DNA of 64,000 nucleotides. Origin: Cordylochernes scorpioides (Eukaryota; Arthropoda; Arachnida; Pseudoscorpiones; Chernetidae). Location of the stretch: assembly GCA_030710605.1 (NCBI GenBank), contig CP092879.1, positions 80,329,853 to 80,393,852 of the forward strand, given 5' to 3'. Positions 1 to 64,000 of the stretch are shown in pieces. Position 1 is the first letter of the stretch, and each line of letters opens with the position of its first letter. The notes beneath the pieces were generated by a model. The model saw only the letters and a list, made by a program, of their open reading frames with translations. It was not told the DNA's origin and ran no database searches. Both the position numbers and the translations under genes were made by a program.

Positions 1-262
1 GCAATGTGATACATACACCTGTCTATACAGACCACCCTGTCTATAGCGGCCACTCTAGACAACCCTGTTATCGGCTGTGTGATACATACACCTGTCTATA
101 CAGACCACCCTGTCTATAGCGGCCACTCTAGACAACCCTGTTATCGGCTGTGTGATACATACACCTGTCTATAGCGGCCACTCTAGACAACCCTGTTATC
201 GGCTGTGTGATACATACACCTGTCTATACAGACCACCCTGTCTATAGCGACCACCCAAGACA
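1..262. repeat. tandem repeat, 73-bp unit
   Basis: About 3.5 units with a 73-bp period; the third unit is 19 bp shorter. Each unit contains CTGTCTATAGCGGCCAC, which resembles the inner terminal repeat of the MITE at 1715-1891 (CTGTCTATAGCGC). The array probably grew from a related element. It runs off the left edge of the window. Confidence 0.85.
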
Positions 263-274
263 ACGTTTTTAAAA

Positions 275-324
275 TATATTCTCACTCGGGTAAAACCCGG
301 GCGTTGCCCGGGCCATTCGTCTAG
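275..324 (+). mobile_element. Helitron-type 3' end
   Basis: A GC-rich hairpin (ACCCGGGCGTTGCCCGGG) followed by a short spacer and CTAG, then T. This is the classic 3' end of a Helitron. No matching 5' end is visible before the tandem repeat, so it is a truncated copy. Confidence 0.6.
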
Positions 325-599
325 TGATAAAATAATGGGGAGGCCTGGCTAAATAATGTATAAATTTTTTTTTTTTCAATAAAATATTAACAAAAAATGG
401 GAGAGCCAAGTGGTGACTGCCAGGAAACTCCACCATGAGGAGCAGCAGTGGCATGATAAGACTTATAAGAAGTAAAAAATTATTTTATTTTAAAAAAATC
501 ATAAGCATCAAAAATAGATTAAATTTCTCATTACAGATGGTTCTCTAATGGATCATATAAATGTGGGAATCTAAACACAGTGTTGATAATTTGGATTAT

Positions 600-779
600 A
601 AACACAAGGTAATAAGACCAAATTCAAATAAATAGTGTTTTACGTTTCGGTAATAACAGTTACCATCATCAGACAAAATTCATTCAGTACTTTTGTCTGA
701 AGATAGTAAAAATGCTGTTACTGAAATGTCACACACTATTTATTTGGATATGGTCTTATTACCTTGTGTTTATAATCTA
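600..779. mobile_element. foldback element, family FB (ACACAAGGTAATAAGACC)
   Basis: An imperfect inverted repeat. One arm starts ACACAAGGTAATAAGACCAAA and includes TTTCGGTAATAACAG; the other arm ends TGGTCTTATTACCTTGTGTT. The centre is CATCATCAGACAAAA...TTTTGTCTGA. About 20 copies or halves of this family occur in the window, with arms that match each other better than they match other copies. Confidence 0.7.
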
Positions 780-952
780 CTAGCCGAATGACCCGGGCAA
801 CGCCCGTGTTTTACCCGACTGTAGATGTTACAACGGTGATCCTTAGGTCGCTGGTTCAAATCCGGCTCGAGGGAGCCGGCGAGCACGTGACCTCCCTGTG
901 CGCGCGCATCCGTGACAGAGGCCGATGAGGAAAGACGGTCGTGACTATATAT
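780..952 (-). mobile_element. Helitron-like fragment
   Basis: On the minus strand it ends with a CCCGGG hairpin and CTAG (780-783). The inner part shares GTGACAGAGGC and a following GACG(C/G)TCGT segment with the copy at 29181-29572. Its 5' end lies near the TA-rich tract at about 940-955 and is uncertain. Confidence 0.5.
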
Positions 953-959
953 ATATAAT

Positions 960-1195
960 AATATAATAATCCAAATTGTACCTTATCATGTATTTGGTCT
1001 TATTTCCTTGTGTTTATAATCTATAATCCAAATTGTACCTTATCATGGATTTGGTGTTATTACCTTGTGTTTATAATCTATAATCCAAATTGTACCTTAT
1101 CATGTATTTGGTGTTATTACCTTGTGTTTATAATCTATAATCCAAATTGTACCTTATCATGGATTTGGTGTTATTACCTTGTGTTTATACACAGT
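960..1195. repeat. tandem repeat, 57-bp unit
   Basis: Four units containing ATCCAAATTGTACCTTATCA and TTATTACCTTGTGTTTATAA with a 57-bp period. The unit is the outer end of the FB foldback family. The same end is tandemly amplified again at 37505-37725. Confidence 0.85.
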
Positions 1196-1248
1196 GTTGA
1201 TGTTTGTGTCTGGTGTTGTGAGACTGACCCGCTGTAGTGTTGTCACAG

Positions 1249-1495
1249 AATGGAGATAATGAGGAGGAAGACCTAACAGATCACTCCCAGGACAATGATG
1301 ATGATGGTCCAGAACATTACAGCCAGGATGATGATGATGATGAAGCACCAGCAGATTATTCCAAGTACAACAATGATAATCATGCAGCAGGACATGATGA
1401 TAATGATGAGGAGCAGGTGGATTACACCCGTTACAACAACTATGATGATGATGATGAACTTGGAGATTCCCGTTTTGTTGACAACTTCTCGGAAG
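1249..1495 (+). CDS. acidic exon of an unrecognised protein
   Basis: A 247-nt open exon between acceptor TTGTCACAG and donor GGAAG|GTGAGT. It enters in phase 0 and leaves in phase 1. It encodes an Asp/Asn/Glu-rich, disordered-looking segment with repeated DYSKYNN and DYTRYNN motifs. It does not join in phase to the next exon I see (3495, phase 2), so either one exon is missing between them or it belongs to another gene. No homology recognised. Confidence 0.5.
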
Positions 1496-1714
1496 GTGAG
1501 TTAGAAATATATGCAAATATAATAGTTGTTTATATATGCAAATCAAAAAAAAAAATTAATATTTTGAGAAATATAAAAATTCATGATTAGGTATAATTTT
1601 TGGGTTATAGAGTAGAAACACAAGGTAAAGACGACCAAATAATTAGTATGTGATGTTTCGGTTACAGCTTTTTTACCATCATCAAAGTACTATTTCTAAT
1701 CTATGATCCAAATA

Positions 1715-1891
1715 CAGTTAAACCTGTCTATAGCGCTCCCTCTAAATAGCGCCTCCCTCTCTATAGTGCCTGATTTTAAATATGTAGTACGATGAGATTT
1801 ACATTAAAAGTGACCTGTCTATAGCACCCCCTCTCTATAGCACCCTATTTTGGTGAGTTCCAAGAGGGGGCGCTATAGACAGGTTTAACTG
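1715..1891. mobile_element. MITE with CAGTTAAACCTGTCTATAGC ends
   Basis: 177 bp with near-perfect terminal inverted repeats: CAGTTAAACCTGTCTATAGC at the left and GCTATAGACAGGTTTAACTG at the right. The CAGTNNAACC start is typical of pogo/Tigger-derived MITEs. TA precedes the left end. Confidence 0.8.
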
Positions 1892-1910
1892 CACCTTATC
1901 AGAAATAATT

Positions 1911-2092
1911 ACAGTAAAACAACCTCTATGAAAGAACACTTCTCTACAAAAGACAATTTTCATGGTAAAATATATTATCTATTAACAGCTTTTTCCAGTA
2001 AGAGGACACCTTTATCTAAAGGACACATTGACACATTGGTTCTGCAGCTAGGGGCTGTCCTTTGAAGAAAGGTAGTTGTACTGTTTATAAAA
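1911..2092. mobile_element. MITE remnant (CAGTAAAACAACCTC)
   Basis: The left end CAGTAAAACAACCTC and the right end GGTAGTTGTACTG are roughly inverted. The inside holds GGACAC-type motifs like those of the MITE at 31770-32002. Degenerate copy. Confidence 0.45.
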
Positions 2093-2219
2093 CACTGCAG
2101 CAAGTTTTTTTTTTCTAAACTTGAGAAGTTTCAATGGAACCTCACTATAACATCAGCTTGGTTATAACATTTTAATACCAGGTTTTAAGTTCCTTTTGTT
2201 TTAACTATGGTTAGAAAAC

Positions 2220-2370
2220 AACATACGGTAAAACCCTGCTAAAAATAAATCAGGGATATAGCGAACCTTCCATTATAATGAACCTGAAATAATCCTATTT
2301 TTTAATACAGTAAACTATGAATATAATGAACCATGGATTTAGTGAACTACAAGTTTGCTATAGGGAGGCT
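2220..2370. other. pogo-like MITE remnant
   Basis: Contains GTAAAACCCTGCTAAAA and TATAATGAACC motifs shared with the elements at 6250-7721 and 12606-12790. Boundaries are unclear. Confidence 0.35.
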
Positions 2371-2449
2371 AAACGCTTGGACTAAGTGATAGTGAAGTTA
2401 CTTGTATGATGTAAGGTTGTAGTGCTTTATGTGAGCTCTTTGGTGCACT

Positions 2450-3062
2450 GTAGAAGGTGTGGAACAATGTAGAAGGTGTGGAACAATGTAGAACAATGTA
2501 GAACAATGTAGAAGGTGTGGAACAATGTAGAACAGTGTAGAACACTGTAGAAGGTGTGGAACAGTGTAGAACAATGTGGAACAGTATAGAAGGTGTGGAA
2601 CAGTGTAGAACAATGTGGAACACTGTAGAAGGTGTGGAACAGTGTAGAACAATGTGGAACAGTGTAGAAGGTGTGGAACAATGTAGAACAGTGTAGAACA
2701 GTGTAGAAGGTGTGGAACAATGTAGAACAATGTGGAACAGTGTAGAAGGTGTGGAACAGTGTAGAACAATGTAGAACACTGTAGAAGGTGTGGAACAATG
2801 TAGAACAATGTGGAACAGTGTAGAAGGTGTGGAACAATGTAGAACAGTGTAGAACAGTGTAGAAGGTGTGGAACAATGTAGAACAATGTGGAACAGTGTA
2901 GAAGGTGTGGAACAGTGTAGAACAATGTAGAACACTGTAGAAGGTGTGGAACAATGTAGAACACTGTAGAAGGTGTGGAACAGTGTAGAACAATGTGGAA
3001 CAATGTAGAAGGTGTGGAACAATGTAGAACAGTGTAGAACACTGTAGAAGGTGTGGAACAGT
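2450..3062. repeat. minisatellite, 39-bp unit of 9+10+10+10
   Basis: A 39-bp unit made of GAAGGTGTG plus three decamers of the form GAACANTGTA. Some units lack a decamer. Open frames across it on the minus strand follow from the base composition and are not evidence of a gene. It lies in the intron or 5' region of the unrecognised gene. Confidence 0.9.
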
Positions 3063-3159
3063 GCAAGAAAGAAGTGTATCACCTTGATAAGCTACAATTT
3101 GGATTATTGACGTTATCACCTGGTACACATTCTGACTCTAGAGGTGAGTATTACAACAA

Positions 3160-3447
3160 TGGGGTCGGTGGCCTAAACCATTGGACCGCTACGACCCGGG
3201 ATTGATTCCCATATTGGGCACTATTCTCTAATAAAACAAAAAAATGCTCCAATGGTCCCCGATTCTTGCAAAAGTCCAACCACATCAGCGACTGTAAGTA
3301 ACCCAACGGGGCTCTGGCACATTTGTAAGTTCAAAAGTCGAACTGCTTTTCACATGTGTAGACATGTGGTGCACTTACAGTAAAAGCAGTCGCTAACTAC
3401 CCACCATGATTATCATGGCAGTACCTACATGTACTAGGGATAAAAAA
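3160..3447 (+). mobile_element. tRNA-derived SINE, family S1
   Basis: The head GGGGTCGGTGGCCTAAACC followed by a B-box-like GGGATTGATTCCC looks tRNA-derived. The body contains AATGCTCCAATGGTCCCC and the tail contains ATGATTATCATGG, ending near an A-rich stretch. Other copies: 10570, 22617, 30512, 48470 and 50636. Confidence 0.7.
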
Positions 3448-3494
3448 ATGGCAAGTTTTGCAAAGTTTAAAAAATATGGATAATCATTCTTCAG

Positions 3495-3749
3495 GGTGTC
3501 ACATCAGTTTGTTGTTCCAGATGTGACTCCCAGTGACAGGACCAACCACAAACCTGCCGGAACATTTCGACTACTCAATCGCTATGAACCTCCGTCCAAA
3601 GTGGCTGAGGATGAGGTACCGTCTTCCACAAACCTTGCTGAGGCAACAGAAGCTGCTTCCCCTGATAAAAGTAAAAAGTCAAAAAAGCTCAAAAAGACTT
3701 CAGATGACTCTAAGAGTGCCAAGAAGTCAGTCAGCTTTGCTCCAGAAAG
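3495..3749 (+). CDS. exon, Lys-rich segment with RVxF-like motif
   Basis: Acceptor ATTCTTCAG, donor AAAG|GTAAGT. It enters in phase 2 and leaves in phase 2. It contains GTFRLLNRYEPP and KKSVSFAPER. An in-frame TAA at 3751-3753 lies directly after the donor. Confidence 0.65.
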
Positions 3750-6700
3750 GTAAGTCCGTGCTGGTGGTGCCAGGATGTCGGATCAACTCCGGTGTGTGGG
3801 CAGCAAGAAGTCCGGCGCCTTTGTCAACATCCAACGGAAATTCCAGGCCTCCAAGAGTGAAGGAAGCTTCAAGTTCCTGCTGTCAGATGACCAGCCAGGT
3901 AAATAACCTCGAAGGACTTCTTGGTAATACAACATGTACAGACTTGTTGCGCAACAAGGCTGTGTTTGAATGGGACACCCTGCACGGAATGTAATGATTT
4001 CTGTAGACTTGTTGCGCAACAAGGCTGTGTTTGAATGGGACACCCTGCACGGAATGTAATGATTTCTGTAGACTTGTTGCGCAACAAGGCTGTGTTTGAA
4101 TGGGACACCCTGCACGGAATGTAATGATTTCTGTAGACTTGTTGCGCAACAAGGCTGTGTTTAAATGGGACACCCTGCACGGAATGTAATGATTTCTGTA
4201 GACTTGTTGCGCAACAAGGCTGTGTTTGAATGGGACACCCTGCACGGAATGTAATGATTTCTGTAGACTTGTTGCGCAACAAGGCTGTGTTTAAATGGGA
4301 CACCCTGCACGGAATGTAATGATTTCTGTAGACTTGTTGCGCAACAAGGCTGTGTTTAAATGGGACACCCTGCACGGAATGTAATGATTTCTGTAGACTT
4401 GTTGCGCAACAAGGCTGTGTTTGAATGGGACACCCTGCACGGAATGGAATGATTTCTGTAGACTTGTTGCGCAACAAGGCTGTGTTTGAATGGGACACCC
4501 TGCACGGAATGTAATGATTTCTGTAGACTTGTTGCGCAACAAGGCTGTGTTTAAATGGGACACCCTGCACGGAATGTAATGATTTCTGTAGACTTGTTGC
4601 GCAACAAGGCTGTGTTTGAATGGGACACCCTGCACGGAATGTAATGATTTCTGTAGACTTGTTGCGCAACAAGGCTGTGTTTGAATGGGACACCCTGCAC
4701 GGAATGTAATGATTTCTGTAGACTTGTTGCGCAACAAGGCTGTGTTTGAATGGGACACCCTGCACGGAATGTAATGATTTCTGTAGACTTGTTGCGCAAC
4801 AAGGCTGTGTTTAAATGGGACACCCTGCACGGAATGTAATGATTTCTGTAGACTTGTTGCGCAAAACAAGGCTGTGTTTGAATGGGACACCCTGCACGGA
4901 ATGTAATGATTTCTGTAGACTTGTTGCGCAACAAGGCTGTGTTTGAATGGGACACCCTGCACGGAATGTAATGATTTCTGTAGACTTGTTGCGCAACAAG
5001 GCTGTGTTTGAATGGGACACCCTGCACGGAATGTAATGATTTCTGTAGACTTGTTGCGCAACAAGGCTGTGTTTGAATGGGACACCCTGCACGGAATGTA
5101 ATGATTTCTGTAGACTTGTTGCGCAACAAGGCTGTGTTTGAATGGGACACCCTGCACGGAATGTAATGATTTCTGTAGACTTGTTGCGCAACAAGGCTGT
5201 GTTTAAATGGGACACCCTGCACGGAATGTAATGATTTCTGTAGACTTGTTGCGCAACAAGGCTGTGTTTGAATGGGACACCCTGCACGGAATGTAATGAT
5301 TTCTGTAGACTTGTTGCGCAACAAGGCTGTGTTTGAATGGGACACCCTGCACGGAATGTAATGATTTCTGTAGACTTGTTGCGCAACAAGGCTGTGTTTA
5401 AATGGGACACCCTGCACGGAATGTAATGATTTCTGTAGACTTGTTGCGCAACAAGGCTGTGTTTGAATGGGACACCCTGCACGGAATGTAATGATTTCTG
5501 TAGACTTGTTGCGCAACAAGGCTGTGTTTGAATGGGACACCCTGCACGGAATGTAATGATTTCTGTAGACTTGTTGCGCAACAAGACTGATCCATGTTTG
5601 AATGGCCTACCCTGAATCACTCTCAGAGATATGCAGATGCACACCTCGTGGCCAAAATATCACATTCAACTGTTAATCAATGCTCCAGAAGTCTAGTCAA
5701 TACTGATCCATTAGCTTTTGTCTGTTTGGCTCTGGAACATCTAGGAACAAAATAAACCTTACAACAAGTGTGGTGGTTGAACAATTTTGGTAATTGTAGT
5801 TCTATAAAAAGTCCCAAGTGCTGTTGAGTAAACTGAGAGGAACACCCAAGAACCACACAAGAAGATTTGCCCAGCAATGTCCTGTGTGCAGGGACTTCCT
5901 GCCAGCTGCCCACCAACCTCTCCACCCACCTGGACCTACCCAAGTTAAAGAACACCAACATCAAAACTGACCACTCGCTGTCCAGGTTTGTTCCCAGCTG
6001 ACCAATCACAAACCTGGCTTTTGACACCTCTTTGGTTTTGCTTTATTGATATTACAAAAAATGAGAATTGTGTGTGTGACTTGGTTTGTGTCAAATTAAC
6101 AATGTGGAATATGGGTCGATGCAAACTCCCATTGTTGTGCCATTCTCTTTTTCCATGTAACATGTCTTTACAGAAAGTTGTTTCTTCAAAGAGGAGGTTC
6201 TTTCTCAAGTTTTTAAAACCACATTATATTTACATATCACACAATATACAGTAAAATCCCTCTATAGTGAATCCCAATGGAACTCAACTTTTGGTTAGAC
6301 TATTTTTTAACTTTTCACAATTTTTAGATCATATAATTAAAAGACAGTCATACACCCAGAAAAAAGCTTCCTCTTAATAATGGTCACTTTGTTTCAATTC
6401 CCTAAATTGACCAATTTCCTCACATTAATACTGAATATCACAACGGTCACAAAATATCTTGTGAAGTATTTTTGATGATAGGTTCTTCTTATCATTAGCA
6501 TATACAGTAAAACCCCCTCTATAGTGAACCCCAATGGGACAGAGCTTTTGGTTCACTATAGCCACGGTTTGGCCATTTTTTTTACTTTCCAAAATTTTTA
6601 GACCGTATAATTAAAGGACTGCCATACACACAGCAAGAGGCTTCCTCTTAATAGTGGTCACTTTGTTTTAATTCCCTTAATTGACCAATTTCCTTACATT

Positions 6701-9700
6701 AATACAGAATAACAATAGAAATCATTATATGATAGGTTCTTCTCATCATTAACATACATGTACCTGTATGTCAAATTAAAAATCATGACAAATCCTAGGC
6801 AAAGTTTTATTAAATATATATTCAAATATATAAAAATGGATTTTAAAACATCTTTATCACATTATATAATACAATGTTTACTTGGGGTCTAATAACTTGT
6901 TGCTTGAAAGCACTCTTCAAGCATTGCACCATTCAAATAAAGTTAGTGTTTTACTTCCATTTCATGCTTCCACATATTCTTCAAAGTCTAGATTTCCCTT
7001 TTTTAACCTGTCATGCAAAACATTGCTGACTTTAAAATCACCATAGTTTATGGCATACATTTTTTTTTTTCACCACGGGACCGTTTATTTGGACTTTTTT
7101 TTTTTGCCCTAAAACGTACGATCGCGATCGCGGCAAAAGTTGAAGTTGATTCCTCTTTGTAACAATTTTTAATAACTTTATATTTTATCTTTTATAATAG
7201 AAAAGTTATATTCTCTTATTTTAATTTGTTCTTAACATTTTGCCTGTGTTGTTTCACTTTGAAAAGTTCTGAAAATGGCCCTTTTTTTTTAGAGAAATAA
7301 CGTTTTTGTTTTTAAAATGACTTTGTTTTCTTTTTTATATATATATTTCAAATTTAATGGATGCAAAGATATTCTATTTAATAAAAAGTATATTGTGTAA
7401 AAATTTATACAACATACAGCAAAAATCAAAACAAACAATGCCGCTAAATTTATTGTTTTGAAATCGCAAGCTCAAAATTTTGTTGTTTTATTTTTTTTTT
7501 TAATTACAATTCTAAGTTCGTTATAAGCATAGTATTTTAAATAGATTTTATTATTTTGGGACTGAAAATAGGTTCGTTATAGGGGTAGTTCGTTATTATA
7601 AAAATCGCAAAGTTCGTTATAACAATGGTATTTTTAATGGTATGGAATTGGGAATCGGCGTGGGTTCGTTATAAGGGAAGGTTCGTTATATCCAGGGTTC
7701 GTATTAGCGAGGTTTTACTATATGTACCTCTATATCTAATATAAAAATCAAGCCCTAAGCAAAAAAAAGTTTTCTCATGTATAAAAATAAATAATAGTAT
7801 TTTAAATATATTTTTTCATATTATACTCGATATATCTAAGTGGTGTCTTATTTGAGGGTTTAATGGCTGACCGCCATGTGATGACGAAATAATGATATTT
7901 GACCGTGTGTGTTCCAGGACCAACGGGAGAGTGAAGACTTTTTTCAAAGTGGACAAAGATGTTAAAGGTATTCTTCCTCTTCGTTGTATAAACTTGTTGA
8001 TTGACTGTTTAAAATTGGAGATTGCGCTGGCTAGGTGTTGTGCCACATGACAATGTTATTTCAGCACTCTGGCCATTTTGTGAGCCAACAATGGGATAGC
8101 CAGGTTGCAGTGATGACTTGTAATGTAGTTCAACTGACCCGGTTAATGGACCTCAGCAATGGTCCCACTCCAGGGATACGGAGGAGCTGCTTCTGTACTC
8201 ATGTTAGAGTCAGCAGCAAAGGCTTCCATGTTAGGAACGGCCTCAAATTACAGGCAAAGTCAGACTTTCACCAAAGTGTGCCTGGATCATGGTGCCATGA
8301 TCAATGAAAGCTGCACCCCTATACCCCATTCCATGAGATCATGAACTCATGGAATTTGTGTAATCTTTACACAAGGGGATAAGAAACAACAACAACACTG
8401 TACACCTTGGACTTCAGGACAGAGAGAAATGTTTACAAAACAGAAAACCTTATCGCAGTCTACACAACAACTTTGTTATCATTCGTGCAAATACGATGCA
8501 CAAATTGGAAACTCCTGGGCATTGAGACAAGTCTTTAACAATTCAGGTTTTTATTGTTTTAAAATAACCTCTATAACCCACATTAAGGAATTATATATTT
8601 AATTAAATAGGTCATGGTTCTATTATTTAATACACCTATCCCCTGATTTACACGGTAGATACGTTCCTGAGAAAAACATGTAAATCGGGGGATAGGTGTA
8701 CACAGAAATAAAAATAAAATGCATTGATAGGTTAAAATATGTAGTCAGCACATAAGCTCGGTATTCCTCGTGAGATGTGTACACAGCGCATGTGTTCAAT
8801 CACAGTAGCATTTAGTATAGTGCGATAAAAACAAAAAAAAAACTTATTTGGAAAACCGTGTAAAAAAAGTACCGTGTAAATCGGGGGATAGGTGTATATA
8901 TCCCAATTGAAACTGTTTCAAATAAGAACATTCTCATCGTGAGTAAGCAAGTAGAAAAATGCTGAAATAGTCAAATTTATATATTTATTTATATATAAAA
9001 ATTTATATATTGCAGTACATTGTCCTGGTGGGCTATGGTCACCATGGCCCGTTCCAGAGCTGGGCTTGTGGTCCGGTTCTGGAGGGTTGTTGAGGTCCGA
9101 TTCTCTGCGGTATAGCCGTTGGGAGGGTTAGATCTGGTACAAGACATCTTCGTTGCCGGTCAAGAGAAAAAAAAATAGAAAAAAATAAAAGTAATAGAAA
9201 TGCTCGAGGTCAAAACGATAACTGGCACGTTGCATCTGTTTGCATTCCACGAAAACGGTGGTCCGTGGTCAAAATACAATCTGTGCCTGTTATCTCTGTG
9301 GTGTCGCCTCTCTGATAAACAAGTAAATAAAAAATTAAATTTAGGAAAAAAATTTAATTTGAAAAAAAAAAAAAATTTTAATTTGAAAAAAAAAAAAAAT
9401 TTTAAATTTTGTAGCGTCACGTGCATTTCCGGTCGGTCGCTTGTTGACACACAACAATATATATAAAAATGAATGTATGTGTGTGTGTGTGTCTGTTTGT
9501 CCTTTATGCCTGACCAAACCACTCATTGGAACGCCATGAAACTTTGGGAAGTTATTTAGTATAGTACTGGGAAGGTTTCTAGCAAATAAAATTTTTGAAA
9601 TAACTTTTCGCTTTAAAATAATCAAGATAAATATTCTAATTTATCTGTTATAATTCAACAATCTGCTCTAAATATTATCATGATGATACGATGATTTTGT

Positions 9701-12700
9701 AATGTAGAAAATTAGGAAAGACAAAATTCAGGATGACACGGCAATTTATTTGAGACAAGAATAATGATACAATTCCAAGGCAAGATACTATTCCTTTAAC
9801 TTCCAATTACCGAGGGAACCAATTAATATTGATTTTATTCAACTTATCGAGTATTTTTCAAGGGACCGGGAAAAAATGTTCACTTTATTGAGAGATTCGT
9901 TAGACAAACCTTTACTTGGGTAAAACCCGGGCGAAGCCGGGTACGTCCATACAAGAATAATGATACAATTCCAAGGCAAGATACTATTCCTTTAACTTCC
10001 AATTACCGAGGGAACCAATTAATATTGATTTTATTCAACTTATCGAGTATTTTTCAAGGGACCGGGAAAAAATGTTCACTTTATCGAGAGATTCGTTAGA
10101 CAAACCTTTACTCGGGTAAAACCCGGGCGAAGCCGGGTACGTCCGCTAGTGACTTGAATAAAAATGAGGGTGTGGGATGGCTGATATTAATTGATTTTTT
10201 TTTTTTTTTGCTTATCGCTAGTACATGTGGTACAAGCCATGATAATCATGGTGAGTAGAAGTAGGCGACTGCTTTTACTGTAAGTGCACCACATGTCTAC
10301 ACATGTGACCACCTAGAGACCATGGTTTAGGTAGGGCTAATAGAGGCTACCCTTGTCTCTTTAGATCAATATCTTCCCGGCAAAATTTCCATCTACACTT
10401 AGTTTCTGTTTAGCTTTATTGAGGTAGAACTTCCAACAAGGAACTATTCACCTCATGATTTTGTTCTTGTTGTGACAATACTCCAGGTGACTATGCAACT
10501 TTCAATAAGGAACTAAGCTGGTTGTCATTTTAGACCCACTTGTAGAAAACTGTCCCAGTAACATCATAAGTCTGAGTGGATGTCGATGGACAAGTGACCT
10601 ACACTGGTAGTTTTCAACTGCCATAACCCAGGATCAAATCCCACCATGGGCACTTTTTCTAATAAAAAAAAATGCTCCAATGGTCCCCTATTCTTGCAAC
10701 CAGTAAGTGCAAGAAATTCCACCAGCGAGTGCAAGTAACCAAATGGGGCTCTGCCACATTTGTAAGTCCAAAAGTCAAACTCACATGTGTACTTGAAGTA
10801 AAAGCAGCCACCCACTTCTAACCAGCATGATTATCATGGCGTGTACTAGGGATTAATCATAATAATTCTGAGGCCCAGGATTTCATTCCAAATTGTTATA
10901 ACAGTGGACAACTATCCCAAGTAATGTGGTTGGGAAACAACAATTCTCACCAATGGTGCCATCATCAGACAAACTACATTCCAATTATGATGCATAAGTG
11001 CGCCATCTGTCCAGTTGGAGCTGTCCTCAAAGCTTATGTCCATAGTTTAGTTAAAATACCCATTCCAAGAGTCTATCAACAGTATCACTATAAAAGGAAG
11101 TTCCAAAAATGCAATATAACAGCGGTATGGTAGATTAAACTGGTGAAACCGCTGGAAGGATTCACCACTGATGAGCCAGGCCTATTAATTTTTTCCATTG
11201 CAGTAAGGGCAGTAGAAATTGTTTATTTTTAAAAAGAATCTTACGCGTCTATAATAGTTTCGAATTTTTATATATTCCAATTGTACCATATCTGTTATCA
11301 CACATCTACGCTCACAATGTTGGATGAAGTTAAAAACTATCGCGAGCCCTTGTCACGTCAAAAATGGCAAGGAATGTCACATGGAGGTTCCCCTGGATCA
11401 TTTGGAATTTATTGTCTTTCTTTTGAGGTTTACATCACATGATTATGGGCACGACTCCATATAGGTTATATGCCAGTTACGTTAAAGCGCTGGTTTTATC
11501 CAACATTTCCCCGAGGTCACCTACAGAGAGGTGTAACTTGGACTTTGACCTGGTATTAAATGGCCGCCTCTAACATGAGGAACAGACGCCCTGTGCAGCC
11601 GCTCCTAACATGGAGAACAGACGCTGCTGAATATCTTGTAACCCAAGAATAGGAGCCCTTACAGGGTGCTATCAGTCGGGCCAACTGAAACCTGGTTTTT
11701 TAACGAGCTTGTTACTGCTCCCCTTCCTCCTTTTACATCCGGGCTTGGGACCGGCAATGGCGGAGTTATCACATGATTATAATCTGTTAAAATGTGGCTC
11801 CACAATGCTTTAAATTTCTTCTATCAACACACTTAGATTGAAAGATTTCCCCACCACCAATAACTGGTGAGTAACATCCGCCTTGTGTGTGTCAGCGGAG
11901 GCCCAGAACTTCAAGAACCAGACAGGACCTGTGGTGAAACCAGACCTCTATCAGGTGGGTGGACTTGGCTTGAAGGAATTTCTCAGTCGAGGTGTCTAAT
12001 GGTGGTGGCCACACATCTTTATTGTTTTGTTACTTTTGGTCCATTGTTGCATATTTACCTGGGCTGAGTTTGCATATTTACTCTGTACCTATATGCAAAG
12101 TAACACAATGTGTTTCATTATTGGGCCGTACTGAGGTTATCTAATAGAAGTGCTACAAGGTAATAAGACCAAATCCAAATAAGTAAATAGTGTGTGACGT
12201 TTTGGTAACAGCATTGTTACTGAAACGTCACATATTATATATTTATTTGGATTTGGTCTTATTACCTTGTGTTTATAATCCAAATTGTACCTTATCATTA
12301 AGAGAAGAGGTGAAACTGAGGAGTTTTTACAAAATATTTTCCTCTACTGGGACCTCAAGTTATGCGAGATTCTGCAGGCTGTATGTTTTAAGGCGAAAGT
12401 GTTGACTGTACATATTTCAAGCTACTATTTATAATTACTATATGCAAAACATTCAATTGTGTTAATTGTATATAATTTAAAATATACACGCAATTATCCT
12501 AATTGTGGATATGGCGTGTCTCTCCCAACTGTTAAATAAATAAATATGAAGTAGTTTTGATGGCTAGAATAAACCAAATCTTAGAAGTTTACCCCTTAGA
12601 TAAATACAGTAAAACCCCGCTGAAATGAACCCAGGATAAAGCAAACCTTCCCTTATAACCTTAGGTAAAATCTCAATTCTGTTCAATTGAAAATACCATT

Positions 12701-13335
12701 GTAAACCTAGAGATTTTTTAAAATAATGAACTACGCCTATAATGATCCTAAATTTATAAGTCCCAAAATAATGAATTCTCTAATACTATAGCAAACTTAA
12801 AATTTCAAAATAACAGATTTTTTTAAACGGCAGAATTTTGAGCATTATGCAGCTCACAGATTCAAAACAATAAATATAGCATCATTGTTTGTTTACTTTT
12901 TGCCACACAGACATTATATATATTTCTACATTATACTTATTATTTGTCAGTAGAAAAATACACCTTTTGTTAGAAGAAGAGTTCAACATGTGTTCAAAGT
13001 ATCAATTATAACTACAACAGTATAAAATATGTGAGATCTGTTAAATTTACTTAATTAACTACAATTTTTTAAATGCTGCATCATATTTCTGGCAATACAA
13101 ACATGAAAATTATCCATTATTGGGTTAAATTACGTTTTCTGTGGTCTCTCTCTCTTGAGACTGCAACAAATAAACCTTCCAGACCTCACTCCTACTTCAT
13201 TCTGATTGGTCAGATATTGAGGAAATGGTACAAATTTGCATATGTTGACTTGTATGTAAATAGAGATCCTTGTTACATATTGGACTGATGTGTTTCCAGG
13301 CCTTCCGGACCATGCGGAAGAGGAAGAAGAACTAA
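3495..13335 (+). CDS. unrecognised gene, 3' part (six exons)
   Basis: I join 3495-3749, 3774-3898, 5892-5985, 7918-7967, 11896-11954 and 13300-13335. All junctions keep phase (2,1,2,1,0), which strongly supports the model. The product is Ser/Lys-rich: a Lys cluster (KSKKSKKLKK) is followed by KKSVSFAPER, which fits the RVxF motif for binding protein phosphatase 1, then GAFVNIQRKFQ, a conserved-looking middle, and a basic C-terminal end (RTMRKRKKN) before TAA. This suggests a nuclear protein, but I recognise no family. The 5' end is not resolved; the acidic exon at 1249-1495 may belong to it. The 24-nt gap at 3750-3773 is abnormal for an intron (see findings). Confidence 0.65.
3774..3898 (+). 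CDS. exon (GAFVNIQRKFQ segment)
   Basis: Acceptor GGTGGTGCCAG, donor CCAG|GTAAAT. One leading base gives phase 2 in and phase 1 out. It encodes SDQLRCVGSKKSGAFVN and ends in LLSDDQPG. It joins in phase to 5892. Confidence 0.6.
3938..5590. repeat. satellite array, 65-bp unit, about 25 copies
   Basis: Highly uniform 65-bp units, each starting ACTTGTTGCGCAACAAGGC. The centre TTGTTGCGCAACAA is a perfect 14-bp palindrome containing TTGCGCAA. Two main variants differ at GTTTGAATGG versus GTTTAAATGG; one unit has an AA insertion at about 4864. The minus-strand frames stay open for hundreds of codons only because units are alike. It sits in the intron 3899-5891. Confidence 0.95.
5892..5985 (+). CDS. 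exon (LSTHLDLPKLKNTN segment)
   Basis: Acceptor CTGTGTGCAG, donor TCCAG|GTTTGT. Phase 1 in, phase 2 out. Encodes PTNLSTHLDLPKLKNTNIK. Joins in phase to 3898 and 7918. Confidence 0.65.
6250..7721. mobile_element. pogo-like DNA element remnant
   Basis: Left ends TACAGTAAAATCCCTC (6250) and TACAGTAAAACCCCCTC (about 6505) flank a roughly 256-bp duplicated segment. The right end reads GCGAGGTTTTACTATA. The inside repeats GTTCGTTATA motifs. No transposase frame is visible. It fills most of the intron 5986-7917. Confidence 0.55.
7918..7967 (+). CDS. exon (TNGRVKTFFKVDKDVK)
   Basis: Acceptor GTGTTCCAG, donor AAAG|GTATTC. Phase 2 in, phase 1 out, 50 nt. It fits both neighbours in phase, which is the main support for such a short exon. 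Confidence 0.6.
8041..8400 (+). mobile_element. non-LTR retrotransposon 3' end
   Basis: Ends with ACACAAGGGGATAAGAAAC and an AAC-repeat tail. The same end is found at 13540 (reverse), 14752-15000, 40108-40265 and 52070-52133 (reverse). Only 3' pieces occur, as expected for 5'-truncated LINE copies. Confidence 0.6.
8631..8896. mobile_element. MITE with ACACCTATCCCC ends
   Basis: Terminal inverted repeats TACACCTATCCCCTGATT and AATCGGGGGATAGGTGTA enclose 266 bp. An internal third copy, AATCGGGGGATAGGTGTAC, lies near 8685. No coding frame. Confidence 0.75.
9452..10149 (+). mobile_element. non-autonomous Helitron with duplicated 3' part
   Basis: Starts near ATATATATAAAAATGAATG and ends with hairpin CCCGGGCGAAGCCGGGT, a spacer, and CTAG (10146-10149). 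About 195 bp of its 3' part is duplicated in tandem, the first copy ending at about 9950 without CTAG. An inverted copy begins at 63577. No Rep/helicase frame. Confidence 0.7.
10197..10310 (-). mobile_element. SINE S1, partial
   Basis: Poly-T followed by CATGATAATCATGGTGAGTA and CACCACATGTCTACACATGT, which is the reverse of the S1 tail. The tRNA head is missing. Confidence 0.6.
10570..10858 (+). mobile_element. SINE S1 copy
   Basis: Diverged tRNA-like head with GGATCAAATCCC in place of the B box, then ATGCTCCAATGGTCCCC, ending ATGATTATCATGG and an AGGGATTAAT tail. Confidence 0.6.
10859..11895. other. intron sequence with one dispersed-repeat copy
   Basis: 11130-11270 carries a repeat (GTAGATTAAACTGGTGAAAC...CATTGCAGTAAGGGCAGTAG) also seen at 19470-19580 and 37845-37925. 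I recognise no gene or element in the rest. Confidence 0.4.
11896..11954 (+). CDS. exon (EAQNFKNQTGPVVKPDLYQ)
   Basis: Acceptor TGTGTGTCAG, donor TATCAG|GTGGGT. Phase 1 in, phase 0 out, 59 nt. Joins in phase to the last exon. Confidence 0.6.
12143..12300. mobile_element. foldback element, family FB
   Basis: Left arm ACAAGGTAATAAGACCAAAT through GACGTTTTGGTAACAGC, right arm TGTTACTGAAACGTCACA through TTGGTCTTATTACCTTGTGT. The loop is very short. Confidence 0.75.
12301..13299. other. AT-rich intron with pogo-like MITE remnant
   Basis: 12606-12790 holds TACAGTAAAACCCCGCTGAA with internal TATAA/GAACC motifs like 6250-7721. I see nothing else. Confidence 0.35.
13300..13335 (+). CDS. last exon of the unrecognised gene
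   Basis: Acceptor TGATGTGTTTCCAG, then 11 codons (AFRTMRKRKKN) and TAA at 13333-13335. Strongly basic end. A possible polyadenylation signal follows at 13390. Confidence 0.6.
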   Translation, partial: AFRTMRKRKKN

Positions 13336-13389
13336 CTGCCGCCATGTTTGTTGTTGTATATTTTACCCCATCAGTGAACTTCCTTGTAA

Positions 13390-13395
13390 AATAAA
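13390..13395 (+). promoter_or_regulatory. putative polyadenylation signal AATAAA
   Basis: AATAAA lies 55 nt after the stop codon at 13335, a normal spacing for a short 3' UTR. Confidence 0.45.
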
Positions 13396-13524
13396 ATGTA
13401 ACTTCACTTCCTCTTGTGATGATCTCCACCATAGCATGCATTTGTAAAACACCTTCAACTTGGCCCACACCACAAATATTTTGTTTCAAGTGTGTAGAAT
13501 TGGTTCCTAGTTAGAGGTATAGGA

Positions 13525-13740
13525 ATCATTTCTTATCCCCTTGTGTAAAGATTACACAAATTCCATGAGTTCATGCTCCTCTAGCTGTTTGATGATAAAC
13601 AGCAGCCTCTCCCAAAGGTCCTGTTCAGTACATCTAATGCAAGCCAAAATGTGTTCTGGAGCTGCAGGTGCCAAGCTACATTATGGGCAAGTGGGAGTAG
13701 ATTTTGTTGTTTTCTATCTTCAATGACTTGAGATGGCCTG
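13525..13740 (-). mobile_element. non-LTR retrotransposon 3' end, reverse
   Basis: Reads CTTATCCCCTTGTGTAAAGA on the plus strand, the reverse of the tail at 14980. The inner part matches the coding-like segment of the copy at 14752-15000. Confidence 0.6.
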
Positions 13741-14004
13741 TTCTCTTTTTTTTTATTTGTTTTTTTTTTATTCTATTACATTGTATTTCTAATCTGTAAT
13801 AATGTAGGAAACATAGGTTATACAACAGTTGATTAAACTGGTGAGACCACTGATGATAATCTGGGCCGTAGGAAATAGTTTTACTTGGAAAAAGAACATT
13901 TTCTGCTATTATGCATATTTAGCTTCCAAACAACAAGTCCTCCACCAGACATGTGGCCTGGAGCATTCCGTGGGTAAACCAGTTTTCTCAGACAATAAAT
14001 AAAA

Positions 14005-14270
14005 GCAAAAGTCGCCTCTCCCGTTAAGTAAACGTCAGAACTTGATGTCATCTATTGACCTTCGCTGCAAACAAGCGACCTTGGGTCAGTGACAAAGCCA
14101 CACCGCCAGTTTTAGCGTACTGAGAAGTGTCCAATCAAGGTCTCCAGATGGGTGCTTCAAAGCTGGTGTTGTGGCTTTGTCACCAACCTGAGTTCGCTAG
14201 TTTGCAGCGAAGGTCAATAGATAGCGTCTAGTTTTGACCTTTATTTTGACAGGAGAGGCCACCTTTGCTT
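14005..14270. repeat. long inverted repeat (hairpin)
   Basis: Two arms of about 95 nt, roughly 80% complementary: TATTGACCTTCGCTGCAAAC in the left arm and GTTTGCAGCGAAGGTCAATA in the right. The loop is about 75 nt. It may be a MITE whose ends contain CGCCTCTCC and GGAGAGGCC. Confidence 0.75.
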
Positions 14271-14384
14271 ATTAGATCAATTTCCTCCCAGCTAAAAAAA
14301 ATTGAAATTTCCATCTGAGACAATTAAGACAGTTATGTTTGTCCATTTAGGAATTTTAGAGTTTTACTACTGGAGAACTGCAGG

Positions 14385-14750
14385 ATCCCACACAGCTGGT
14401 ACAGTGGAGTGGAGGATCCCACACAGCTGGTACAGTGGAGTGGAGGATCCCACACAGCTGGTACAGTGGAGTGGAGGATCCCACACAGCTGGTACAGTGG
14501 AGTGGAGGATCCCACACAGCTGGTACAGTGGAGTGGAGGATCCCACACAGCTGGTACAGTGGAGTGGAGGATCCCACACAGCTGGTACAGTGGAGTGGAG
14601 GATCCCACACAGCTGGTACAGTGGAGTGGAGGATCCCACACAGCTGGTACAGTGGAGTGGAGGATCCCACACAGCTGGTACAGTGGAGTGGAGGATCCCA
14701 CACAGCTGGTACAGTGGAGTGGAGGATCCCACACAGCTGGTACAGAGGAG
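14385..14750. repeat. minisatellite, 31-bp unit, about 12 copies
   Basis: Almost identical units with GGATCCCACACAGCTGGTAC and GTGGAGTGGA, period 31 bp. It directly abuts the LINE 3' segment at 14752. Confidence 0.95.
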
Positions 14751-14751
14751 C

Positions 14752-15000
14752 TCTGAACCTCAATAACACTAACAAGATTTAGAACAGGCCATCTCAAGCC
14801 ATTGAAGATAGAAAACAACAACAAAATCTACCCCTCTTGTCCAAAATGTAGTTTGGCAACTACAGGACACATTTTGGCTTGCATTAGATACACTAAACAG
14901 GACCTTTGGGAGAGGCCGCTGCTTATCATAAAACAGCTAGAGGAGCATGGACTCATGGAATTTGTGTAAACTTTACACAAGGGGATAAGAAACAACAACA
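14752..15000 (+). mobile_element. non-LTR retrotransposon C-terminal fragment
   Basis: Translates to a CPKCSLATTGHILAC knuckle and QDLWERPLLIIKQLEEHG, then a stop and the ACACAAGGGGATAAGAAAC tail. Such a C-terminal CxxC...H...C motif is typical after the RNase H domain of several LINE clades. Confidence 0.65.
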
Positions 15001-15136
15001 TTACTATGGCCACTTCTTAATCTTGCCAAGCCTTGGAAGTTTCATGTTTGGTTGTACAGCTACATCTTGGAAACAACACAGCTACCAATAGTTTATTTAT
15101 TTCTCGACATTTCAGTGATTGGCTGTCCTCAGGGGT

Positions 15137-15500
15137 TAGAGAGCCAGACGTATGTTTAACAACAACACTAACTACATTATGTGATCAGGTTGAGATAAGA
15201 AAGAAGAGGTTAGAGAACCAGACGTATGTTTAACAACAACACTGCACCTAACTACATTATGTGATCAGGTTGAGATAAGAAAGAAGAGGTTAGAGAACCA
15301 GACGTATGTTTAACAACAACACTAACTACATTATGTGATCAGGTTGAGATAAGAAAGAAGAGGTTAGAGAGCCAGACGTATGTTTAACAACAACACTAAC
15401 TACATTATGTGATCAGGTTGAGATAAGAAAGAAGAGGTTAGAGAGCCAGACGTATGTTTAACAACAACACTAACTACATTATGTGATCAGGTTGAGATAA
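15137..15500. repeat. tandem repeat, 74-bp unit, about 5 copies
   Basis: Units begin TTAGAGAGCCAGACGTATGT and include GATCAGGTTGAGATAAGAAA. One unit has a TGCACC insertion near 15243. Lies between the convergent ends of the unrecognised gene and IQUB. Confidence 0.9.
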
Positions 15501-15865
15501 GAATTTGTGTTCTCATCTATTTCACAGGGAGTCTTAGAAACCATCAAGAGTTGAAATGTCCTTGGTACCATTGTTTGGCAAGGATGATGATAAGTCAATT
15601 CAGACCAACAAAGTGCCAAAAATCTAACACTTTTCTGAAATAATTTATTTTTGAATTGAGGAGGAGGATTTCCAATTGGGAATAGAGAGAAAAACAGTTT
15701 TTGCCGAAAATTTTGTAACAAAATGCGTCGTGTTACTTGAGTTATTTTATCCAATTGCAGCACTGGGGGAGACAGCCAATGAAAGCAGTGGATAGGTAAC
15801 CAATGATATCTCTGTGTAGTGCAGTATAGTGCTAGCCAATCCCAGCACAGCATGGAGCCAGCCAA

Positions 15866-16048
15866 TCAGTCGTCATCCTCCTCGACAACCCAGGCATAGT
15901 TGCGGACACCCGGCACCTCCATGGGAACAAACCGCGGGTACTTGATGTAGTTGCGTAGGTTGGGCCGCAGTTTGATGAGCGAGGCGAAGTAGCTCTTGGC
16001 CACACGGTTGCGCTGGTCGATGCGGCTGATGAAGCTTTGCTTGTAGGC
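15866..16048 (-). CDS. IQUB: IQUB last exon
   Basis: Acceptor TGTGTCCCAG on the minus strand, phase 0. 60 codons ending YAWVVEEDDD and TGA (15866-15868). AYKQSFISRIDQRN matches the conserved tail of the family. Confidence 0.85.
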   Translation of the reverse strand, partial: AYKQSFISRIDQRNRVAKSYFASLIKLRPNLRNYIKYPRFVPMEVPGVRNYAWVVEEDDD

Positions 16049-19000
16049 CTGGGACACAGCATTGGGGTGTGTACACTGTCTGTCTGGAGACCATACTGTA
16101 GTATATTGGTTCACAAAGATGACACCAGGTGTAGTAGCATTTAATGAAGAGTCTTGTGCTCAAAAATCTTACGTTTTATGTAAAGAAAATTTACTAAAAT
16201 AATCTAGTTGCTAAACGTATTTTTGTCAAATGTCGGCATAAAACTAATCTTGTTTCCTATAAATTTCTACATGATTTAAATCTCCTGTAGATTAAATAAT
16301 AAAACAGGTTTCTGGAGAGGAGTTCATTAACACAATCTCAGGCATCCAGCTACTGGGGAATATAAAACGAATTATTTCTTTTATGTGTGTGTAGATGGGC
16401 AGGGATGCCTGAAAGCTTGAGATTACATTAATAAAACTCATCTCCAGAAACCGGGTTTATTATTTTAACCACATTTCCATTAATGGCTAGAATCCACAAT
16501 AAGAGGTTACAGAATGGTGGCGTTGTATAGAGTCCTGAATACATTAGAGTGTTGTTTGACATCATTGCCTGTGTAGGAGCTGAAATGGCTGGGTGTGTAC
16601 TTTTACTGAAGGAATTAGAACAATTTCACAGGGGAGATGCATAGCTCAGGGAATAAGATGAAACATTGTGTGAATGCACTTATTGAAGTGCCACGTGGTA
16701 GAGTTACCTGCTTGGGGGACGGGATGCTACTGTGGGACAGCGCCTCCTCCTCCGTCATCAGGATGGTGTTCCACGGCGTCCACTTCTTGCTGGCCTCCCA
16801 GCGCGGCAGGGCCAGCAGGTGTAGGTCATTCTGGCCGCTTAGGGCGCTCTGCCCGCCCCAGATCTTGTCCACCAGGTAGCAGATGTCAGTCTTCTGCATG
16901 AAGAATACCACCCCCGAGGTGGTCCCCAGGTCCCGTTCGCGCTTTCTGATCTTGTCCAATATGACTTGGAACAGCCCCAGGTCGATGCGGTGGATGGCTT
17001 CGTTGTAGATCTCCTTGCAGGCTGGGCAGCGGGTGCGGCCCTTGCTGGCCTGGAGGGCGTTCTGGGCGTCCTGCGACGGGATGGCGCGGAAGAAGGACAG
17101 GCAGCCGTGGCACACCGCCATGCACTTGCGGTACACCATGGCGTCGGACGGCTTCCGCGGATCTCTGCGCGCTTCGGGGTTGAACTTGGGGTCCTTCACC
17201 AGCTGCCAGAACATGTTCAGGAGCCGTATCCTCATGCCTTGCAACTGGGACAGCTTGATGTTCTTGAGGATGAGGTGGATCTCTCGCTCTGCCAGCTCGG
17301 CGATCTCATTGCCCAAGGGGACGTTCAGCTTGCGCACCATCGCCACCAGGGAGTGCAAGAGGTCGATGCGCTCCTGCTTGGAGATGGTCTCCATCATGAG
17401 CATGTTGTACATGTCCCGCATCTCCCTCGCCCGCTGGGTCTCCAGCGTGTCCATGTGGACGCCGAGGTCGCGGTAGCTGCGGAAGAACTTCGGGGCAGAG
17501 ATCTGGTCGAGGAAGCGCAGCTTGGCTTGCTCGCTCCAGCCGCGCAGCAGCCCCACGCGCTTGTTGTTGATCTTGGTGATGTCGTCGCTCTCGGCGTCCA
17601 GCACTCCGCACAGCGCCGCCTTGCGCTCGGCGCCCGTCCGCTGCTGGTTGATGAGCGCGATCTGGCGCTGCCGCCACTGCTCCAAGTCCCAGAAGATGAA
17701 ATTGAAGTCGCTCCGTTGGTGCGGGTGGTTGATCCGCTCCACCTCCCTGCACAGGACCTGCTGGTGCTCGCGGGCCTTGGTGCGGCGGTAGTTCCGTTCC
17801 CAGGCGATCCTGGCGTGCATCTGGTTCACCAGCCAGGCTACGCGGCGCCGCGCCAGGAACCGCCGGTAGCAGCGCTGGAGGAACCGGACCTGTGGGCACG
17901 GACTGTCAGTAGTGTATGTGCCGTGTTGAGCAGATCAACCTCTTTCCTTTAGTTTCGTTCATGATTACAAAACGGATATGTTCCCAAGACTAAATGCCTC
18001 CAATCCAAAGATCCACTCCCTGTCACAACTCCGATACGTTACCCCTCCTGTTCAGGATGTCTAGAACTTTCACCCGACCATACAGCAGGATATTGAACAA
18101 AACTTCAACAAGTCCAAGTTTCTCTTTGCACAGAATTACTTGGTCGTCTGTGGCTTTCAACGGTCGACCACCAACATCGAACCCGTTTTTAAACATTTTA
18201 TTTATATTTAAAATAACAAATTTCTTCCACGGCGCCCTCGATCCTTACACAAGTCAGTCAGGGAGGGCAAGTAACCAAACGGGGCTCTGGCATTTTTAAA
18301 ATCTAGAAGCCGACCTACCAGGACATATGTGCTGACATCCTGAACCTACCGTGACAGTGAGTCTGGTCCTGAGGTTCTCCGCGCTGATAAACTTGCCGCT
18401 AGGCGGCAGCACCCGTCCGCCGTAGTCCGGGAAGTGGTGCAGGGCGAAGGGGAACAGCTGGGTGCCCTTGCTGATGTTGCCGGCTTGGACCTTCTGTTTG
18501 ATCTGGTGGATGGTCTGTGTCTCCCTGCACTCGGGTGACAGCTTCATTACATAACATCTCCTGTGGGAATCCCTCAGCTACTTCACACGCTGCAATAGTT
18601 CAGAAATACACTCATGGACAAAACTTAAGGAAGAGAAAGTCTTTGATATACTTCGATTGTCTGTTTTTTTTTTTTTTTTTTTTTTTAAGGGACAGAGGCA
18701 ATTTTGTTCACACTTGGTTATCTCGTGTGTCTTCAATAAAGGTCACTGTAATATCTTTCAGAGTTATTGTCTGAATCCCGATATACATGCTAAAAGGTAC
18801 AACTTCCTTAAGTGTTGTCCATGAATGTATGTGGGTAGACCAGTATTTGGCTCTAGAAGGAAGGGAAGACTGGAGTTGCCGGAGAAGGAAGAAACAATGA
18901 CAGAAAGGAATGAAGTCGCTGGACTCACCGCTCCTCCTGGACCGAGGTCCTGGGGACTTCCTTCCTGGGCGTCTGTGTGGCGGCGTTGTAGAAGTAGACG

Positions 19001-22000
19001 TCGGTGGGAACGTGACGGAAGCCGCCCAGGAAGTGCATGTTCTCCAACTGGCTGTAGTCCATCTGGACTGTCAGGACTTCTGCTCCTGGACATGGGGTGG
19101 GTCAGCTGTAGCACGTGTCTACAGACTGGAGCGACACTGTCCTCTACCACCGGTGTCCAGTACATAGACCAGCTCTCAACAGTTATCTACAGGATTGTAC
19201 ACAGAGAGGAAGTTAGAGCAACAACATCCAGGTCTCCCTTGATTTACATAGAGTTTCCCCTCTACACTCATAGACAAGAATTAATCATCAGGATTCAGAC
19301 AATAACTCTGAAATATATTACCGTGGCCTTTATTGAAGACACAAGAGATAACCAAGTGTCCACAAAATTGCCCCTCTCTCCTTCAAAAAAAAAAAAAAAA
19401 AGATGACCGGCGACATCAAAGAGTTTTTTACTTCCTTAAGTTTTGTCCATGAGTGTATATTACATAGAGGGTTCCCCACTGATGAGCCAGGCTCTCCCAA
19501 TTTTTTATCATTGCAGTAAGGGCAGAAGAAAATTGTTTGATATCGAAAAGGAACATACACGTCAATAATAATTCAAATTTCTTTTAGATATATTGAGTAG
19601 AAACATCATGCTTCCTGGGAAAAGAATCTTTTCAAAAACCTTTTAATCTCTAGCTTTCGGGGCAAGAACACCCTTCTACAGGAGAAAACATGGGATAACA
19701 ATTCGCCAATAGAACACGAGTTCAAATATAATCCGATTCTATTTTACATAATTTTATAAAAACGCGCTGTAGAAAAAATCCTAAAAAAGAATCCTACACG
19801 TCTATAATAGTTTCGAAATTTCATAACAGATGGCGCGCCTAGGCATCATAATATTAAAAAAAAAATTCATATTCAACTATTATTGTTTATTTTATAAAAT
19901 ATGAATAATACATTTTTAGAAACTTATTGTGGTTAGTTTTTAACTAAATTACAAACACAAGTTACTGTCACAAGCTAGCGTTCCCAACTCCACCATTATT
20001 GTGATTTCACAATCAACCAACACACAGAACATGTCACCCTCGTTGTTACCTGGAGAGACGACCTTCAACATCCTGTCGTCTGGATGGACATTGTCATAGT
20101 AGGTCGGGGCGGGGATCACCTTGGGGGTGTACAGGGGACCGGAGAGACCTGGGGGACAGCCATTATGTTTGGTGGGTTGTTGGCAGCGAGGGGGAGCTTT
20201 GAGCTACAGTTGGGGGACTCTTAGTGAATAAAAGGGGTAATCCTCTTTCTCTCTCCTATAATGTAAGTTACACTCATAGACAAAACTTAAGTAAGTTTCA
20301 TATTTTGATGTCGTCGATCGTCTATTTTTTTTTTTAAGAAGAAGACAGAGGCAATTTTGTTCACACTTGGTTATCTCGTGTGTATTCAATAAAGGTTACT
20401 GTGTATCAAATATATTTCAGAGTTATTGTCTGAATCCCGATATACATGCTTGAAGGTACAACTTCCTTAAGTTTTGTCCATGAGTGTATATCGGGATTAA
20501 GACAATAAATCTGAAATATATTTGATACAAAGTGACCTTTATTGAAGACATATGAGATATAACCAAGTGTGAACATAATTACCTCTCGAAATATTTTGAG
20601 AAAAAAATTTTTTTTTTCTTTACAGATCCAGGTATGCCCTTTTATATAATCTTAATTACCTCTGTCTCCTTAAAAAAAATAATAATAAAATAAAATAAAC
20701 GACTGGCGATATCAAAGACTTACCACTTTCTTAAGTTTTGTCCATGAGTGTTCAAAATGGACGATATATCATAGAAACATGAAAGGCAACAACAACAACA
20801 AAAAGCCTTTATTCAGGGTCACTGACCCTATACAGGATTCACCAGAGGTATGCATAAGAACAAAGCAGTGAGACAAAGGAAATAACGATATATACAGAAG
20901 AAAAAGAAAAAAAAAAAAAACAAGAAAGAGAAAGAGGGAAGCAAGAAAAACAACACGAAAAGAGTAGCAGTAAGAAAGTGAGGAGTGAGTGTCACTTGGC
21001 CTTCTTCTGAGATACGGACTTGTGGAAACCATAAAACGCCGTAGCAATATACTTATTCTGGGTCATATTGTCAATAATTGATGGAAGTGAAGCACAGAGT
21101 TGCCCAGTTTTGAGCATAAGGGTTCTTCTTTCAGAGCATAGCAATCAAAAATATAGTGAGTGATTTCATTTTTTAGTTAGAAGCATGAAAGGCTTGAAGT
21201 ACATTTGACTGTTAAATCAAAGAAGGGTGGAAGTAAGAGGCTCAAGGCTTTCTTCTTCTTAAAATAATAATAAAAGATCATCTTCAAACAGTCTCAAACC
21301 GAGATTTTTTTGTAACAAAATAATAAGTGGAAGGCACATCTGACCGTGTAACTAAAGGTTTTTGATGGCTTGCACCATCTGTCGGAAATAAATATCAATT
21401 AATCGTTGATTTTTAATTATTCTAGAATTGGATAAATACCCATTCTTGATAAATCAAAAAAGGCTAACCATATACACCTTTCGGGCTGTTGGCCTTCATC
21501 AGCGTGGTGCAAGCTGTACCTCAACGACGAAAAAATAACACGTTTTTTAGGCATTCAGAAACGTGTATTTAAAGCCAGAATTGCGAGAACCCCCAAACAG
21601 TGTGTGTGAAAAAAAAAAACTCAACATATATATAACATTAATATATGCCTATTTAAAAATATGATCATTGGAAAAAGAAGAAAGTTTGGAAGAGATGTAA
21701 AAAAAGGGCAAGCTACCGCGGGTAGCGCCACAAGAGGGAGCCCTATCTGAGAGGCACTACCTCAGCACGGCGAGGGCGAGATAGACTGCTGCAGGACAAC
21801 CGCTAGGCGGTCGGAGGACTGGACAGCCCGACCGTGCGACTAGGCAGCGGTCAGGACCCACAGAGTGGTGCGGCGACACTGGCCTAAACAGATCAGCCGA
21901 CCCTGGGTCAAGCGATCAATGTTTGCTCCCTGTGTCTGGGACCCTGGCTCCCAACCTACCGAGGGCGGATTCGGCTTATATACCCCGCGCTGACGCGAGG

Positions 22001-25000
22001 TTATCTACAATGGGTAGTTAACGGAATATTGCTCCAATCTACAATTTTATAATATATTTCATTTTATTTTATGCTCTAATTGATTAATATATTATTATAT
22101 TATTAATATTTATTAATTTATTCGATATTTTTAAAAGTTGTTTGACACCGCCATCTAGTGCATAACTTTATAACTATTTTCAAAATAACTATTGAACTAT
22201 CAATTTAGAAGCTATTTTGGCTTTAAAATATAGAGGCCTAATACATTTTTATTTATATATACTTTTATATAAATTCATATTGTATACCAACTAAGTTTTT
22301 AAATTATAAAATTTAATTTATATTATAAATTTTAAAAACTTTTGATAGCAACAATAAGTTTAATTGTTTCCTTTTAACAATGGTAAAAAAAATTTCCGAA
22401 GCAGATTTCCGTTTTTATTTTTTTTATTTTAATAATAAACATCATGTAAAGTAATTTCTATTACGAAGGTTCCCCCATCACGGAATTCCATTTCACCCTG
22501 TTCAGAGACAATTATTTCTTACTTTTTCTCATATTTTATATTATTTAATATAAATATATTACATGTTCCGCTGGAGATTTCTTCAACCTGTGAATTATAT
22601 TCATATAATACATCAGTTTTTTTTTTTACTTATCCCATGCACACACGGTACAGACCATGATAATCATGGTGGGTAGTTAGCAACTGCTTTCACTACAAGT
22701 GGACCACATGTCTGCCCATGTAAAAAGTAGTTTGACTTTTTCACTTACAAGTGTGCCAGATCTCTGTTTGGTTACTAGGAAGAATTTGCTTTCTTGCATG
22801 GGTTGGACTTTTTCAAGAATCGGGGGTCTCACATTGAAGCATTATTCTTTAGAAAAAAAAAAAAAGTTGCCATTACGGGATTTGACACTAGGTCGCGGCT
22901 ATCGAACATCGAAAGTTGACTTCACTCCCCCCCCCCCCCCCCCATGATAATCATGGTGGGTAGTTAGCGACAGCTTTTACTGTAAATGCACCACATGTCT
23001 ATACATGTAAAAAGCAGATCAGGTAATAAAACCAGCAAACCTCCCACTACACTGGACCTAGAGACAATATTTGACCACGACCTGTCAACACAATCTAGGA
23101 TCGACTCAAGGAAATCGTCAAATGAAAAGAACCACTTCCAGATGAAGAAAACACTCTGTAGAATCACAAACGATATTTGGTAACTTCACCTTCGCCGGTC
23201 CCAAGCCGGATGGTAAAGGGGGAGAAGTAACAAGCTCGCTAAACAACGTGGGCTCAGCTGGCCATGCTGATAGTACTCTGTAAGGTCTCCAGGGATACAG
23301 GATGTCTTTAAATTAAATAATACAACAAGCATTTTATTCGTTTTATGTGCTTCAGTTGTTGTTGTTGTTGTGTCCAATGAACAGATGTCTCCATACATCT
23401 CTATCACAGCAATGTCTACTATCTTGGGTGTGTAAAGCTGCTGTTCTGGGCCAATTTTCTGTTGTTGTCGTGTCCAATGAAGAGCCTCAGATGTCTCCAT
23501 ACATCTCTATCACAGTATTGTCCACTATCTTGGGTGTGTAAAGCTGCTGTTCTGGGTCAATTTTCTGTTGTCGTGTCCAATGAAGAGCCTCAGATGTCTC
23601 CATACATCTCTATCACAGCAATGTTATCTATCTTGGATGTGTAAAGCTGCTGTTCTGGGTCAATTTTCTGTTGTTGTTGTGTCCAATGAAGAGCCTCAGA
23701 TGTCTCCATACATCTCTATCACAACAATGTTCTCTATCTTGGGTGTGTAAAGCTGCTGTTCTGGGTCAATTTTCTGTTGTTGTCGTGTCCAATGAAGAGC
23801 CTCAGATGACTCCGTTCATCTCTATCACAGCAATGTTCTCTATCTTGGGTGTGTAAAGCTGCTGTTCTGGGTCAATTTTCTGTTGTTGTTGTTGTGTCCA
23901 ATGAAGAGTCTCAGATGTCTCCATACATCTCTATCACAGCAATGTTCTCTATCTTGGGTGTGTAAAGCTGCTGTTCTGGGTCAATTTTCTGTTGTTGTCG
24001 TGTCCAATGAAGAGCCTCATATGTCTCCATACATCTCTATCACAGCAATGTTCTCTATCTTGGGTGTGTAAAGCTGCTGTTCTGGGTCAATTTTCTGTTG
24101 TTGTTGTTGTGTCCAATGAAGAGCCTCAGTTGTCTCCATACATCGCTATCACAGCAATGTCCACTATCTTGGGTGTGTAAAGATGCTGCTCTGGGTCAAT
24201 TTTCTGTTGTTGTCGTGTCCAATGAAGAGCCTCAGATGTCTCCGTACATCTCTATCACAGCAATGTTCTCTATCTTGGGTGTGTAAAGCTGCTGTTCTGG
24301 GTCAATTTTCTGTTGTTGTTGTTGTGTCCAATGAAGAGCCTCAGATGTCTCCATACATCTCTATCACAGCAATGTCCACCATCTTGGGTGTGTAAAGCTG
24401 CTGTTCTGGGTCCATGTCAAATGTACTCCTGTAGAAGGACAGAGATGCCCGAAAGTTCGGGATTGTGTCAATAAAAAAGAAACTCCAGAAACCTGTTGTA
24501 TTATGAAAAAACAATAGAAAAAGATAAGTGGGTCAGGTGTTGATATTAAAAATAAAGAAGTCATTTCCTGACCACGAGCACATGTGCTTTTTAGATGGCA
24601 GAGCGCCATCTAGTGGAGCAAAAATAAACTAAACGTTTATTTAGCTTTCTCCGTGATATTTTGCCAACCCAATTTCTTGACAAACCAAGAATATTTTAAA
24701 ATTTAATTTATATTCAGAGGATTTAAACCATTGATGCAGGGTGTCTGTACTCCATGTTAGGAGTTTCTGTACATGTTCCTCATGTCAGACATTGGAGCTG
24801 AGTCAGTGACATGCTACTGAGTCCCAGTCATAATGACAAAGACATTTAATCTCTGTACATGTTCCTCATGTCAGACATTGGAGCTGAGTCAGTGACATGC
24901 TACTGAGTCCCAGTCATAATGACAAAGACATTCAATCTCTGTACATGTTCCTCATGTCAGACATTGGAGCTGAGTCAGTGACATGCTACTGAGTCCCAGT

Positions 25001-26450
25001 CATAATGACAAAGACATTCAACCTCTGTACATGTTCCTCATGTCAGACATTGGAGCTGAGTCAGTGACATGCTAATGAGTCCCAGTCATAATGACAAAGA
25101 CATTCAATCTCTGTACATGTTCCTCATGTCAGACATTGGAGCTAAGTCAGTGACATGCTACTGAGTCCCAGTCATAATGACAAAGACATTCAATCTCTGT
25201 ACATGTTCCTCATGTCAGACATTGGAGCTGAGTCAGTGACATGCTACTGAGTCCCAGTCATAATGACAAAGACATTCTATCTCTGTACATGTTCCTCATG
25301 TCAGACATTGGAGCTGAGTCAGTGACATGCTACTGAGTCCCAGTCATAATGACAAAGACATTTAATCTCTGTACATGTTCCTCATGTCAGACATTGGAGC
25401 TGAGTCAGTGACATGCTACTGAGTCCCAGTCATAATGACAAAGACATTCAATCTCTGTACATGTTCCTCATGTCAGACATTGGAGCTGAGTCAGTGACAT
25501 GCTACTGAGTCCCAGTCATAATGACAAAGACATTCAATCTCTGTACATGTTCCTCATGTCAGACATTGGAGCTGAGTCAGTGACATGCTACTGAGTCCCA
25601 GTCATAATGACAAAGACATTCAATCTCTGTACATGTTCCTCATGTCAGACATTGGAGCTGAGTCAGTGACATGCTACTGAGTCCCAGTCATAATGACAAA
25701 GACATTCAATCTCTGTACATGTTCCTCATGTCAGACATTGGAGCTGAGTCAGTGACATGCTACTGAGTCCCAGTCATAATGACAAAGACATTCAATCTCT
25801 GTACATGTTCCTCATGTCAGACATTGGAGCTGAGTCAGTGACATGCTACTGAGTCCCAGTCATAATGACAAAGACATTCAATCTCTGTACATGTTCCTCA
25901 TGTCAGACATTGGAGCTGAGTCAGTGACATGCTACTGAGTCCCAGTCATAATGACAAAGACATTCAATCTCTGTACATGTTCCTCATGTCAGACATTGGA
26001 GCTGAGTCAGTGACATGCTACTGAGTCCCAGTCATAATGACAAAGACATCTTGCAGATAGAGGTTGCCTGGCCAATAATCGTTGTTCTTCAAAAAGAAGA
26101 CAAACTTCGACCAGTGTAGTTCTTATTTAAAAAACTCTGCTCGCTGAAGTGTCTCTTAGTTCAGGAAAACAAAGACTCGAGGAGATAAGAAAGTAGCCAG
26201 CTTATTTGCATATTACAGTAGAATACTCAACTGTTGCTACCTTCTGTGTGCTCAGTAAGACATGTGGGTTTACGTATGTATCAATGGCGTCTCACCCAGG
26301 TCATCCTCCACTATGTCCGGGTAACAAGGGGGAGTGGGGACCACCTCAGGCTGTGGGACCTCCACGGACTCCGGGGGACACGGCCTGAACACCACCTCCT
26401 CCCCCAGAGCCAGGTCCAGCAGCTGCTCCACTGAGTCCTGGACAGTCGAC
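15866..26450 (-). CDS. IQUB: IQ motif and ubiquitin-like domain-containing protein
   Basis: Six exons read on the minus strand: 26450-26296, 20148-20050, 19085-18929, 18560-18350, 17889-16708 and 16048-15866; all junctions keep phase. About 662 residues are present. Recognisable family landmarks are FLGGFRH...ATQT, an IQ-like helix (FLQRCYRRFLARRR), the block TGAERKAALC, two CxxC pairs (CHGC and CPAC), WTPWNTILMTEEEALSH and the terminal SFISRIDQRN region. IQUB is known as a radial-spoke 1 component that binds calmodulin in sperm flagella. The ubiquitin-like domain should lie upstream of 26450, and I did not find it. Codons are very GC-rich compared with the surroundings. Confidence 0.88.
16302..16463. 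mobile_element. foldback MITE
   Basis: Arms AACAGGTTTCTGGAGAGGAG and CATCTCCAGAAACCGGGTTT with inner AATCTCAGGCATCC / GGATGCCTGAAAG. A half copy sits at 24425-24505. It lies in the last IQUB intron (16049-16707), where I see nothing else. Confidence 0.65.
16708..17889 (-). CDS. IQUB: IQUB main exon (IQ motif, coiled coil, zinc-binding pairs)
   Basis: 394 codons, phase 0 at both ends; acceptor CGTGCCCACAG, donor AAGCAG|GTAACT on the minus strand. It starts with the IQ-like helix, continues with a long charged helical region, then CHGC/CPAC pairs about 270 residues in, and ends in SIPSPKQ. Large size and strong conservation make this the anchor of the gene call. Confidence 0.9.
17890..18349. 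other. IQUB intron
   Basis: No element boundary is clear. Positions 18200-18310 resemble the S1 SINE body (GGGCAAGTAACCAAACGGGG). Confidence 0.35.
18350..18560 (-). CDS. IQUB: IQUB exon
   Basis: Acceptor ATTCCCACAG, donor GTCACG|GTAGGT. Phase 2 in, phase 0 out. Encodes ETQTIHQIKQKVQAGN and PSGKFISAENLRTRL. Confidence 0.8.
18611..18826. mobile_element. Tc1-like MITE, family T1
   Basis: Ends TACACTCATGGACAAAACTT and TTAAGTGTTGTCCATGAATG with an internal poly-T and CTTCAATAAAGGTCACTG. Other copies: 19259, 20271, 20488, 26570, 27146 and 29123. Flanking TA fits the Tc1/mariner target. Confidence 0.75.
18929..19085 (-). CDS. IQUB: IQUB exon (FLGGFRH segment)
   Basis: Acceptor CCATGTCCAG, donor GAGCG|GTGAGT. 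Phase 1 in, phase 2 out. Encodes HFLGGFRHVPTDVYFYN and AATQTPRK, a hallmark segment of the family. Confidence 0.85.
19259..19458. mobile_element. Tc1-like MITE, family T1
   Basis: Left end CTACACTCATAGACAAGA, right end CTTAAGTTTTGTCCATGAG, with CTTTATTGAAGACACAAGAG inside. Confidence 0.7.
20050..20148 (-). CDS. IQUB: IQUB exon (LYTPKVIPAPTYYDN)
   Basis: Acceptor TGTCCCCCAG, donor CTCCAG|GTAACA. Phase 1 in, phase 1 out, 99 nt. Encodes GPLYTPKVIPAPTYYDN then DDRMLKVVSPG. Confidence 0.75.
20271..20752. mobile_element. two Tc1-like MITEs, family T1, head to tail
   Basis: First copy 20271-20488 with ACACTCATAGACAAAACTTA and TTTGTCCATGAGTGTA; a second copy shares that end and runs to about 20750 (TTTTGTCCATGAGTGT). 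The inside of the second is interrupted near 20590-20660. Confidence 0.65.
20770..21440. other. LINE-derived 3' remnant
   Basis: AACAACAACAACAAAAAGCC then TTATTCAGGGTCACTGACCC resembles 36255-36410 (AACAACAACAAAGCTTTATT). Probably a 5'-truncated non-LTR copy in reverse orientation. No intact frame. Confidence 0.4.
21716..22010. other. GC-rich segment of unknown nature
   Basis: A 295-bp island of high GC in an AT-rich intron, with AGCTACCGCGGGTAGCGCC at its start and GGCTTATATACCCCGCGCTG near its end. No frame, tRNA or hairpin end I can name. It could be an LTR or a promoter piece of an element. Confidence 0.3.
22011..22616. other. AT-rich intron
   Basis: No gene or element recognised. Confidence 0.4.
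22617..22943 (-). mobile_element. SINE S1 copy
   Basis: Reverse orientation, starting at a poly-T, with CATGATAATCATGGTGGGTA and ending at a poly-C tract (22927-22943). A second partial copy follows at 22944-23015. Confidence 0.65.
23345..24415. repeat. tandem repeat, 106-bp unit, about 10 copies
   Basis: Each unit has CCTCAGATGTCTCCATACAT, TATCTTGGGTGTGTAAAGCT and a variable GTT run (GTTGTTGTT) at its end. On the minus strand each unit reads EQQLYTPKIVDIAVIEMYGD followed by a stop. Lies inside the large IQUB intron. Confidence 0.9.
24745..26050. repeat. satellite array, 86-bp unit, about 15 copies
   Basis: Very uniform units with TCATGTCAGACATTGGAGC and GCTGAGTCAGTGACATGC. All but one carry TGAGTCA, the AP-1 consensus (one has TAAGTCA). 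CCCAGTCATAATGACAAAGA resembles dispersed copies at 36010-36070 and 36760-36780. Confidence 0.95.
26296..26450 (-). CDS. IQUB: IQUB 5'-most exon found
   Basis: Donor ACCTGG|GTGAGA on the minus strand leaves phase 1 and fits the 20148 exon. The acceptor GTGAAGCCAG at 26450 is my choice; alternatives exist a few bases downstream. Encodes VQDSVEQLLDLALGEEVV and an acidic Pro-rich segment. Confidence 0.55.
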
Positions 26451-26569
26451 CTGGCTTCACCACTTCTTGACAAGATTGTCACATTCCTCGGTGTCAAAAT
26501 TCACACTTTTGTTTGTATCCCGTGTATCATTCCACAATGTCTGGAAGCTCTATATGTTGAACAGGGAGT

Positions 26570-26789
26570 AGATACACGCATGTACAAAATTTAAGGAAGT
26601 GGTAAGTCTTTGATGTCGACGGTCGTCTTTTTTTTTTTTTTTTTAAGGAGACAGAGGCAATTTTGTTCACATTTGAATATCTCATGTGTCTTCAATAAAG
26701 GTCACTGTAATATCCTTCAGAGTTATTGCCTCAATCCCGATATACATGCTGAAAGGTACAACTTCCTTAAGTTTTGTCTATGAGTGTAA
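26570..26789. mobile_element. Tc1-like MITE, family T1
   Basis: Left end ATACACGCATGTACAAAATT (diverged), right end TTAAGTTTTGTCTATGAGTG. Confidence 0.6.
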
Positions 26790-26929
26790 ATTTCTGGCTG
26801 CCGCCTTCTAGAAGGCCGGGTGACCTCTGAATAACCAAAAAAACGAACTCATGAAGATTGTTCATACAATGAAAATTAATACACACTTAATATAAGCTGA
26901 CATTTGACTATTATAGATTACAAACATTA

Positions 26930-27095
26930 AATAACAAGATCGCATACAAATAAATGAGTTATAGGTGACGTTTTGGTAGCATCGTTGTTACCATCTTCAG
27001 ACAAAATACTGAAATATGAGGATGGTGACAATGCGGTTACCAAAATGTCACCCATTATTTATTCGGGTATTTTGTTACTTTATGTTTTTAATAAA
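26930..27095. mobile_element. foldback element, family FB
   Basis: Arms GACGTTTTGGTAGCATCGTT and GCGGTTACCAAAATGTCACC around ATCTTCAGACAAAATACTG. Outer ends are diverged. Confidence 0.55.
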
Positions 27096-27145
27096 CATTT
27101 GTTGCATGCACACCTGCATGAACAAACCAGGATACCCATAGAGTA

Positions 27146-27366
27146 CACTCATGGACAAAACTTAAAGAAGTTGTACCTTTTAGCATGTATATCGGTATTC
27201 AGACAATAACTCTGAAAGATATTTGATACACAGTGACTATTATTGAAGACATACAAGATAACCAAGTGTGAGCATACAAATTTGCCTTTGTTTCTTAAAA
27301 AAAAAAAAAAAGACGACCGGCGACATCAAATACTTTCCACTTCCTTAAGTTTTGTCCATGAGTGTT
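27146..27366. mobile_element. Tc1-like MITE, family T1
   Basis: Complete copy: TACACTCATGGACAAAACTT at the left, AAGTTTTGTCCATGAGTG at the right, poly-A and GACGACCGGCGACATCAAA inside. Confidence 0.75.
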
Positions 27367-27558
27367 GATGTGGTTGGATAGGGTCTAAGATGGCCTTCCA
27401 AAGGAGAAGGTTGCCAGTGTTTGAGTACAACTGTGGCATTATAGGGCAGAACCAACTGTTTCAATACCTTAAAAAAAACTTTATTCGAAACAAAATAACA
27501 TCACCAAGCTTATTAAAATAAATACTCGTATGTGATATCGTTTATGCAGTCGTGGTCA

Positions 27559-28130
27559 CCGAGGTACACAGGAGCAGTAGAGGAATCGCTCACTACACAC
27601 GGGAGCTAACGGATCTGTGACTCTCAAGACGGCATCTACAAGGCGTGTAGCATCGAAGCTGGACTGAAGAAGACTGAGGTACACAGGAGCAGTAGAGGAA
27701 TCGCTCACTACACACGGGAGCTAACGGATCTGTGACTCTCAAGACGGCATCTACAAGGCGTGTAGCATCAAAGCTGGACAGAAGAAGACTGAGGTACACA
27801 GGAGCAGTAGAGGAATCGCTCACTACACACGGGAGCTAACGGATCTGTGACTCTCAAGACGGCATCTACAAGGCGTGTAGCATCAAAGCTGGACAGAAGA
27901 AGACTGAGGTACACAGGAGCAGTAGAGGAATCGCTCACTACACACGGGAGCTAACGGATCTGTGACTCTCAAGACGGCATCTACAAGGCGTGTAGCATCG
28001 AAGCTGGACAGAAGAAGACTGAGGTACACAGGAGCAGTAGAGGAATCGCTCACTACACACGGGAGCTAACGGATCTGTGACTCTCAAGACGGCATCTACA
28101 AGGCGTGTAGCATCAAAGCTGGACAGAATA
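27559..28130. repeat. tandem repeat, 115-bp unit, 5 copies
   Basis: Units contain GGAATCGCTCACTACACACG and GACGGCATCTACAAGGCGTG. The same stretch occurs once in the LINE fragment at 28208-28300, so the array was amplified from a LINE piece. Confidence 0.9.
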
Positions 28131-28139
28131 AAGGTGATC

Positions 28140-28975
28140 TACAGTTTGTGGTTCTACCCGGCAGTGAGGACATGTTGGATGCCAGAGATCTGCAAGAACG
28201 TGACCAGTAAAGGAATCGCTCACTACACACGGGAGCTAACGGATCTGTGACTCTCAAGACGGCATCTACAAGGCGTGTAGCATCGAAGCTGGACTGAAGA
28301 AGAAAGGTGATCTACAGTTTGTGGTTCTACCCGGCAGTGAGGACATGTTGGATGCCAGAGATCTGCAAGAACGTGACCAATAAGGATGGTAGTGGTGTCC
28401 ATTCCAAGACAAATCTTGGACAGGAATGTCCTAAGTCGGAGAGGACGCAAATCTTATGAGTCTTCTGTTCGTATATGCTTGGGTGTAGACTAAGGTCCAG
28501 GCTTCCATTGTAGATGAGTGGGCACGGCAGCAGGCTAGACTGCAGGAAAGTATGGAGTAGTGCAGATTAGAGACTGCTGCATTCTGGTCAGCCAGTTCAT
28601 TGCTTGCTCTTCTGCTGTGGCCCTTTATCCAACAAACCTGTTGTACTCGGTCTAGTGCCAGAATTATCTCCGAGTTAGAGCTGATTGGGCTGGAACAGGA
28701 GTACATATAGCAGCCAGTGCAGATCTGCAGTCAGACGAAATCCTGGGTTGGCTGGAAGACTTTCCGCAAGAATCTAAAGAATGGCAAGTAGTTCGGCTTG
28801 GGAAGCTGAGCAATCAGGATGGAGTATTGGTTGGTGTTGTGAAGAAAGGATAACTGCGGCACACCCAACACTCCGGGTGTTGATCCATCAGTAACAGGGG
28901 ACCTTGTCGTATTCCAAGCTGGAGGATATTGGGTATGGAAGAGTAGTTAGATCAGGCTGAAATTCGAATAGACCA
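28140..28975 (-). pseudogene. non-LTR retrotransposon fragment (RNase H and C-terminus)
   Basis: On the minus strand, VQQVCWIKGHSRRASNELAD is the end of an RNase H domain (W-x-K-G-H...N-x-x-A-D). Further on, LWHPTCPHCRVEPQTVDHL is the usual C-terminal CPxC...H motif. Frames are broken and no reverse transcriptase is present. Confidence 0.65.
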
Positions 28976-29122
28976 AATTGGTATAAAGCCTGCATAGATC
29001 TAAATTAAATACTTGATGCATCGAGCAAGGCTCTTCCACTAAATCACAAAATAAGCTCTGGATAGACAACATTTAAAATATAATCATTAATTAGTTCTCT
29101 CCATCGCTGAAAATTAGAAATA

Positions 29123-29678
29123 CACTCATGGAAAAAACTTAAGGAAGTTTCCTATTTTGATGTCACTTTGTTATATCTCACTAGCCGAATGACCCGGGCA
29201 ACGCCCGTGTTTTACCCGATTGAATGTTTTGATTCAAATACTATTTGTTACAATTATAATTTGGCCCCTTAAATAAATGCATATGTTAGTTAATAACTAT
29301 AGCCTATGTGCTTTATCTGTCTATGTACTGTTGGCTTCCGTAGGCGTCTCTTACTGGGAAAGAGAAAGAGAGGATTCCATTTGGTTATTAACTAATATAT
29401 GCATTTATTTAAGGAGCGACCCGCTCCAACACAATAGTTACAAATATGGGGGGGGGGGGGCAAAGGTGGCGTGATCGTAGCCGACCAATAGGAGGGCGCC
29501 ATTCCAAAAAAAAAAAAAAAAGCAAACCGTGACAGAGGCGACGAAGAATGACGCTCGTAACTGTATATAGAATGTCTTCAATAAAGGTCACTTTATATCA
29601 AATCTATTTCAGAGTTATTGTCTAATCCTGGTATACATGTTGAAAGGTACAACTTACTTAAGTTTTGTCCAAGAGTGT
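29123..29678. mobile_element. Tc1-like MITE T1 split by a Helitron
   Basis: TACACTCATGGAAAAAACTT at the left and TTAAGTTTTGTCCAAGAGTG at the right belong to one T1 copy. 29181-29572 interrupts it. Confidence 0.65.
29181..29572 (-). mobile_element. non-autonomous Helitron inside a T1 MITE
   Basis: CTAG at 29181 with hairpin CCCGGGCAACGCCCG marks the 3' end on the minus strand; TTCTATATACAGTTACG is the 5' end. Inside is an inverted repeat, AAATGCATATGTTAGTTAAT against ATTAACTAATATATGCATTT. Confidence 0.6.
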
Positions 29679-29879
29679 AGTTATTTTAAAAGTGTTGCGT
29701 CGTCCATAAAGTCGCGGGCGAATTTTGGTTTTCCCGTGGACGATTTAGGCGCCTTTGGTTAGCGGCCGCTAGTCCCCGAGGTAAACAAAGATGTGTCTTA
29801 GACAGAGTACAACCTTCTGTTATTTTACAAGATACTTTTCACCTCACAATTATCTTCTTCTTATAATATACTGATTCAG

Positions 29880-29998
29880 GTAAATATTCAACTGATGATG
29901 GTAACAATACTGTTACCAAAACGTCACACAGTATTTATTTGTATATGGTCTTATTACCTTGTGTTTATAATCTAATCCCAATTGTGCCTTATCAGATT
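29880..29998. mobile_element. foldback family FB, half copy
   Basis: ATGATGGTAACAATACTGTT, AAACGTCACACAGTATTTAT, and TGGTCTTATTACCTTGTGTT form one arm and outer end; the opposite arm is missing. Further halves are at 30176-30288, 30786-30862 and 31060-31138. Confidence 0.6.
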
Positions 29999-30511
29999 CC
30001 CTGGTGAGTGCATTAATGATATTTCACAATAAAACCTCACTTTAACAGTTAACTTGGTTCTGATGTAGTAATTCTGAAGTCCCAAGTTTTAAGTCCGAAT
30101 TGCTAATTTAACAATGGTTTAGTAACAAATTTAAATTTTGGTACTAAGTCATTTTATTATAAAGAGATTTCACTGTAAACACAAGGTAATAAGAACAAAT
30201 CTAAATAAATAAATTGGGTGTGACGTTTTGGTAACAGTGTTGTTACTATCAGAGAAAAGTACTGAAACTTTTTAATTCAGTACTTTATCTTCTTCTTCTT
30301 CTTTCTTATCTCCACTCAACAATCCTATCAGGGTATCAAGACTGTAGAGCTTGAGAAGGTGTCTTCTGGGGATGAGTAAAGCTCATCAATGGATGAGTCA
30401 ATACAGTCAATGATGTGGTTTGGGGTTGCAGGTTGACACTTAGTACATAGCGGAAAAATCTTGCAACCATTCTGGAAAGTCTTCCTCTTCTTCTTTCTTA
30501 TCTCAAAGCCA

Positions 30512-30658
30512 TGATAATCACGGTGGGTAGTTAGCGACTGCTTTTACTGTAAGCTCACCACATGTCTACACATGTGAAAAGCAGTTCGACTTTGCACTTA
30601 CAAATGTGCCAGAGCCCCGTTTGGTTACTTGCACTCGCTGGTGGGGTTGGACTGGAAA
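30512..30658 (-). mobile_element. SINE S1, partial
   Basis: CATGATAATCACGGTGGGTA through GGTTACTTGCACTCGCTGGT in reverse; the tRNA head is missing. Confidence 0.6.
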
Positions 30659-31448
30659 GTCATTGTCTGTAGATGACCAGACTTAAGTCTGGAAATCAAA
30701 GACTGTTGTTCCCCCAGGAGGACAGAATTGTCCCTCCTGTTCTGTACCAGCCTGTGCTGCAGTAGATTTCAATACCACCAGTAGATTTACTTTATCTGAT
30801 GATGGTAACACCACTGTCACTGAAATGTTGCACACTATTTATTTATATGGCCTTATTACCAGGTGAATAAAATATTATTCCCTCATCCGAGGAATTGCTT
30901 TGGAGGATTTTTTTTTTATCTTACTCAACTTAATAAGTATGTTGTTCTATGAATAATCTGTTCCCAGTCAATAAAAATCATGTAGATAAATATCTCTCTT
31001 AGTTGTTGTGTCAAACTTAAGCCTATCAAAATATTATATATAATTATAGCTACATGAAAACAAAACCAAATAAATTAATAGTGTGTGACGTTTCAGTAAC
31101 AGCATTGTCACCATCATCAGACAAAAGAATAAATGATAAAAGAATAACACAGCAAGTTCTTAAATAACACTGTTATCAATGTACAATCACTTGTAGCTAT
31201 AATCTAAATTGTGCTTCCTTATTGATGTAAATATACATATAGGATTAATAAAATATTAAACAATATTTTCTGTGCTTGTTAGAACTAACAATCATTGGAT
31301 GTGCCGCACTGGCATTCAATGTCTTCTGTCGACACATGCGAAATTCAACCGCTAAATACCAGTGATGTAAAACTTCAATCATCTCGGAATATTATGCAAC
31401 TTATCATATGTAGTATGCGCATATGTGCAGTCTGGCATCCAATAAAGA

Positions 31449-31620
31449 AGTCGGTGGACGAGTGGGTAACACCCTCGATTCCCGACAGTCATGACCCGGG
31501 ATTAAATCCCACTTTAACATTTTGTTTAATATATGAATACCCTTCACATTCATTGTTTCAATTATCATAAACTAGGTTGCTCTTGTTGAGTGGTACCTAA
31601 TAAAGTGATTTTGGAACCGA
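31449..31620 (+). mobile_element. tRNA-derived SINE, family S2
   Basis: Head GTCGGTGGACGAGTGGGTAA and GGGATTAAATCCC resemble tRNA A and B boxes. The tail ends AATAAAGTGATTTTGGAACC. The second copy (56478-62145) is split by the LTR element. Confidence 0.6.
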
Positions 31621-31769
31621 AGTCTGGCATCCTTCTATGTAAATCTCTGAAGCTAACTTCAAGGTTGAAATAGGGCTGTTAAACCTTCCCTTTGGTGGTG
31701 ATATCCACCAGGAATGGTGTAAACTTGGCTCTCAGTATTGTCCAGTGTTGCTGATTGTTTTCTATAGTA

Positions 31770-32002
31770 CAGTAGAACCTCCCTTGTAAAGGACACCTAA
31801 TTACAGATCCAAGGTATCCTCTTACCTTAGAGTTGCAAAATAATAAAAATGGTAATTTTGGAAGTGAAAACTGTTCTTAATAGAGAGGTGTCCTCTTACC
31901 TTAGAGTTACAAAATAATAAAAATGGTAATTTTGGAAGTGAAAACTGTTCTTAGTAGAGAGGTGTCCTCTAGAGGGAGTGTCCTCTCATGGAGGTTCTAC
32001 TG
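31770..32002. mobile_element. MITE with CAGTAGAACCTCC ends
   Basis: CAGTAGAACCTCC at the left and GGAGGTTCTACTG at the right. Internal ATGGTAATTTTGGAAGTGAA and AGAGAGGTGTCCTCT are duplicated. The 60-bp satellite unit at 41.0 kb corresponds to the right end of this family. Confidence 0.8.
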
Positions 32003-32849
32003 TATTTACATAGTCCTCTCATACAAATATAAAAGAAAATTTAACTTCTTGTCATCCAAAGTAATCACCACATTCCATTTGGAAATATTGTTTTCTGAAA
32101 AAAAAAAAATCCCACAAAAAAGTAAACAACCACAATCAAATTTATTTACATACATTAAATATTCCATGATATACATAGTATTTTCTTTAAAATTAAATAT
32201 GTGTGATTTTTAAATAATATAACAAAAATATGGAATACTTAAAAAAATAAATAATAACAAATTACACAAGGATATATAAATAAATATTGATAATTAATTT
32301 CATCACTCAAAGAAAAAAGTATGATTAGTATGTAATCTTTTGAATAAATAAAATATTCCTTAAAATTGAAATAATTTCTAAAAATATATATAGGAACAAT
32401 AATGAAAAAATACATATAAATTATAAATAAAGTGGAAAAATTTGCAAATTATCATTGACTAGTTTATCATCATCATCATATTGTTGATGAGGATAATATT
32501 TATCTTACAGAAAGATTTTTCAAGCAGAAGAGAATTAAGTCTGAAATTTCCAAATTCTCCAAGTTGAGATAGGGTGAAAGTCTCTCATGTTTCTATGACA
32601 AGCATTTCTATATTATCCCAGTGAGCTTCCCAATAGAATAGGAGCTGTACCCTACAAAATACATACAGAATATATACTTGGCATGAACAAGTGACACCAA
32701 AATAATAAGAGAAACAGAATCAAATGCTATTAATTAATATTCAATGGCAAAAAATGTCATTCACATTATTTTTTAATTTCAAAATATATATTTTAAAACA
32801 TTTCAATGAAATATATGGATATATATTAATATATATATATAAACTAGGA

Positions 32850-32893
<44 letters not shown>

Positions 32894-33272
32894 TAGATAT
32901 GTGAAATATATAAAATATTGTAATTCATTGGTTTCAAAAAAAAAAAAAAAAAAAATTTGAAGTTTGTTTTTCTATAAGTTCTGAGAACAATAATACATTT
33001 TTCAAAATTTTAAAGAATTCAATGGATCAACTCTCTCTCTATATATATAATAAATAAAAATTTAAAATACATATGTAAATAAGATTGATTTTACATTAAT
33101 AGGACTAAAAATTTTTGATTTCCATTTTCTAAAAATTCTATAATATATTGTTTATCCTAAATAAAATTAGATGATAATTTTAAAAAAATTATATATATAG
33201 GTAATACTAAACACTTCAGTACTTCTGTAGATAGGATTGCATTGTGTGAAATCAATGTGCAAATATATATTT
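32003..33272. other. AT-rich region with TA microsatellite
   Basis: 32856-32894 is a (TA)n tract and 32937-32957 a poly-A. No gene recognised. The left part is probably downstream of the ARL6 3' UTR. Confidence 0.5.
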
Positions 33273-33839
33273 TTATTTTTTTCCAGTAGCCAAAAGTTGA
33301 TCAGAAAGCCAATCAATGCCATCCTGTAGACCTTCCCCAGATATGGCATTGCTGGAACAAATGTGCCATGGCTTGTTCTGTAGATTTTCCAAGGCAAGGG
33401 CTTGACTCACCTTCACTCCTGACATGGAATCCTTTAAGTCCATCTTGTTAGCAAAAAATAAAATTGGAATATATTTATGTTTGAGTTCTCTGTGAGATAG
33501 CATCATTTCTAATTCATCTCTTGCAACAACCATTCTCAAACTGTCACTGCTGTCAATTACAAAGATAATACCATGAACATCTTTGTAGTAATGTTCCCAC
33601 AGATTTCTATATCTTCCTTGGCCAGACATATCAAAAGTTGTAAATAGGAGATTTTTTATTTTAAATTTATCAACATTAAATCCGACTGTTGGTACGATAT
33701 CAATTGATTTTTCTTCTGCTGGTTTAAAATGGTTAATTATAGATGTTTTCCCACTATTATCTAGTCCGACTATTAAGATGTTAACTTGTTTTCTTTTGAT
33801 TCCTAAAAAAGATGTAAGCCTATCGAAAAGACCTACCAT
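33273..33839 (-). CDS. ARL6: ADP-ribosylation factor-like GTPase 6 (BBS3)
   Basis: 188 residues, the full family length (about 186). GTP-binding motifs are intact: GLDNSGKT (25-32), switch I Thr51 in PTVGF, DMSGQ (70-74), NKMD (131-134), and [13 protein letters not shown] typical of ARL6. In other animals ARL6 recruits the BBSome to membranes for cilium trafficking. The ORF has no intron, unlike vertebrate ARL6, so it is either a retrocopy that replaced the parent or a lineage with lost introns. The start reads MVGLF: the family's usual Gly2 is shifted to position 3, so any N-terminal Gly modification would be lost. Divergent to the dynein gene. Confidence 0.93.
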
Positions 33840-34112
33840 TTTGAATGACGATAGGGTTGGGGATTAAAAATAACAGTCGACTTTATAATAAAATATTTGA
33901 CAGTCAACTTTCTTCCTCGAAATCACTCGATGCAAAACCCAGCTTACTAACAACATTGCGTTACCATGGAAACCCATGTGCATCTTACGATGGCGCATGC
34001 TCGTGAGCTCCTGTTTATTTAATTTGAAACTTTTTTATTTTAGAAGTGCATCTCTCTCTTAAATATGATAATCTTATTTTATATATATAGAATGTGAAAA
34101 ACTTTTTAAAAA
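33840..34112. promoter_or_regulatory. bidirectional promoter region, ARL6 / dynein
   Basis: 273 bp separate the two divergent start codons. It contains an RFX X-box at 33960-33973. No repeat element lies here, unlike nearly all other noncoding DNA in the window, which fits selection for function. Confidence 0.65.
33960..33973. promoter_or_regulatory. RFX-type X-box
   Basis: GTTACCATGGAAAC matches the X-box consensus (GTNRCC AT RGNAAC-like half sites, spacer of 2). It lies 120 bp upstream of the ARL6 start and 139 bp upstream of the dynein start. RFX factors drive ciliary genes through this site. Confidence 0.8.
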
Positions 34113-34310
34113 ATGAGTCAATATAATGAATCAAAAAGAAATACATTTTCTACAACCAGCAGACTAACAGGAACGAGAATTTCAAGTACCGAGCAGTCGT
34201 CTGCGAACATTCGTAAACCTCCTAATAGGAAATCATCAAAACATATCAATGATGAGCCAACCTTACCTGCAATTAAAAAATCAAAAATAACTTATGACGA
34301 TATTCCCAAA
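34113..34310 (+). CDS. dynein exon 1 (probable)
   Basis: 66 codons from ATG; donor CCCAAA|GTAAGT, phase 0. Ser/Lys-rich, ending SKITYDDIPK. It fits the 36894 exon in phase. It could be a separate small gene; the shared X-box argues for the dynein. Confidence 0.65.
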
Positions 34311-37300
34311 GTAAGTTCATATTTTAAAAAAATCCACATTTTTCCGTAAAATTATTTTCCCGTCCACTCATCCTCTCACCGTATTTAATTAAATAATTAA
34401 ACCCCTATTCCATCTCGTAGAAAGTTATGCAGAAATTAATACGTGAATAATTATTTAAATGAGAGTGTAAATTAAAAAAAAAATTTAACTCTCTCGAAGT
34501 TCGTTTGCCAAACTCTACCCCAAAATTTGTTTAAGTGATTAATAATTTGCTTAAAAATCATTTATATGAGAAAAAAATGATGGATTTTAAAATTATTTAG
34601 TGCAAATAAATTGTCATTGTTCTTATATTTATTACAAGTTAAATGATAAATTCCTTTTTTTATAAAAGGTTGCAAATGATGCAATATAGAGAATTAACAA
34701 TTATAATTGGGTAACATTTTTTAATTGTATGATATAAACTTGCATATTGCACATTATATTCATCATTGTAGTAAGAAAGAAGCAGTAAATTTTGTTTATT
34801 TAAAAATGAAATATGTTTGTAAATAGTATATTATTTTGAATAAATTCTTTTCCAATATAGAACTTTACCTAGTCTGAAATAATATTAAATAGGTGTTTAT
34901 AAAATTAACTGTAAGATTCATATAGGTTGTAAGAAATGCATTTTTAATTATTAAAAGTCTGCCAGTATTTCATAGCAACAACATTTAAGTTTCAAGATAA
35001 TTTCTGTTCAGTGTTGAACCCCTTCCCTAACTACTTCTATGAATAATGCTTATTTCTGATTGGTTGATAGAAGCATTTTCCAGTTTGAATGCCCCACAGA
35101 ATGGAAGCACATTGATATACTGTTATAAGATTTCTGATATTCTTTATTTCGACTTAGAGTGCTATGTCCCTCTAGGGACACTTGGATTATATTTTTTGGA
35201 TATATCTACAATTTGGATTATAGATTAGAAATTAAAAAGGCAACAAGACCAAATCCATGTGTGGCGTTTTGGTAACAACACTGTTACAAAGCATCACACA
35301 CTATTTATCATTCAATACTTTTGTCTGATGATGGTAACAATGCTGTTACCGAAATGTTATACGCTATTTATTTATTTGTTTTGGTCATATTACCTCATTT
35401 ATTAAGGATTTTTAACTATTACTATTTTCAAAAACCATTTGTTGGTTGGAAGTTGAGAAAAACACAGTCACATCAATGATTTATTTAACTCCTGACATTT
35501 CTGCTCTCCTCAGAGGAATGTTTGTTTTGAATCCAAGTTCTACTTATATACATACACAGAAATATATGTAAATCATCATGCATTTTAGAAATTCCTATAT
35601 GTATATTGTTGCAGCTTTGCAGGGTCGTCGACCTTGGTTTCTTCTTTCTTGGTGTTATACACCGAGCAGGTTTCCATACTCAAAGCAAATAAAGAAAAGT
35701 AAATAAAAATAAATTACCTTTTAAAGTTATTTTGTTTATTTATTCGTTGTCTTCCTCGTAGGTCGTGATCCTCAGTCTCGGTCTAGGTCCTCTCTCGCTC
35801 CAATAACCAATCAAGATATATGTACAATAAATATTACAAAAGGGATGAAACTATAAAAAGGAATGATGATAATCTAAATAATCTGTTTTAAATAAATATT
35901 AAATATCATAGAATATTTTGAATAAATGTAAGGTGCATTAAAATTGATGTAACAATATAAGTAGAACTTGGATTCAAAATAACCATTTCCCTGAAGGCGG
36001 CCATTTCTTTTGGAGCTAAGTCAGTGGCCTGAGTAGTGCTCCCAGTCTTAATGACATTCTACTTCACCCAGTCATGATGGTTGTCAAACAGACACCACAA
36101 CTTGATACCCTAATATGATTGAGTGGAGATAAGAAAGAAGATTCCTCTGAAGAGAGAGTGACAGCAGGAAGTTAAATAAACCATTATTTGATGTGTTTTT
36201 TCTGTATTATTATTTTTTAATTATGTGAAATATAGTGTTCTTATCTCCACATATTAGGATATCAACAACAACAAAGCTTTATTAAGACCTTTTAGTCTTA
36301 TACAGATTCTCCAAGCAGAAATATAGGATACATGAAGGAAAAACAGTGATAGAACTTAATGGTAACATGATGTTTATATACAGGGAAAATTATATAAATA
36401 CAATCAAGTTAATAGATTAATCTGGGCAAATTGGAGGCAAAGAAAGTTGCTATACATGGATTTACTACGGATTCTCGTGTTAGGTCTTGTGGAGTTATTT
36501 GGTAGCAGCTCTGAGACCTTTCTTAGCTATGTAGAACTTTTCCTAGTCATCATCCCCGCCCTTGACATTGCCGGTTGGACTTCACTTGTAAGCATTTCAA
36601 CCTGTGAGTCAATTGTGGAGTCTTCCACTAGTAAATTAGTTGAATCCCTCAAGCTGCTTTTGTAAGATGTAGCCTTGTCAGCTGCCCAGGCATATTAGGA
36701 TATCAAGTTGTGACCTTTGATGGTGTCTGGGTGAATTAGAATGCGTCTGTCTTTGTCATTAAGACTGGGAGCACTACTCAGTGGCAGGCCGAATGTGAAA
36801 TATAATGTTATTGGCATCATTAGATGTATGTTTACCTTAAGTATCTCGCACAGTGTTGAAGTTGGAATGACGGCTGTGTGTTGGTGCTATCAGACCAAGT
36901 CCTTCCGTCTGCTGCGACAGTCTAGACTGGACCCCCTGGGACTGCCTCCAATACCCCACCTAGATGTGGACAAGGACCGGTACAAGCAGAACCCCCTCCT
37001 GCGCTGGAGGCTGGTCACTGAGTGGGAGAGGGAGGAGCGCAAGCAAGTGTGAGTCCTACTTCCTCTTTCACATAGCTCCTTGTTCATGTATACTGTACAT
37101 CTACAGTCCTCCGCTCTGCCAACTGAGCTATTGAGGGTTACTCTCTCTTGTAAACCCCACTACCTTCTATATACATTCGATAAAGCACAAATTTGGATTA
37201 TGGATCATAGATACAAGAAAATAAGACCTAATGTTACGTTTCGGTAACAGCGTTGTTACCATCATCAAACAAGAGAATAAAATATTTCGGATTGGGTCTT

Positions 37301-40300
37301 ATTTTCTTGTAGCTGATATTCCTTCTTTTGTTCTCTCCTTTCTAAATAAATAATGGATGAGCTCACCATCTGCTATAAAAGAAATTGAAACTATTTCAGA
37401 AACACAAGGTAACTGACCAAATCTAACTAAATAAATAGTGTGTGACGTTTCGCTAACAGCGTTGTTGCCATCTTTAGGCAAATATACTGAATGATGGTGG
37501 TAACAACGCTGTTAATCCAAATTGTACCTTATCATTGGAGATTTGGTCTTATTACCTTGTGTTTATAATCTATAATCCAAATTGTACCTTATCATTGGAG
37601 ATTTGGTCTTATTACCTTGTGTTTATAATCTATAATCCAAATTGTACCTTATCATTGGAGATTTGGTCTTATTACCTTGTGTTTATAATCTATAATCCAA
37701 ATTGTACCTTATCATGGATTTGGTTGTAATGGATTTATATGTAATTTTTCTGTCCTAAAAGCTTATATCTATAGTTTGCTTGAATACCATTTATAAGATT
37801 CACAGTGTAGTAGCATCCAATACAGAGTTATAGGAGATCTGGTAGATTAAATTTGTGAAACCGCTGGGAGGGTTCACCACTGATGAACTAAGACCTCCCA
37901 ATATTTTCCATCGCAGTAGAACAGTGGATTTGTTAAAATAAACATTCGTGATCTGATGTTTCTTTTCTTAGATTTGTGGTGTAGTTACACCAGTCTCTAC
38001 CCCATGAATAGCATATGTGTACTTGGGATACAAGTATCAGCAACATGAAATACTTTAGAAGAGAACTACTGGACAATGATGAATATATTCTGTGGTGACC
38101 AGCTTGGCCAAGATTGAAGCTATGAAGAAGGCAGAACGAGCTCGTCCCTTGCAGCCCAAGTTTGTCTACGCCGGGCTGCCCTGGCCACCAGAGGTAAGCT
38201 GTTGCTCTACTGTGATCTACATTGATCCAGCCGTGTCCAGTACCACATCAACAAGCTGAGGGACAGTGTCTACAACGCCCCAGTACCTTCCATCTCCAAG
38301 GATGTGATGGGCCATGTGCTGGCGCTGATTGCCCCCTCCCTAAGAGCCAACAAGCCCATGGTGTGCAAGATCTTCGGGGAGGTGAAGGAAACCTATGAGA
38401 TGGCTGTCAGGAAGTATGTCAGTAAGTGGGCAGCTGATTGGTATTGGAGGATAATGTGATAGAATGAAGGTCTGGAGTATAGATAAGAATCACATGGTGA
38501 AAGGACCAAATCCAACTGAATACATTCTATTATTTCTAGTAAAGAAATGTATATTAAATTCAATACCTTTTGTAGATATATTTTTAATTATATAGCAACA
38601 AATATCTTTTAAGAAACTGATAATTTATATCAACCTTATTGTACATATTGCCAGACACTTCTTTCTTTTGTACACAGGTATTTTTCTCGTTTTTTTCCTC
38701 TCTTTCTCATTGTTAACATCATATGACTATTCTATTCACAGCCTAAAATTATTGTATATATATGTATAGACAAATGTAAAGGCATACATGTATGACAACG
38801 CAAGTGTCCCTAGGGGGACATAGCGCTTTAAATTGAAATAATAAAAAAAAAAGCATTCTATGTGATGTAACAGTATTGTTGGCATCCTCAGAGAAAATGG
38901 TAGACAAAGTACTTTTCATCCAGTACTTTTGTCTCAAGATGGTAGCAACAACTGTTACTGAAATGACATTTTTACCTGGTCTTGTTGCCTTGTGAGAATG
39001 GCCTGGAATTAGAAGAGCTACACAAGGAGGTCAAGATTCATTAACCAGGTGAAATGGTGTTTCAGGATGGCTGACCTTTCTATCAGAGCTGGCTTTTACT
39101 GCATGATTCTGATACAGTAGAAGAACCTCCAAGAGAGGACACCTCTCTCTAAAGACCACTTTGGCTCTGTAACTAGATTTTGTCCTTAGAGAGTACTTGG
39201 TTGGAGGTTGTGTGGAATGGACCCACTCTAGTCACATACAAGCTCGGGCTGAAGGACTTGAGTTTGAACACAATCAGTGAATGTTCCACCCAAACAGGAT
39301 TCTCAATAAAAAATCCACTTCAATAGAAATTCTCTCTGAAGAACAACACCTAGTTGCAGAGTCAACATGTCCTTCAGATAGAGAGAGGTGTCCACAGAGA
39401 AGCTAATTGCTAAACCTTTTGGTGATCTAAACTGTCTTTTGTAGAGTGAAATGAACCTTGTTCAGATGAAAAAGTAGCTGAACATCTCCCTCAAGTAATC
39501 ATCTACCTGAGTCAGAGAAAAGCCTCACCAACTTCGCCTTCTTTAATTAACATTAGGATATGCAAATCTAATAAAAAAATTCAGTGTATCAAGACACAGG
39601 CAATGTGTTGCAGTGGACTATGTCTTTGCCTCCACCAAGTCCGAGCAGAAGGATGAATACACCCAGCCCCCCATGTGAGAAACTGTTGCTCCAGGCCAAT
39701 GTTGACCAACCTGACACTCACCACCATCCAACAGCTCTATTGTGTGGCCCTAGGAATAAAGAAATCAAGTGAAGAAGCATGGACAGCCAATAGGATATTG
39801 AAGTTTTGTTGTGTCTGATGTTCTAAACATTTAAAATATATTTAAAGTGGAATTTCATTATTTTTGTCCCTACAATTTCTATATCCTTCGAAAAAATCAT
39901 TCAACTTTTGTCTCACTGGTGAAAGAAAGGAAAAAATAAGAGGCAATCTAGAAAGTTGTCCTTTAGAGAAATTTTGTTTGTGAGGAAATATGGGGGAGGC
40001 ACTTGTCGTATATGGTGAATGGCTGTAAGATCTACGGATGATTGACACATAGAGAGCTGGACTCTCGCCAGAGCCCCAATTGGCTTCTCCTTGGTGCGTT
40101 ACATATGGTAACAAGACCAAATCCAAGGCAAAGTCAGACTTTCACCAAAGTTTGCCTGGATCATGGTGCCATGATCAACTAAAGCTGCACCTTACACCCC
40201 ATTCCATGAGATTGACTCGTGGAATTCGTGTAATCTTTACACAAGAGGATAAGAAACAACAACAGACCAATTCCAAATAAATATGTTGTGTGTGACTTTT

Positions 40301-43300
40301 TGGTAACAGCGATGTTAAGGACAAAAGTACTGAATGAGACTGATGAGGGTAACAATGCTGTTGCCGAAATATCACACTTTATGAATTTCTTTGAGGATTT
40401 GGTCTTATTACCCTGTTGTTCTGAAAAAAGGAGAGAAGAATAAAGCTGAATGTGGGATTTGCTCCCAGATCCTGGTGGTGTCAGGGAGTGTGTACTGGTG
40501 GTGTCAGGGAGTGTGTCCTGGTGGGGTCAGGGAGTGTGTCCTGGTGGTGTCAGGGAGTGTGTCCTGGTGGTGTCAGGGAGTGTGACTGAAAGAGAGACCT
40601 GTGGTGCAGGAAGACCAGCTTCGATATTCCGCAGGAGCTCCAAGATTATGTGAAGGAGAGCCGCAGACACTGGACCAGGATCTGTTTCACCTACGAGCCG
40701 GTGGTCCGGACCATTGTGGACAAGAGCTACCAGCTGCTGCAGGGCCAGAGTCTGGCGGACTTCAACATCCTCTGGTAGGTCCAGTGCAATGGCTTTAAAT
40801 CATGCTGCACAGCTGTAAAATTGTTTTAGTATTACAGGATTCCCCTTTCAAACAAGTCCACAAGCCCCATGCCACAAATTTTACAATACAGTTGAACCTC
40901 GCAGTAAAGGACACCTAAATGCAGAGGAAAGTGTTCTTTAGGGAGAGGTGTCCTCTTACCAGAGATTAGCTAAATTGTAAAAATGGTAATTTTGGCAATG
41001 AAAACTGTTTTTTTGTAGAGAAGTGTCTGCTAGCAGGAGTGTCCCCTCATGGAGGTTGTTCTACTGTATTGGTGATGGAAACTTTCCTTTGTAGAGAGGT
41101 GTCCTATCATGGAGGTTTTTCTACTGTATTAGTGATGGAAACTGACCTTTGTAGAGAGGTGTCCTATCATGGAGGTTGTTCTACTGTATTGGTGATGGAA
41201 ACTGTCCTTTATAGAGAGGTGTCCTATCATGGAGGTTGTTCTACTGTATTGGTGATGGAAACTTTCCTTTGTAGAGAGGTGTCCTATCATGGAGGTTGTT
41301 CTACTGTATTAGTGATGGAAACTGTCCTTTGTAGAGAGGTGTCCTATCATGGAGGTTGTTCTACTGTATTAGTGATGGAAACTGACCTTTGTAGAGAGGT
41401 GTCCTATTAGTGTTGGAAACTTTCCTTTGTAGAGAGGTGTCCTATCATGGAGGTTGTTCTACTGTATTAGTGATGGAAACTTTCCTTTGTAGAGAGGTGT
41501 CCTCTCATGGAGGTTTTTCTACTGTATTAGTGATGGAAACTGACCTTTGTAGAGAGGTGTCCTATCATGGAGGTTGTTCTACTGTATTAGTGTTGGAAAC
41601 TTTCCTTTGTAGAGAGGTGTCCTATCATGGAGGTTGTTCTACTGTATTGGTGATGGAAACTGACCTTTGTAGAGAGGTGTCCTATCATGGAGGTTGTTCT
41701 ACTGTAGTAGTGATGGAAACTGTCCTTTATAGAGAGGTGTCCTATCATGGAGGTAGTTCTACTGTAGTAGTGATGGAAACTGTCCTTTATAGAGAGGTGT
41801 CCTATCATGGAGGTTGTTCTACTGTAGTAGTGATGGAAACTGTCCTTTATAGAGAGGTGTCCTATCATGGAGGTAGTTCTACTGTAGTAGTGATGGAAAC
41901 TGTCCTTTATAGAGAGGTGTCCTATCATGGAGGTTGTTCTACTGTATTGGTGATGGAAACTTTCCTTTATAGAGAGGTGTCCTATCATGGAGGTTGTTCT
42001 ACTGTAGTAGTGATGGAAACTTTCCTTTGTAGAGAGGTGTCCTATCATGGAGGTTGTTCTACTGTATTGGTGATGGAAACTTTCCTTTGTAGAGAGGTGT
42101 CCTATCATGGAGGTTGTTCTACTGTAGTAGTGATGGAAACTTTCCTTTGTAGAGAGGTGTCCTATCATGGAGGTTGTTCTACTGTATTGGTGATGGAAAC
42201 TGTCCTTTATAGAGAGGTGTCCTATCATGGAGGTAGTTCTACTGTAGTAGTGATGGAAACTGTCCTTTATAGAGAGGTGTCCTATCATGGAGGTTGTTCT
42301 ACTGTATTAGTGATGGAAACTTTCCTTTATAGAGAGGTGTCCTATCATGGAGGTTGTTCTACTGTATTGGTGATGGAAACTGTCCTTTATAGAGAGGTGT
42401 CCTATCATGGAGGTTGTTCTACTGTATTAGTGATGGAAACTGTCCTTTGTAGAGAGGTGTCCTATCATGGAGGTTGTTCTACTGTATTGGTGATGGAAAC
42501 TGTCCTTTATAGAGAGGTGTCCTATCATGGAGGTTGTTCTACTGTATTGGTGATGGAAACTTTCCTTTGTAGAGAGGTGTCCTATCATGGAGGTTGTTCT
42601 ACTGTATTGGTGATGGAAACTTTCCTTTATAGAGAGGTGTCCTATCATGGAGGTTGTTCTACTGTATTGGTGATGGAAACTGTCCTTTGTAGAGAGGTGT
42701 CCTATCATGGAGGTTGTTCTACTGTATTGGTGATGGAAACTTTCCTTTATAGAGAGGTGTCCTATCATGGAGGTTGTTCTACTGTAGTAGTGATGGAAAC
42801 TTTCCTTTGTAGAGAGGTGTCCTATCATGGAGGTAGTTCTACTGTAGTAGTGATGGAAACTTTCCTTTGTAGAGAGGTGTCCTATCATGGAGGTAGTTCT
42901 ACTGTAGTAGTGATGGAAACTGTCCTTTATAGAGAGGTGTCCTATCATGGAGGTTGTTCTACTGTATTAGTGATGGAAACTGTCCTTTATAGAGAGGTGT
43001 CCTATCATGGAGGTAGTTCTACTGTAGTAGTGATGGAAATTTTCCTTTATAGAGAGGTGTCCTATCATGGAGGTTGTTCTACTGTAGTAGTGATGGAAAC
43101 TTTCCTTTGTAGAGAGGTGTCCTATCATGGAGGTTGTTCTACTGTATTAGTGATGGAAACTGTCCTTTATAGAGAGGTGTCCTATCATGGAGGTTGTTCT
43201 ACTGTATTAGTGTTGGAAACTTTCCTTTATAGAGAGGTGTCCTCTCATGGAGGTTGTTCTACTGTAGTAGTGATGGAAACTGTCCTTTATAGAGAGGTGT

Positions 43301-46300
43301 CCTATCATGGAGGTTGTTCTACTGTAGTAGTGATGGAAACTTTCCTTTATAGAGAGGTGTCCTATCATGGAGGTTGTTCTACTGTATTGGTGATGGAAAC
43401 TTTCCTTTATAGAGAGGTGTCCTATCATGGAGGTAGTTCTACTGTAGTAGTGATGGAAACTGTCCTTTATAGAGAGGTGTCCTATCATGGAGGTTGTTCT
43501 ACTGTATTGGTGATGGAAACTTTCCTTTATAGAGAGGTGTCCTCTCATGGAGGTTGTTCTACTGTATTGGTGATGGAAACTGTCCTTTATAGAGAGGTGT
43601 CCTATCATGGAGGTTGTTCTACTGTATTAGTGATGGAAACTTTCCTTTATAGAGAGGTGTCCTATCATGGAGGTTGTTCTACTGTATTAGTGATGGAAAC
43701 TGTCCTTTATAGAGAGGTGTCCTATCATGGAGGTTGTTCTACTGTAGTAGTGATGGAAACTTTCCTTTATAGAGAGGTGTCCTCTCATGGAGGTTGTTCT
43801 ACTGTATTAGTGATGGAAACTGTCCTTTATAGAGAGGTGTCCTATCATGGAGGTTGTTCTACTGTAGTAGTGATGGAAACTTTCCTTTATAGAGAGGTGT
43901 CCTCTCATGGAGGTTGTTCTACTGTATTAGTGATGGAAACTGTCCTTTATAGAGAGGTGTCCTATCATGGAGGTTGTTCTACTGTAGTAGTGATGGAAAC
44001 TTTCCTTTATAGAGAGGTGTCCTCTCATGGAGGTTGTTCTACTGTAGTAGTGATGGAAACTGTCCTTTATAGAGAGGTGTCCTATCATGGAGGTTGTTCT
44101 ACTGTATTGGTGATGGAAACTTTCCTTTATAGAGAGGTGTCCTCTCATGGAGGTTGTTCTACTGTATTGGTGATGGAAACTGTCCTTTATAGAGAGGTGT
44201 CCTATCATGGAGGTTGTTCTACTGTATTAGTGATGGAAACTTTCCTTTATAGAGAGGTGTCCTATCATGGAGGTTGTTCTACTGTATTAGTGATGGAAAC
44301 TGTCCTTTATAGAGAGGTGTCCTATCATGGAGGTTGTTCTACTGTAGTAGTGATGGAAACTTTCCTTTATAGAGAGGTGTCCTCTCATGGAGGTTGTTCT
44401 ACTGTATTAGTGATGGAAACTGTCCTTTATAGAGAGGTGTCCTATCATGGAGGTAGTTCTACTGTAGTAGTGATGGAAACTTTCCTTTATAGAGAGGTGT
44501 CCTATCATGGAGGTTGTTCTACTGTAGTAGTGATGGAAACTGACCTTTGTAGAGAGGTGTCCTATCATGGAGGTTGTTCTACTGTAGTAGTGATGGAAAC
44601 TGTCCTTTATAGAGAGGTGTCCTCTCATGGAGGTTGTTCTACTGTATTAGTGATGGAAACTGTCCTTTATAGAGAGGTGTCCTATCATGGAGGTAGTTCT
44701 ACTGTAGTAGTGATGGAAACTTTCCTTTATAGAGAGGTGTCCTCTCATGGAGGTTGTTCTACTGTATTAGTGATGGAAACTGTCCTTTATAGAGAGGTGT
44801 CCTATCATGGAGGTAGTTCTACTGTAGTAGTGATGGAAACTTTCCTTTATAGAGAGGTGTCCTATCATGGAGGTTGTTCTACTGTAGTAGTGATGGAAAC
44901 TGACCTTTGTAGAGAGGTGTCCTATCATGGAGGTTGTTCTACTGTAGTAGTGATGGAAACTGTCCTTTATAGAGAGGTGTCCTATCATGGAGGTTGTTCT
45001 ACTGTAGTAGTGATGGAAACTTTCCTTTGTAGAGAGGTGTCCTATCATGGAGGTTGTTCTACTGTATTAGTGATGGAAATTTTCCTTTGTAGAGAGGTGT
45101 CCTATCATGGAGGTTGTTCTACTGTATTGGTGATGGAAATTTTCCTTTGTAGAGAGGTGTCCTATCATGGAGGTTGTTCTACTGTATTAGTGATGGAAAC
45201 TGACCTTTATAGAGAGGTGTCCTATCATGGAGGTAGTTCTACTGTATTGGTGATGGAAACTGTCCTTTATAGAGAGGTGTCCTATCATGGAGGTAGTTCT
45301 ACTGTAGTAGTGATGGAAACTGTCCTTTATAGAGAGGTGTCCTCTCATGGAGGTTGTTCTACTGTATTGGTGATGGAAACTGTCCTTTATAGAGAGGTGT
45401 CCTATCATGGAGGTAGTTCTACTGTAGTAGTGATGGAAATTTTCCTTTGTAGAGAGGTGTCCTATCATGGAGGTTGTTCTACTGTATTAGTGATGGAAAC
45501 TGACCTTTATAGAGAGGTGTCCTATCATGGAGGTAGTTCTACTGTATTGGTGATGGAAACTGTCCTTTATAGAGAGGTGTCCTATCATGGAGGTTGTGCT
45601 ACTGTAGTAGTGATGGAAACTGACCTTTGTAGAGAGGTGTCCTATCATGGAGGTAGTTCTACTGTATTGGTGATGGAAACTGTCCTTTATAGAGAGGTGT
45701 CCTATCATGGAGGTTGTTCTACTGTATTAGTGATGGAAACTGTCCTTTATAGAGAGGTGTCCTATCATGGAGGTTGTTCTACTGTATTAATGATGGAAAC
45801 TGACCTTTCTAGAAAGGTGTCCTATCATGGAGGTTGTTCTACTGTTTTAGTTGTATAGGAGTCTACTGCTAATCCTCACACAAGTCATTTACTCTTAAAA
45901 AAAAAAAAGATTCCCACCTAAAAGCTAAAACTAAAGGTTAAAAGAATTTTAATAATGTGTATCAAACACACAAGGTAATAAGACCAAACCTAAATAAATA
46001 CAGTATAACCTCGTTAATTCGACACGCCCCAATTCGACACTCGGCGATAATTCGACCATGTTCCGATGTCCCGACCTCCGGCCTATCAAATAACAAACCG
46101 TAATTCGACAGTATCGATAATACGACAGTTCCGATAGTTCGACCATTTTAAAATTCGAATTTCGACGATACGATCGCGCCTGCGTACTTTTGGTTTCTGG
46201 TTAGTTTAAGTTTCACTTTGCAGTGCCGTTGCGCAATTTTGCGGATGTTATTGTTGTTGTTTTTTTACGCGGGAATTTCGGCATCATGCGCTAACTAATA

Positions 46301-49300
46301 ATAATTTTTATTTTTAACATTGAAATATTTTAGCTATTTTTAAATTTATAAATAACTAGCGGATGTGTACCCGGCTTCGCCCGGGTTTTATCCGACTGAA
46401 AGTTTGCCTAACGAATATTATATATTATGAAGTATAATAAACAATGTTAAAGATTAGTTTTAATTATTAATCAAGATTGTGTGTGAATATGTGAGAAAGA
46501 TGTAATATCGTTGTTGTTTTCTTGGCCGACTGTTTTACATATGGTGTTATCTTAAAATTGCTTGTTTTGAATATTTTTTTAGATTGAGTTGAATGAATTG
46601 CTGAATTTTTTTGTATTTATATATAAATAAAATTAACTCTGTTGATTTTTTTTTGTATTTTATAGATAACAGCAAAGTTATGTATTTTAAAGTTAGGAAA
46701 AATATTTTGATGTTAAGCAAAACCTGCTCCATCTCGTTTTACATAAATGTTGAAAATTTGGTCGAAATTGATGCATTGTAACGAAAGTTTTTAGCGAACA
46801 CCACTTATGAAATTTGCATTTTATTAATATAGATATAATATAAATGAGTTTTAAAAATTGTTAAAAAAAAAATGCATCGGCCGGGAATCGAACCCTGGCC
46901 GCCCGCGTGGCAGGCGAGCATTCTACCACTGAACCACCGATGCTTTAAAAAAATCAAATTCATTTATCGTCGCGACCAGTGCTGCGCCCTAGCGGTAAAA
47001 GACTGGAACTAACGCTTTTTGGTTTTTTATTTAAAAAAAAAAGCACATTAACTTTTTTAGTTTTTTGAATAGCCTATATGTTAAACAAAATCTTCAGCTA
47101 CCTACATGCGAAATTCCATAATGATTGAGTCAGTAGATTTTGCGTGATGCGATAACAAACATCGATTTCGCATTTCATTTTTATATATATAAGGATAAGG
47201 ATTTCTTTTTAAATAAATAAATCTTTATAAAATGATCCAACAATGATTATGATAACATTTTATTTCAATATTCCATTTCTGTGTTATTATTAAAGATTTA
47301 AACACAAAATCAATAACACCTGCAGCAGCAGTGGATGCCTTTAATACATTAAAATTTATTTATTAAAAGACATTTCAGAAGAAGAAAGGCATGCATGTTT
47401 TTTCAAAATGCCATCTGGAATACATCCTGAATAGGATTTCAGTGCAAAAACAGATACCTATAAAGGAATTTTTTAAAAGATCTCTTCATGATTATTTTAA
47501 AATAATATTTTAAAATTTTCTTTTTATATATTTACCATATTTATTTCCTTTCAACTGCTATATTTTTCAATTAGAATAAAATATTATTTAATATATTATA
47601 TTTAATATTTTAATGTCTGTAGAGTTAATATTTGATTATATTACTGAAAAGAAACACATTGCCAATAAATTTATTTGTTACAATTATTTATGTTTCTAAA
47701 ATATGTATTAATGCCATTTTGTCACTGATACTAAAAGTTAATCATGAAAATAATATAAAAACACACAAGGGTTTCAATTAATATCATTAATTTATATTAC
47801 AAAGCTATTTAAAAAAAATATTATTTTAGCGAGTTAGATGATTACCTAATCATATAACCTTAATTCAACACTTCCTTTAATTCAACCGAAAGCTCTGATC
47901 CCTTTGGGTGTTGAATTAAAGAGGTTCGACTGTAGTATGTGACATTTCGATTACAGCATTGTTACCATCATCAGATAAAAGTACTGAATCGGTATTTTTG
48001 TCTGATGATGTTAACAACACTGTTACTGAAATGTCACACGCTATTTATCTATATGGTCTTGTGTTTATAATCCAAATTGTACCTTATCATACCTGGAATA
48101 TAAATGCCACACCAGAATGAAACCCTCCCCAGATGTAAGAAGTGTGTGTGTTGCCCAGCTCTGCAGATCCCATGAAAGTCACCCACCTGTTGGAGATGAT
48201 TAACCTTGAGTTCATGAAGTCAGAGTATGAGCTGACCAATGAGTGAGTGCCCAGTTGGCCGCCCTCCTCCCATTGGTAGACGACATGTTGCGCAGGCTGT
48301 GGTGGAAGGAGATCCAGGTCTGCATCACCCAGATGTACCCCTCCAACCTGCGCGGGTCCCGCAAGCTGCACTACAACACCACCCTGGAGACTGTCATCAA
48401 GATGTTGGTGAGACATGGTCCTGTTAGCTTATCAGTGGGTTGGGCCTCATGGAATGATTCTCTCTTCATTTTTTTTTTTTTGCTTATCCCTAGTACACGT
48501 GGTACAGGCCATGATAATCATGGTGGGTAGTTAGCGACTGCTTTTACTGTAAGTGCAACACATGTCTACACATGTGAAAACAGTTCGACTTTGCACTTAC
48601 AAATGTGCCAAAGCCCCGTTTGGTTACTTGCACTCGCTGGTGGGGTTGGACTTTTGCAAGAATTGGGGGCCATTGGAGCATTTTTTTTTTTTTAACAGAA
48701 AAAAGTGTCCAATGCGGGAATCGAACCTGGGTCGTAGTGGTCGAAAACCAAACGGTTTAACCGGCCTTCCACCGACCCCCTTCTCTCTTCATACCTACAT
48801 CAACCAATAATCCCAATGTTTCAGTGATTCTCTGTCACATTGCTCCTCCTTCCCCTGAGGACAGAGAGTCGCTGGGAATTAAATAAATTATTGGTTGAAG
48901 TGTTTTTTACAAACCATCTTCCAACCAACAAATAATCTACAGAAAAATATTTTCTTTAGGATAAACCTGCACCCCTTCAGTAGTATCCAACATTGTGTCA
49001 GTAGCAAGATTGATTGTTGCACTGCTCTGTTATCCTAACAAGGGGGTGTCAGGGTGAGGACAAACTGCACGAAACCACAGTGGGAGCCTGGTTCAGAGGT
49101 TCAGAGGTTCAGAGCATGTTGAAATGTAAGCTTCACACCTTCCAGCAGTTGTCTCTGAAAGGTGGTATTTCCAGATCAACAAGCTCAAGTGTGACTTCAT
49201 CGAGAGGTTCCTGTCCCTCTACCGGCCGCACATCCGGCCAGATGAGCCTCGTCCTCCCAAGATCAAACTGACCATGGCCATGGGGCAGAGCTGCATCACA

Positions 49301-52300
49301 TACTCCCCAGACTTTGGCAAAGTCCACCAAGTCATGACCCAGATTCTGTACATGGTGAGTCCATTCACATAGTTCAGTCTATCTCACATTGTTCAATCTA
49401 ACCTCAATTCTTTAGCCATCTCCCATTGTTAACTCCATCTCCTATTGTTCAGTCCATCGTCCATTGTTAACTACAACTACCATTGTTCACTCCAGCTTCC
49501 ATTATTCAATTCCAACTCCATTGTTACTCCCATTGTTGCTAGCCAGACCACAAATCAGTCTCCCACAGTCAGCTCTGGGCAGCCCCACTGGACTACACCA
49601 CCATTCGCTGACACACAAAAAGCTCACTGTGTGTGGTTTGTCATTTCAGAACACTTCTCTTACACCTCACCATAAATTCTCCCAGAGAGAAACAAGTATC
49701 CCCATCACCTTTCTGGATTTGTTGCCAATATATTCTAAACTATCTCTCATTACGATGTACTAGAGCGCCATCTGTTATCAAATTATAAAACTATTTTAGA
49801 GGCGTAATATTCTTTTTTTTTTTTTTTTTTTTTCCATCGCAGTAAGGACAGTAGAAATTGTTTTATTAAAAAAAAAAAAAAAGAATATTACGCCTCTAAA
49901 ATAGTTTTATCTCTCATTAATTGTTTAATTTTTAATATTTAGAAAGTCCCAAATATTTTAAGCCTGGTTCTAACAACATTGATCCCAAGTGAAGTTCCCA
50001 TAGCAAGGTTCAATGGTACTCAGTGTCAAGTAGTTGACCCAGGAGAGACCACAGCTTTAACAACATGGATACTTTTGGTCTCTCCTGGAGGTTGGTTGCT
50101 CATTGGAGTTTAGGTTTTGTCAGGTCAAGTCACCTTTTGTAATATAAAGATGATGGTTGGTCTCATGGGAGGTATCATGGTGTGGCAGTGCAACGAGACC
50201 ATGACCAAGATCCCCACCATCCCTTACCTCTTCAAAGAGTCCATGCCATCCTTCCTCCGCACCCACCTCTACACCTCCCAGCTGGAGAACTACCTGGGGA
50301 TCCTGAGGTCCCACCTCTCCTTCCACTTTGGGAAACTGGAGGAGTTTATGCAGCAGCTGGGTGAGCTCCTGATCCAATCCAGAAGAGCTTTCCACTCTAA
50401 CATGACATCTGGATTCAGCGAACTTTCCTATGTTTTAATAATAGCTTTTTTTTTAAATAAACGTTCTTCCCCTGACTTATAATTTAATAAAATCAATAAA
50501 ACATCCAGGGCTAAGTTTCTTGTATAATTTTATTTCTTCTCCTTTAGAGCTAACATGCTCTTCAACAGAAGCAACTAGGAGTTCTAGCTTGGACCTGTAT
50601 AGTTAGCTACAAGTTATAGTTACTACTCTTGAAGGTCAGGGGGGTTGGTGGAAGGCTGGTTAAACCTTTTGGTTTTCGACCACTACGTCCCGGGTTCGAA
50701 CCCGCATTGGACACTTTTTTCTGTTTAAAGAAAAAAAAATGCTCCAATGGCCCCCGATTCTTGCAAAAGTCCAACCCCACCAGCGAGTGCAAGTAACCAA
50801 ACGGGGCTCTGGCATTAGTAAGTGCAAAGTCGAACTGCTTTTCACATGTGTAGACATGTGGTGCACTTACAGTAAAAGCAGTCGCTAACTACCCACCATG
50901 ATTATCATGGCCTGTACCACGTGTACTAGGGATAAGCAAAAAAAAAAAAGAAGAGCTTTCCAATCTAACATGGCACCTGAATTCAGCGAACTTGCCTATG
51001 TTTTAATAATAGCTTTTTTTAAAAATAAACGTTCTTCCCCTGACTTATCTATATATATAAAAATGAATGTTTGTATGTTTGTTTGTTTGTATGTCCGGTA
51101 TACAAATTCGCAGTAGTTCACTAATTCAAACCAAAATTTCCATACATAGGTAAAAAAATACGGGGAAGACGATAGGCTATTTTAAAAAATATATAAATCA
51201 ATTATTAAAACTATATATTCAAATTATTCTACTTAGCTCACGAACAGCGCCCTCTATCAAATATTAGATTAAATTATGCTGATGCAAACAAATAGATAAT
51301 GCTAATAACAAACAATTATAAAAAAAACTTATCTAAATATATATCACTCGGGTAGATATGCACACGGGTCAATCCCGGGGTGAAGCCCGGGTCACCCGTC
51401 TAGTATTTTAATAAAATCAATAAAGCATCCAGGGCTAAGTTTCTTGTATAATTTTATTTCTTTTCCTTTAGGGCTAACATTGCCCTTCAACAGAAGCAAC
51501 TAGGAGTTCTAGCTTGGACCTGTATAATTAGCTACAAGTTATACTGCTATAGTTACTATTTTTGAAATTCTTATATATTAGCCGGAAAACAATAGAAATA
51601 AAATTGTACAAGAAAATTAGCCCTGAATTCTTTATTGATTTTATTGGAATATTTTTAGTTAATCACATATTATTTGTTTTTAAAAGGCAAATATAATATA
51701 AATTTTATATATTACCTGTTTAAACAGATTTTGATGAAGGCAGCCATACTGTCTACATGACTTATTTGCATATCCCCCCGTGTTGTTTGTTCTCAGCCAT
51801 GACCTACTCTTCTCTCATCAATGGAGAAGACCTCAGGGACACCGCAGACTTCCTCGACACCGACCCCAGCTTTGAAGCTCTCAAAGAGGTCTGTGATTGG
51901 CTACACTCTACTGTATTAGGATCTTGTTGCCTAGTCATTGCTATTTATAATCCAAATTGTACTTCAGCATTAAACCCCATCAACTAGTGTACATTTAAAA
52001 AGATAAAGGTCACGTCTCCCATCTTTGTCTTTTTAGTTCAATATCCTCCCAGAAAAATTTCCATATATGTTGTTGTTTCTTATCCCCTTGTGTAAAGATT
52101 ACACGAATTCCATGAGTTCATGCTCCTCGAGCTGTTTTAAATTTCCATATATAATGTACATTTGTTGGAAGAAACAAAATGGATTTTCCATATTTAATGT
52201 ACATTTGTTCTCCCAGTTGTCATGTATCCAACCTGTGGTGACAGAGGACAGAGGACTACGCCCAGCAGGGGATGACCCTGCGATCCAACAACTCCACCTT

Positions 52301-55300
52301 CGAGGTGGCCATCTTCAAGGTGGATGCCTCAGCTCTCTTTGCCTCCCTCAACACCATTGTGATGGAGATCCACCAGCAGCTGGTCGACCGCATCTCCAAC
52401 TTCCACATGGAAGAGAACAAGAGGTCGGTTCCCTCACATCTACACAATCTACCTGTATATATTGTACACTCTTGTGGACTTTACTTGTGGAATTCATTCA
52501 GAAGCACAAGGTAATAAGACTAAATAAATAAATAGTGTGTGACGTTTTGGTAACAACACTGTTACCGAAACATCCTGCACTATTTATTTATTTGGATTTG
52601 GTCTTGGTACCTTGTGTTTCCAATTTGATCTATTTGTGGTATACTCCTCTTTGATTTAGCTTCCTAGCCTGTTCATCCCAGATAGCAATTCCAGTTGACA
52701 TCCATGTCTTATTTTGACATATGAGGCCGTCTGGGAACACTTCCATTCTCTTTGGCAAAGCTATGCTCTCTCAGGCCGTTCTTGACAAGAGCACTGTAGG
52801 ATCCAATCCTAGTTCCTTCACCACAACACAGATTGGGAAATCAACAAAGAGGCCTGGACCAGCAATGTTGAAAAGTAAATCAGACCAAATGCAGTAGAAA
52901 CCTCAAGTCTTAAAAGTGCTTATGTAGTTCTGGGGTGTCATTGTTGTCCTGTCCCAACTTTCTGACAGATTCTACCTGGTGAGTGGTGAGCAGATCCTGC
53001 TAGCACCAGGCTGAATGCAGTTCCTGGTGATGATATGGTGCTGTCAAAATCCCTCTCCCCCTCACCTTAACTGAATGCGCGACTGTGCAGCCTGTGCGAC
53101 ATCTTCGATGGCATCAGGCAGAGAGTGATGGTGGTGCCGGCCACCACGAAGCAGATGCTGGAGATGGGGGACTACATCAAGGCCATCCAGGAGAAGGAGT
53201 TGGAGAAACTACACGACAGAGTGTGGGTTGGTGTGCCATCTCTCAGTTTCCCTACACTTGTTTCAATAGACAGCCTCTATGGAGATGACAACAGTGCTTG
53301 ATAGCCAACTTCTCTATATTTAACACAAGGTTCAAGACCAAATCCAAATAAATAATGTGTGTGAAGTTTTGGTAACAACGTTGTTACCATCAGACAAAAG
53401 TACTGAATGAGAAAATATATCATAGCATGAAGTAGTTAGTATCAAGTGTGTAACCCAACTTGCCCAACAGTAACTATTTAAAAGCATGCTGTGATATTTT
53501 TTCTCTCATTCAGTGCTTTTGTCTGATGATGGTAACAACGCTGTTATTAAAAAGTCACACACTATTTATTTATTTATTTGAATTTGGTCTTGTTACCTTT
53601 ATTTTTCTAAGCTATAATCCAAATTTAAACTATCATGGATTTGTGTTATTGTGTTTCTAATCTATAATCTAAATTGTACTTATCATGGATTGGTGTTTTT
53701 GTGTTTATAATCTATAACCCAAATTATCATCACATACACTATTTATTTATTTGGTCTTATTACCTTATCATTTATAATTAACTTCCAACACATTGTTTGG
53801 CATCAAGAGGTGACACCTGCGCAGCACTGTGTCCAGATGATGATAGACATCTACGGCATGAAGCAGGCGAGTGAGCTGGAGATGGAGGCCACCACCCGGT
53901 TGGTCAGCTGGCTCTTCACTGTCCAGCCCCGCTTCGACGCCGCTGGCGAAGTAAGTCTCCTGCTTCTACAATTTAATGATAGTTTTACCTTTTTTCTTTA
54001 AATATCTACATCTCACTGTGCAGGAAATGTTGAGCAAACCCCCCTCCCTCTCCTAAAGTAAAACTGTATTGATATAAGTAATGAAAAGCACACAAGAAAA
54101 TAATACCAAATAATTTAATAGTGTGTGATATTTCGGCAACAGCATTGTCACCATCATCAGACAAAAAAAAACATTTATTCTTTTGTCTGATGATGGTGAC
54201 AATGCTGTTGACGAAACGTCACACACTATTAAATTATTTGGTCTTATTTTCTTGTATTATAATCTATAATCCAAATTGTGCTTTACCATTAATAAAAAAC
54301 ATTAAATTGCGAGGAGAAAGGTTTCTTCAATCTTTAAAAAAAAACCTTTCACCTCACAATTTTGTGATTTTTATTATTTGCTCCTAGTGATTATATATCT
54401 TATGATATTTATGATAATATATGAATGCCGGCCAGGCAGCCTCTATCTTTATGATCTTATGATATGTATTAGATACACTAAACTTTGCTGCTGCTTATCA
54501 TCAAACAGCTCGAGGAGCATTAACTCATAATACAGGGTGTACCAGGTAAATTGGGAATTTCAACAATGGTATTTTAACTGAAATTTTTTGCAAGTAAAAA
54601 TTAAAATATCCTAATGAAATTTGACACAGTAGTAGATAAAAGGATATAGTTTTTATTTATTCAATGTAGTTTCCATTATTAGCTACAACAGTCTCGAGGC
54701 GAGTGCGGAATGAAGCACAGGCCTTGGCGACGATGACCTTGTCCATTTGGGTCATCACCGTGTGAACTGCTTTCTTGACAGACTGGATGGTGGTATGAGG
54801 AGCTTTGTTGACATCTCTCTCAACAACGCCCCATACATAGTAGTCGAGGGGATTGCAATCTGGAGAATTAGGGGGCCAAATATCAGGACCCCAGTGACTA
54901 GGGAGGTTAAGTGTCAGCCACGATTGTGTCTTTTTTGCCTTATGGGCTGGAGCTGAGTCCTGTTGGAAGACATACTTCCTTCCTGCGGCCACCATGTCCA
55001 TCCAAGGCTTCACAACGGTCTCCAGAACATTGATGTAGGTGTCAGCGTTCATCCTAAGGCCCTTCTCAAAGAAATGGGGAGGCATGACATCACCTTCACT
55101 GCTGATAACGCCAAGGACCATTACGGAGGCAGGAAATTTCGTGTGCATCACGACAGGTATCTCTGAGGGGTCTTTACAGATCCAGCGATCATTCCTGGGA
55201 TTTACCTTTTGGTCCACGTCAAAGTTCTTTTCGTCAGAGAAGAACCTTAGCATGCCAAAAGAGTCGTGTTTCAGGTTGTTGAGGAGGGCAGCAGCCTTTC

Positions 55301-58300
55301 CTTTTCTGTTATTCTTCATATTCTCAGTCAGCAACTGACCTTTCCGAAGGGCATAAGACTTGAGACCAAGGTCCTCATGGATAGTTCTGACAATTGTCAT
55401 AGAGCCAACGTCCATTTCCTTGGCTATGGCCCTCATGCTCTTCCCAGGGTTTCCATCAATCTTCTCCTTGACATTTTTGACAAATTCTTCGCCTCTTACC
55501 CTGTCCGATCGACGCGAGTGCTTTTTCCTTGTAGCTATCCCCTCTTTGTTACTGTCGGCCTCATCAAACTGCTTCTTGACACGATAAATAGTGGTTTTGG
55601 GCAACTTAAGAAAATCCACTATCTCTTTGGGGCTCCTTCCGGCGCGCAGAGTAACGATGATGGCAGCTCGATTTTCAAATTCTCGGTTATTCTTCATCAC
55701 TACACTGCGCACACATGTACTGTTGCATTTTACATGAATATGGCTACGTAATGAAAAAAAAACAAGTTTTTAATCTCAAGTAGTTTTTGTTTTATGGACT
55801 GTCAAAGTTAGTCCCAATTTACCTGGTACACCCTGTATTTGTGTAATCCTTGCATTTGTAAAAACCAAAAGTTTACAACCTGAATGGCAGAAGTTTATTT
55901 ATTTATTCTATTATCCCATGTGTCATTACACAATGTCATGGCGACTATTCCCATGTATCACAGAAGGTAATAAATGGTTTTATAGCTCCGGGTCACTGAA
56001 ACCTGGTTAGTGCTCATCTGTTATATCTTCAGGTAGTGTTGGATGTTCTGGTGGCTGCTGTCAATAGCTAATCATCAGTGTGGTTATTTATAATACAATA
56101 TAATGCAGCTTATGATCCCATCCCTGGACACTTTATTTTTCCGTTTATCACAATTCATACTTTCATACTTCATCCCTAAGGTTAGAAATAATTGTTATTT
56201 CTCCATTTAAATAAATTTCGATTTTTCGTTAAAAAGAAACACATGCGGGATAATTTTCAATGTCGTTCTACAGTGTGGTTAGCTGGCCTGTGATGTGTTT
56301 AGATTTATAAAATGCCACAATAACTCACTGATGGCTCCGGGTCAACAGCAATATTATGTACTGCTATCAAATATCAGCATCACCAAGCCTCTGTCCTCCA
56401 TGCTAGGGTCAGCTGCCAAGATGTCTGTTCTCCCTGTTGACTGCATCTGAAGCTGAGTCTGACTGCCACAGATTCTTTGACTCATATTGAGTCGGTGAAC
56501 GAGTGGATAACACCCTCGATTTCCGACAGTCATGAACTGGGATCAAATCCTGAGTTAACCTTTTGTTTATTATGTGTGAATCGAACTGGCTTTGGCCTCC
56601 TAGCACTAAGGAGGAATCACCGCCTAATTCTTATTTTAACGCTGGTTTTAATTATCTGCTTCTTGACTCTCTCAGCGAGCTAACTATAACTCCTTTCTAC
56701 TTGAATAACTGCTATTGTCTCGTCTCACCAACTCTAATGACTCAACCTCGTCTACTTTAATAACTCTTGTCTCACCAACTCTAATGACTCAACCTCGTCT
56801 ACTTTAATAACTCTTGTCTCACCAACTCTAATGACTCAACCTCGTCTACTTTAATAACTCTTGTCTCACCAACTCTAATGACTCAACCTCGTCTACTTTA
56901 ATAACTCTTGTCTCACCAACTCTAATGACTCAACCTCGTCTACTTTAATAACTCTTGTCTCACCAACTCTAATGACTCAACCACGTATACTTAATAACTC
57001 TTGTCTCACCAACTCTAATGACTCAACCTCGTCTACTTTAATAACTCTTGTCTCACCAACTCTAATGACTCAACCACGTATACTTAATAACTCTTGTCTC
57101 ACCAACTCTAATGACTCAACCTCGTCTACTTTAATAACTCTTGTCTCACCAACTCTAATGACTCAACCACGTATACTTAATAACTCTTGTCTCACCAACT
57201 CTAATGACTCAACCACGTACACTTAATAACTCTTGTCTCACCAACTCTAATGACTCAACCACGTATACTTAATAACTCTTGTCTCACCAACTCTAATGAC
57301 TCAACCTCGTCTACTTTAATAACTCTTGTCTCACCAACTCTAATGACTCAACCTCGTCTACTTTAATAACTCTTGTCTCACCAACTCTAATGACTCAACC
57401 ACGTATACTTAATAACTCTTGTCTCACCAACTCTAATGACTCAACCACGTATACTTAATAACTCTTGTCTCACCAACTCTAATGACTCAACCACGTACAC
57501 TTAATAACTCAATAACTGTCTTTATTTTCTAAAATCAAGATTATATACATTTCTAAAATTTACATAATTTAACAATAATTAACAAAAGTAAATTCTAACA
57601 ATTTTGCATATTTAAGGCTGGAACATACTCCCCCCGGCCGCTGAACTCTGGTTCAGATTTGAAGGGAAGCGGAGCCAACTTCGTAATAGGTCGTAGGTAG
57701 ACTCCGGTAGCAGCCCGAACTTGGGCAACTCGCACCTTCTGGTCTTGAAGAACGACAAATACTTCTCTGCAGTCTCGTGTTCTTTATCAGCTGGTCCCAA
57801 TATGAACACCAGGTCCAAAGCTACAGCAGTGTATTGACTATCTCTGTATTTGACATAGGTTGGTAGTTCAGTCCATTGTTTAGACTTCAGGTTCAACTTC
57901 CATAAATATTTCGACTCCTTCCCGGCGTGAACAAATACAGCTCTTACCCAATCCTGCACAATAGTAAAGTGATTGATATTTTTTGGATAGCCCTCTTTCT
58001 CACCAAGAATCGGAATAGTTGTATAACACCCCCAGGAATCTGTTTGAAGTCGGTAGTTATACAGATTACAGAAGTGTTGTTCCCACTGCATTCGAGGGAA
58101 TAGTAAAAGTTTCTTGTTGGTATAGCAAATCTGAAGAGAGAGAAATTTCTCTTTCCAAAATATTTTGTCTGATCCAATCAGATGCCAATCTTTGTTTAGG
58201 AGATGATAGGAGAAAACCTTGTAAGTAGAGTGGTCGCGGGTCTCTGCAAGCATAAACAAGAACGCCGATGGTGCAAATGTCATTGCCAGGACCAAGAGGT

Positions 58301-61300
58301 CAGTTAGGGGCGACTTCCTGCTTTTCACTAGAACAGAAGCCCGACCCTCTTTAAGTTTCACTCGGACAATATTGTCGGTGCAAGTTACCTTATTCCCTCT
58401 AGAGTGTATTCTCCCTCCTACAAAGTACACCCTTTTATCGTGAGAGGCATAAACGATAGACTTGGAAATAACTATTGGAGCGAAACCATTCACTTTTCTC
58501 CAGATCCATTTTTTGTGAGGGATGTGGTATTGGTACAATACCGAGCGGACATTCGGGCCATCTAGAGATTCCACATCTTCTATGAGGAGGTAAAGATGAG
58601 TTCCGTCGCCGACAAAGACCTTCGGGTAGCTACATTGGATGGCTTTGGTAACTTCTGGCCACTCTCCATTTTCCTTCAATATGGCGCGGTGGTAGACTGG
58701 TAGCCCTTCTAAATCCTCGACTTCTTTGACCGCGGTCTGCCTCTGGAGATTCGCCATTGCCACTGTAGTAGGTGAGAGGAAACCAATTGGATCGAAAATC
58801 CTCGCAATATTGGAGAGAAGATCTCTTTTGGTAACAACTTCTTCAGGAATAGTCATATTAACTCTAAACGTATCTTGTACATGATCCCATACAATTCCTA
58901 AAATCTTGGATATGGCTCCTTTCTCCAAGTTAATTTTCTTCTCTTCGTTCATTTCCTCGACATGAGACACTATCTCGTGGCAATTTGAATTCCACTTTCT
59001 TAAGTGAAACCCTCCCTTTTTCATTAAGTCCTTTAATTGGTCTATTAGTTCTTTGGTTTCAGCAATCGTTTGAGCTCCTGTTAGCAAATCATCGACATAG
59101 AAATCATTCAAGGTCACCCTAGAAGCTTCAGGATAATTATGGCCTTCATCTTCTGCTAACTGTTGTAATGTTCTCATTGCCAAAAATGGAGCCGAAGTTG
59201 TACCATAGGTAACAGTCAGCAGTCGATAGTCCACCACAGGCTCTTCTGGCGATGGTCTCCACAATATCCTCTGATAGTCCGCATCTTCTGGATGAATTCT
59301 TATCTGGCGGTACATCTTTTCTATATCAGCAGTTATGGCGACAGGATACGTTCTGAATCTGAGGAGAATGAAAAATACATCCTGTTGAATTTTTGGTCCC
59401 TTGTGCAAAAATTGATTTAAAGAAACATTATTTTCAGATTTAGCTGATGCATCAAACACAACTCTCATTTTTGTTGTAGTGGATTGCTCTCTAATTACTG
59501 GATGATGAGGCATGTAATAGCATCTGCACAATTCTCGCTTCACTTCTGTAATTGGGACCCTTTCCATGTGGTTTAAGTGTTCATATTCCTTCATGAATCC
59601 CCGGTATTGGTCATATAATTTCACATTCTTACACAATTTTCCTTCCAACGAAAGGAACCTTCTTAAAGCTTTTTCTCTTGATTCACCCAGAAGCGGTCGA
59701 TGTTGTCTGAATGGCAATTTTACCCAATACCTTCCATGGCTATCTCTGCCATGGTTATTCGAAAATAACCTTTCACAATCTTCGTCCTGTGTACAAAGAT
59801 CTGGTGACGGCACAGATTCAGTTTCCCAGAATCTTTTCATTACGAATTCTAGTTCTGGTTCAGATTGTAAACTCAGGTTACAGACTTCTGTATTACTCTC
59901 TGATGTTCCCATGAGTTTTCCTAGAAGTACCCAACCTAGTCTTGTATTAATAGCCATTGGCAATCCTTCTCCGAGAGATATAGAGCCATTCAACATAAGT
60001 TCAGTGTATATATCTGCTCCCAATATCATATCTATTGGGGCTTGTATGTAGAACTCTGGGTCTGCCAATTTGAGGCTCTTCAAAGTTGGCCAATTAGGGT
60101 CTTTTAACCTGAAGTTCGGAATTTCTGAAGTGAGTACTCCCGTGACTACTGCCTCCACCGAGAATTCCTCAGAATTATTCAGTGGACAAAATGTCACACT
60201 TACTGTCGATGAAGAATGCTGCACTGGTGTGTTTCCAACCCCTATAATCATCCGATCTGATTTCCTTTGGACAAGTCCCAATCTTTCGCAGCATCCTTTT
60301 GTTATCATGGTGACTTGGGAACCGCTGTCCAGTAGGGCTCTGCAGGTGCATAACTTTCCGAGTCCATTTTTTATCTTGATTCTAGCCGTTGCGAGTAGTA
60401 CGTGGCTATCATTGCAGTTTGCCTGTTGAGTATTCGTTAAATTGATAGCACTTTCATGTTCCTTCGGAGTTGTGTTCTCCACTTGGGCCGAAGCGCCTTC
60501 CGTGCTCGGTTTATCATAATGAATCATCGTGTGGTGCTTTCCCTTGCATACTTTGCATCGTTGGTTCAGCCTACAATTCCATGAGAAATGGCCTTTCCTC
60601 AAGCAATTGAAGCACAATTTATGACTTTTTACTACATTTAATTTTTCTTTTAAAGGCATTTTGCAAAATAAGTTGCACATGTATAGTGGATGATGCTTAG
60701 ATTTGCATAATATGCAAGTGTCCGAACTCTCAATTAGCATCCCGTAGCTTTGGCATTTGGGAAATCTCGATCCGGTGGTTTCTTCCTTTTTTGAACATTC
60801 CCTGACAGCACAAGACATGCTTCTCGCATGTCTGGAAATGAACGCTATGAACTTGTCATAAGAAGGAAGAGTGTTGTCCACGGACAGTTCCCAATCCAAC
60901 CTTAGATTTTCACTCAACTTCTGCTGGAGGAAGTGCACCAGGATCACATCCACTAATTGATTTCTCTTCAATTCCAGTGTTTCTAAGTTTCTTATGGCTT
61001 CATTACAAACATCCATGAATTCATGGAGACACTTAGCCGATGGATTCTTAATTGCCCTGAGAGAAAAGATTTTTGACACCTGGGCATAAGCTAGCTCTCT
61101 CGGGTTATCATATCTTGATAACAGTGTACTCCATGCTTGGCCATAATTTTCACTTAGTAAAGGGAAACCCCTTATTAATCTGGCCGCTTCGCCTTTTACT
61201 GCTGAATTCAAATATTGTAACTTCTGTATATTAGTTAACCCTGGATGTGCATCGATGGTGGTGAGGAATAGCTCTTTGAAGTTGATCTAATTGCCCATAT

Positions 61301-62933
61301 CTCCATCATATATCGGTAAGTCAAATTGAGGCAATTTTATATTTGCCTGAGAGCCATTTGGCTTTATGTCCGCCAGTTTGTCTTTGAGTTTTCTCTCATT
61401 TTCTATTTTTACCCTCAAGCTTCCAATCTTGTTCATTGAACCATCATATGCCTCACTTTCTTTATCTATATCAACTTCATCCAAAGAAAACAGCTCGTCG
61501 TAGAGTTTCTCAATTTTCTCTTTGATCTCCTTTAATTCTTCACCCATTATTTCTAAGCGTATTGTTTCACCTGCCTCAATAATTGAATCCACACTTTCAA
61601 TAAATCCATCAATTCTCCTTATCTGACAACTTAACTTTCTTTGGAGGATCCTTTCGTCTCGAGACATTTGCAATTGTATTCTCGCTGAGTTTTTGCTAAA
61701 ATTCTTCTGTTTCAAATCCTAATCCAGATATCGAGGGACCATGAATCGAACTGGCTTTGGCCTCCTAGCACTAAGGAGGAATCACCGCCTAATTCTTATT
61801 TTAACGCTGGTTTTAATTATCTGCTTCTTGACTCTCTCAGCGAGCTAACTATAACTCCTTTCTACTTGAATAACTGCTATTGTCTCGTCTCACCAACTCT
61901 AATGACTCAACCATGTACACTTAATAACTCAATAACTGTCTTTATTTTCTAAAATCAAGATTATATACATTTCTAAAATTTACATAATTTAACAATAATT
62001 AACAAAAGTAAATTCTAACAATTTTGCATATTTAAGGCTGGAACAATGTGAATAACCTTCATATATTATTCATTGTTTCAATTATCATAAACTAGGTTGT
62101 TCTTGTTGAGCGGTACTTAATAAAGTGATTTTGGAACCGAACCCGATATACCCCCCATTACCTTGGTGAAGTTCCCTAATTTATATAATTACTGGGGGAG
62201 AAGCAATGTTCCCATGTGTGGTGTCAGGTACTGGACAAGTGCAAAGTGAAGTTTGCCAAGCAGCTCCAGCTGAAGGTGCAGTGGGTCAACCGGGAGATTG
62301 CCCGCAATGCCCAGCGGGTGAAGGAGCTGGAGCAGTATGGGGACTTGGAGCTAATCCCCCAGTACTACCAGGAGGTTCGGCTGCTGCAGAAATGTCTGAT
62401 GGAGATCCAGGAGGCCATCTCCTGGATCAATGAGGTACACCACTGTTCCATTACTGTAACACCACCACTGTTCCATTACTGTAACACCACTGTAACACCA
62501 CTTTACTGCCTCTGTACCACCTTGTACCTTTAGTGTAATGCTACTTAGTACCACTACTGTACCACCACTGTACCATTACTGTACCACTACTGTACCACCA
62601 CTGTACCATTACTGTACCACTACTGTACCACCACTGTACCATTACTGTACCATTACTGTACCACTACTGTACCACCACTGTACCATTACTGTACCACTAC
62701 TGTACCACCACTGTACCATTACTGTACCATTACTGTACCACTACTGTACCACCACTGTACCACTACTTGTACTACCACTGTACCACCACTGTACCATCAC
62801 TGGTGTGATAGGAGGAAGCCCTGTTCAAGCTCAACATCACCTCCTACCCTGATGTGGACACTGCTCTCAAAGCCATGGAGCCCTTCATCCGCCTCTACAG
62901 TCTCTACTTGGCCTGGGAGAAGATGGAGCGCAG
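34113..62933 (+). CDS. axonemal dynein heavy chain, N-terminal part
   Basis: Sixteen exons join in phase, about 756 residues, all from the tail (stem) region before the motor; the 3' part lies beyond the window. Alignment in the mind with the DNAH3/7/12 group fits over many segments, for example LGLPPIPHL near the start, VPATTKQMLEMGDYIK, VSWLFTVQPRFDAAGE, LEQYGDLELIPQYYQEV, and NEEEALFKLN. I cannot decide which paralogue. Such single-headed inner-arm chains power axonemal bending. The first exon (34113) shares a promoter with ARL6. Introns range from 47 nt to over 8 kb and hold most transposons of the right half. Confidence 0.88.
34311..36893. other. dynein intron 1
   Basis: AT-rich. It contains an FB foldback at 35228-35398 and inverted dispersed-repeat pieces at 36000-36150 and 36690-36785, and a LINE-like 3' remnant at 36255-36410. 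No exon recognised. Confidence 0.45.
35228..35398. mobile_element. foldback element, family FB
   Basis: Left arm AAGGCAACAAGACCAAATCC and GGCGTTTTGGTAACAACACT; right arm GATGGTAACAATGCTGTTAC and TTGGTCATATTACCTCA. Confidence 0.6.
36894..37048 (+). CDS. dynein exon 2
   Basis: Acceptor GTGCTATCAG, donor CAAGT|GTGAGT, phase 0 in and 2 out. Encodes LDPLGLPPIPHLDVDKD and RWRLVTEWEREERKQ. Confidence 0.8.
37205..37312. mobile_element. foldback family FB, copy
   Basis: AATAAGACCTAATGTTACGT through CATCATCAAACAAGAG, with a short right arm TTGGGTCTTATTTTCTTGTA. A further half lies at 37402-37515. Confidence 0.5.
37505..37728. repeat. tandem repeat, 60-bp unit (FB end)
   Basis: Nearly four identical units of ATCCAAATTGTACCTTATCA plus GGAGATTTGGTCTTATTACC. 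Same source sequence as the 57-bp array at 960-1195. Confidence 0.9.
38103..38193 (+). CDS. dynein exon 3
   Basis: Acceptor GGTGACCAG, donor CCAGAG|GTAAGC, phase 2 in and 0 out. Encodes LAKIEAMKKAERARPLQPK and YAGLPWPPE. Confidence 0.75.
38241..38421 (+). CDS. dynein exon 4
   Basis: Acceptor CCGTGTCCAG, donor GTCA|GTAAGT, phase 0 in and 1 out. The intron before it is only 47 nt. Encodes YHINKLRDSVYNAPVPS and KETYEMAVRKYV. Confidence 0.8.
38422..39613. other. dynein intron 4
   Basis: FB copy at 38866-38990 and MITE-like CAGTAGAAGAACCTCC sequence at 39112-39410 related to the family at 31770. Nothing else seen. Confidence 0.4.
39614..39674 (+). CDS. dynein exon 5
   Basis: Acceptor TGTGTTGCAG, donor CCCAT|GTGAGA, phase 1 in and 2 out, 61 nt. 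Encodes DYVFASTKSEQKDEYTQPP. It bridges exons 4 and 6 exactly in phase. Confidence 0.65.
40108..40265 (+). mobile_element. non-LTR retrotransposon 3' end
   Basis: AAGTCAGACTTTCACCAAAG through CAAGAGGATAAGAAACAAC; same family as 8041-8400. Confidence 0.6.
40470..40582. repeat. minisatellite, 23-bp unit, about 5 copies
   Basis: GTGTCAGGGAGTGTGTCCTG units directly upstream of dynein exon 6. Confidence 0.85.
40610..40774 (+). CDS. dynein exon 6
   Basis: Acceptor TGTGGTGCAG, donor CTCTG|GTAGGT, phase 2 in and 2 out. Encodes SFDIPQELQDYVKESRRHW and KSYQLLQGQSLADFNIL. Confidence 0.85.
40889..41040. mobile_element. left part of a CAGT-type MITE
   Basis: CAGTTGAACCTCGCAGTAAA then GGTAATTTTGGCAATGAAAA, matching the left half and middle of 31770-32002. 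Its right end passes into the 60-bp satellite. Confidence 0.65.
41041..45850. repeat. satellite array, 60-bp unit, about 80 copies
   Basis: Exact 60-bp period except one 36-bp unit at 41401-41436. Units contain TCATGGAGGTTGTTCTACTG and CTTTATAGAGAGGTGTCC. Variable positions (GTATTGG/GTATTAG/GTAGTAG; TTTCC/TGTCC/TGACC; CTATC/CTCTC) define higher-order units: 120 bp around 43740-44220, and a 240-bp block at 44401-44640 repeated at 44761-45000. One plus frame stays open for 1482 codons because 60 is divisible by 3; it is not a gene. Confidence 0.97.
46356..47195 (-). mobile_element. Helitron containing a tRNA-Gly gene
   Basis: On the minus strand: A|TC start (TCCTTATATATATAAAAATG), a GTTTGTTATCGCATCACGC motif, and the end CCCGGGCGAAGCCGGGT, spacer, CTAG|T. 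840 bp with the AT target expected for Helitrons. No Rep/helicase frame, so non-autonomous. Confidence 0.75.
46873..46943 (-). tRNA. tRNA-Gly (GCC)
   Basis: 71 nt on the minus strand. Acceptor stem GCATCGG/CCGATGC is perfect, A box TGGTTCAGTGG and B box GGTTCGATTCC are intact, anticodon GCC in CTGCCAC. An oligo-T run follows directly as Pol III stop. One T-stem position (46896) gives an A-G mismatch, so the gene may be decaying. Confidence 0.93.
47938..48090. mobile_element. foldback element, family FB
   Basis: ATTTCGATTACAGCATTGTT and CATCATCAGATAAAAGTACT, then the inverted arm GATGTTAACAACACTGTTAC. Confidence 0.6.
48159..48242 (+). CDS. dynein exon 7
   Basis: Acceptor TGTTGCCCAG, donor AATGA|GTGAGT, phase 2 in and 2 out. 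Encodes SADPMKVTHLLEMINLEFM. Confidence 0.8.
48296..48407 (+). CDS. dynein exon 8
   Basis: Acceptor TGTTGCGCAG after an intron of 53 nt, donor ATGTTG|GTGAGA, phase 2 in and 0 out. Encodes LWWKEIQVCITQMYPSNLR. An upstream start of the open frame would add about 14 residues but breaks phase. Confidence 0.75.
48470..48780 (-). mobile_element. SINE S1, complete with target duplication
   Basis: Flanked by TTCTCTCTTCAT on both sides (48458-48469 and 48781-48792). On the minus strand the head is GGGGGTCGGTGGAAGGCCGG with B box GGTTCGATTCC, ending in CTAGGGATAAGC and an A tract. Confidence 0.85.
48793..49174. other. dynein intron 8, right part
   Basis: Contains GACAGAGAGTCGCTGGGAAT and related dispersed-repeat text; no element ends resolved. 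Confidence 0.35.
49175..49354 (+). CDS. dynein exon 9
   Basis: Acceptor GTATTTCCAG, donor TACATG|GTGAGT, phase 0 both ends. Encodes INKLKCDFIERFLSLYRPH and SPDFGKVHQVMTQILYM. Confidence 0.88.
49735..49915. mobile_element. foldback element with poly-T/poly-A
   Basis: AACTATTTTAGAGGCGTAAT at the left and ATTACGCCTCTAAAATAGTT at the right are perfectly inverted; the inside is CATCGCAGTAAGGACAGTAG, shared with 11190, 19510 and 37905. Confidence 0.75.
50189..50360 (+). CDS. dynein exon 10
   Basis: Acceptor TGGTGTGGCAG, donor CTGG|GTGAGC, phase 0 in and 1 out. Encodes CNETMTKIPTIPYLFKESM. An acceptor about 40 nt upstream would also keep the frame, but the chosen one matches the family length. Confidence 0.82.
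50636..50945 (+). mobile_element. SINE S1 copy
   Basis: Head GGGGGGTTGGTGGAAGGCTG, B box GGGTTCGAACCC, body and CTAGGGATAAGC with a poly-A tail. Confidence 0.8.
51048..51403 (+). mobile_element. non-autonomous Helitron with paralogous empty site
   Basis: Starts TCTATATATATAAAAATGAA, ends CCCGGGGTGAAGCCCGGG, spacer, CTAG. Inserted between A and T of CTGACTTATA; the uninterrupted text is at 50471-50485. Confidence 0.88.
51797..51888 (+). CDS. dynein exon 11
   Basis: Acceptor TTGTTCTCAG, donor AAAGAG|GTCTGT, phase 1 in and 0 out. Encodes SSLINGEDLRDTADFLDTD. Confidence 0.82.
52070..52133 (-). mobile_element. non-LTR retrotransposon 3' end, reverse
   Basis: CTTATCCCCTTGTGTAAAGA on the plus strand, as at 13525. 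Confidence 0.55.
52245..52423 (+). CDS. dynein exon 12
   Basis: Acceptor TGGTGACAG, donor AAGAG|GTCGGT, phase 0 in and 2 out. Encodes SNNSTFEVAIFKVDASALF and IVMEIHQQLVDRISNF. Confidence 0.87.
52500..52620. mobile_element. foldback element, family FB
   Basis: Short complete hairpin: ACAAGGTAATAAGACTAAAT, GACGTTTTGGTAACAACACT against TTACCGAAACATCCTGCACT, ending TTGGTACCTTGTGTTTC. Confidence 0.7.
52621..53090. other. dynein intron 12, right part
   Basis: No repeat or exon recognised. Confidence 0.35.
53091..53220 (+). CDS. dynein exon 13
   Basis: Acceptor CGACTGTGCAG, phase 2 in. Donor GACAGA|GTGTGG gives phase 0 and exact family spacing to the next exon; the better-looking GTGGGT two bases later would break phase. 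Encodes LCDIFDGIRQRVMVVPATT. Confidence 0.78.
53325..53805. mobile_element. fragmented FB foldback copies
   Basis: Arms at 53325-53415 (GTTTTGGTAACAACGTTGTT) and 53518-53600 (TGATGGTAACAACGCTGTTA) plus two diverged copies of the outer end at 53620-53770. Confidence 0.6.
53810..53950 (+). CDS. dynein exon 14
   Basis: Acceptor CATCAAGAG, donor GGCGAA|GTAAGT, phase 0 both ends. Encodes MMIDIYGMKQASELEMEA and LVSWLFTVQPRFDAAGE. The acceptor could also be GCGCAG at 53824. Confidence 0.75.
54085..54293. mobile_element. foldback element, family FB, best-preserved hairpin
   Basis: Left arm AATAGTGTGTGATATTTCGG, CAACAGCATTGTCACCATCA; right arm TGATGGTGACAATGCTGTTG, ACGAAACGTCACACACTATT. The arms share changes not seen in other copies. 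Confidence 0.8.
54533..55835 (-). mobile_element. mariner-type DNA transposon, complete
   Basis: 1303 bp between TA dinucleotides (54531-54532 and 55836-55837). Perfect 24-bp terminal inverted repeats begin CAGGGTGTACCAGGTAAATT. One intact transposase frame. Sits in dynein intron 14. Confidence 0.95.
54657..55712 (-). CDS. mariner/Tc1-superfamily transposase, DD37D
   Basis: 351 residues. N-terminal helix-turn-helix (KEIVDFLKLPKTTIYRVKKQ) recognises the ends. Catalytic Asp are in FFSDEKNF (about 158), FQQDSAPAH (about 252) and SPDCNPLD (about 290); the spacing of 37 residues places it with the DD37D (maT-like) group. No stop or frameshift, so it may be active. Confidence 0.93.
   Translation of the reverse strand: MRSVVMKNNREFENRAAIIVTLRAGRSPKEIVDFLKLPKTTIYRVKKQFDEADSNKEGIATRKKHSRRSDRVRGEEFVKNVKEKIDGNPGKSMRAIAKEMDVGSMTIVRTIHEDLGLKSYALRKGQLLTENMKNNRKGKAAALLNNLKHDSFGMLRFFSDEKNFDVDQKVNPRNDRWICKDPSEIPVVMHTKFPASVMVLGVISSEGDVMPPHFFEKGLRMNADTYINVLETVVKPWMDMVAAGRKYVFQQDSAPAHKAKKTQSWLTLNLPSHWGPDIWPPNSPDCNPLDYYVWGVVERDVNKAPHTTIQSVKKAVHTVMTQMDKVIVAKACASFRTRLETVVANNGNYIE
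56478..56576 (+). mobile_element. SINE S2, left half
   Basis: GTCGGTGAACGAGTGGATAA and GGGATCAAATCC match the copy at 31449. The right half resumes at 62046. The LTR element splits it. Confidence 0.7.
56577..57625 (-). repeat. LTR (3' LTR of the element) with VNTR
   Basis: 1049 bp bounded by TG...CA on both strands. Outside the VNTR it matches the 304-bp LTR at 61742-62045 without differences I could see. The VNTR (about 56715-57505) has 17 units of 46-47 bp, each with TGACTCA. Confidence 0.92.
57612..61211 (-). CDS. BEL/Pao polyprotein fused to a kelch-like propeller
   Basis: About 1199 codons. Order: Gag-like region, zinc knuckle CFNCLRKGHFSWNC (about 197-210) and CKVCKGKHH, aspartic protease DSGSQVTM (about 295-302), reverse transcriptase with YVDDLL (about 704), and the Pao segment FDPIGFLSPTT ending near residue 825. 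From there on the frame runs without break into about 370 residues with at least five blade-like repeats (LYQYHIPHKKWIW, VFSYHLLNKDWHLI, LYNYRLQTDSWGCY, LWKLNLKSKQWTEL, and VYFVGGRIHSRGN) as in BTB-kelch proteins, but without BTB or BACK. The RNase H and integrase expected here are absent. The frame upstream is cut from 61287-61715 by a single in-frame TAG. Confidence 0.88.
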   Translation of the reverse strand: MNSAVKGEAARLIRGFPLLSENYGQAWSTLLSRYDNPRELAYAQVSKIFSLRAIKNPSAKCLHEFMDVCNEAIRNLETLELKRNQLVDVILVHFLQQKLSENLRLDWELSVDNTLPSYDKFIAFISRHARSMSCAVRECSKKEETTGSRFPKCQSYGMLIESSDTCILCKSKHHPLYMCNLFCKMPLKEKLNVVKSHKLCFNCLRKGHFSWNCRLNQRCKVCKGKHHTMIHYDKPSTEGASAQVENTTPKEHESAINLTNTQQANCNDSHVLLATARIKIKNGLGKLCTCRALLDSGSQVTMITKGCCERLGLVQRKSDRMIIGVGNTPVQHSSSTVSVTFCPLNNSEEFSVEAVVTGVLTSEIPNFRLKDPNWPTLKSLKLADPEFYIQAPIDMILGADIYTELMLNGSISLGEGLPMAINTRLGWVLLGKLMGTSESNTEVCNLSLQSEPELEFVMKRFWETESVPSPDLCTQDEDCERLFSNNHGRDSHGRYWVKLPFRQHRPLLGESREKALRRFLSLEGKLCKNVKLYDQYRGFMKEYEHLNHMERVPITEVKRELCRCYYMPHHPVIREQSTTTKMRVVFDASAKSENNVSLNQFLHKGPKIQQDVFFILLRFRTYPVAITADIEKMYRQIRIHPEDADYQRILWRPSPEEPVVDYRLLTVTYGTTSAPFLAMRTLQQLAEDEGHNYPEASRVTLNDFYVDDLLTGAQTIAETKELIDQLKDLMKKGGFHLRKWNSNCHEIVSHVEEMNEEKKINLEKGAISKILGIVWDHVQDTFRVNMTIPEEVVTKRDLLSNIARIFDPIGFLSPTTVAMANLQRQTAVKEVEDLEGLPVYHRAILKENGEWPEVTKAIQCSYPKVFVGDGTHLYLLIEDVESLDGPNVRSVLYQYHIPHKKWIWRKVNGFAPIVISKSIVYASHDKRVYFVGGRIHSRGNKVTCTDNIVRVKLKEGRASVLVKSRKSPLTDLLVLAMTFAPSAFLFMLAETRDHSTYKVFSYHLLNKDWHLIGSDKIFWKEKFLSLQICYTNKKLLLFPRMQWEQHFCNLYNYRLQTDSWGCYTTIPILGEKEGYPKNINHFTIVQDWVRAVFVHAGKESKYLWKLNLKSKQWTELPTYVKYRDSQYTAVALDLVFILGPADKEHETAEKYLSFFKTRRCELPKFGLLPESTYDLLRSWLRFPSNLNQSSAAGGSMFQP
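61287..61715 (-). CDS. N-terminal Gag part, ending at an in-frame TAG
   Basis: 142 residues with a long helical, charged region (EELKEIKEKIEKLYDEL), ending IKLPQFDLPIYDGDMGN then TAG (61287-61289). The P.F...YDGD motif usually runs on into the Gag core (DUF1759), and the downstream frame continues with it. So the TAG is either a mutation or a stop that is read through. Confidence 0.8.
   Translation of the reverse strand: MKQKNFSKNSARIQLQMSRDERILQRKLSCQIRRIDGFIESVDSIIEAGETIRLEIMGEELKEIKEKIEKLYDELFSLDEVDIDKESEAYDGSMNKIGSLRVKIENERKLKDKLADIKPNGSQANIKLPQFDLPIYDGDMGN
61742..62045 (-). repeat. LTR (5' LTR of the element)
   Basis: 304 bp, TG...CA, with only one VNTR unit. Abuts the primer-binding site on its left (plus-strand view). 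Confidence 0.92.
62046..62145 (+). mobile_element. SINE S2, right half
   Basis: ATTGTTTCAATTATCATAAA through AATAAAGTGATTTTGGAACC, matching 31550-31620. Confidence 0.7.
62228..62434 (+). CDS. dynein exon 15
   Basis: Acceptor TGTGGTGTCAG, donor AATGAG|GTACAC, phase 0 both ends. Encodes LDKCKVKFAKQLQLKVQW and YGDLELIPQYYQEVRLL. Separated from exon 14 by an 8.3-kb intron with the mariner and LTR elements. Confidence 0.9.
62445..62800. repeat. minisatellite, 11-bp based
   Basis: Runs of CTGTACCACTA, CTGTACCACCA and CTGTACCATTA in about 33-bp triplets. It fills the short intron before exon 16. Confidence 0.9.
62812..62933 (+). CDS. dynein exon 16 (last in window)
   Basis: Acceptor GGTGTGATAG, donor GCGCAG|GTAACT, phase 0 in and 2 out. 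Encodes EEALFKLNITSYPDVDTAL and SLYLAWEKMERR. The gene continues past 64000. Confidence 0.88.
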
Positions 62934-63369
62934 GTAACTCTGACTGCCACACTTGGTTTGACTGGCTTCACATTAACTGACCTTTATTGCCTGTCTTGGG
63001 AGAAAGACATTGCAGAGTTCAGCCTCAGTTCTTCTTGAACTATTCTCTTGAGAAGCTGGCCTTCCTCTCTTCTTTATGCAAATGCAAACTTTCCTGTCTA
63101 GGCTCTGTGTTGATTCTATTAAGTCCATTCCAGTTACAAACGACGGGTGCATAACTCCTATAGGCAAATACTAAGACATATCTCCCAATGCTGTACAGGA
63201 TGGCAGCAAATTATCAAATATTGAAGAAGTAGATACAAAGACATACACAAGACAGGACAGGAAGTTGTCCAGGGGACATGTTGACATGACTCTCCAACCT
63301 GAAGTATAGATAACTGATGTGTGAGGAGCTCCAGTCAGACAGTCCTTTGCCAAGTGCAATTACATTAAA

Positions 63370-63572
63370 CAACCTTACAAGGTAACAAGAACAAATCCAA
63401 ATAAATTAATATCGTGTAATGTTTCGCTAACAGCATTGTTTCCATCATCACAAAAGACTAAATAACTGATGATGGTAACAATGCTGTTACCGAAACGTCA
63501 CACACTTTTTATTTATTTGGTATCTTATTACCTTGTAGTTCTAATCTATAATCCAAATTGTGCTTTATCATT
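63370..63572. mobile_element. foldback element, family FB
   Basis: ACAAGGTAACAAGAACAAAT, TTTCGCTAACAGCATTGTTT and the inverted arm GATGGTAACAATGCTGTTAC, AAACGTCACACACTTTTTAT. Confidence 0.75.
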
Positions 63573-63576
63573 TACA

Positions 63577-64000
63577 CTAGCGGACGTACCCGGCTTCGCC
63601 CGGGTTTTACCCGAGTAAAGGTTTGTCTAACGAATCTCTCGATAAAGTGAACATTTTTTCCCGGTCCCTTGAAAAATACTCGATAAGTTGAATAAAATCA
63701 ATATTAATTGGTTCCCTCGGTAATTGGAAGTTAAAGGAATAGTATCTTGCCTTGGAATTGTATCATTATTCTTGTCTCAAATAAATTGTCGTGTCATCCT
63801 GAATTTTGTCTTTCCTAATTTTATACATTACAAAATCATCGTATCATCATGATAATATTTAGAGCAGATTGTTGAATTATAACAGATGAATTAGAATATT
63901 TATCTTGATTACTTTTAGGCGAAAAGTTATTTCAAAAATTTTATTTGCTAGAAACCTTCCCAGTACTATACTAAATAACTTCCCAAAGTTTCATGGCGTT
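63577..64000 (-). mobile_element. Helitron, inverted copy of 9452-10149
   Basis: Minus-strand 3' end: hairpin CCCGGGCGAAGCCGGGT, spacer, CTAG (63577-63580). The body matches 9520-10149 in reverse complement and runs out of the window. Confidence 0.75.

Follow-up and report, generated by a model that had tools for sequence, protein, structure and literature searches.

A BEL/Pao retrotransposon of Cordylochernes scorpioides with a predicted kelch-type propeller in place of most of RNase H and integrase

Introduction

Acutely transforming retroviruses carry gag/pol-onc fusions, have lost replication genes and need a helper. Capture of host sequence by LTR elements is also described for crocodilian endogenous retroviruses (ERVs), which are reported to have acquired KIT-ligand and nectin3 from host mRNA (PMC4299795). 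Such capture is said to come mostly at the expense of internal coding regions, so that the provirus is no longer autonomous, env having been lost in the nectin3 case, and purifying selection is spoken of (PMC4299795).

In the current study we analysed a window of 64,000 nucleotides from the pseudoscorpion Cordylochernes scorpioides, in which a BEL/Pao LTR retrotransposon lies on the minus strand at 56577-62045, whose gag, protease and reverse transcriptase (RT) continue in the same frame into a predicted kelch-type propeller. A sequence-only reading of the window had claimed that the integrase half of this element was replaced by a kelch-like domain, and comparison with an intact sister element bears the claim out at two exact joins, 58759/58758 and 57745/57744. 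We propose that the fused element is a non-autonomous BEL/Pao element, which arose by one gene-capture event and is supplied with enzymes in trans by the sister family, a reading to which we assign a probability of about 0.88.

Results

The long reading frame of the fused element (61286-57612, minus strand, 1224 aa) is open, and in the window copy an in-frame TAG at 61289-61287 splits the first 126 gag codons from this 1224-codon frame. The features of the window copy are as follows.

56572-56576: target-site duplication ATGTG, left
56577-57625, minus strand: 3' LTR, 1049 bp, with an expanded 46-bp minisatellite at ~56718-57510
57626-57642, minus strand: polypurine tract (PPT) AGCGGCCGGGGGGAGTA, which all 21 copies read share with the sister element
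57626-57744, minus strand: end of the sister's integrase, out of frame here, 43 aa
57745-58758, minus strand: foreign insert, predicted kelch-type propeller, 1014 bp; visual inspection gives five blades plus part of a sixth
58759-58808, minus strand: remnant of the PF05380 (RNase H) region, ending at the exact 5' join
58998-59354, minus strand: RT portion matched by RVT_1 at E 3.3e-6, its 27.4 bits being just short of the cut-off (29.6)
59296-59505, minus strand: 210-bp RT piece lying between 8-bp repeats TCATCCAG; 13 of the 20 fetched copies lack it, with the frame kept
60138-60365, minus strand: aspartyl protease, Pfam Asp_protease_2, E 4.4e-6
60882-61283, minus strand: DUF1759 (BEL gag), Pfam E 3.7e-30
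61287-61667, minus strand: gag start, 126 codons closed by the in-frame TAG
61726-61741, minus strand: primer binding site (PBS) TGGTCCCTCGATATCT, starting TGGTCCCTC...
61742-62045, minus strand: 5' LTR, 304 bp, with 0 mismatches to the 3' LTR in 304 aligned bases, array expansion aside
62046-62050: target-site duplication ATGTG, right

The LTR termini are TGTTCC...GATTCA, and the left LTR reaches 1049 bp because its 46-bp minisatellite has expanded. The PPT includes GGCCGGGGGGAGTA, and both PPT and PBS stand at the expected places. The marks of a BEL/Pao element, namely TG...CA LTRs, a 5-bp target duplication, a PBS and a PPT, are found in the window element and likewise in 19 of the 20 copies fetched from the genome; moreover, DUF1759 gag, aspartyl protease and BEL-type RT lie in a single frame, and the RT is 96% identical to that of a canonical BEL element. 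The profile search recommended by the sequence-only reading recovered DUF1759, the protease, RVT_1 (under its cut-off) and kelch-type models, but the kelch scores stayed under their cut-offs. The same reading had held RNase H and integrase to be missing, and this is confirmed: Pfam searches of the frame and alignment to the sister, which has both, found neither RNase H (PF05380) nor integrase (H2C2, rve, DUF5641) in the window element, the PF05380 match in the 1224-aa frame covering positions 9-38 of 162 only (E 0.003, under the cut-off). Since RNase H and integrase are missing, the fused element is a derivative of a BEL element and not a complete one.

Adjoining the element, an exon-like stretch at 62216-62437 on the plus strand resembles dynein heavy chain 12 of the axoneme (PDB 8j07, E 3.2e-4) and had no Pfam match; the insertion may be intronic in that gene. 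The window also holds long tandem arrays at 41039-45851, 3940-5614 and 24766-26049, with units of ~60, 65 and 86 bp as judged from self-match offsets.

PF05380 gave 9878 first-look candidates in the same genome. Twelve BEL RT-RNase H stretches were sampled, and the RT of one (L039, contig C3) is 96.3% identical in amino acids to the window RT over 409 residues, the remaining 11 being only 43-49% identical. The sister locus has two identical 289-bp LTRs, the target duplication ATAAT and the same PPT as the window element; its LTR is 91% identical to the window 5' LTR and its 5'UTR-gag 97.06% identical over 1732 bp. Pfam matches in the sister comprise RNase H (PF05380, 1.3e-42), the integrase zinc finger (9.4e-9), the start of DUF5641 (1.3e-8) and the rve core (3.5e-5, under the cut-off). 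In the intact copy that was read, a stop interrupts the frame close to the end of integrase. Among 81 integrase places that were scored, however, 40 belong to frames of at least 1700 residues, among them that of the sister itself and one with an internal stop, and open intact copies therefore exist.

The presence of an intact sister in the same genome allows both joins to be placed to the base. The window element and the sister align without gaps over 1224 bp to 58759, where they diverge, and similarity restarts at 57744, with 118 of the 119 last internal bases identical. The foreign piece is therefore 1014 bp long and stands for ~2.1 kb of the sister. The shared tail is read in different frames, as DQKVRVAQVRAATGVYLRPITKLAPLPF... 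in the sister and as TRRCELPKFGLLPESTYDLLRSW... up to the stop in the window element, the final 43 residues of the open frame being the sister's integrase tail, out of frame, and not kelch. The initial description, protease and RT followed by ~370 kelch residues without a frame break, was thus right about the in-frame fusion, but the kelch part comes to 337-338 residues once the 43-residue tail is removed. The 10-mer CTACAGTGGC, which ends at the 5' join (58759), recurs once in the sister (L041, 3' part), at the integrase end and ~43 bp before the 3' join, and is possibly the trace of a two-step origin.

Searched alone, the insert matched PF24681 (1.7e-6, 28 bits) and PF24981 (1.2e-5, 25 bits) in Pfam, where the curated cut-offs are 50, and a NanM-type propeller in NCBIfam (1.6e-4, 20.5 bits against a cut-off of 416). 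A PDB search with the last 361 residues of the frame found the kelch domain of KLHDC10 (9d8p, E 1.3e-4), the match lying inside the insert over 235 residues. The top matches in Pfam, NCBIfam and PDB are kelch-type propellers, with all library scores below the curated cut-offs, and the blade count was made by eye; we read the insert as a divergent kelch propeller, its fold being a prediction. Pfam searches of the 1224-aa frame found no BTB or BACK match in the element, though a donor gene might have had these domains. When the host genome was searched for a donor, the matches listed for the full kelch DNA and protein queries were all full-length at 98-100% (best 40 of 718 and best 113 of 543, respectively), part of the 718 DNA candidates presumably being intact copies, as the query ends are common to the sister. 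A 120-bp interior kelch piece gave 189 first-look candidates, close to the number of fused joins; the best 40 of the 189 were scored, and a single donor locus could not be discerned behind the copies. A search of viral contigs and phage sequences found no relative. The kelch domain was most likely taken from a host gene; since the genome search did not locate the donor, we infer, rather than observe, that it was captured from this host, and the BTB-kelch donor gene suggested earlier is not borne out.

Genome-wide counts were made with plain 36-base patterns allowing at most 2 mismatches, the reversed-pattern control being 0 for each. The fused 5' join occurs at 192 places (one locus, L022, holds two), the fused 3' join at 190, the intact RT-RNase H join at 282 and the RT end just upstream of the join at 475. 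The sum of 192 and 282 is 474, against 475, which indicates that RT ends continue into either kelch or RNase H, with no numerous third kind, within pattern misses, and the two fused counts point to one capture event that spread to about 190 copies. Among 73 fused 5' joins, 69 have a listed 3' join, the insert being of full length in 58, in frame in 59 and out of frame in 10.

We read 21 copies in full, the window copy and 20 fetched ones, plus one intact copy; the source of the 20 was a ranking by kelch protein score, which skews them to young, open copies. All but one of the 21 have their own 5-bp target duplication, the exception (L023) being a tandem pair with a common LTR, and LTR mismatches number 25 of 7661 over the 21 copies and 0 in 13 of them, indels aside. 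That the fused form was itself copied, as had been argued from the LTRs, target duplication, PBS and PPT of the window copy, is thus upheld by the 192 joins and by the separate duplications of 20 of the 21 copies. The LTRs of the 20 fetched copies measure 300 to 578 bp, and two clearly unequal LTRs occur only in the window copy and L018 among the 21. The PBS falls into four main types across the 21 copies (8, 6, 3 and 3 copies), with TGGTCCCTC in common and divergence after it, plus one variant in the first base; these types perhaps reflect different tRNA primers or recombination. Several loci have unusual arrangements: in L023 (C2:134455406-134463588) the paired fused copies share one LTR and lie 4255 bp apart; at C6:107439777-107448003 three intact-type junctions spaced 4113 bp look like a further tandem array; and in L022 (C7:83158705-83166887) 240 bp of the RT end are duplicated ahead of the kelch join, the frame still being open.

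A subfamily of the fused element has in addition lost 210 bp of RT (59505-59296), in frame and between the 8-bp repeats. The lost piece carries FDASAK and the catalytic motif A, TADIEKMY. The LTRs are free of mismatches in 9 of the 13 RT-deleted copies, and the frame is kept through to kelch, measuring 1281 aa in nine of these copies and exceeding that length in two others, the 13 having been drawn from the list ranked by kelch protein score, in which open frames are favoured. Genome-wide, the deletion junction occurs at 118 places. Junctions were paired, by exact matches only, over the part of the genome common to three listings (C1 to C7 at 59.98 Mb): of 39 RT-deletion junctions, 34 precede a fused join, 2 precede an intact join, 1 belongs to a chimera and 2 have no listed partner, and the deletion is present at 35 of 69 fused joins listed there. 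As copies without RT catalysis, RNase H and integrase have moved recently, the enzymes were required in trans. The chimera (L070, C2:196893700-196896300), the only such locus among the listings compared, has 138 bp of RNase H after the RT deletion; from there it returns to the end of RT and continues into kelch, the jump lying at a 10-mer that both places share. Template switching by reverse transcriptase between two RNAs in one particle yields structures of this type, and as a chimera of the fused and intact kinds L070 indicates that their RNAs were co-packaged.

Selection on the kelch part was assessed in 40 DNA-ranked copies minus L055, in which a 1-bp insertion puts the sequence out of register. 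The 39 copies have 33 nonsynonymous (N) and 13 synonymous (S) variants, as against N41/S14 with L055 included, and omega lies between 0.70 (kappa 1) and 0.94 (kappa 3.4), with p 0.18 and 0.48; variants present in at least 2 copies number 5 N and 1 S. No purifying selection is therefore detectable on the kelch part in these 39 copies (omega 0.7-0.9). An early estimate of omega 0.33 for once-seen variants (N14/S14; N6/S2 for multi-copy ones) was discarded; most of the copies behind it had been ranked by protein score, a ranking that masks amino-acid changes, and the signal was gone in the DNA-ranked set. In the 21 copies read, gag residues 1-300 are under purifying selection (N29/S32, omega 0.33, p 2e-5) and RT gives N49/S28, omega 0.64 and p 0.04; the first gag codons (N23/S11, p 0.22) and the protease (N15/S10, p 0.12) are not significant. 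The comparison of gag with kelch is uneven, as gag variants may predate the capture.

Discussion

We suggest that the capture took place by template switching: while the parental element was being reverse-transcribed, synthesis would have jumped to a kelch mRNA present in a sister particle. The template jumps would have exchanged ~2.1 kb for 1014 bp of kelch coding sequence, the lost part beginning just downstream of RT, ending close to the C-terminus of integrase and comprising the bulk of RNase H and integrase, and the product would have retained the cis signals (LTR, PBS and PPT) and gag-protease-RT, with kelch in frame with RT. The fused element would then be transcribed from its own LTR and its RNA packaged alongside sister RNA via the common cis signals, as the one chimeric locus suggests, and RNase H and integrase, and for the RT-deleted subfamily also RT, would be provided in trans by the abundant intact sister family. 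Mobilisation in trans is well supported, and between the two fates first put forward a non-autonomous element of this kind is the most likely, given the recent movement of RT-deleted copies, the presence of an intact sister and the chimera. The helper is probably the sister family, to judge from the shared cis signals (the LTR being only 91% identical) and from the chimera. The kelch part is most simply cargo, although a Gag-Pro-RT-kelch protein is possible.

A kelch domain kept by selection, with the fused protein made and the propeller aiding the element, for example as a binder of some host protein or as a passenger of the particle, is conceivable but on balance unlikely. Such a role would fit the in-frame join, the frame kept by the insert in 59 of the 69 copies with both joins listed, the share of the fused form among the family junctions (192 of 474, from a single event) and the retention of the frame to kelch in the RT-deleted subfamily. 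The variants in the 39 DNA-ranked copies, single and multi-copy alike, speak against it, and the copies are too young for their open kelch frames to say much. Selection on the kelch part thus gives no backing to the earlier idea of a propeller that serves the element or acts in ubiquitin ligase targeting. We likewise regard as doubtful an active propeller that, within a Gag-Pro-kelch polyprotein in the sister's particles, attaches to a host protein or gives its own RNA an advantage and so out-competes the helper. If true, this would be a retrotransposon trading its enzymes for a host-derived binding domain, and an element lacking integrase, RNase H and even RT catalysis would beat its helper.

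A two-step origin, in which kelch was initially added close to the end of integrase and a subsequent deletion between two CTACAGTGGC copies removed RNase H-integrase, seems improbable. The recurrence of this 10-mer, ending exactly at the 5' join, would fit such a loss, but the start of the insert would need to coincide exactly with the repeat, and kelch is not evident outside fused copies, the 189 first-look interior candidates (best 40 of 189 scored) comparing with 192 fused joins. It is very improbable that the junction is an assembly join or that the insert is a chance kelch look-alike within a divergent RNase H/integrase. The modest kelch scores would suit a look-alike; however, the junction, searched genome-wide for other copies as had been recommended, recurs at 192 places, the sister's true RNase H/integrase has no DNA match to the insert except the common tail and encodes a different protein past the join, and the best matches of the segment after RT are kelch-type, so that both accounts are rejected. 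Domestication as a host gene of retroviral origin, the other fate first put forward, could draw on the long open frame but is refuted as a general account by about 190 dispersed copies, those read being young, all 21 with LTRs and 20 with their own target duplication, which are not one host gene.

The trans-mobilised element that we favour resembles the acutely transforming retroviruses in that a host coding segment is fused into gag-pol, replication genes are lost and a helper is needed; it differs from them in showing no sign of growth-promoting cargo and in spreading as copies within a genome. The kelch domain of KLHDC10 (PDB 9d8p) is like the insert in its kelch-type blades over 235 residues, a weak similarity with no evidence of orthology. 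With the crocodilian ERVs the element shares a capture of host mRNA, here a probable one, with coding loss and non-autonomy (PMC4299795); those are retroviruses, whereas here a BEL/Pao element has its RNase H-integrase replaced, the fusion is in frame to RT and purifying selection is not detectable. Maize Bs1 is likewise an LTR element with host gene segments, but it comes from a plant and carries pieces of three genes, no piece being a full-length ORF, whereas here there is one propeller domain, about 190 copies and an intact sister in the genome (PMC13317346). The LTR retrotransposons of bdelloid rotifers, with their reported ORF3 capture, show that animal elements likewise gain extra protein domains; there the added ORFs (env-like, esterase, exonuclease) stand beside gag and pol, whereas here the domain replaces part of pol (PMC5408684). 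We found no BEL/Pao-kelch fusion in the open-access library searched, as judged by titles and the opening lines of abstracts. Host-gene capture by LTR elements is known, and what is new here is therefore the BEL/Pao-kelch variant with an unusually complete anatomy. A single genome contains the captured domain together with the intact sister, the exact joins on either side, the RT-less subfamily and a recombinant of the two forms; as the copies read are young, one can trace base by base how a parasite element arose and spread, and the kelch fusion offers a testable case of whether a captured binding domain helps an element.
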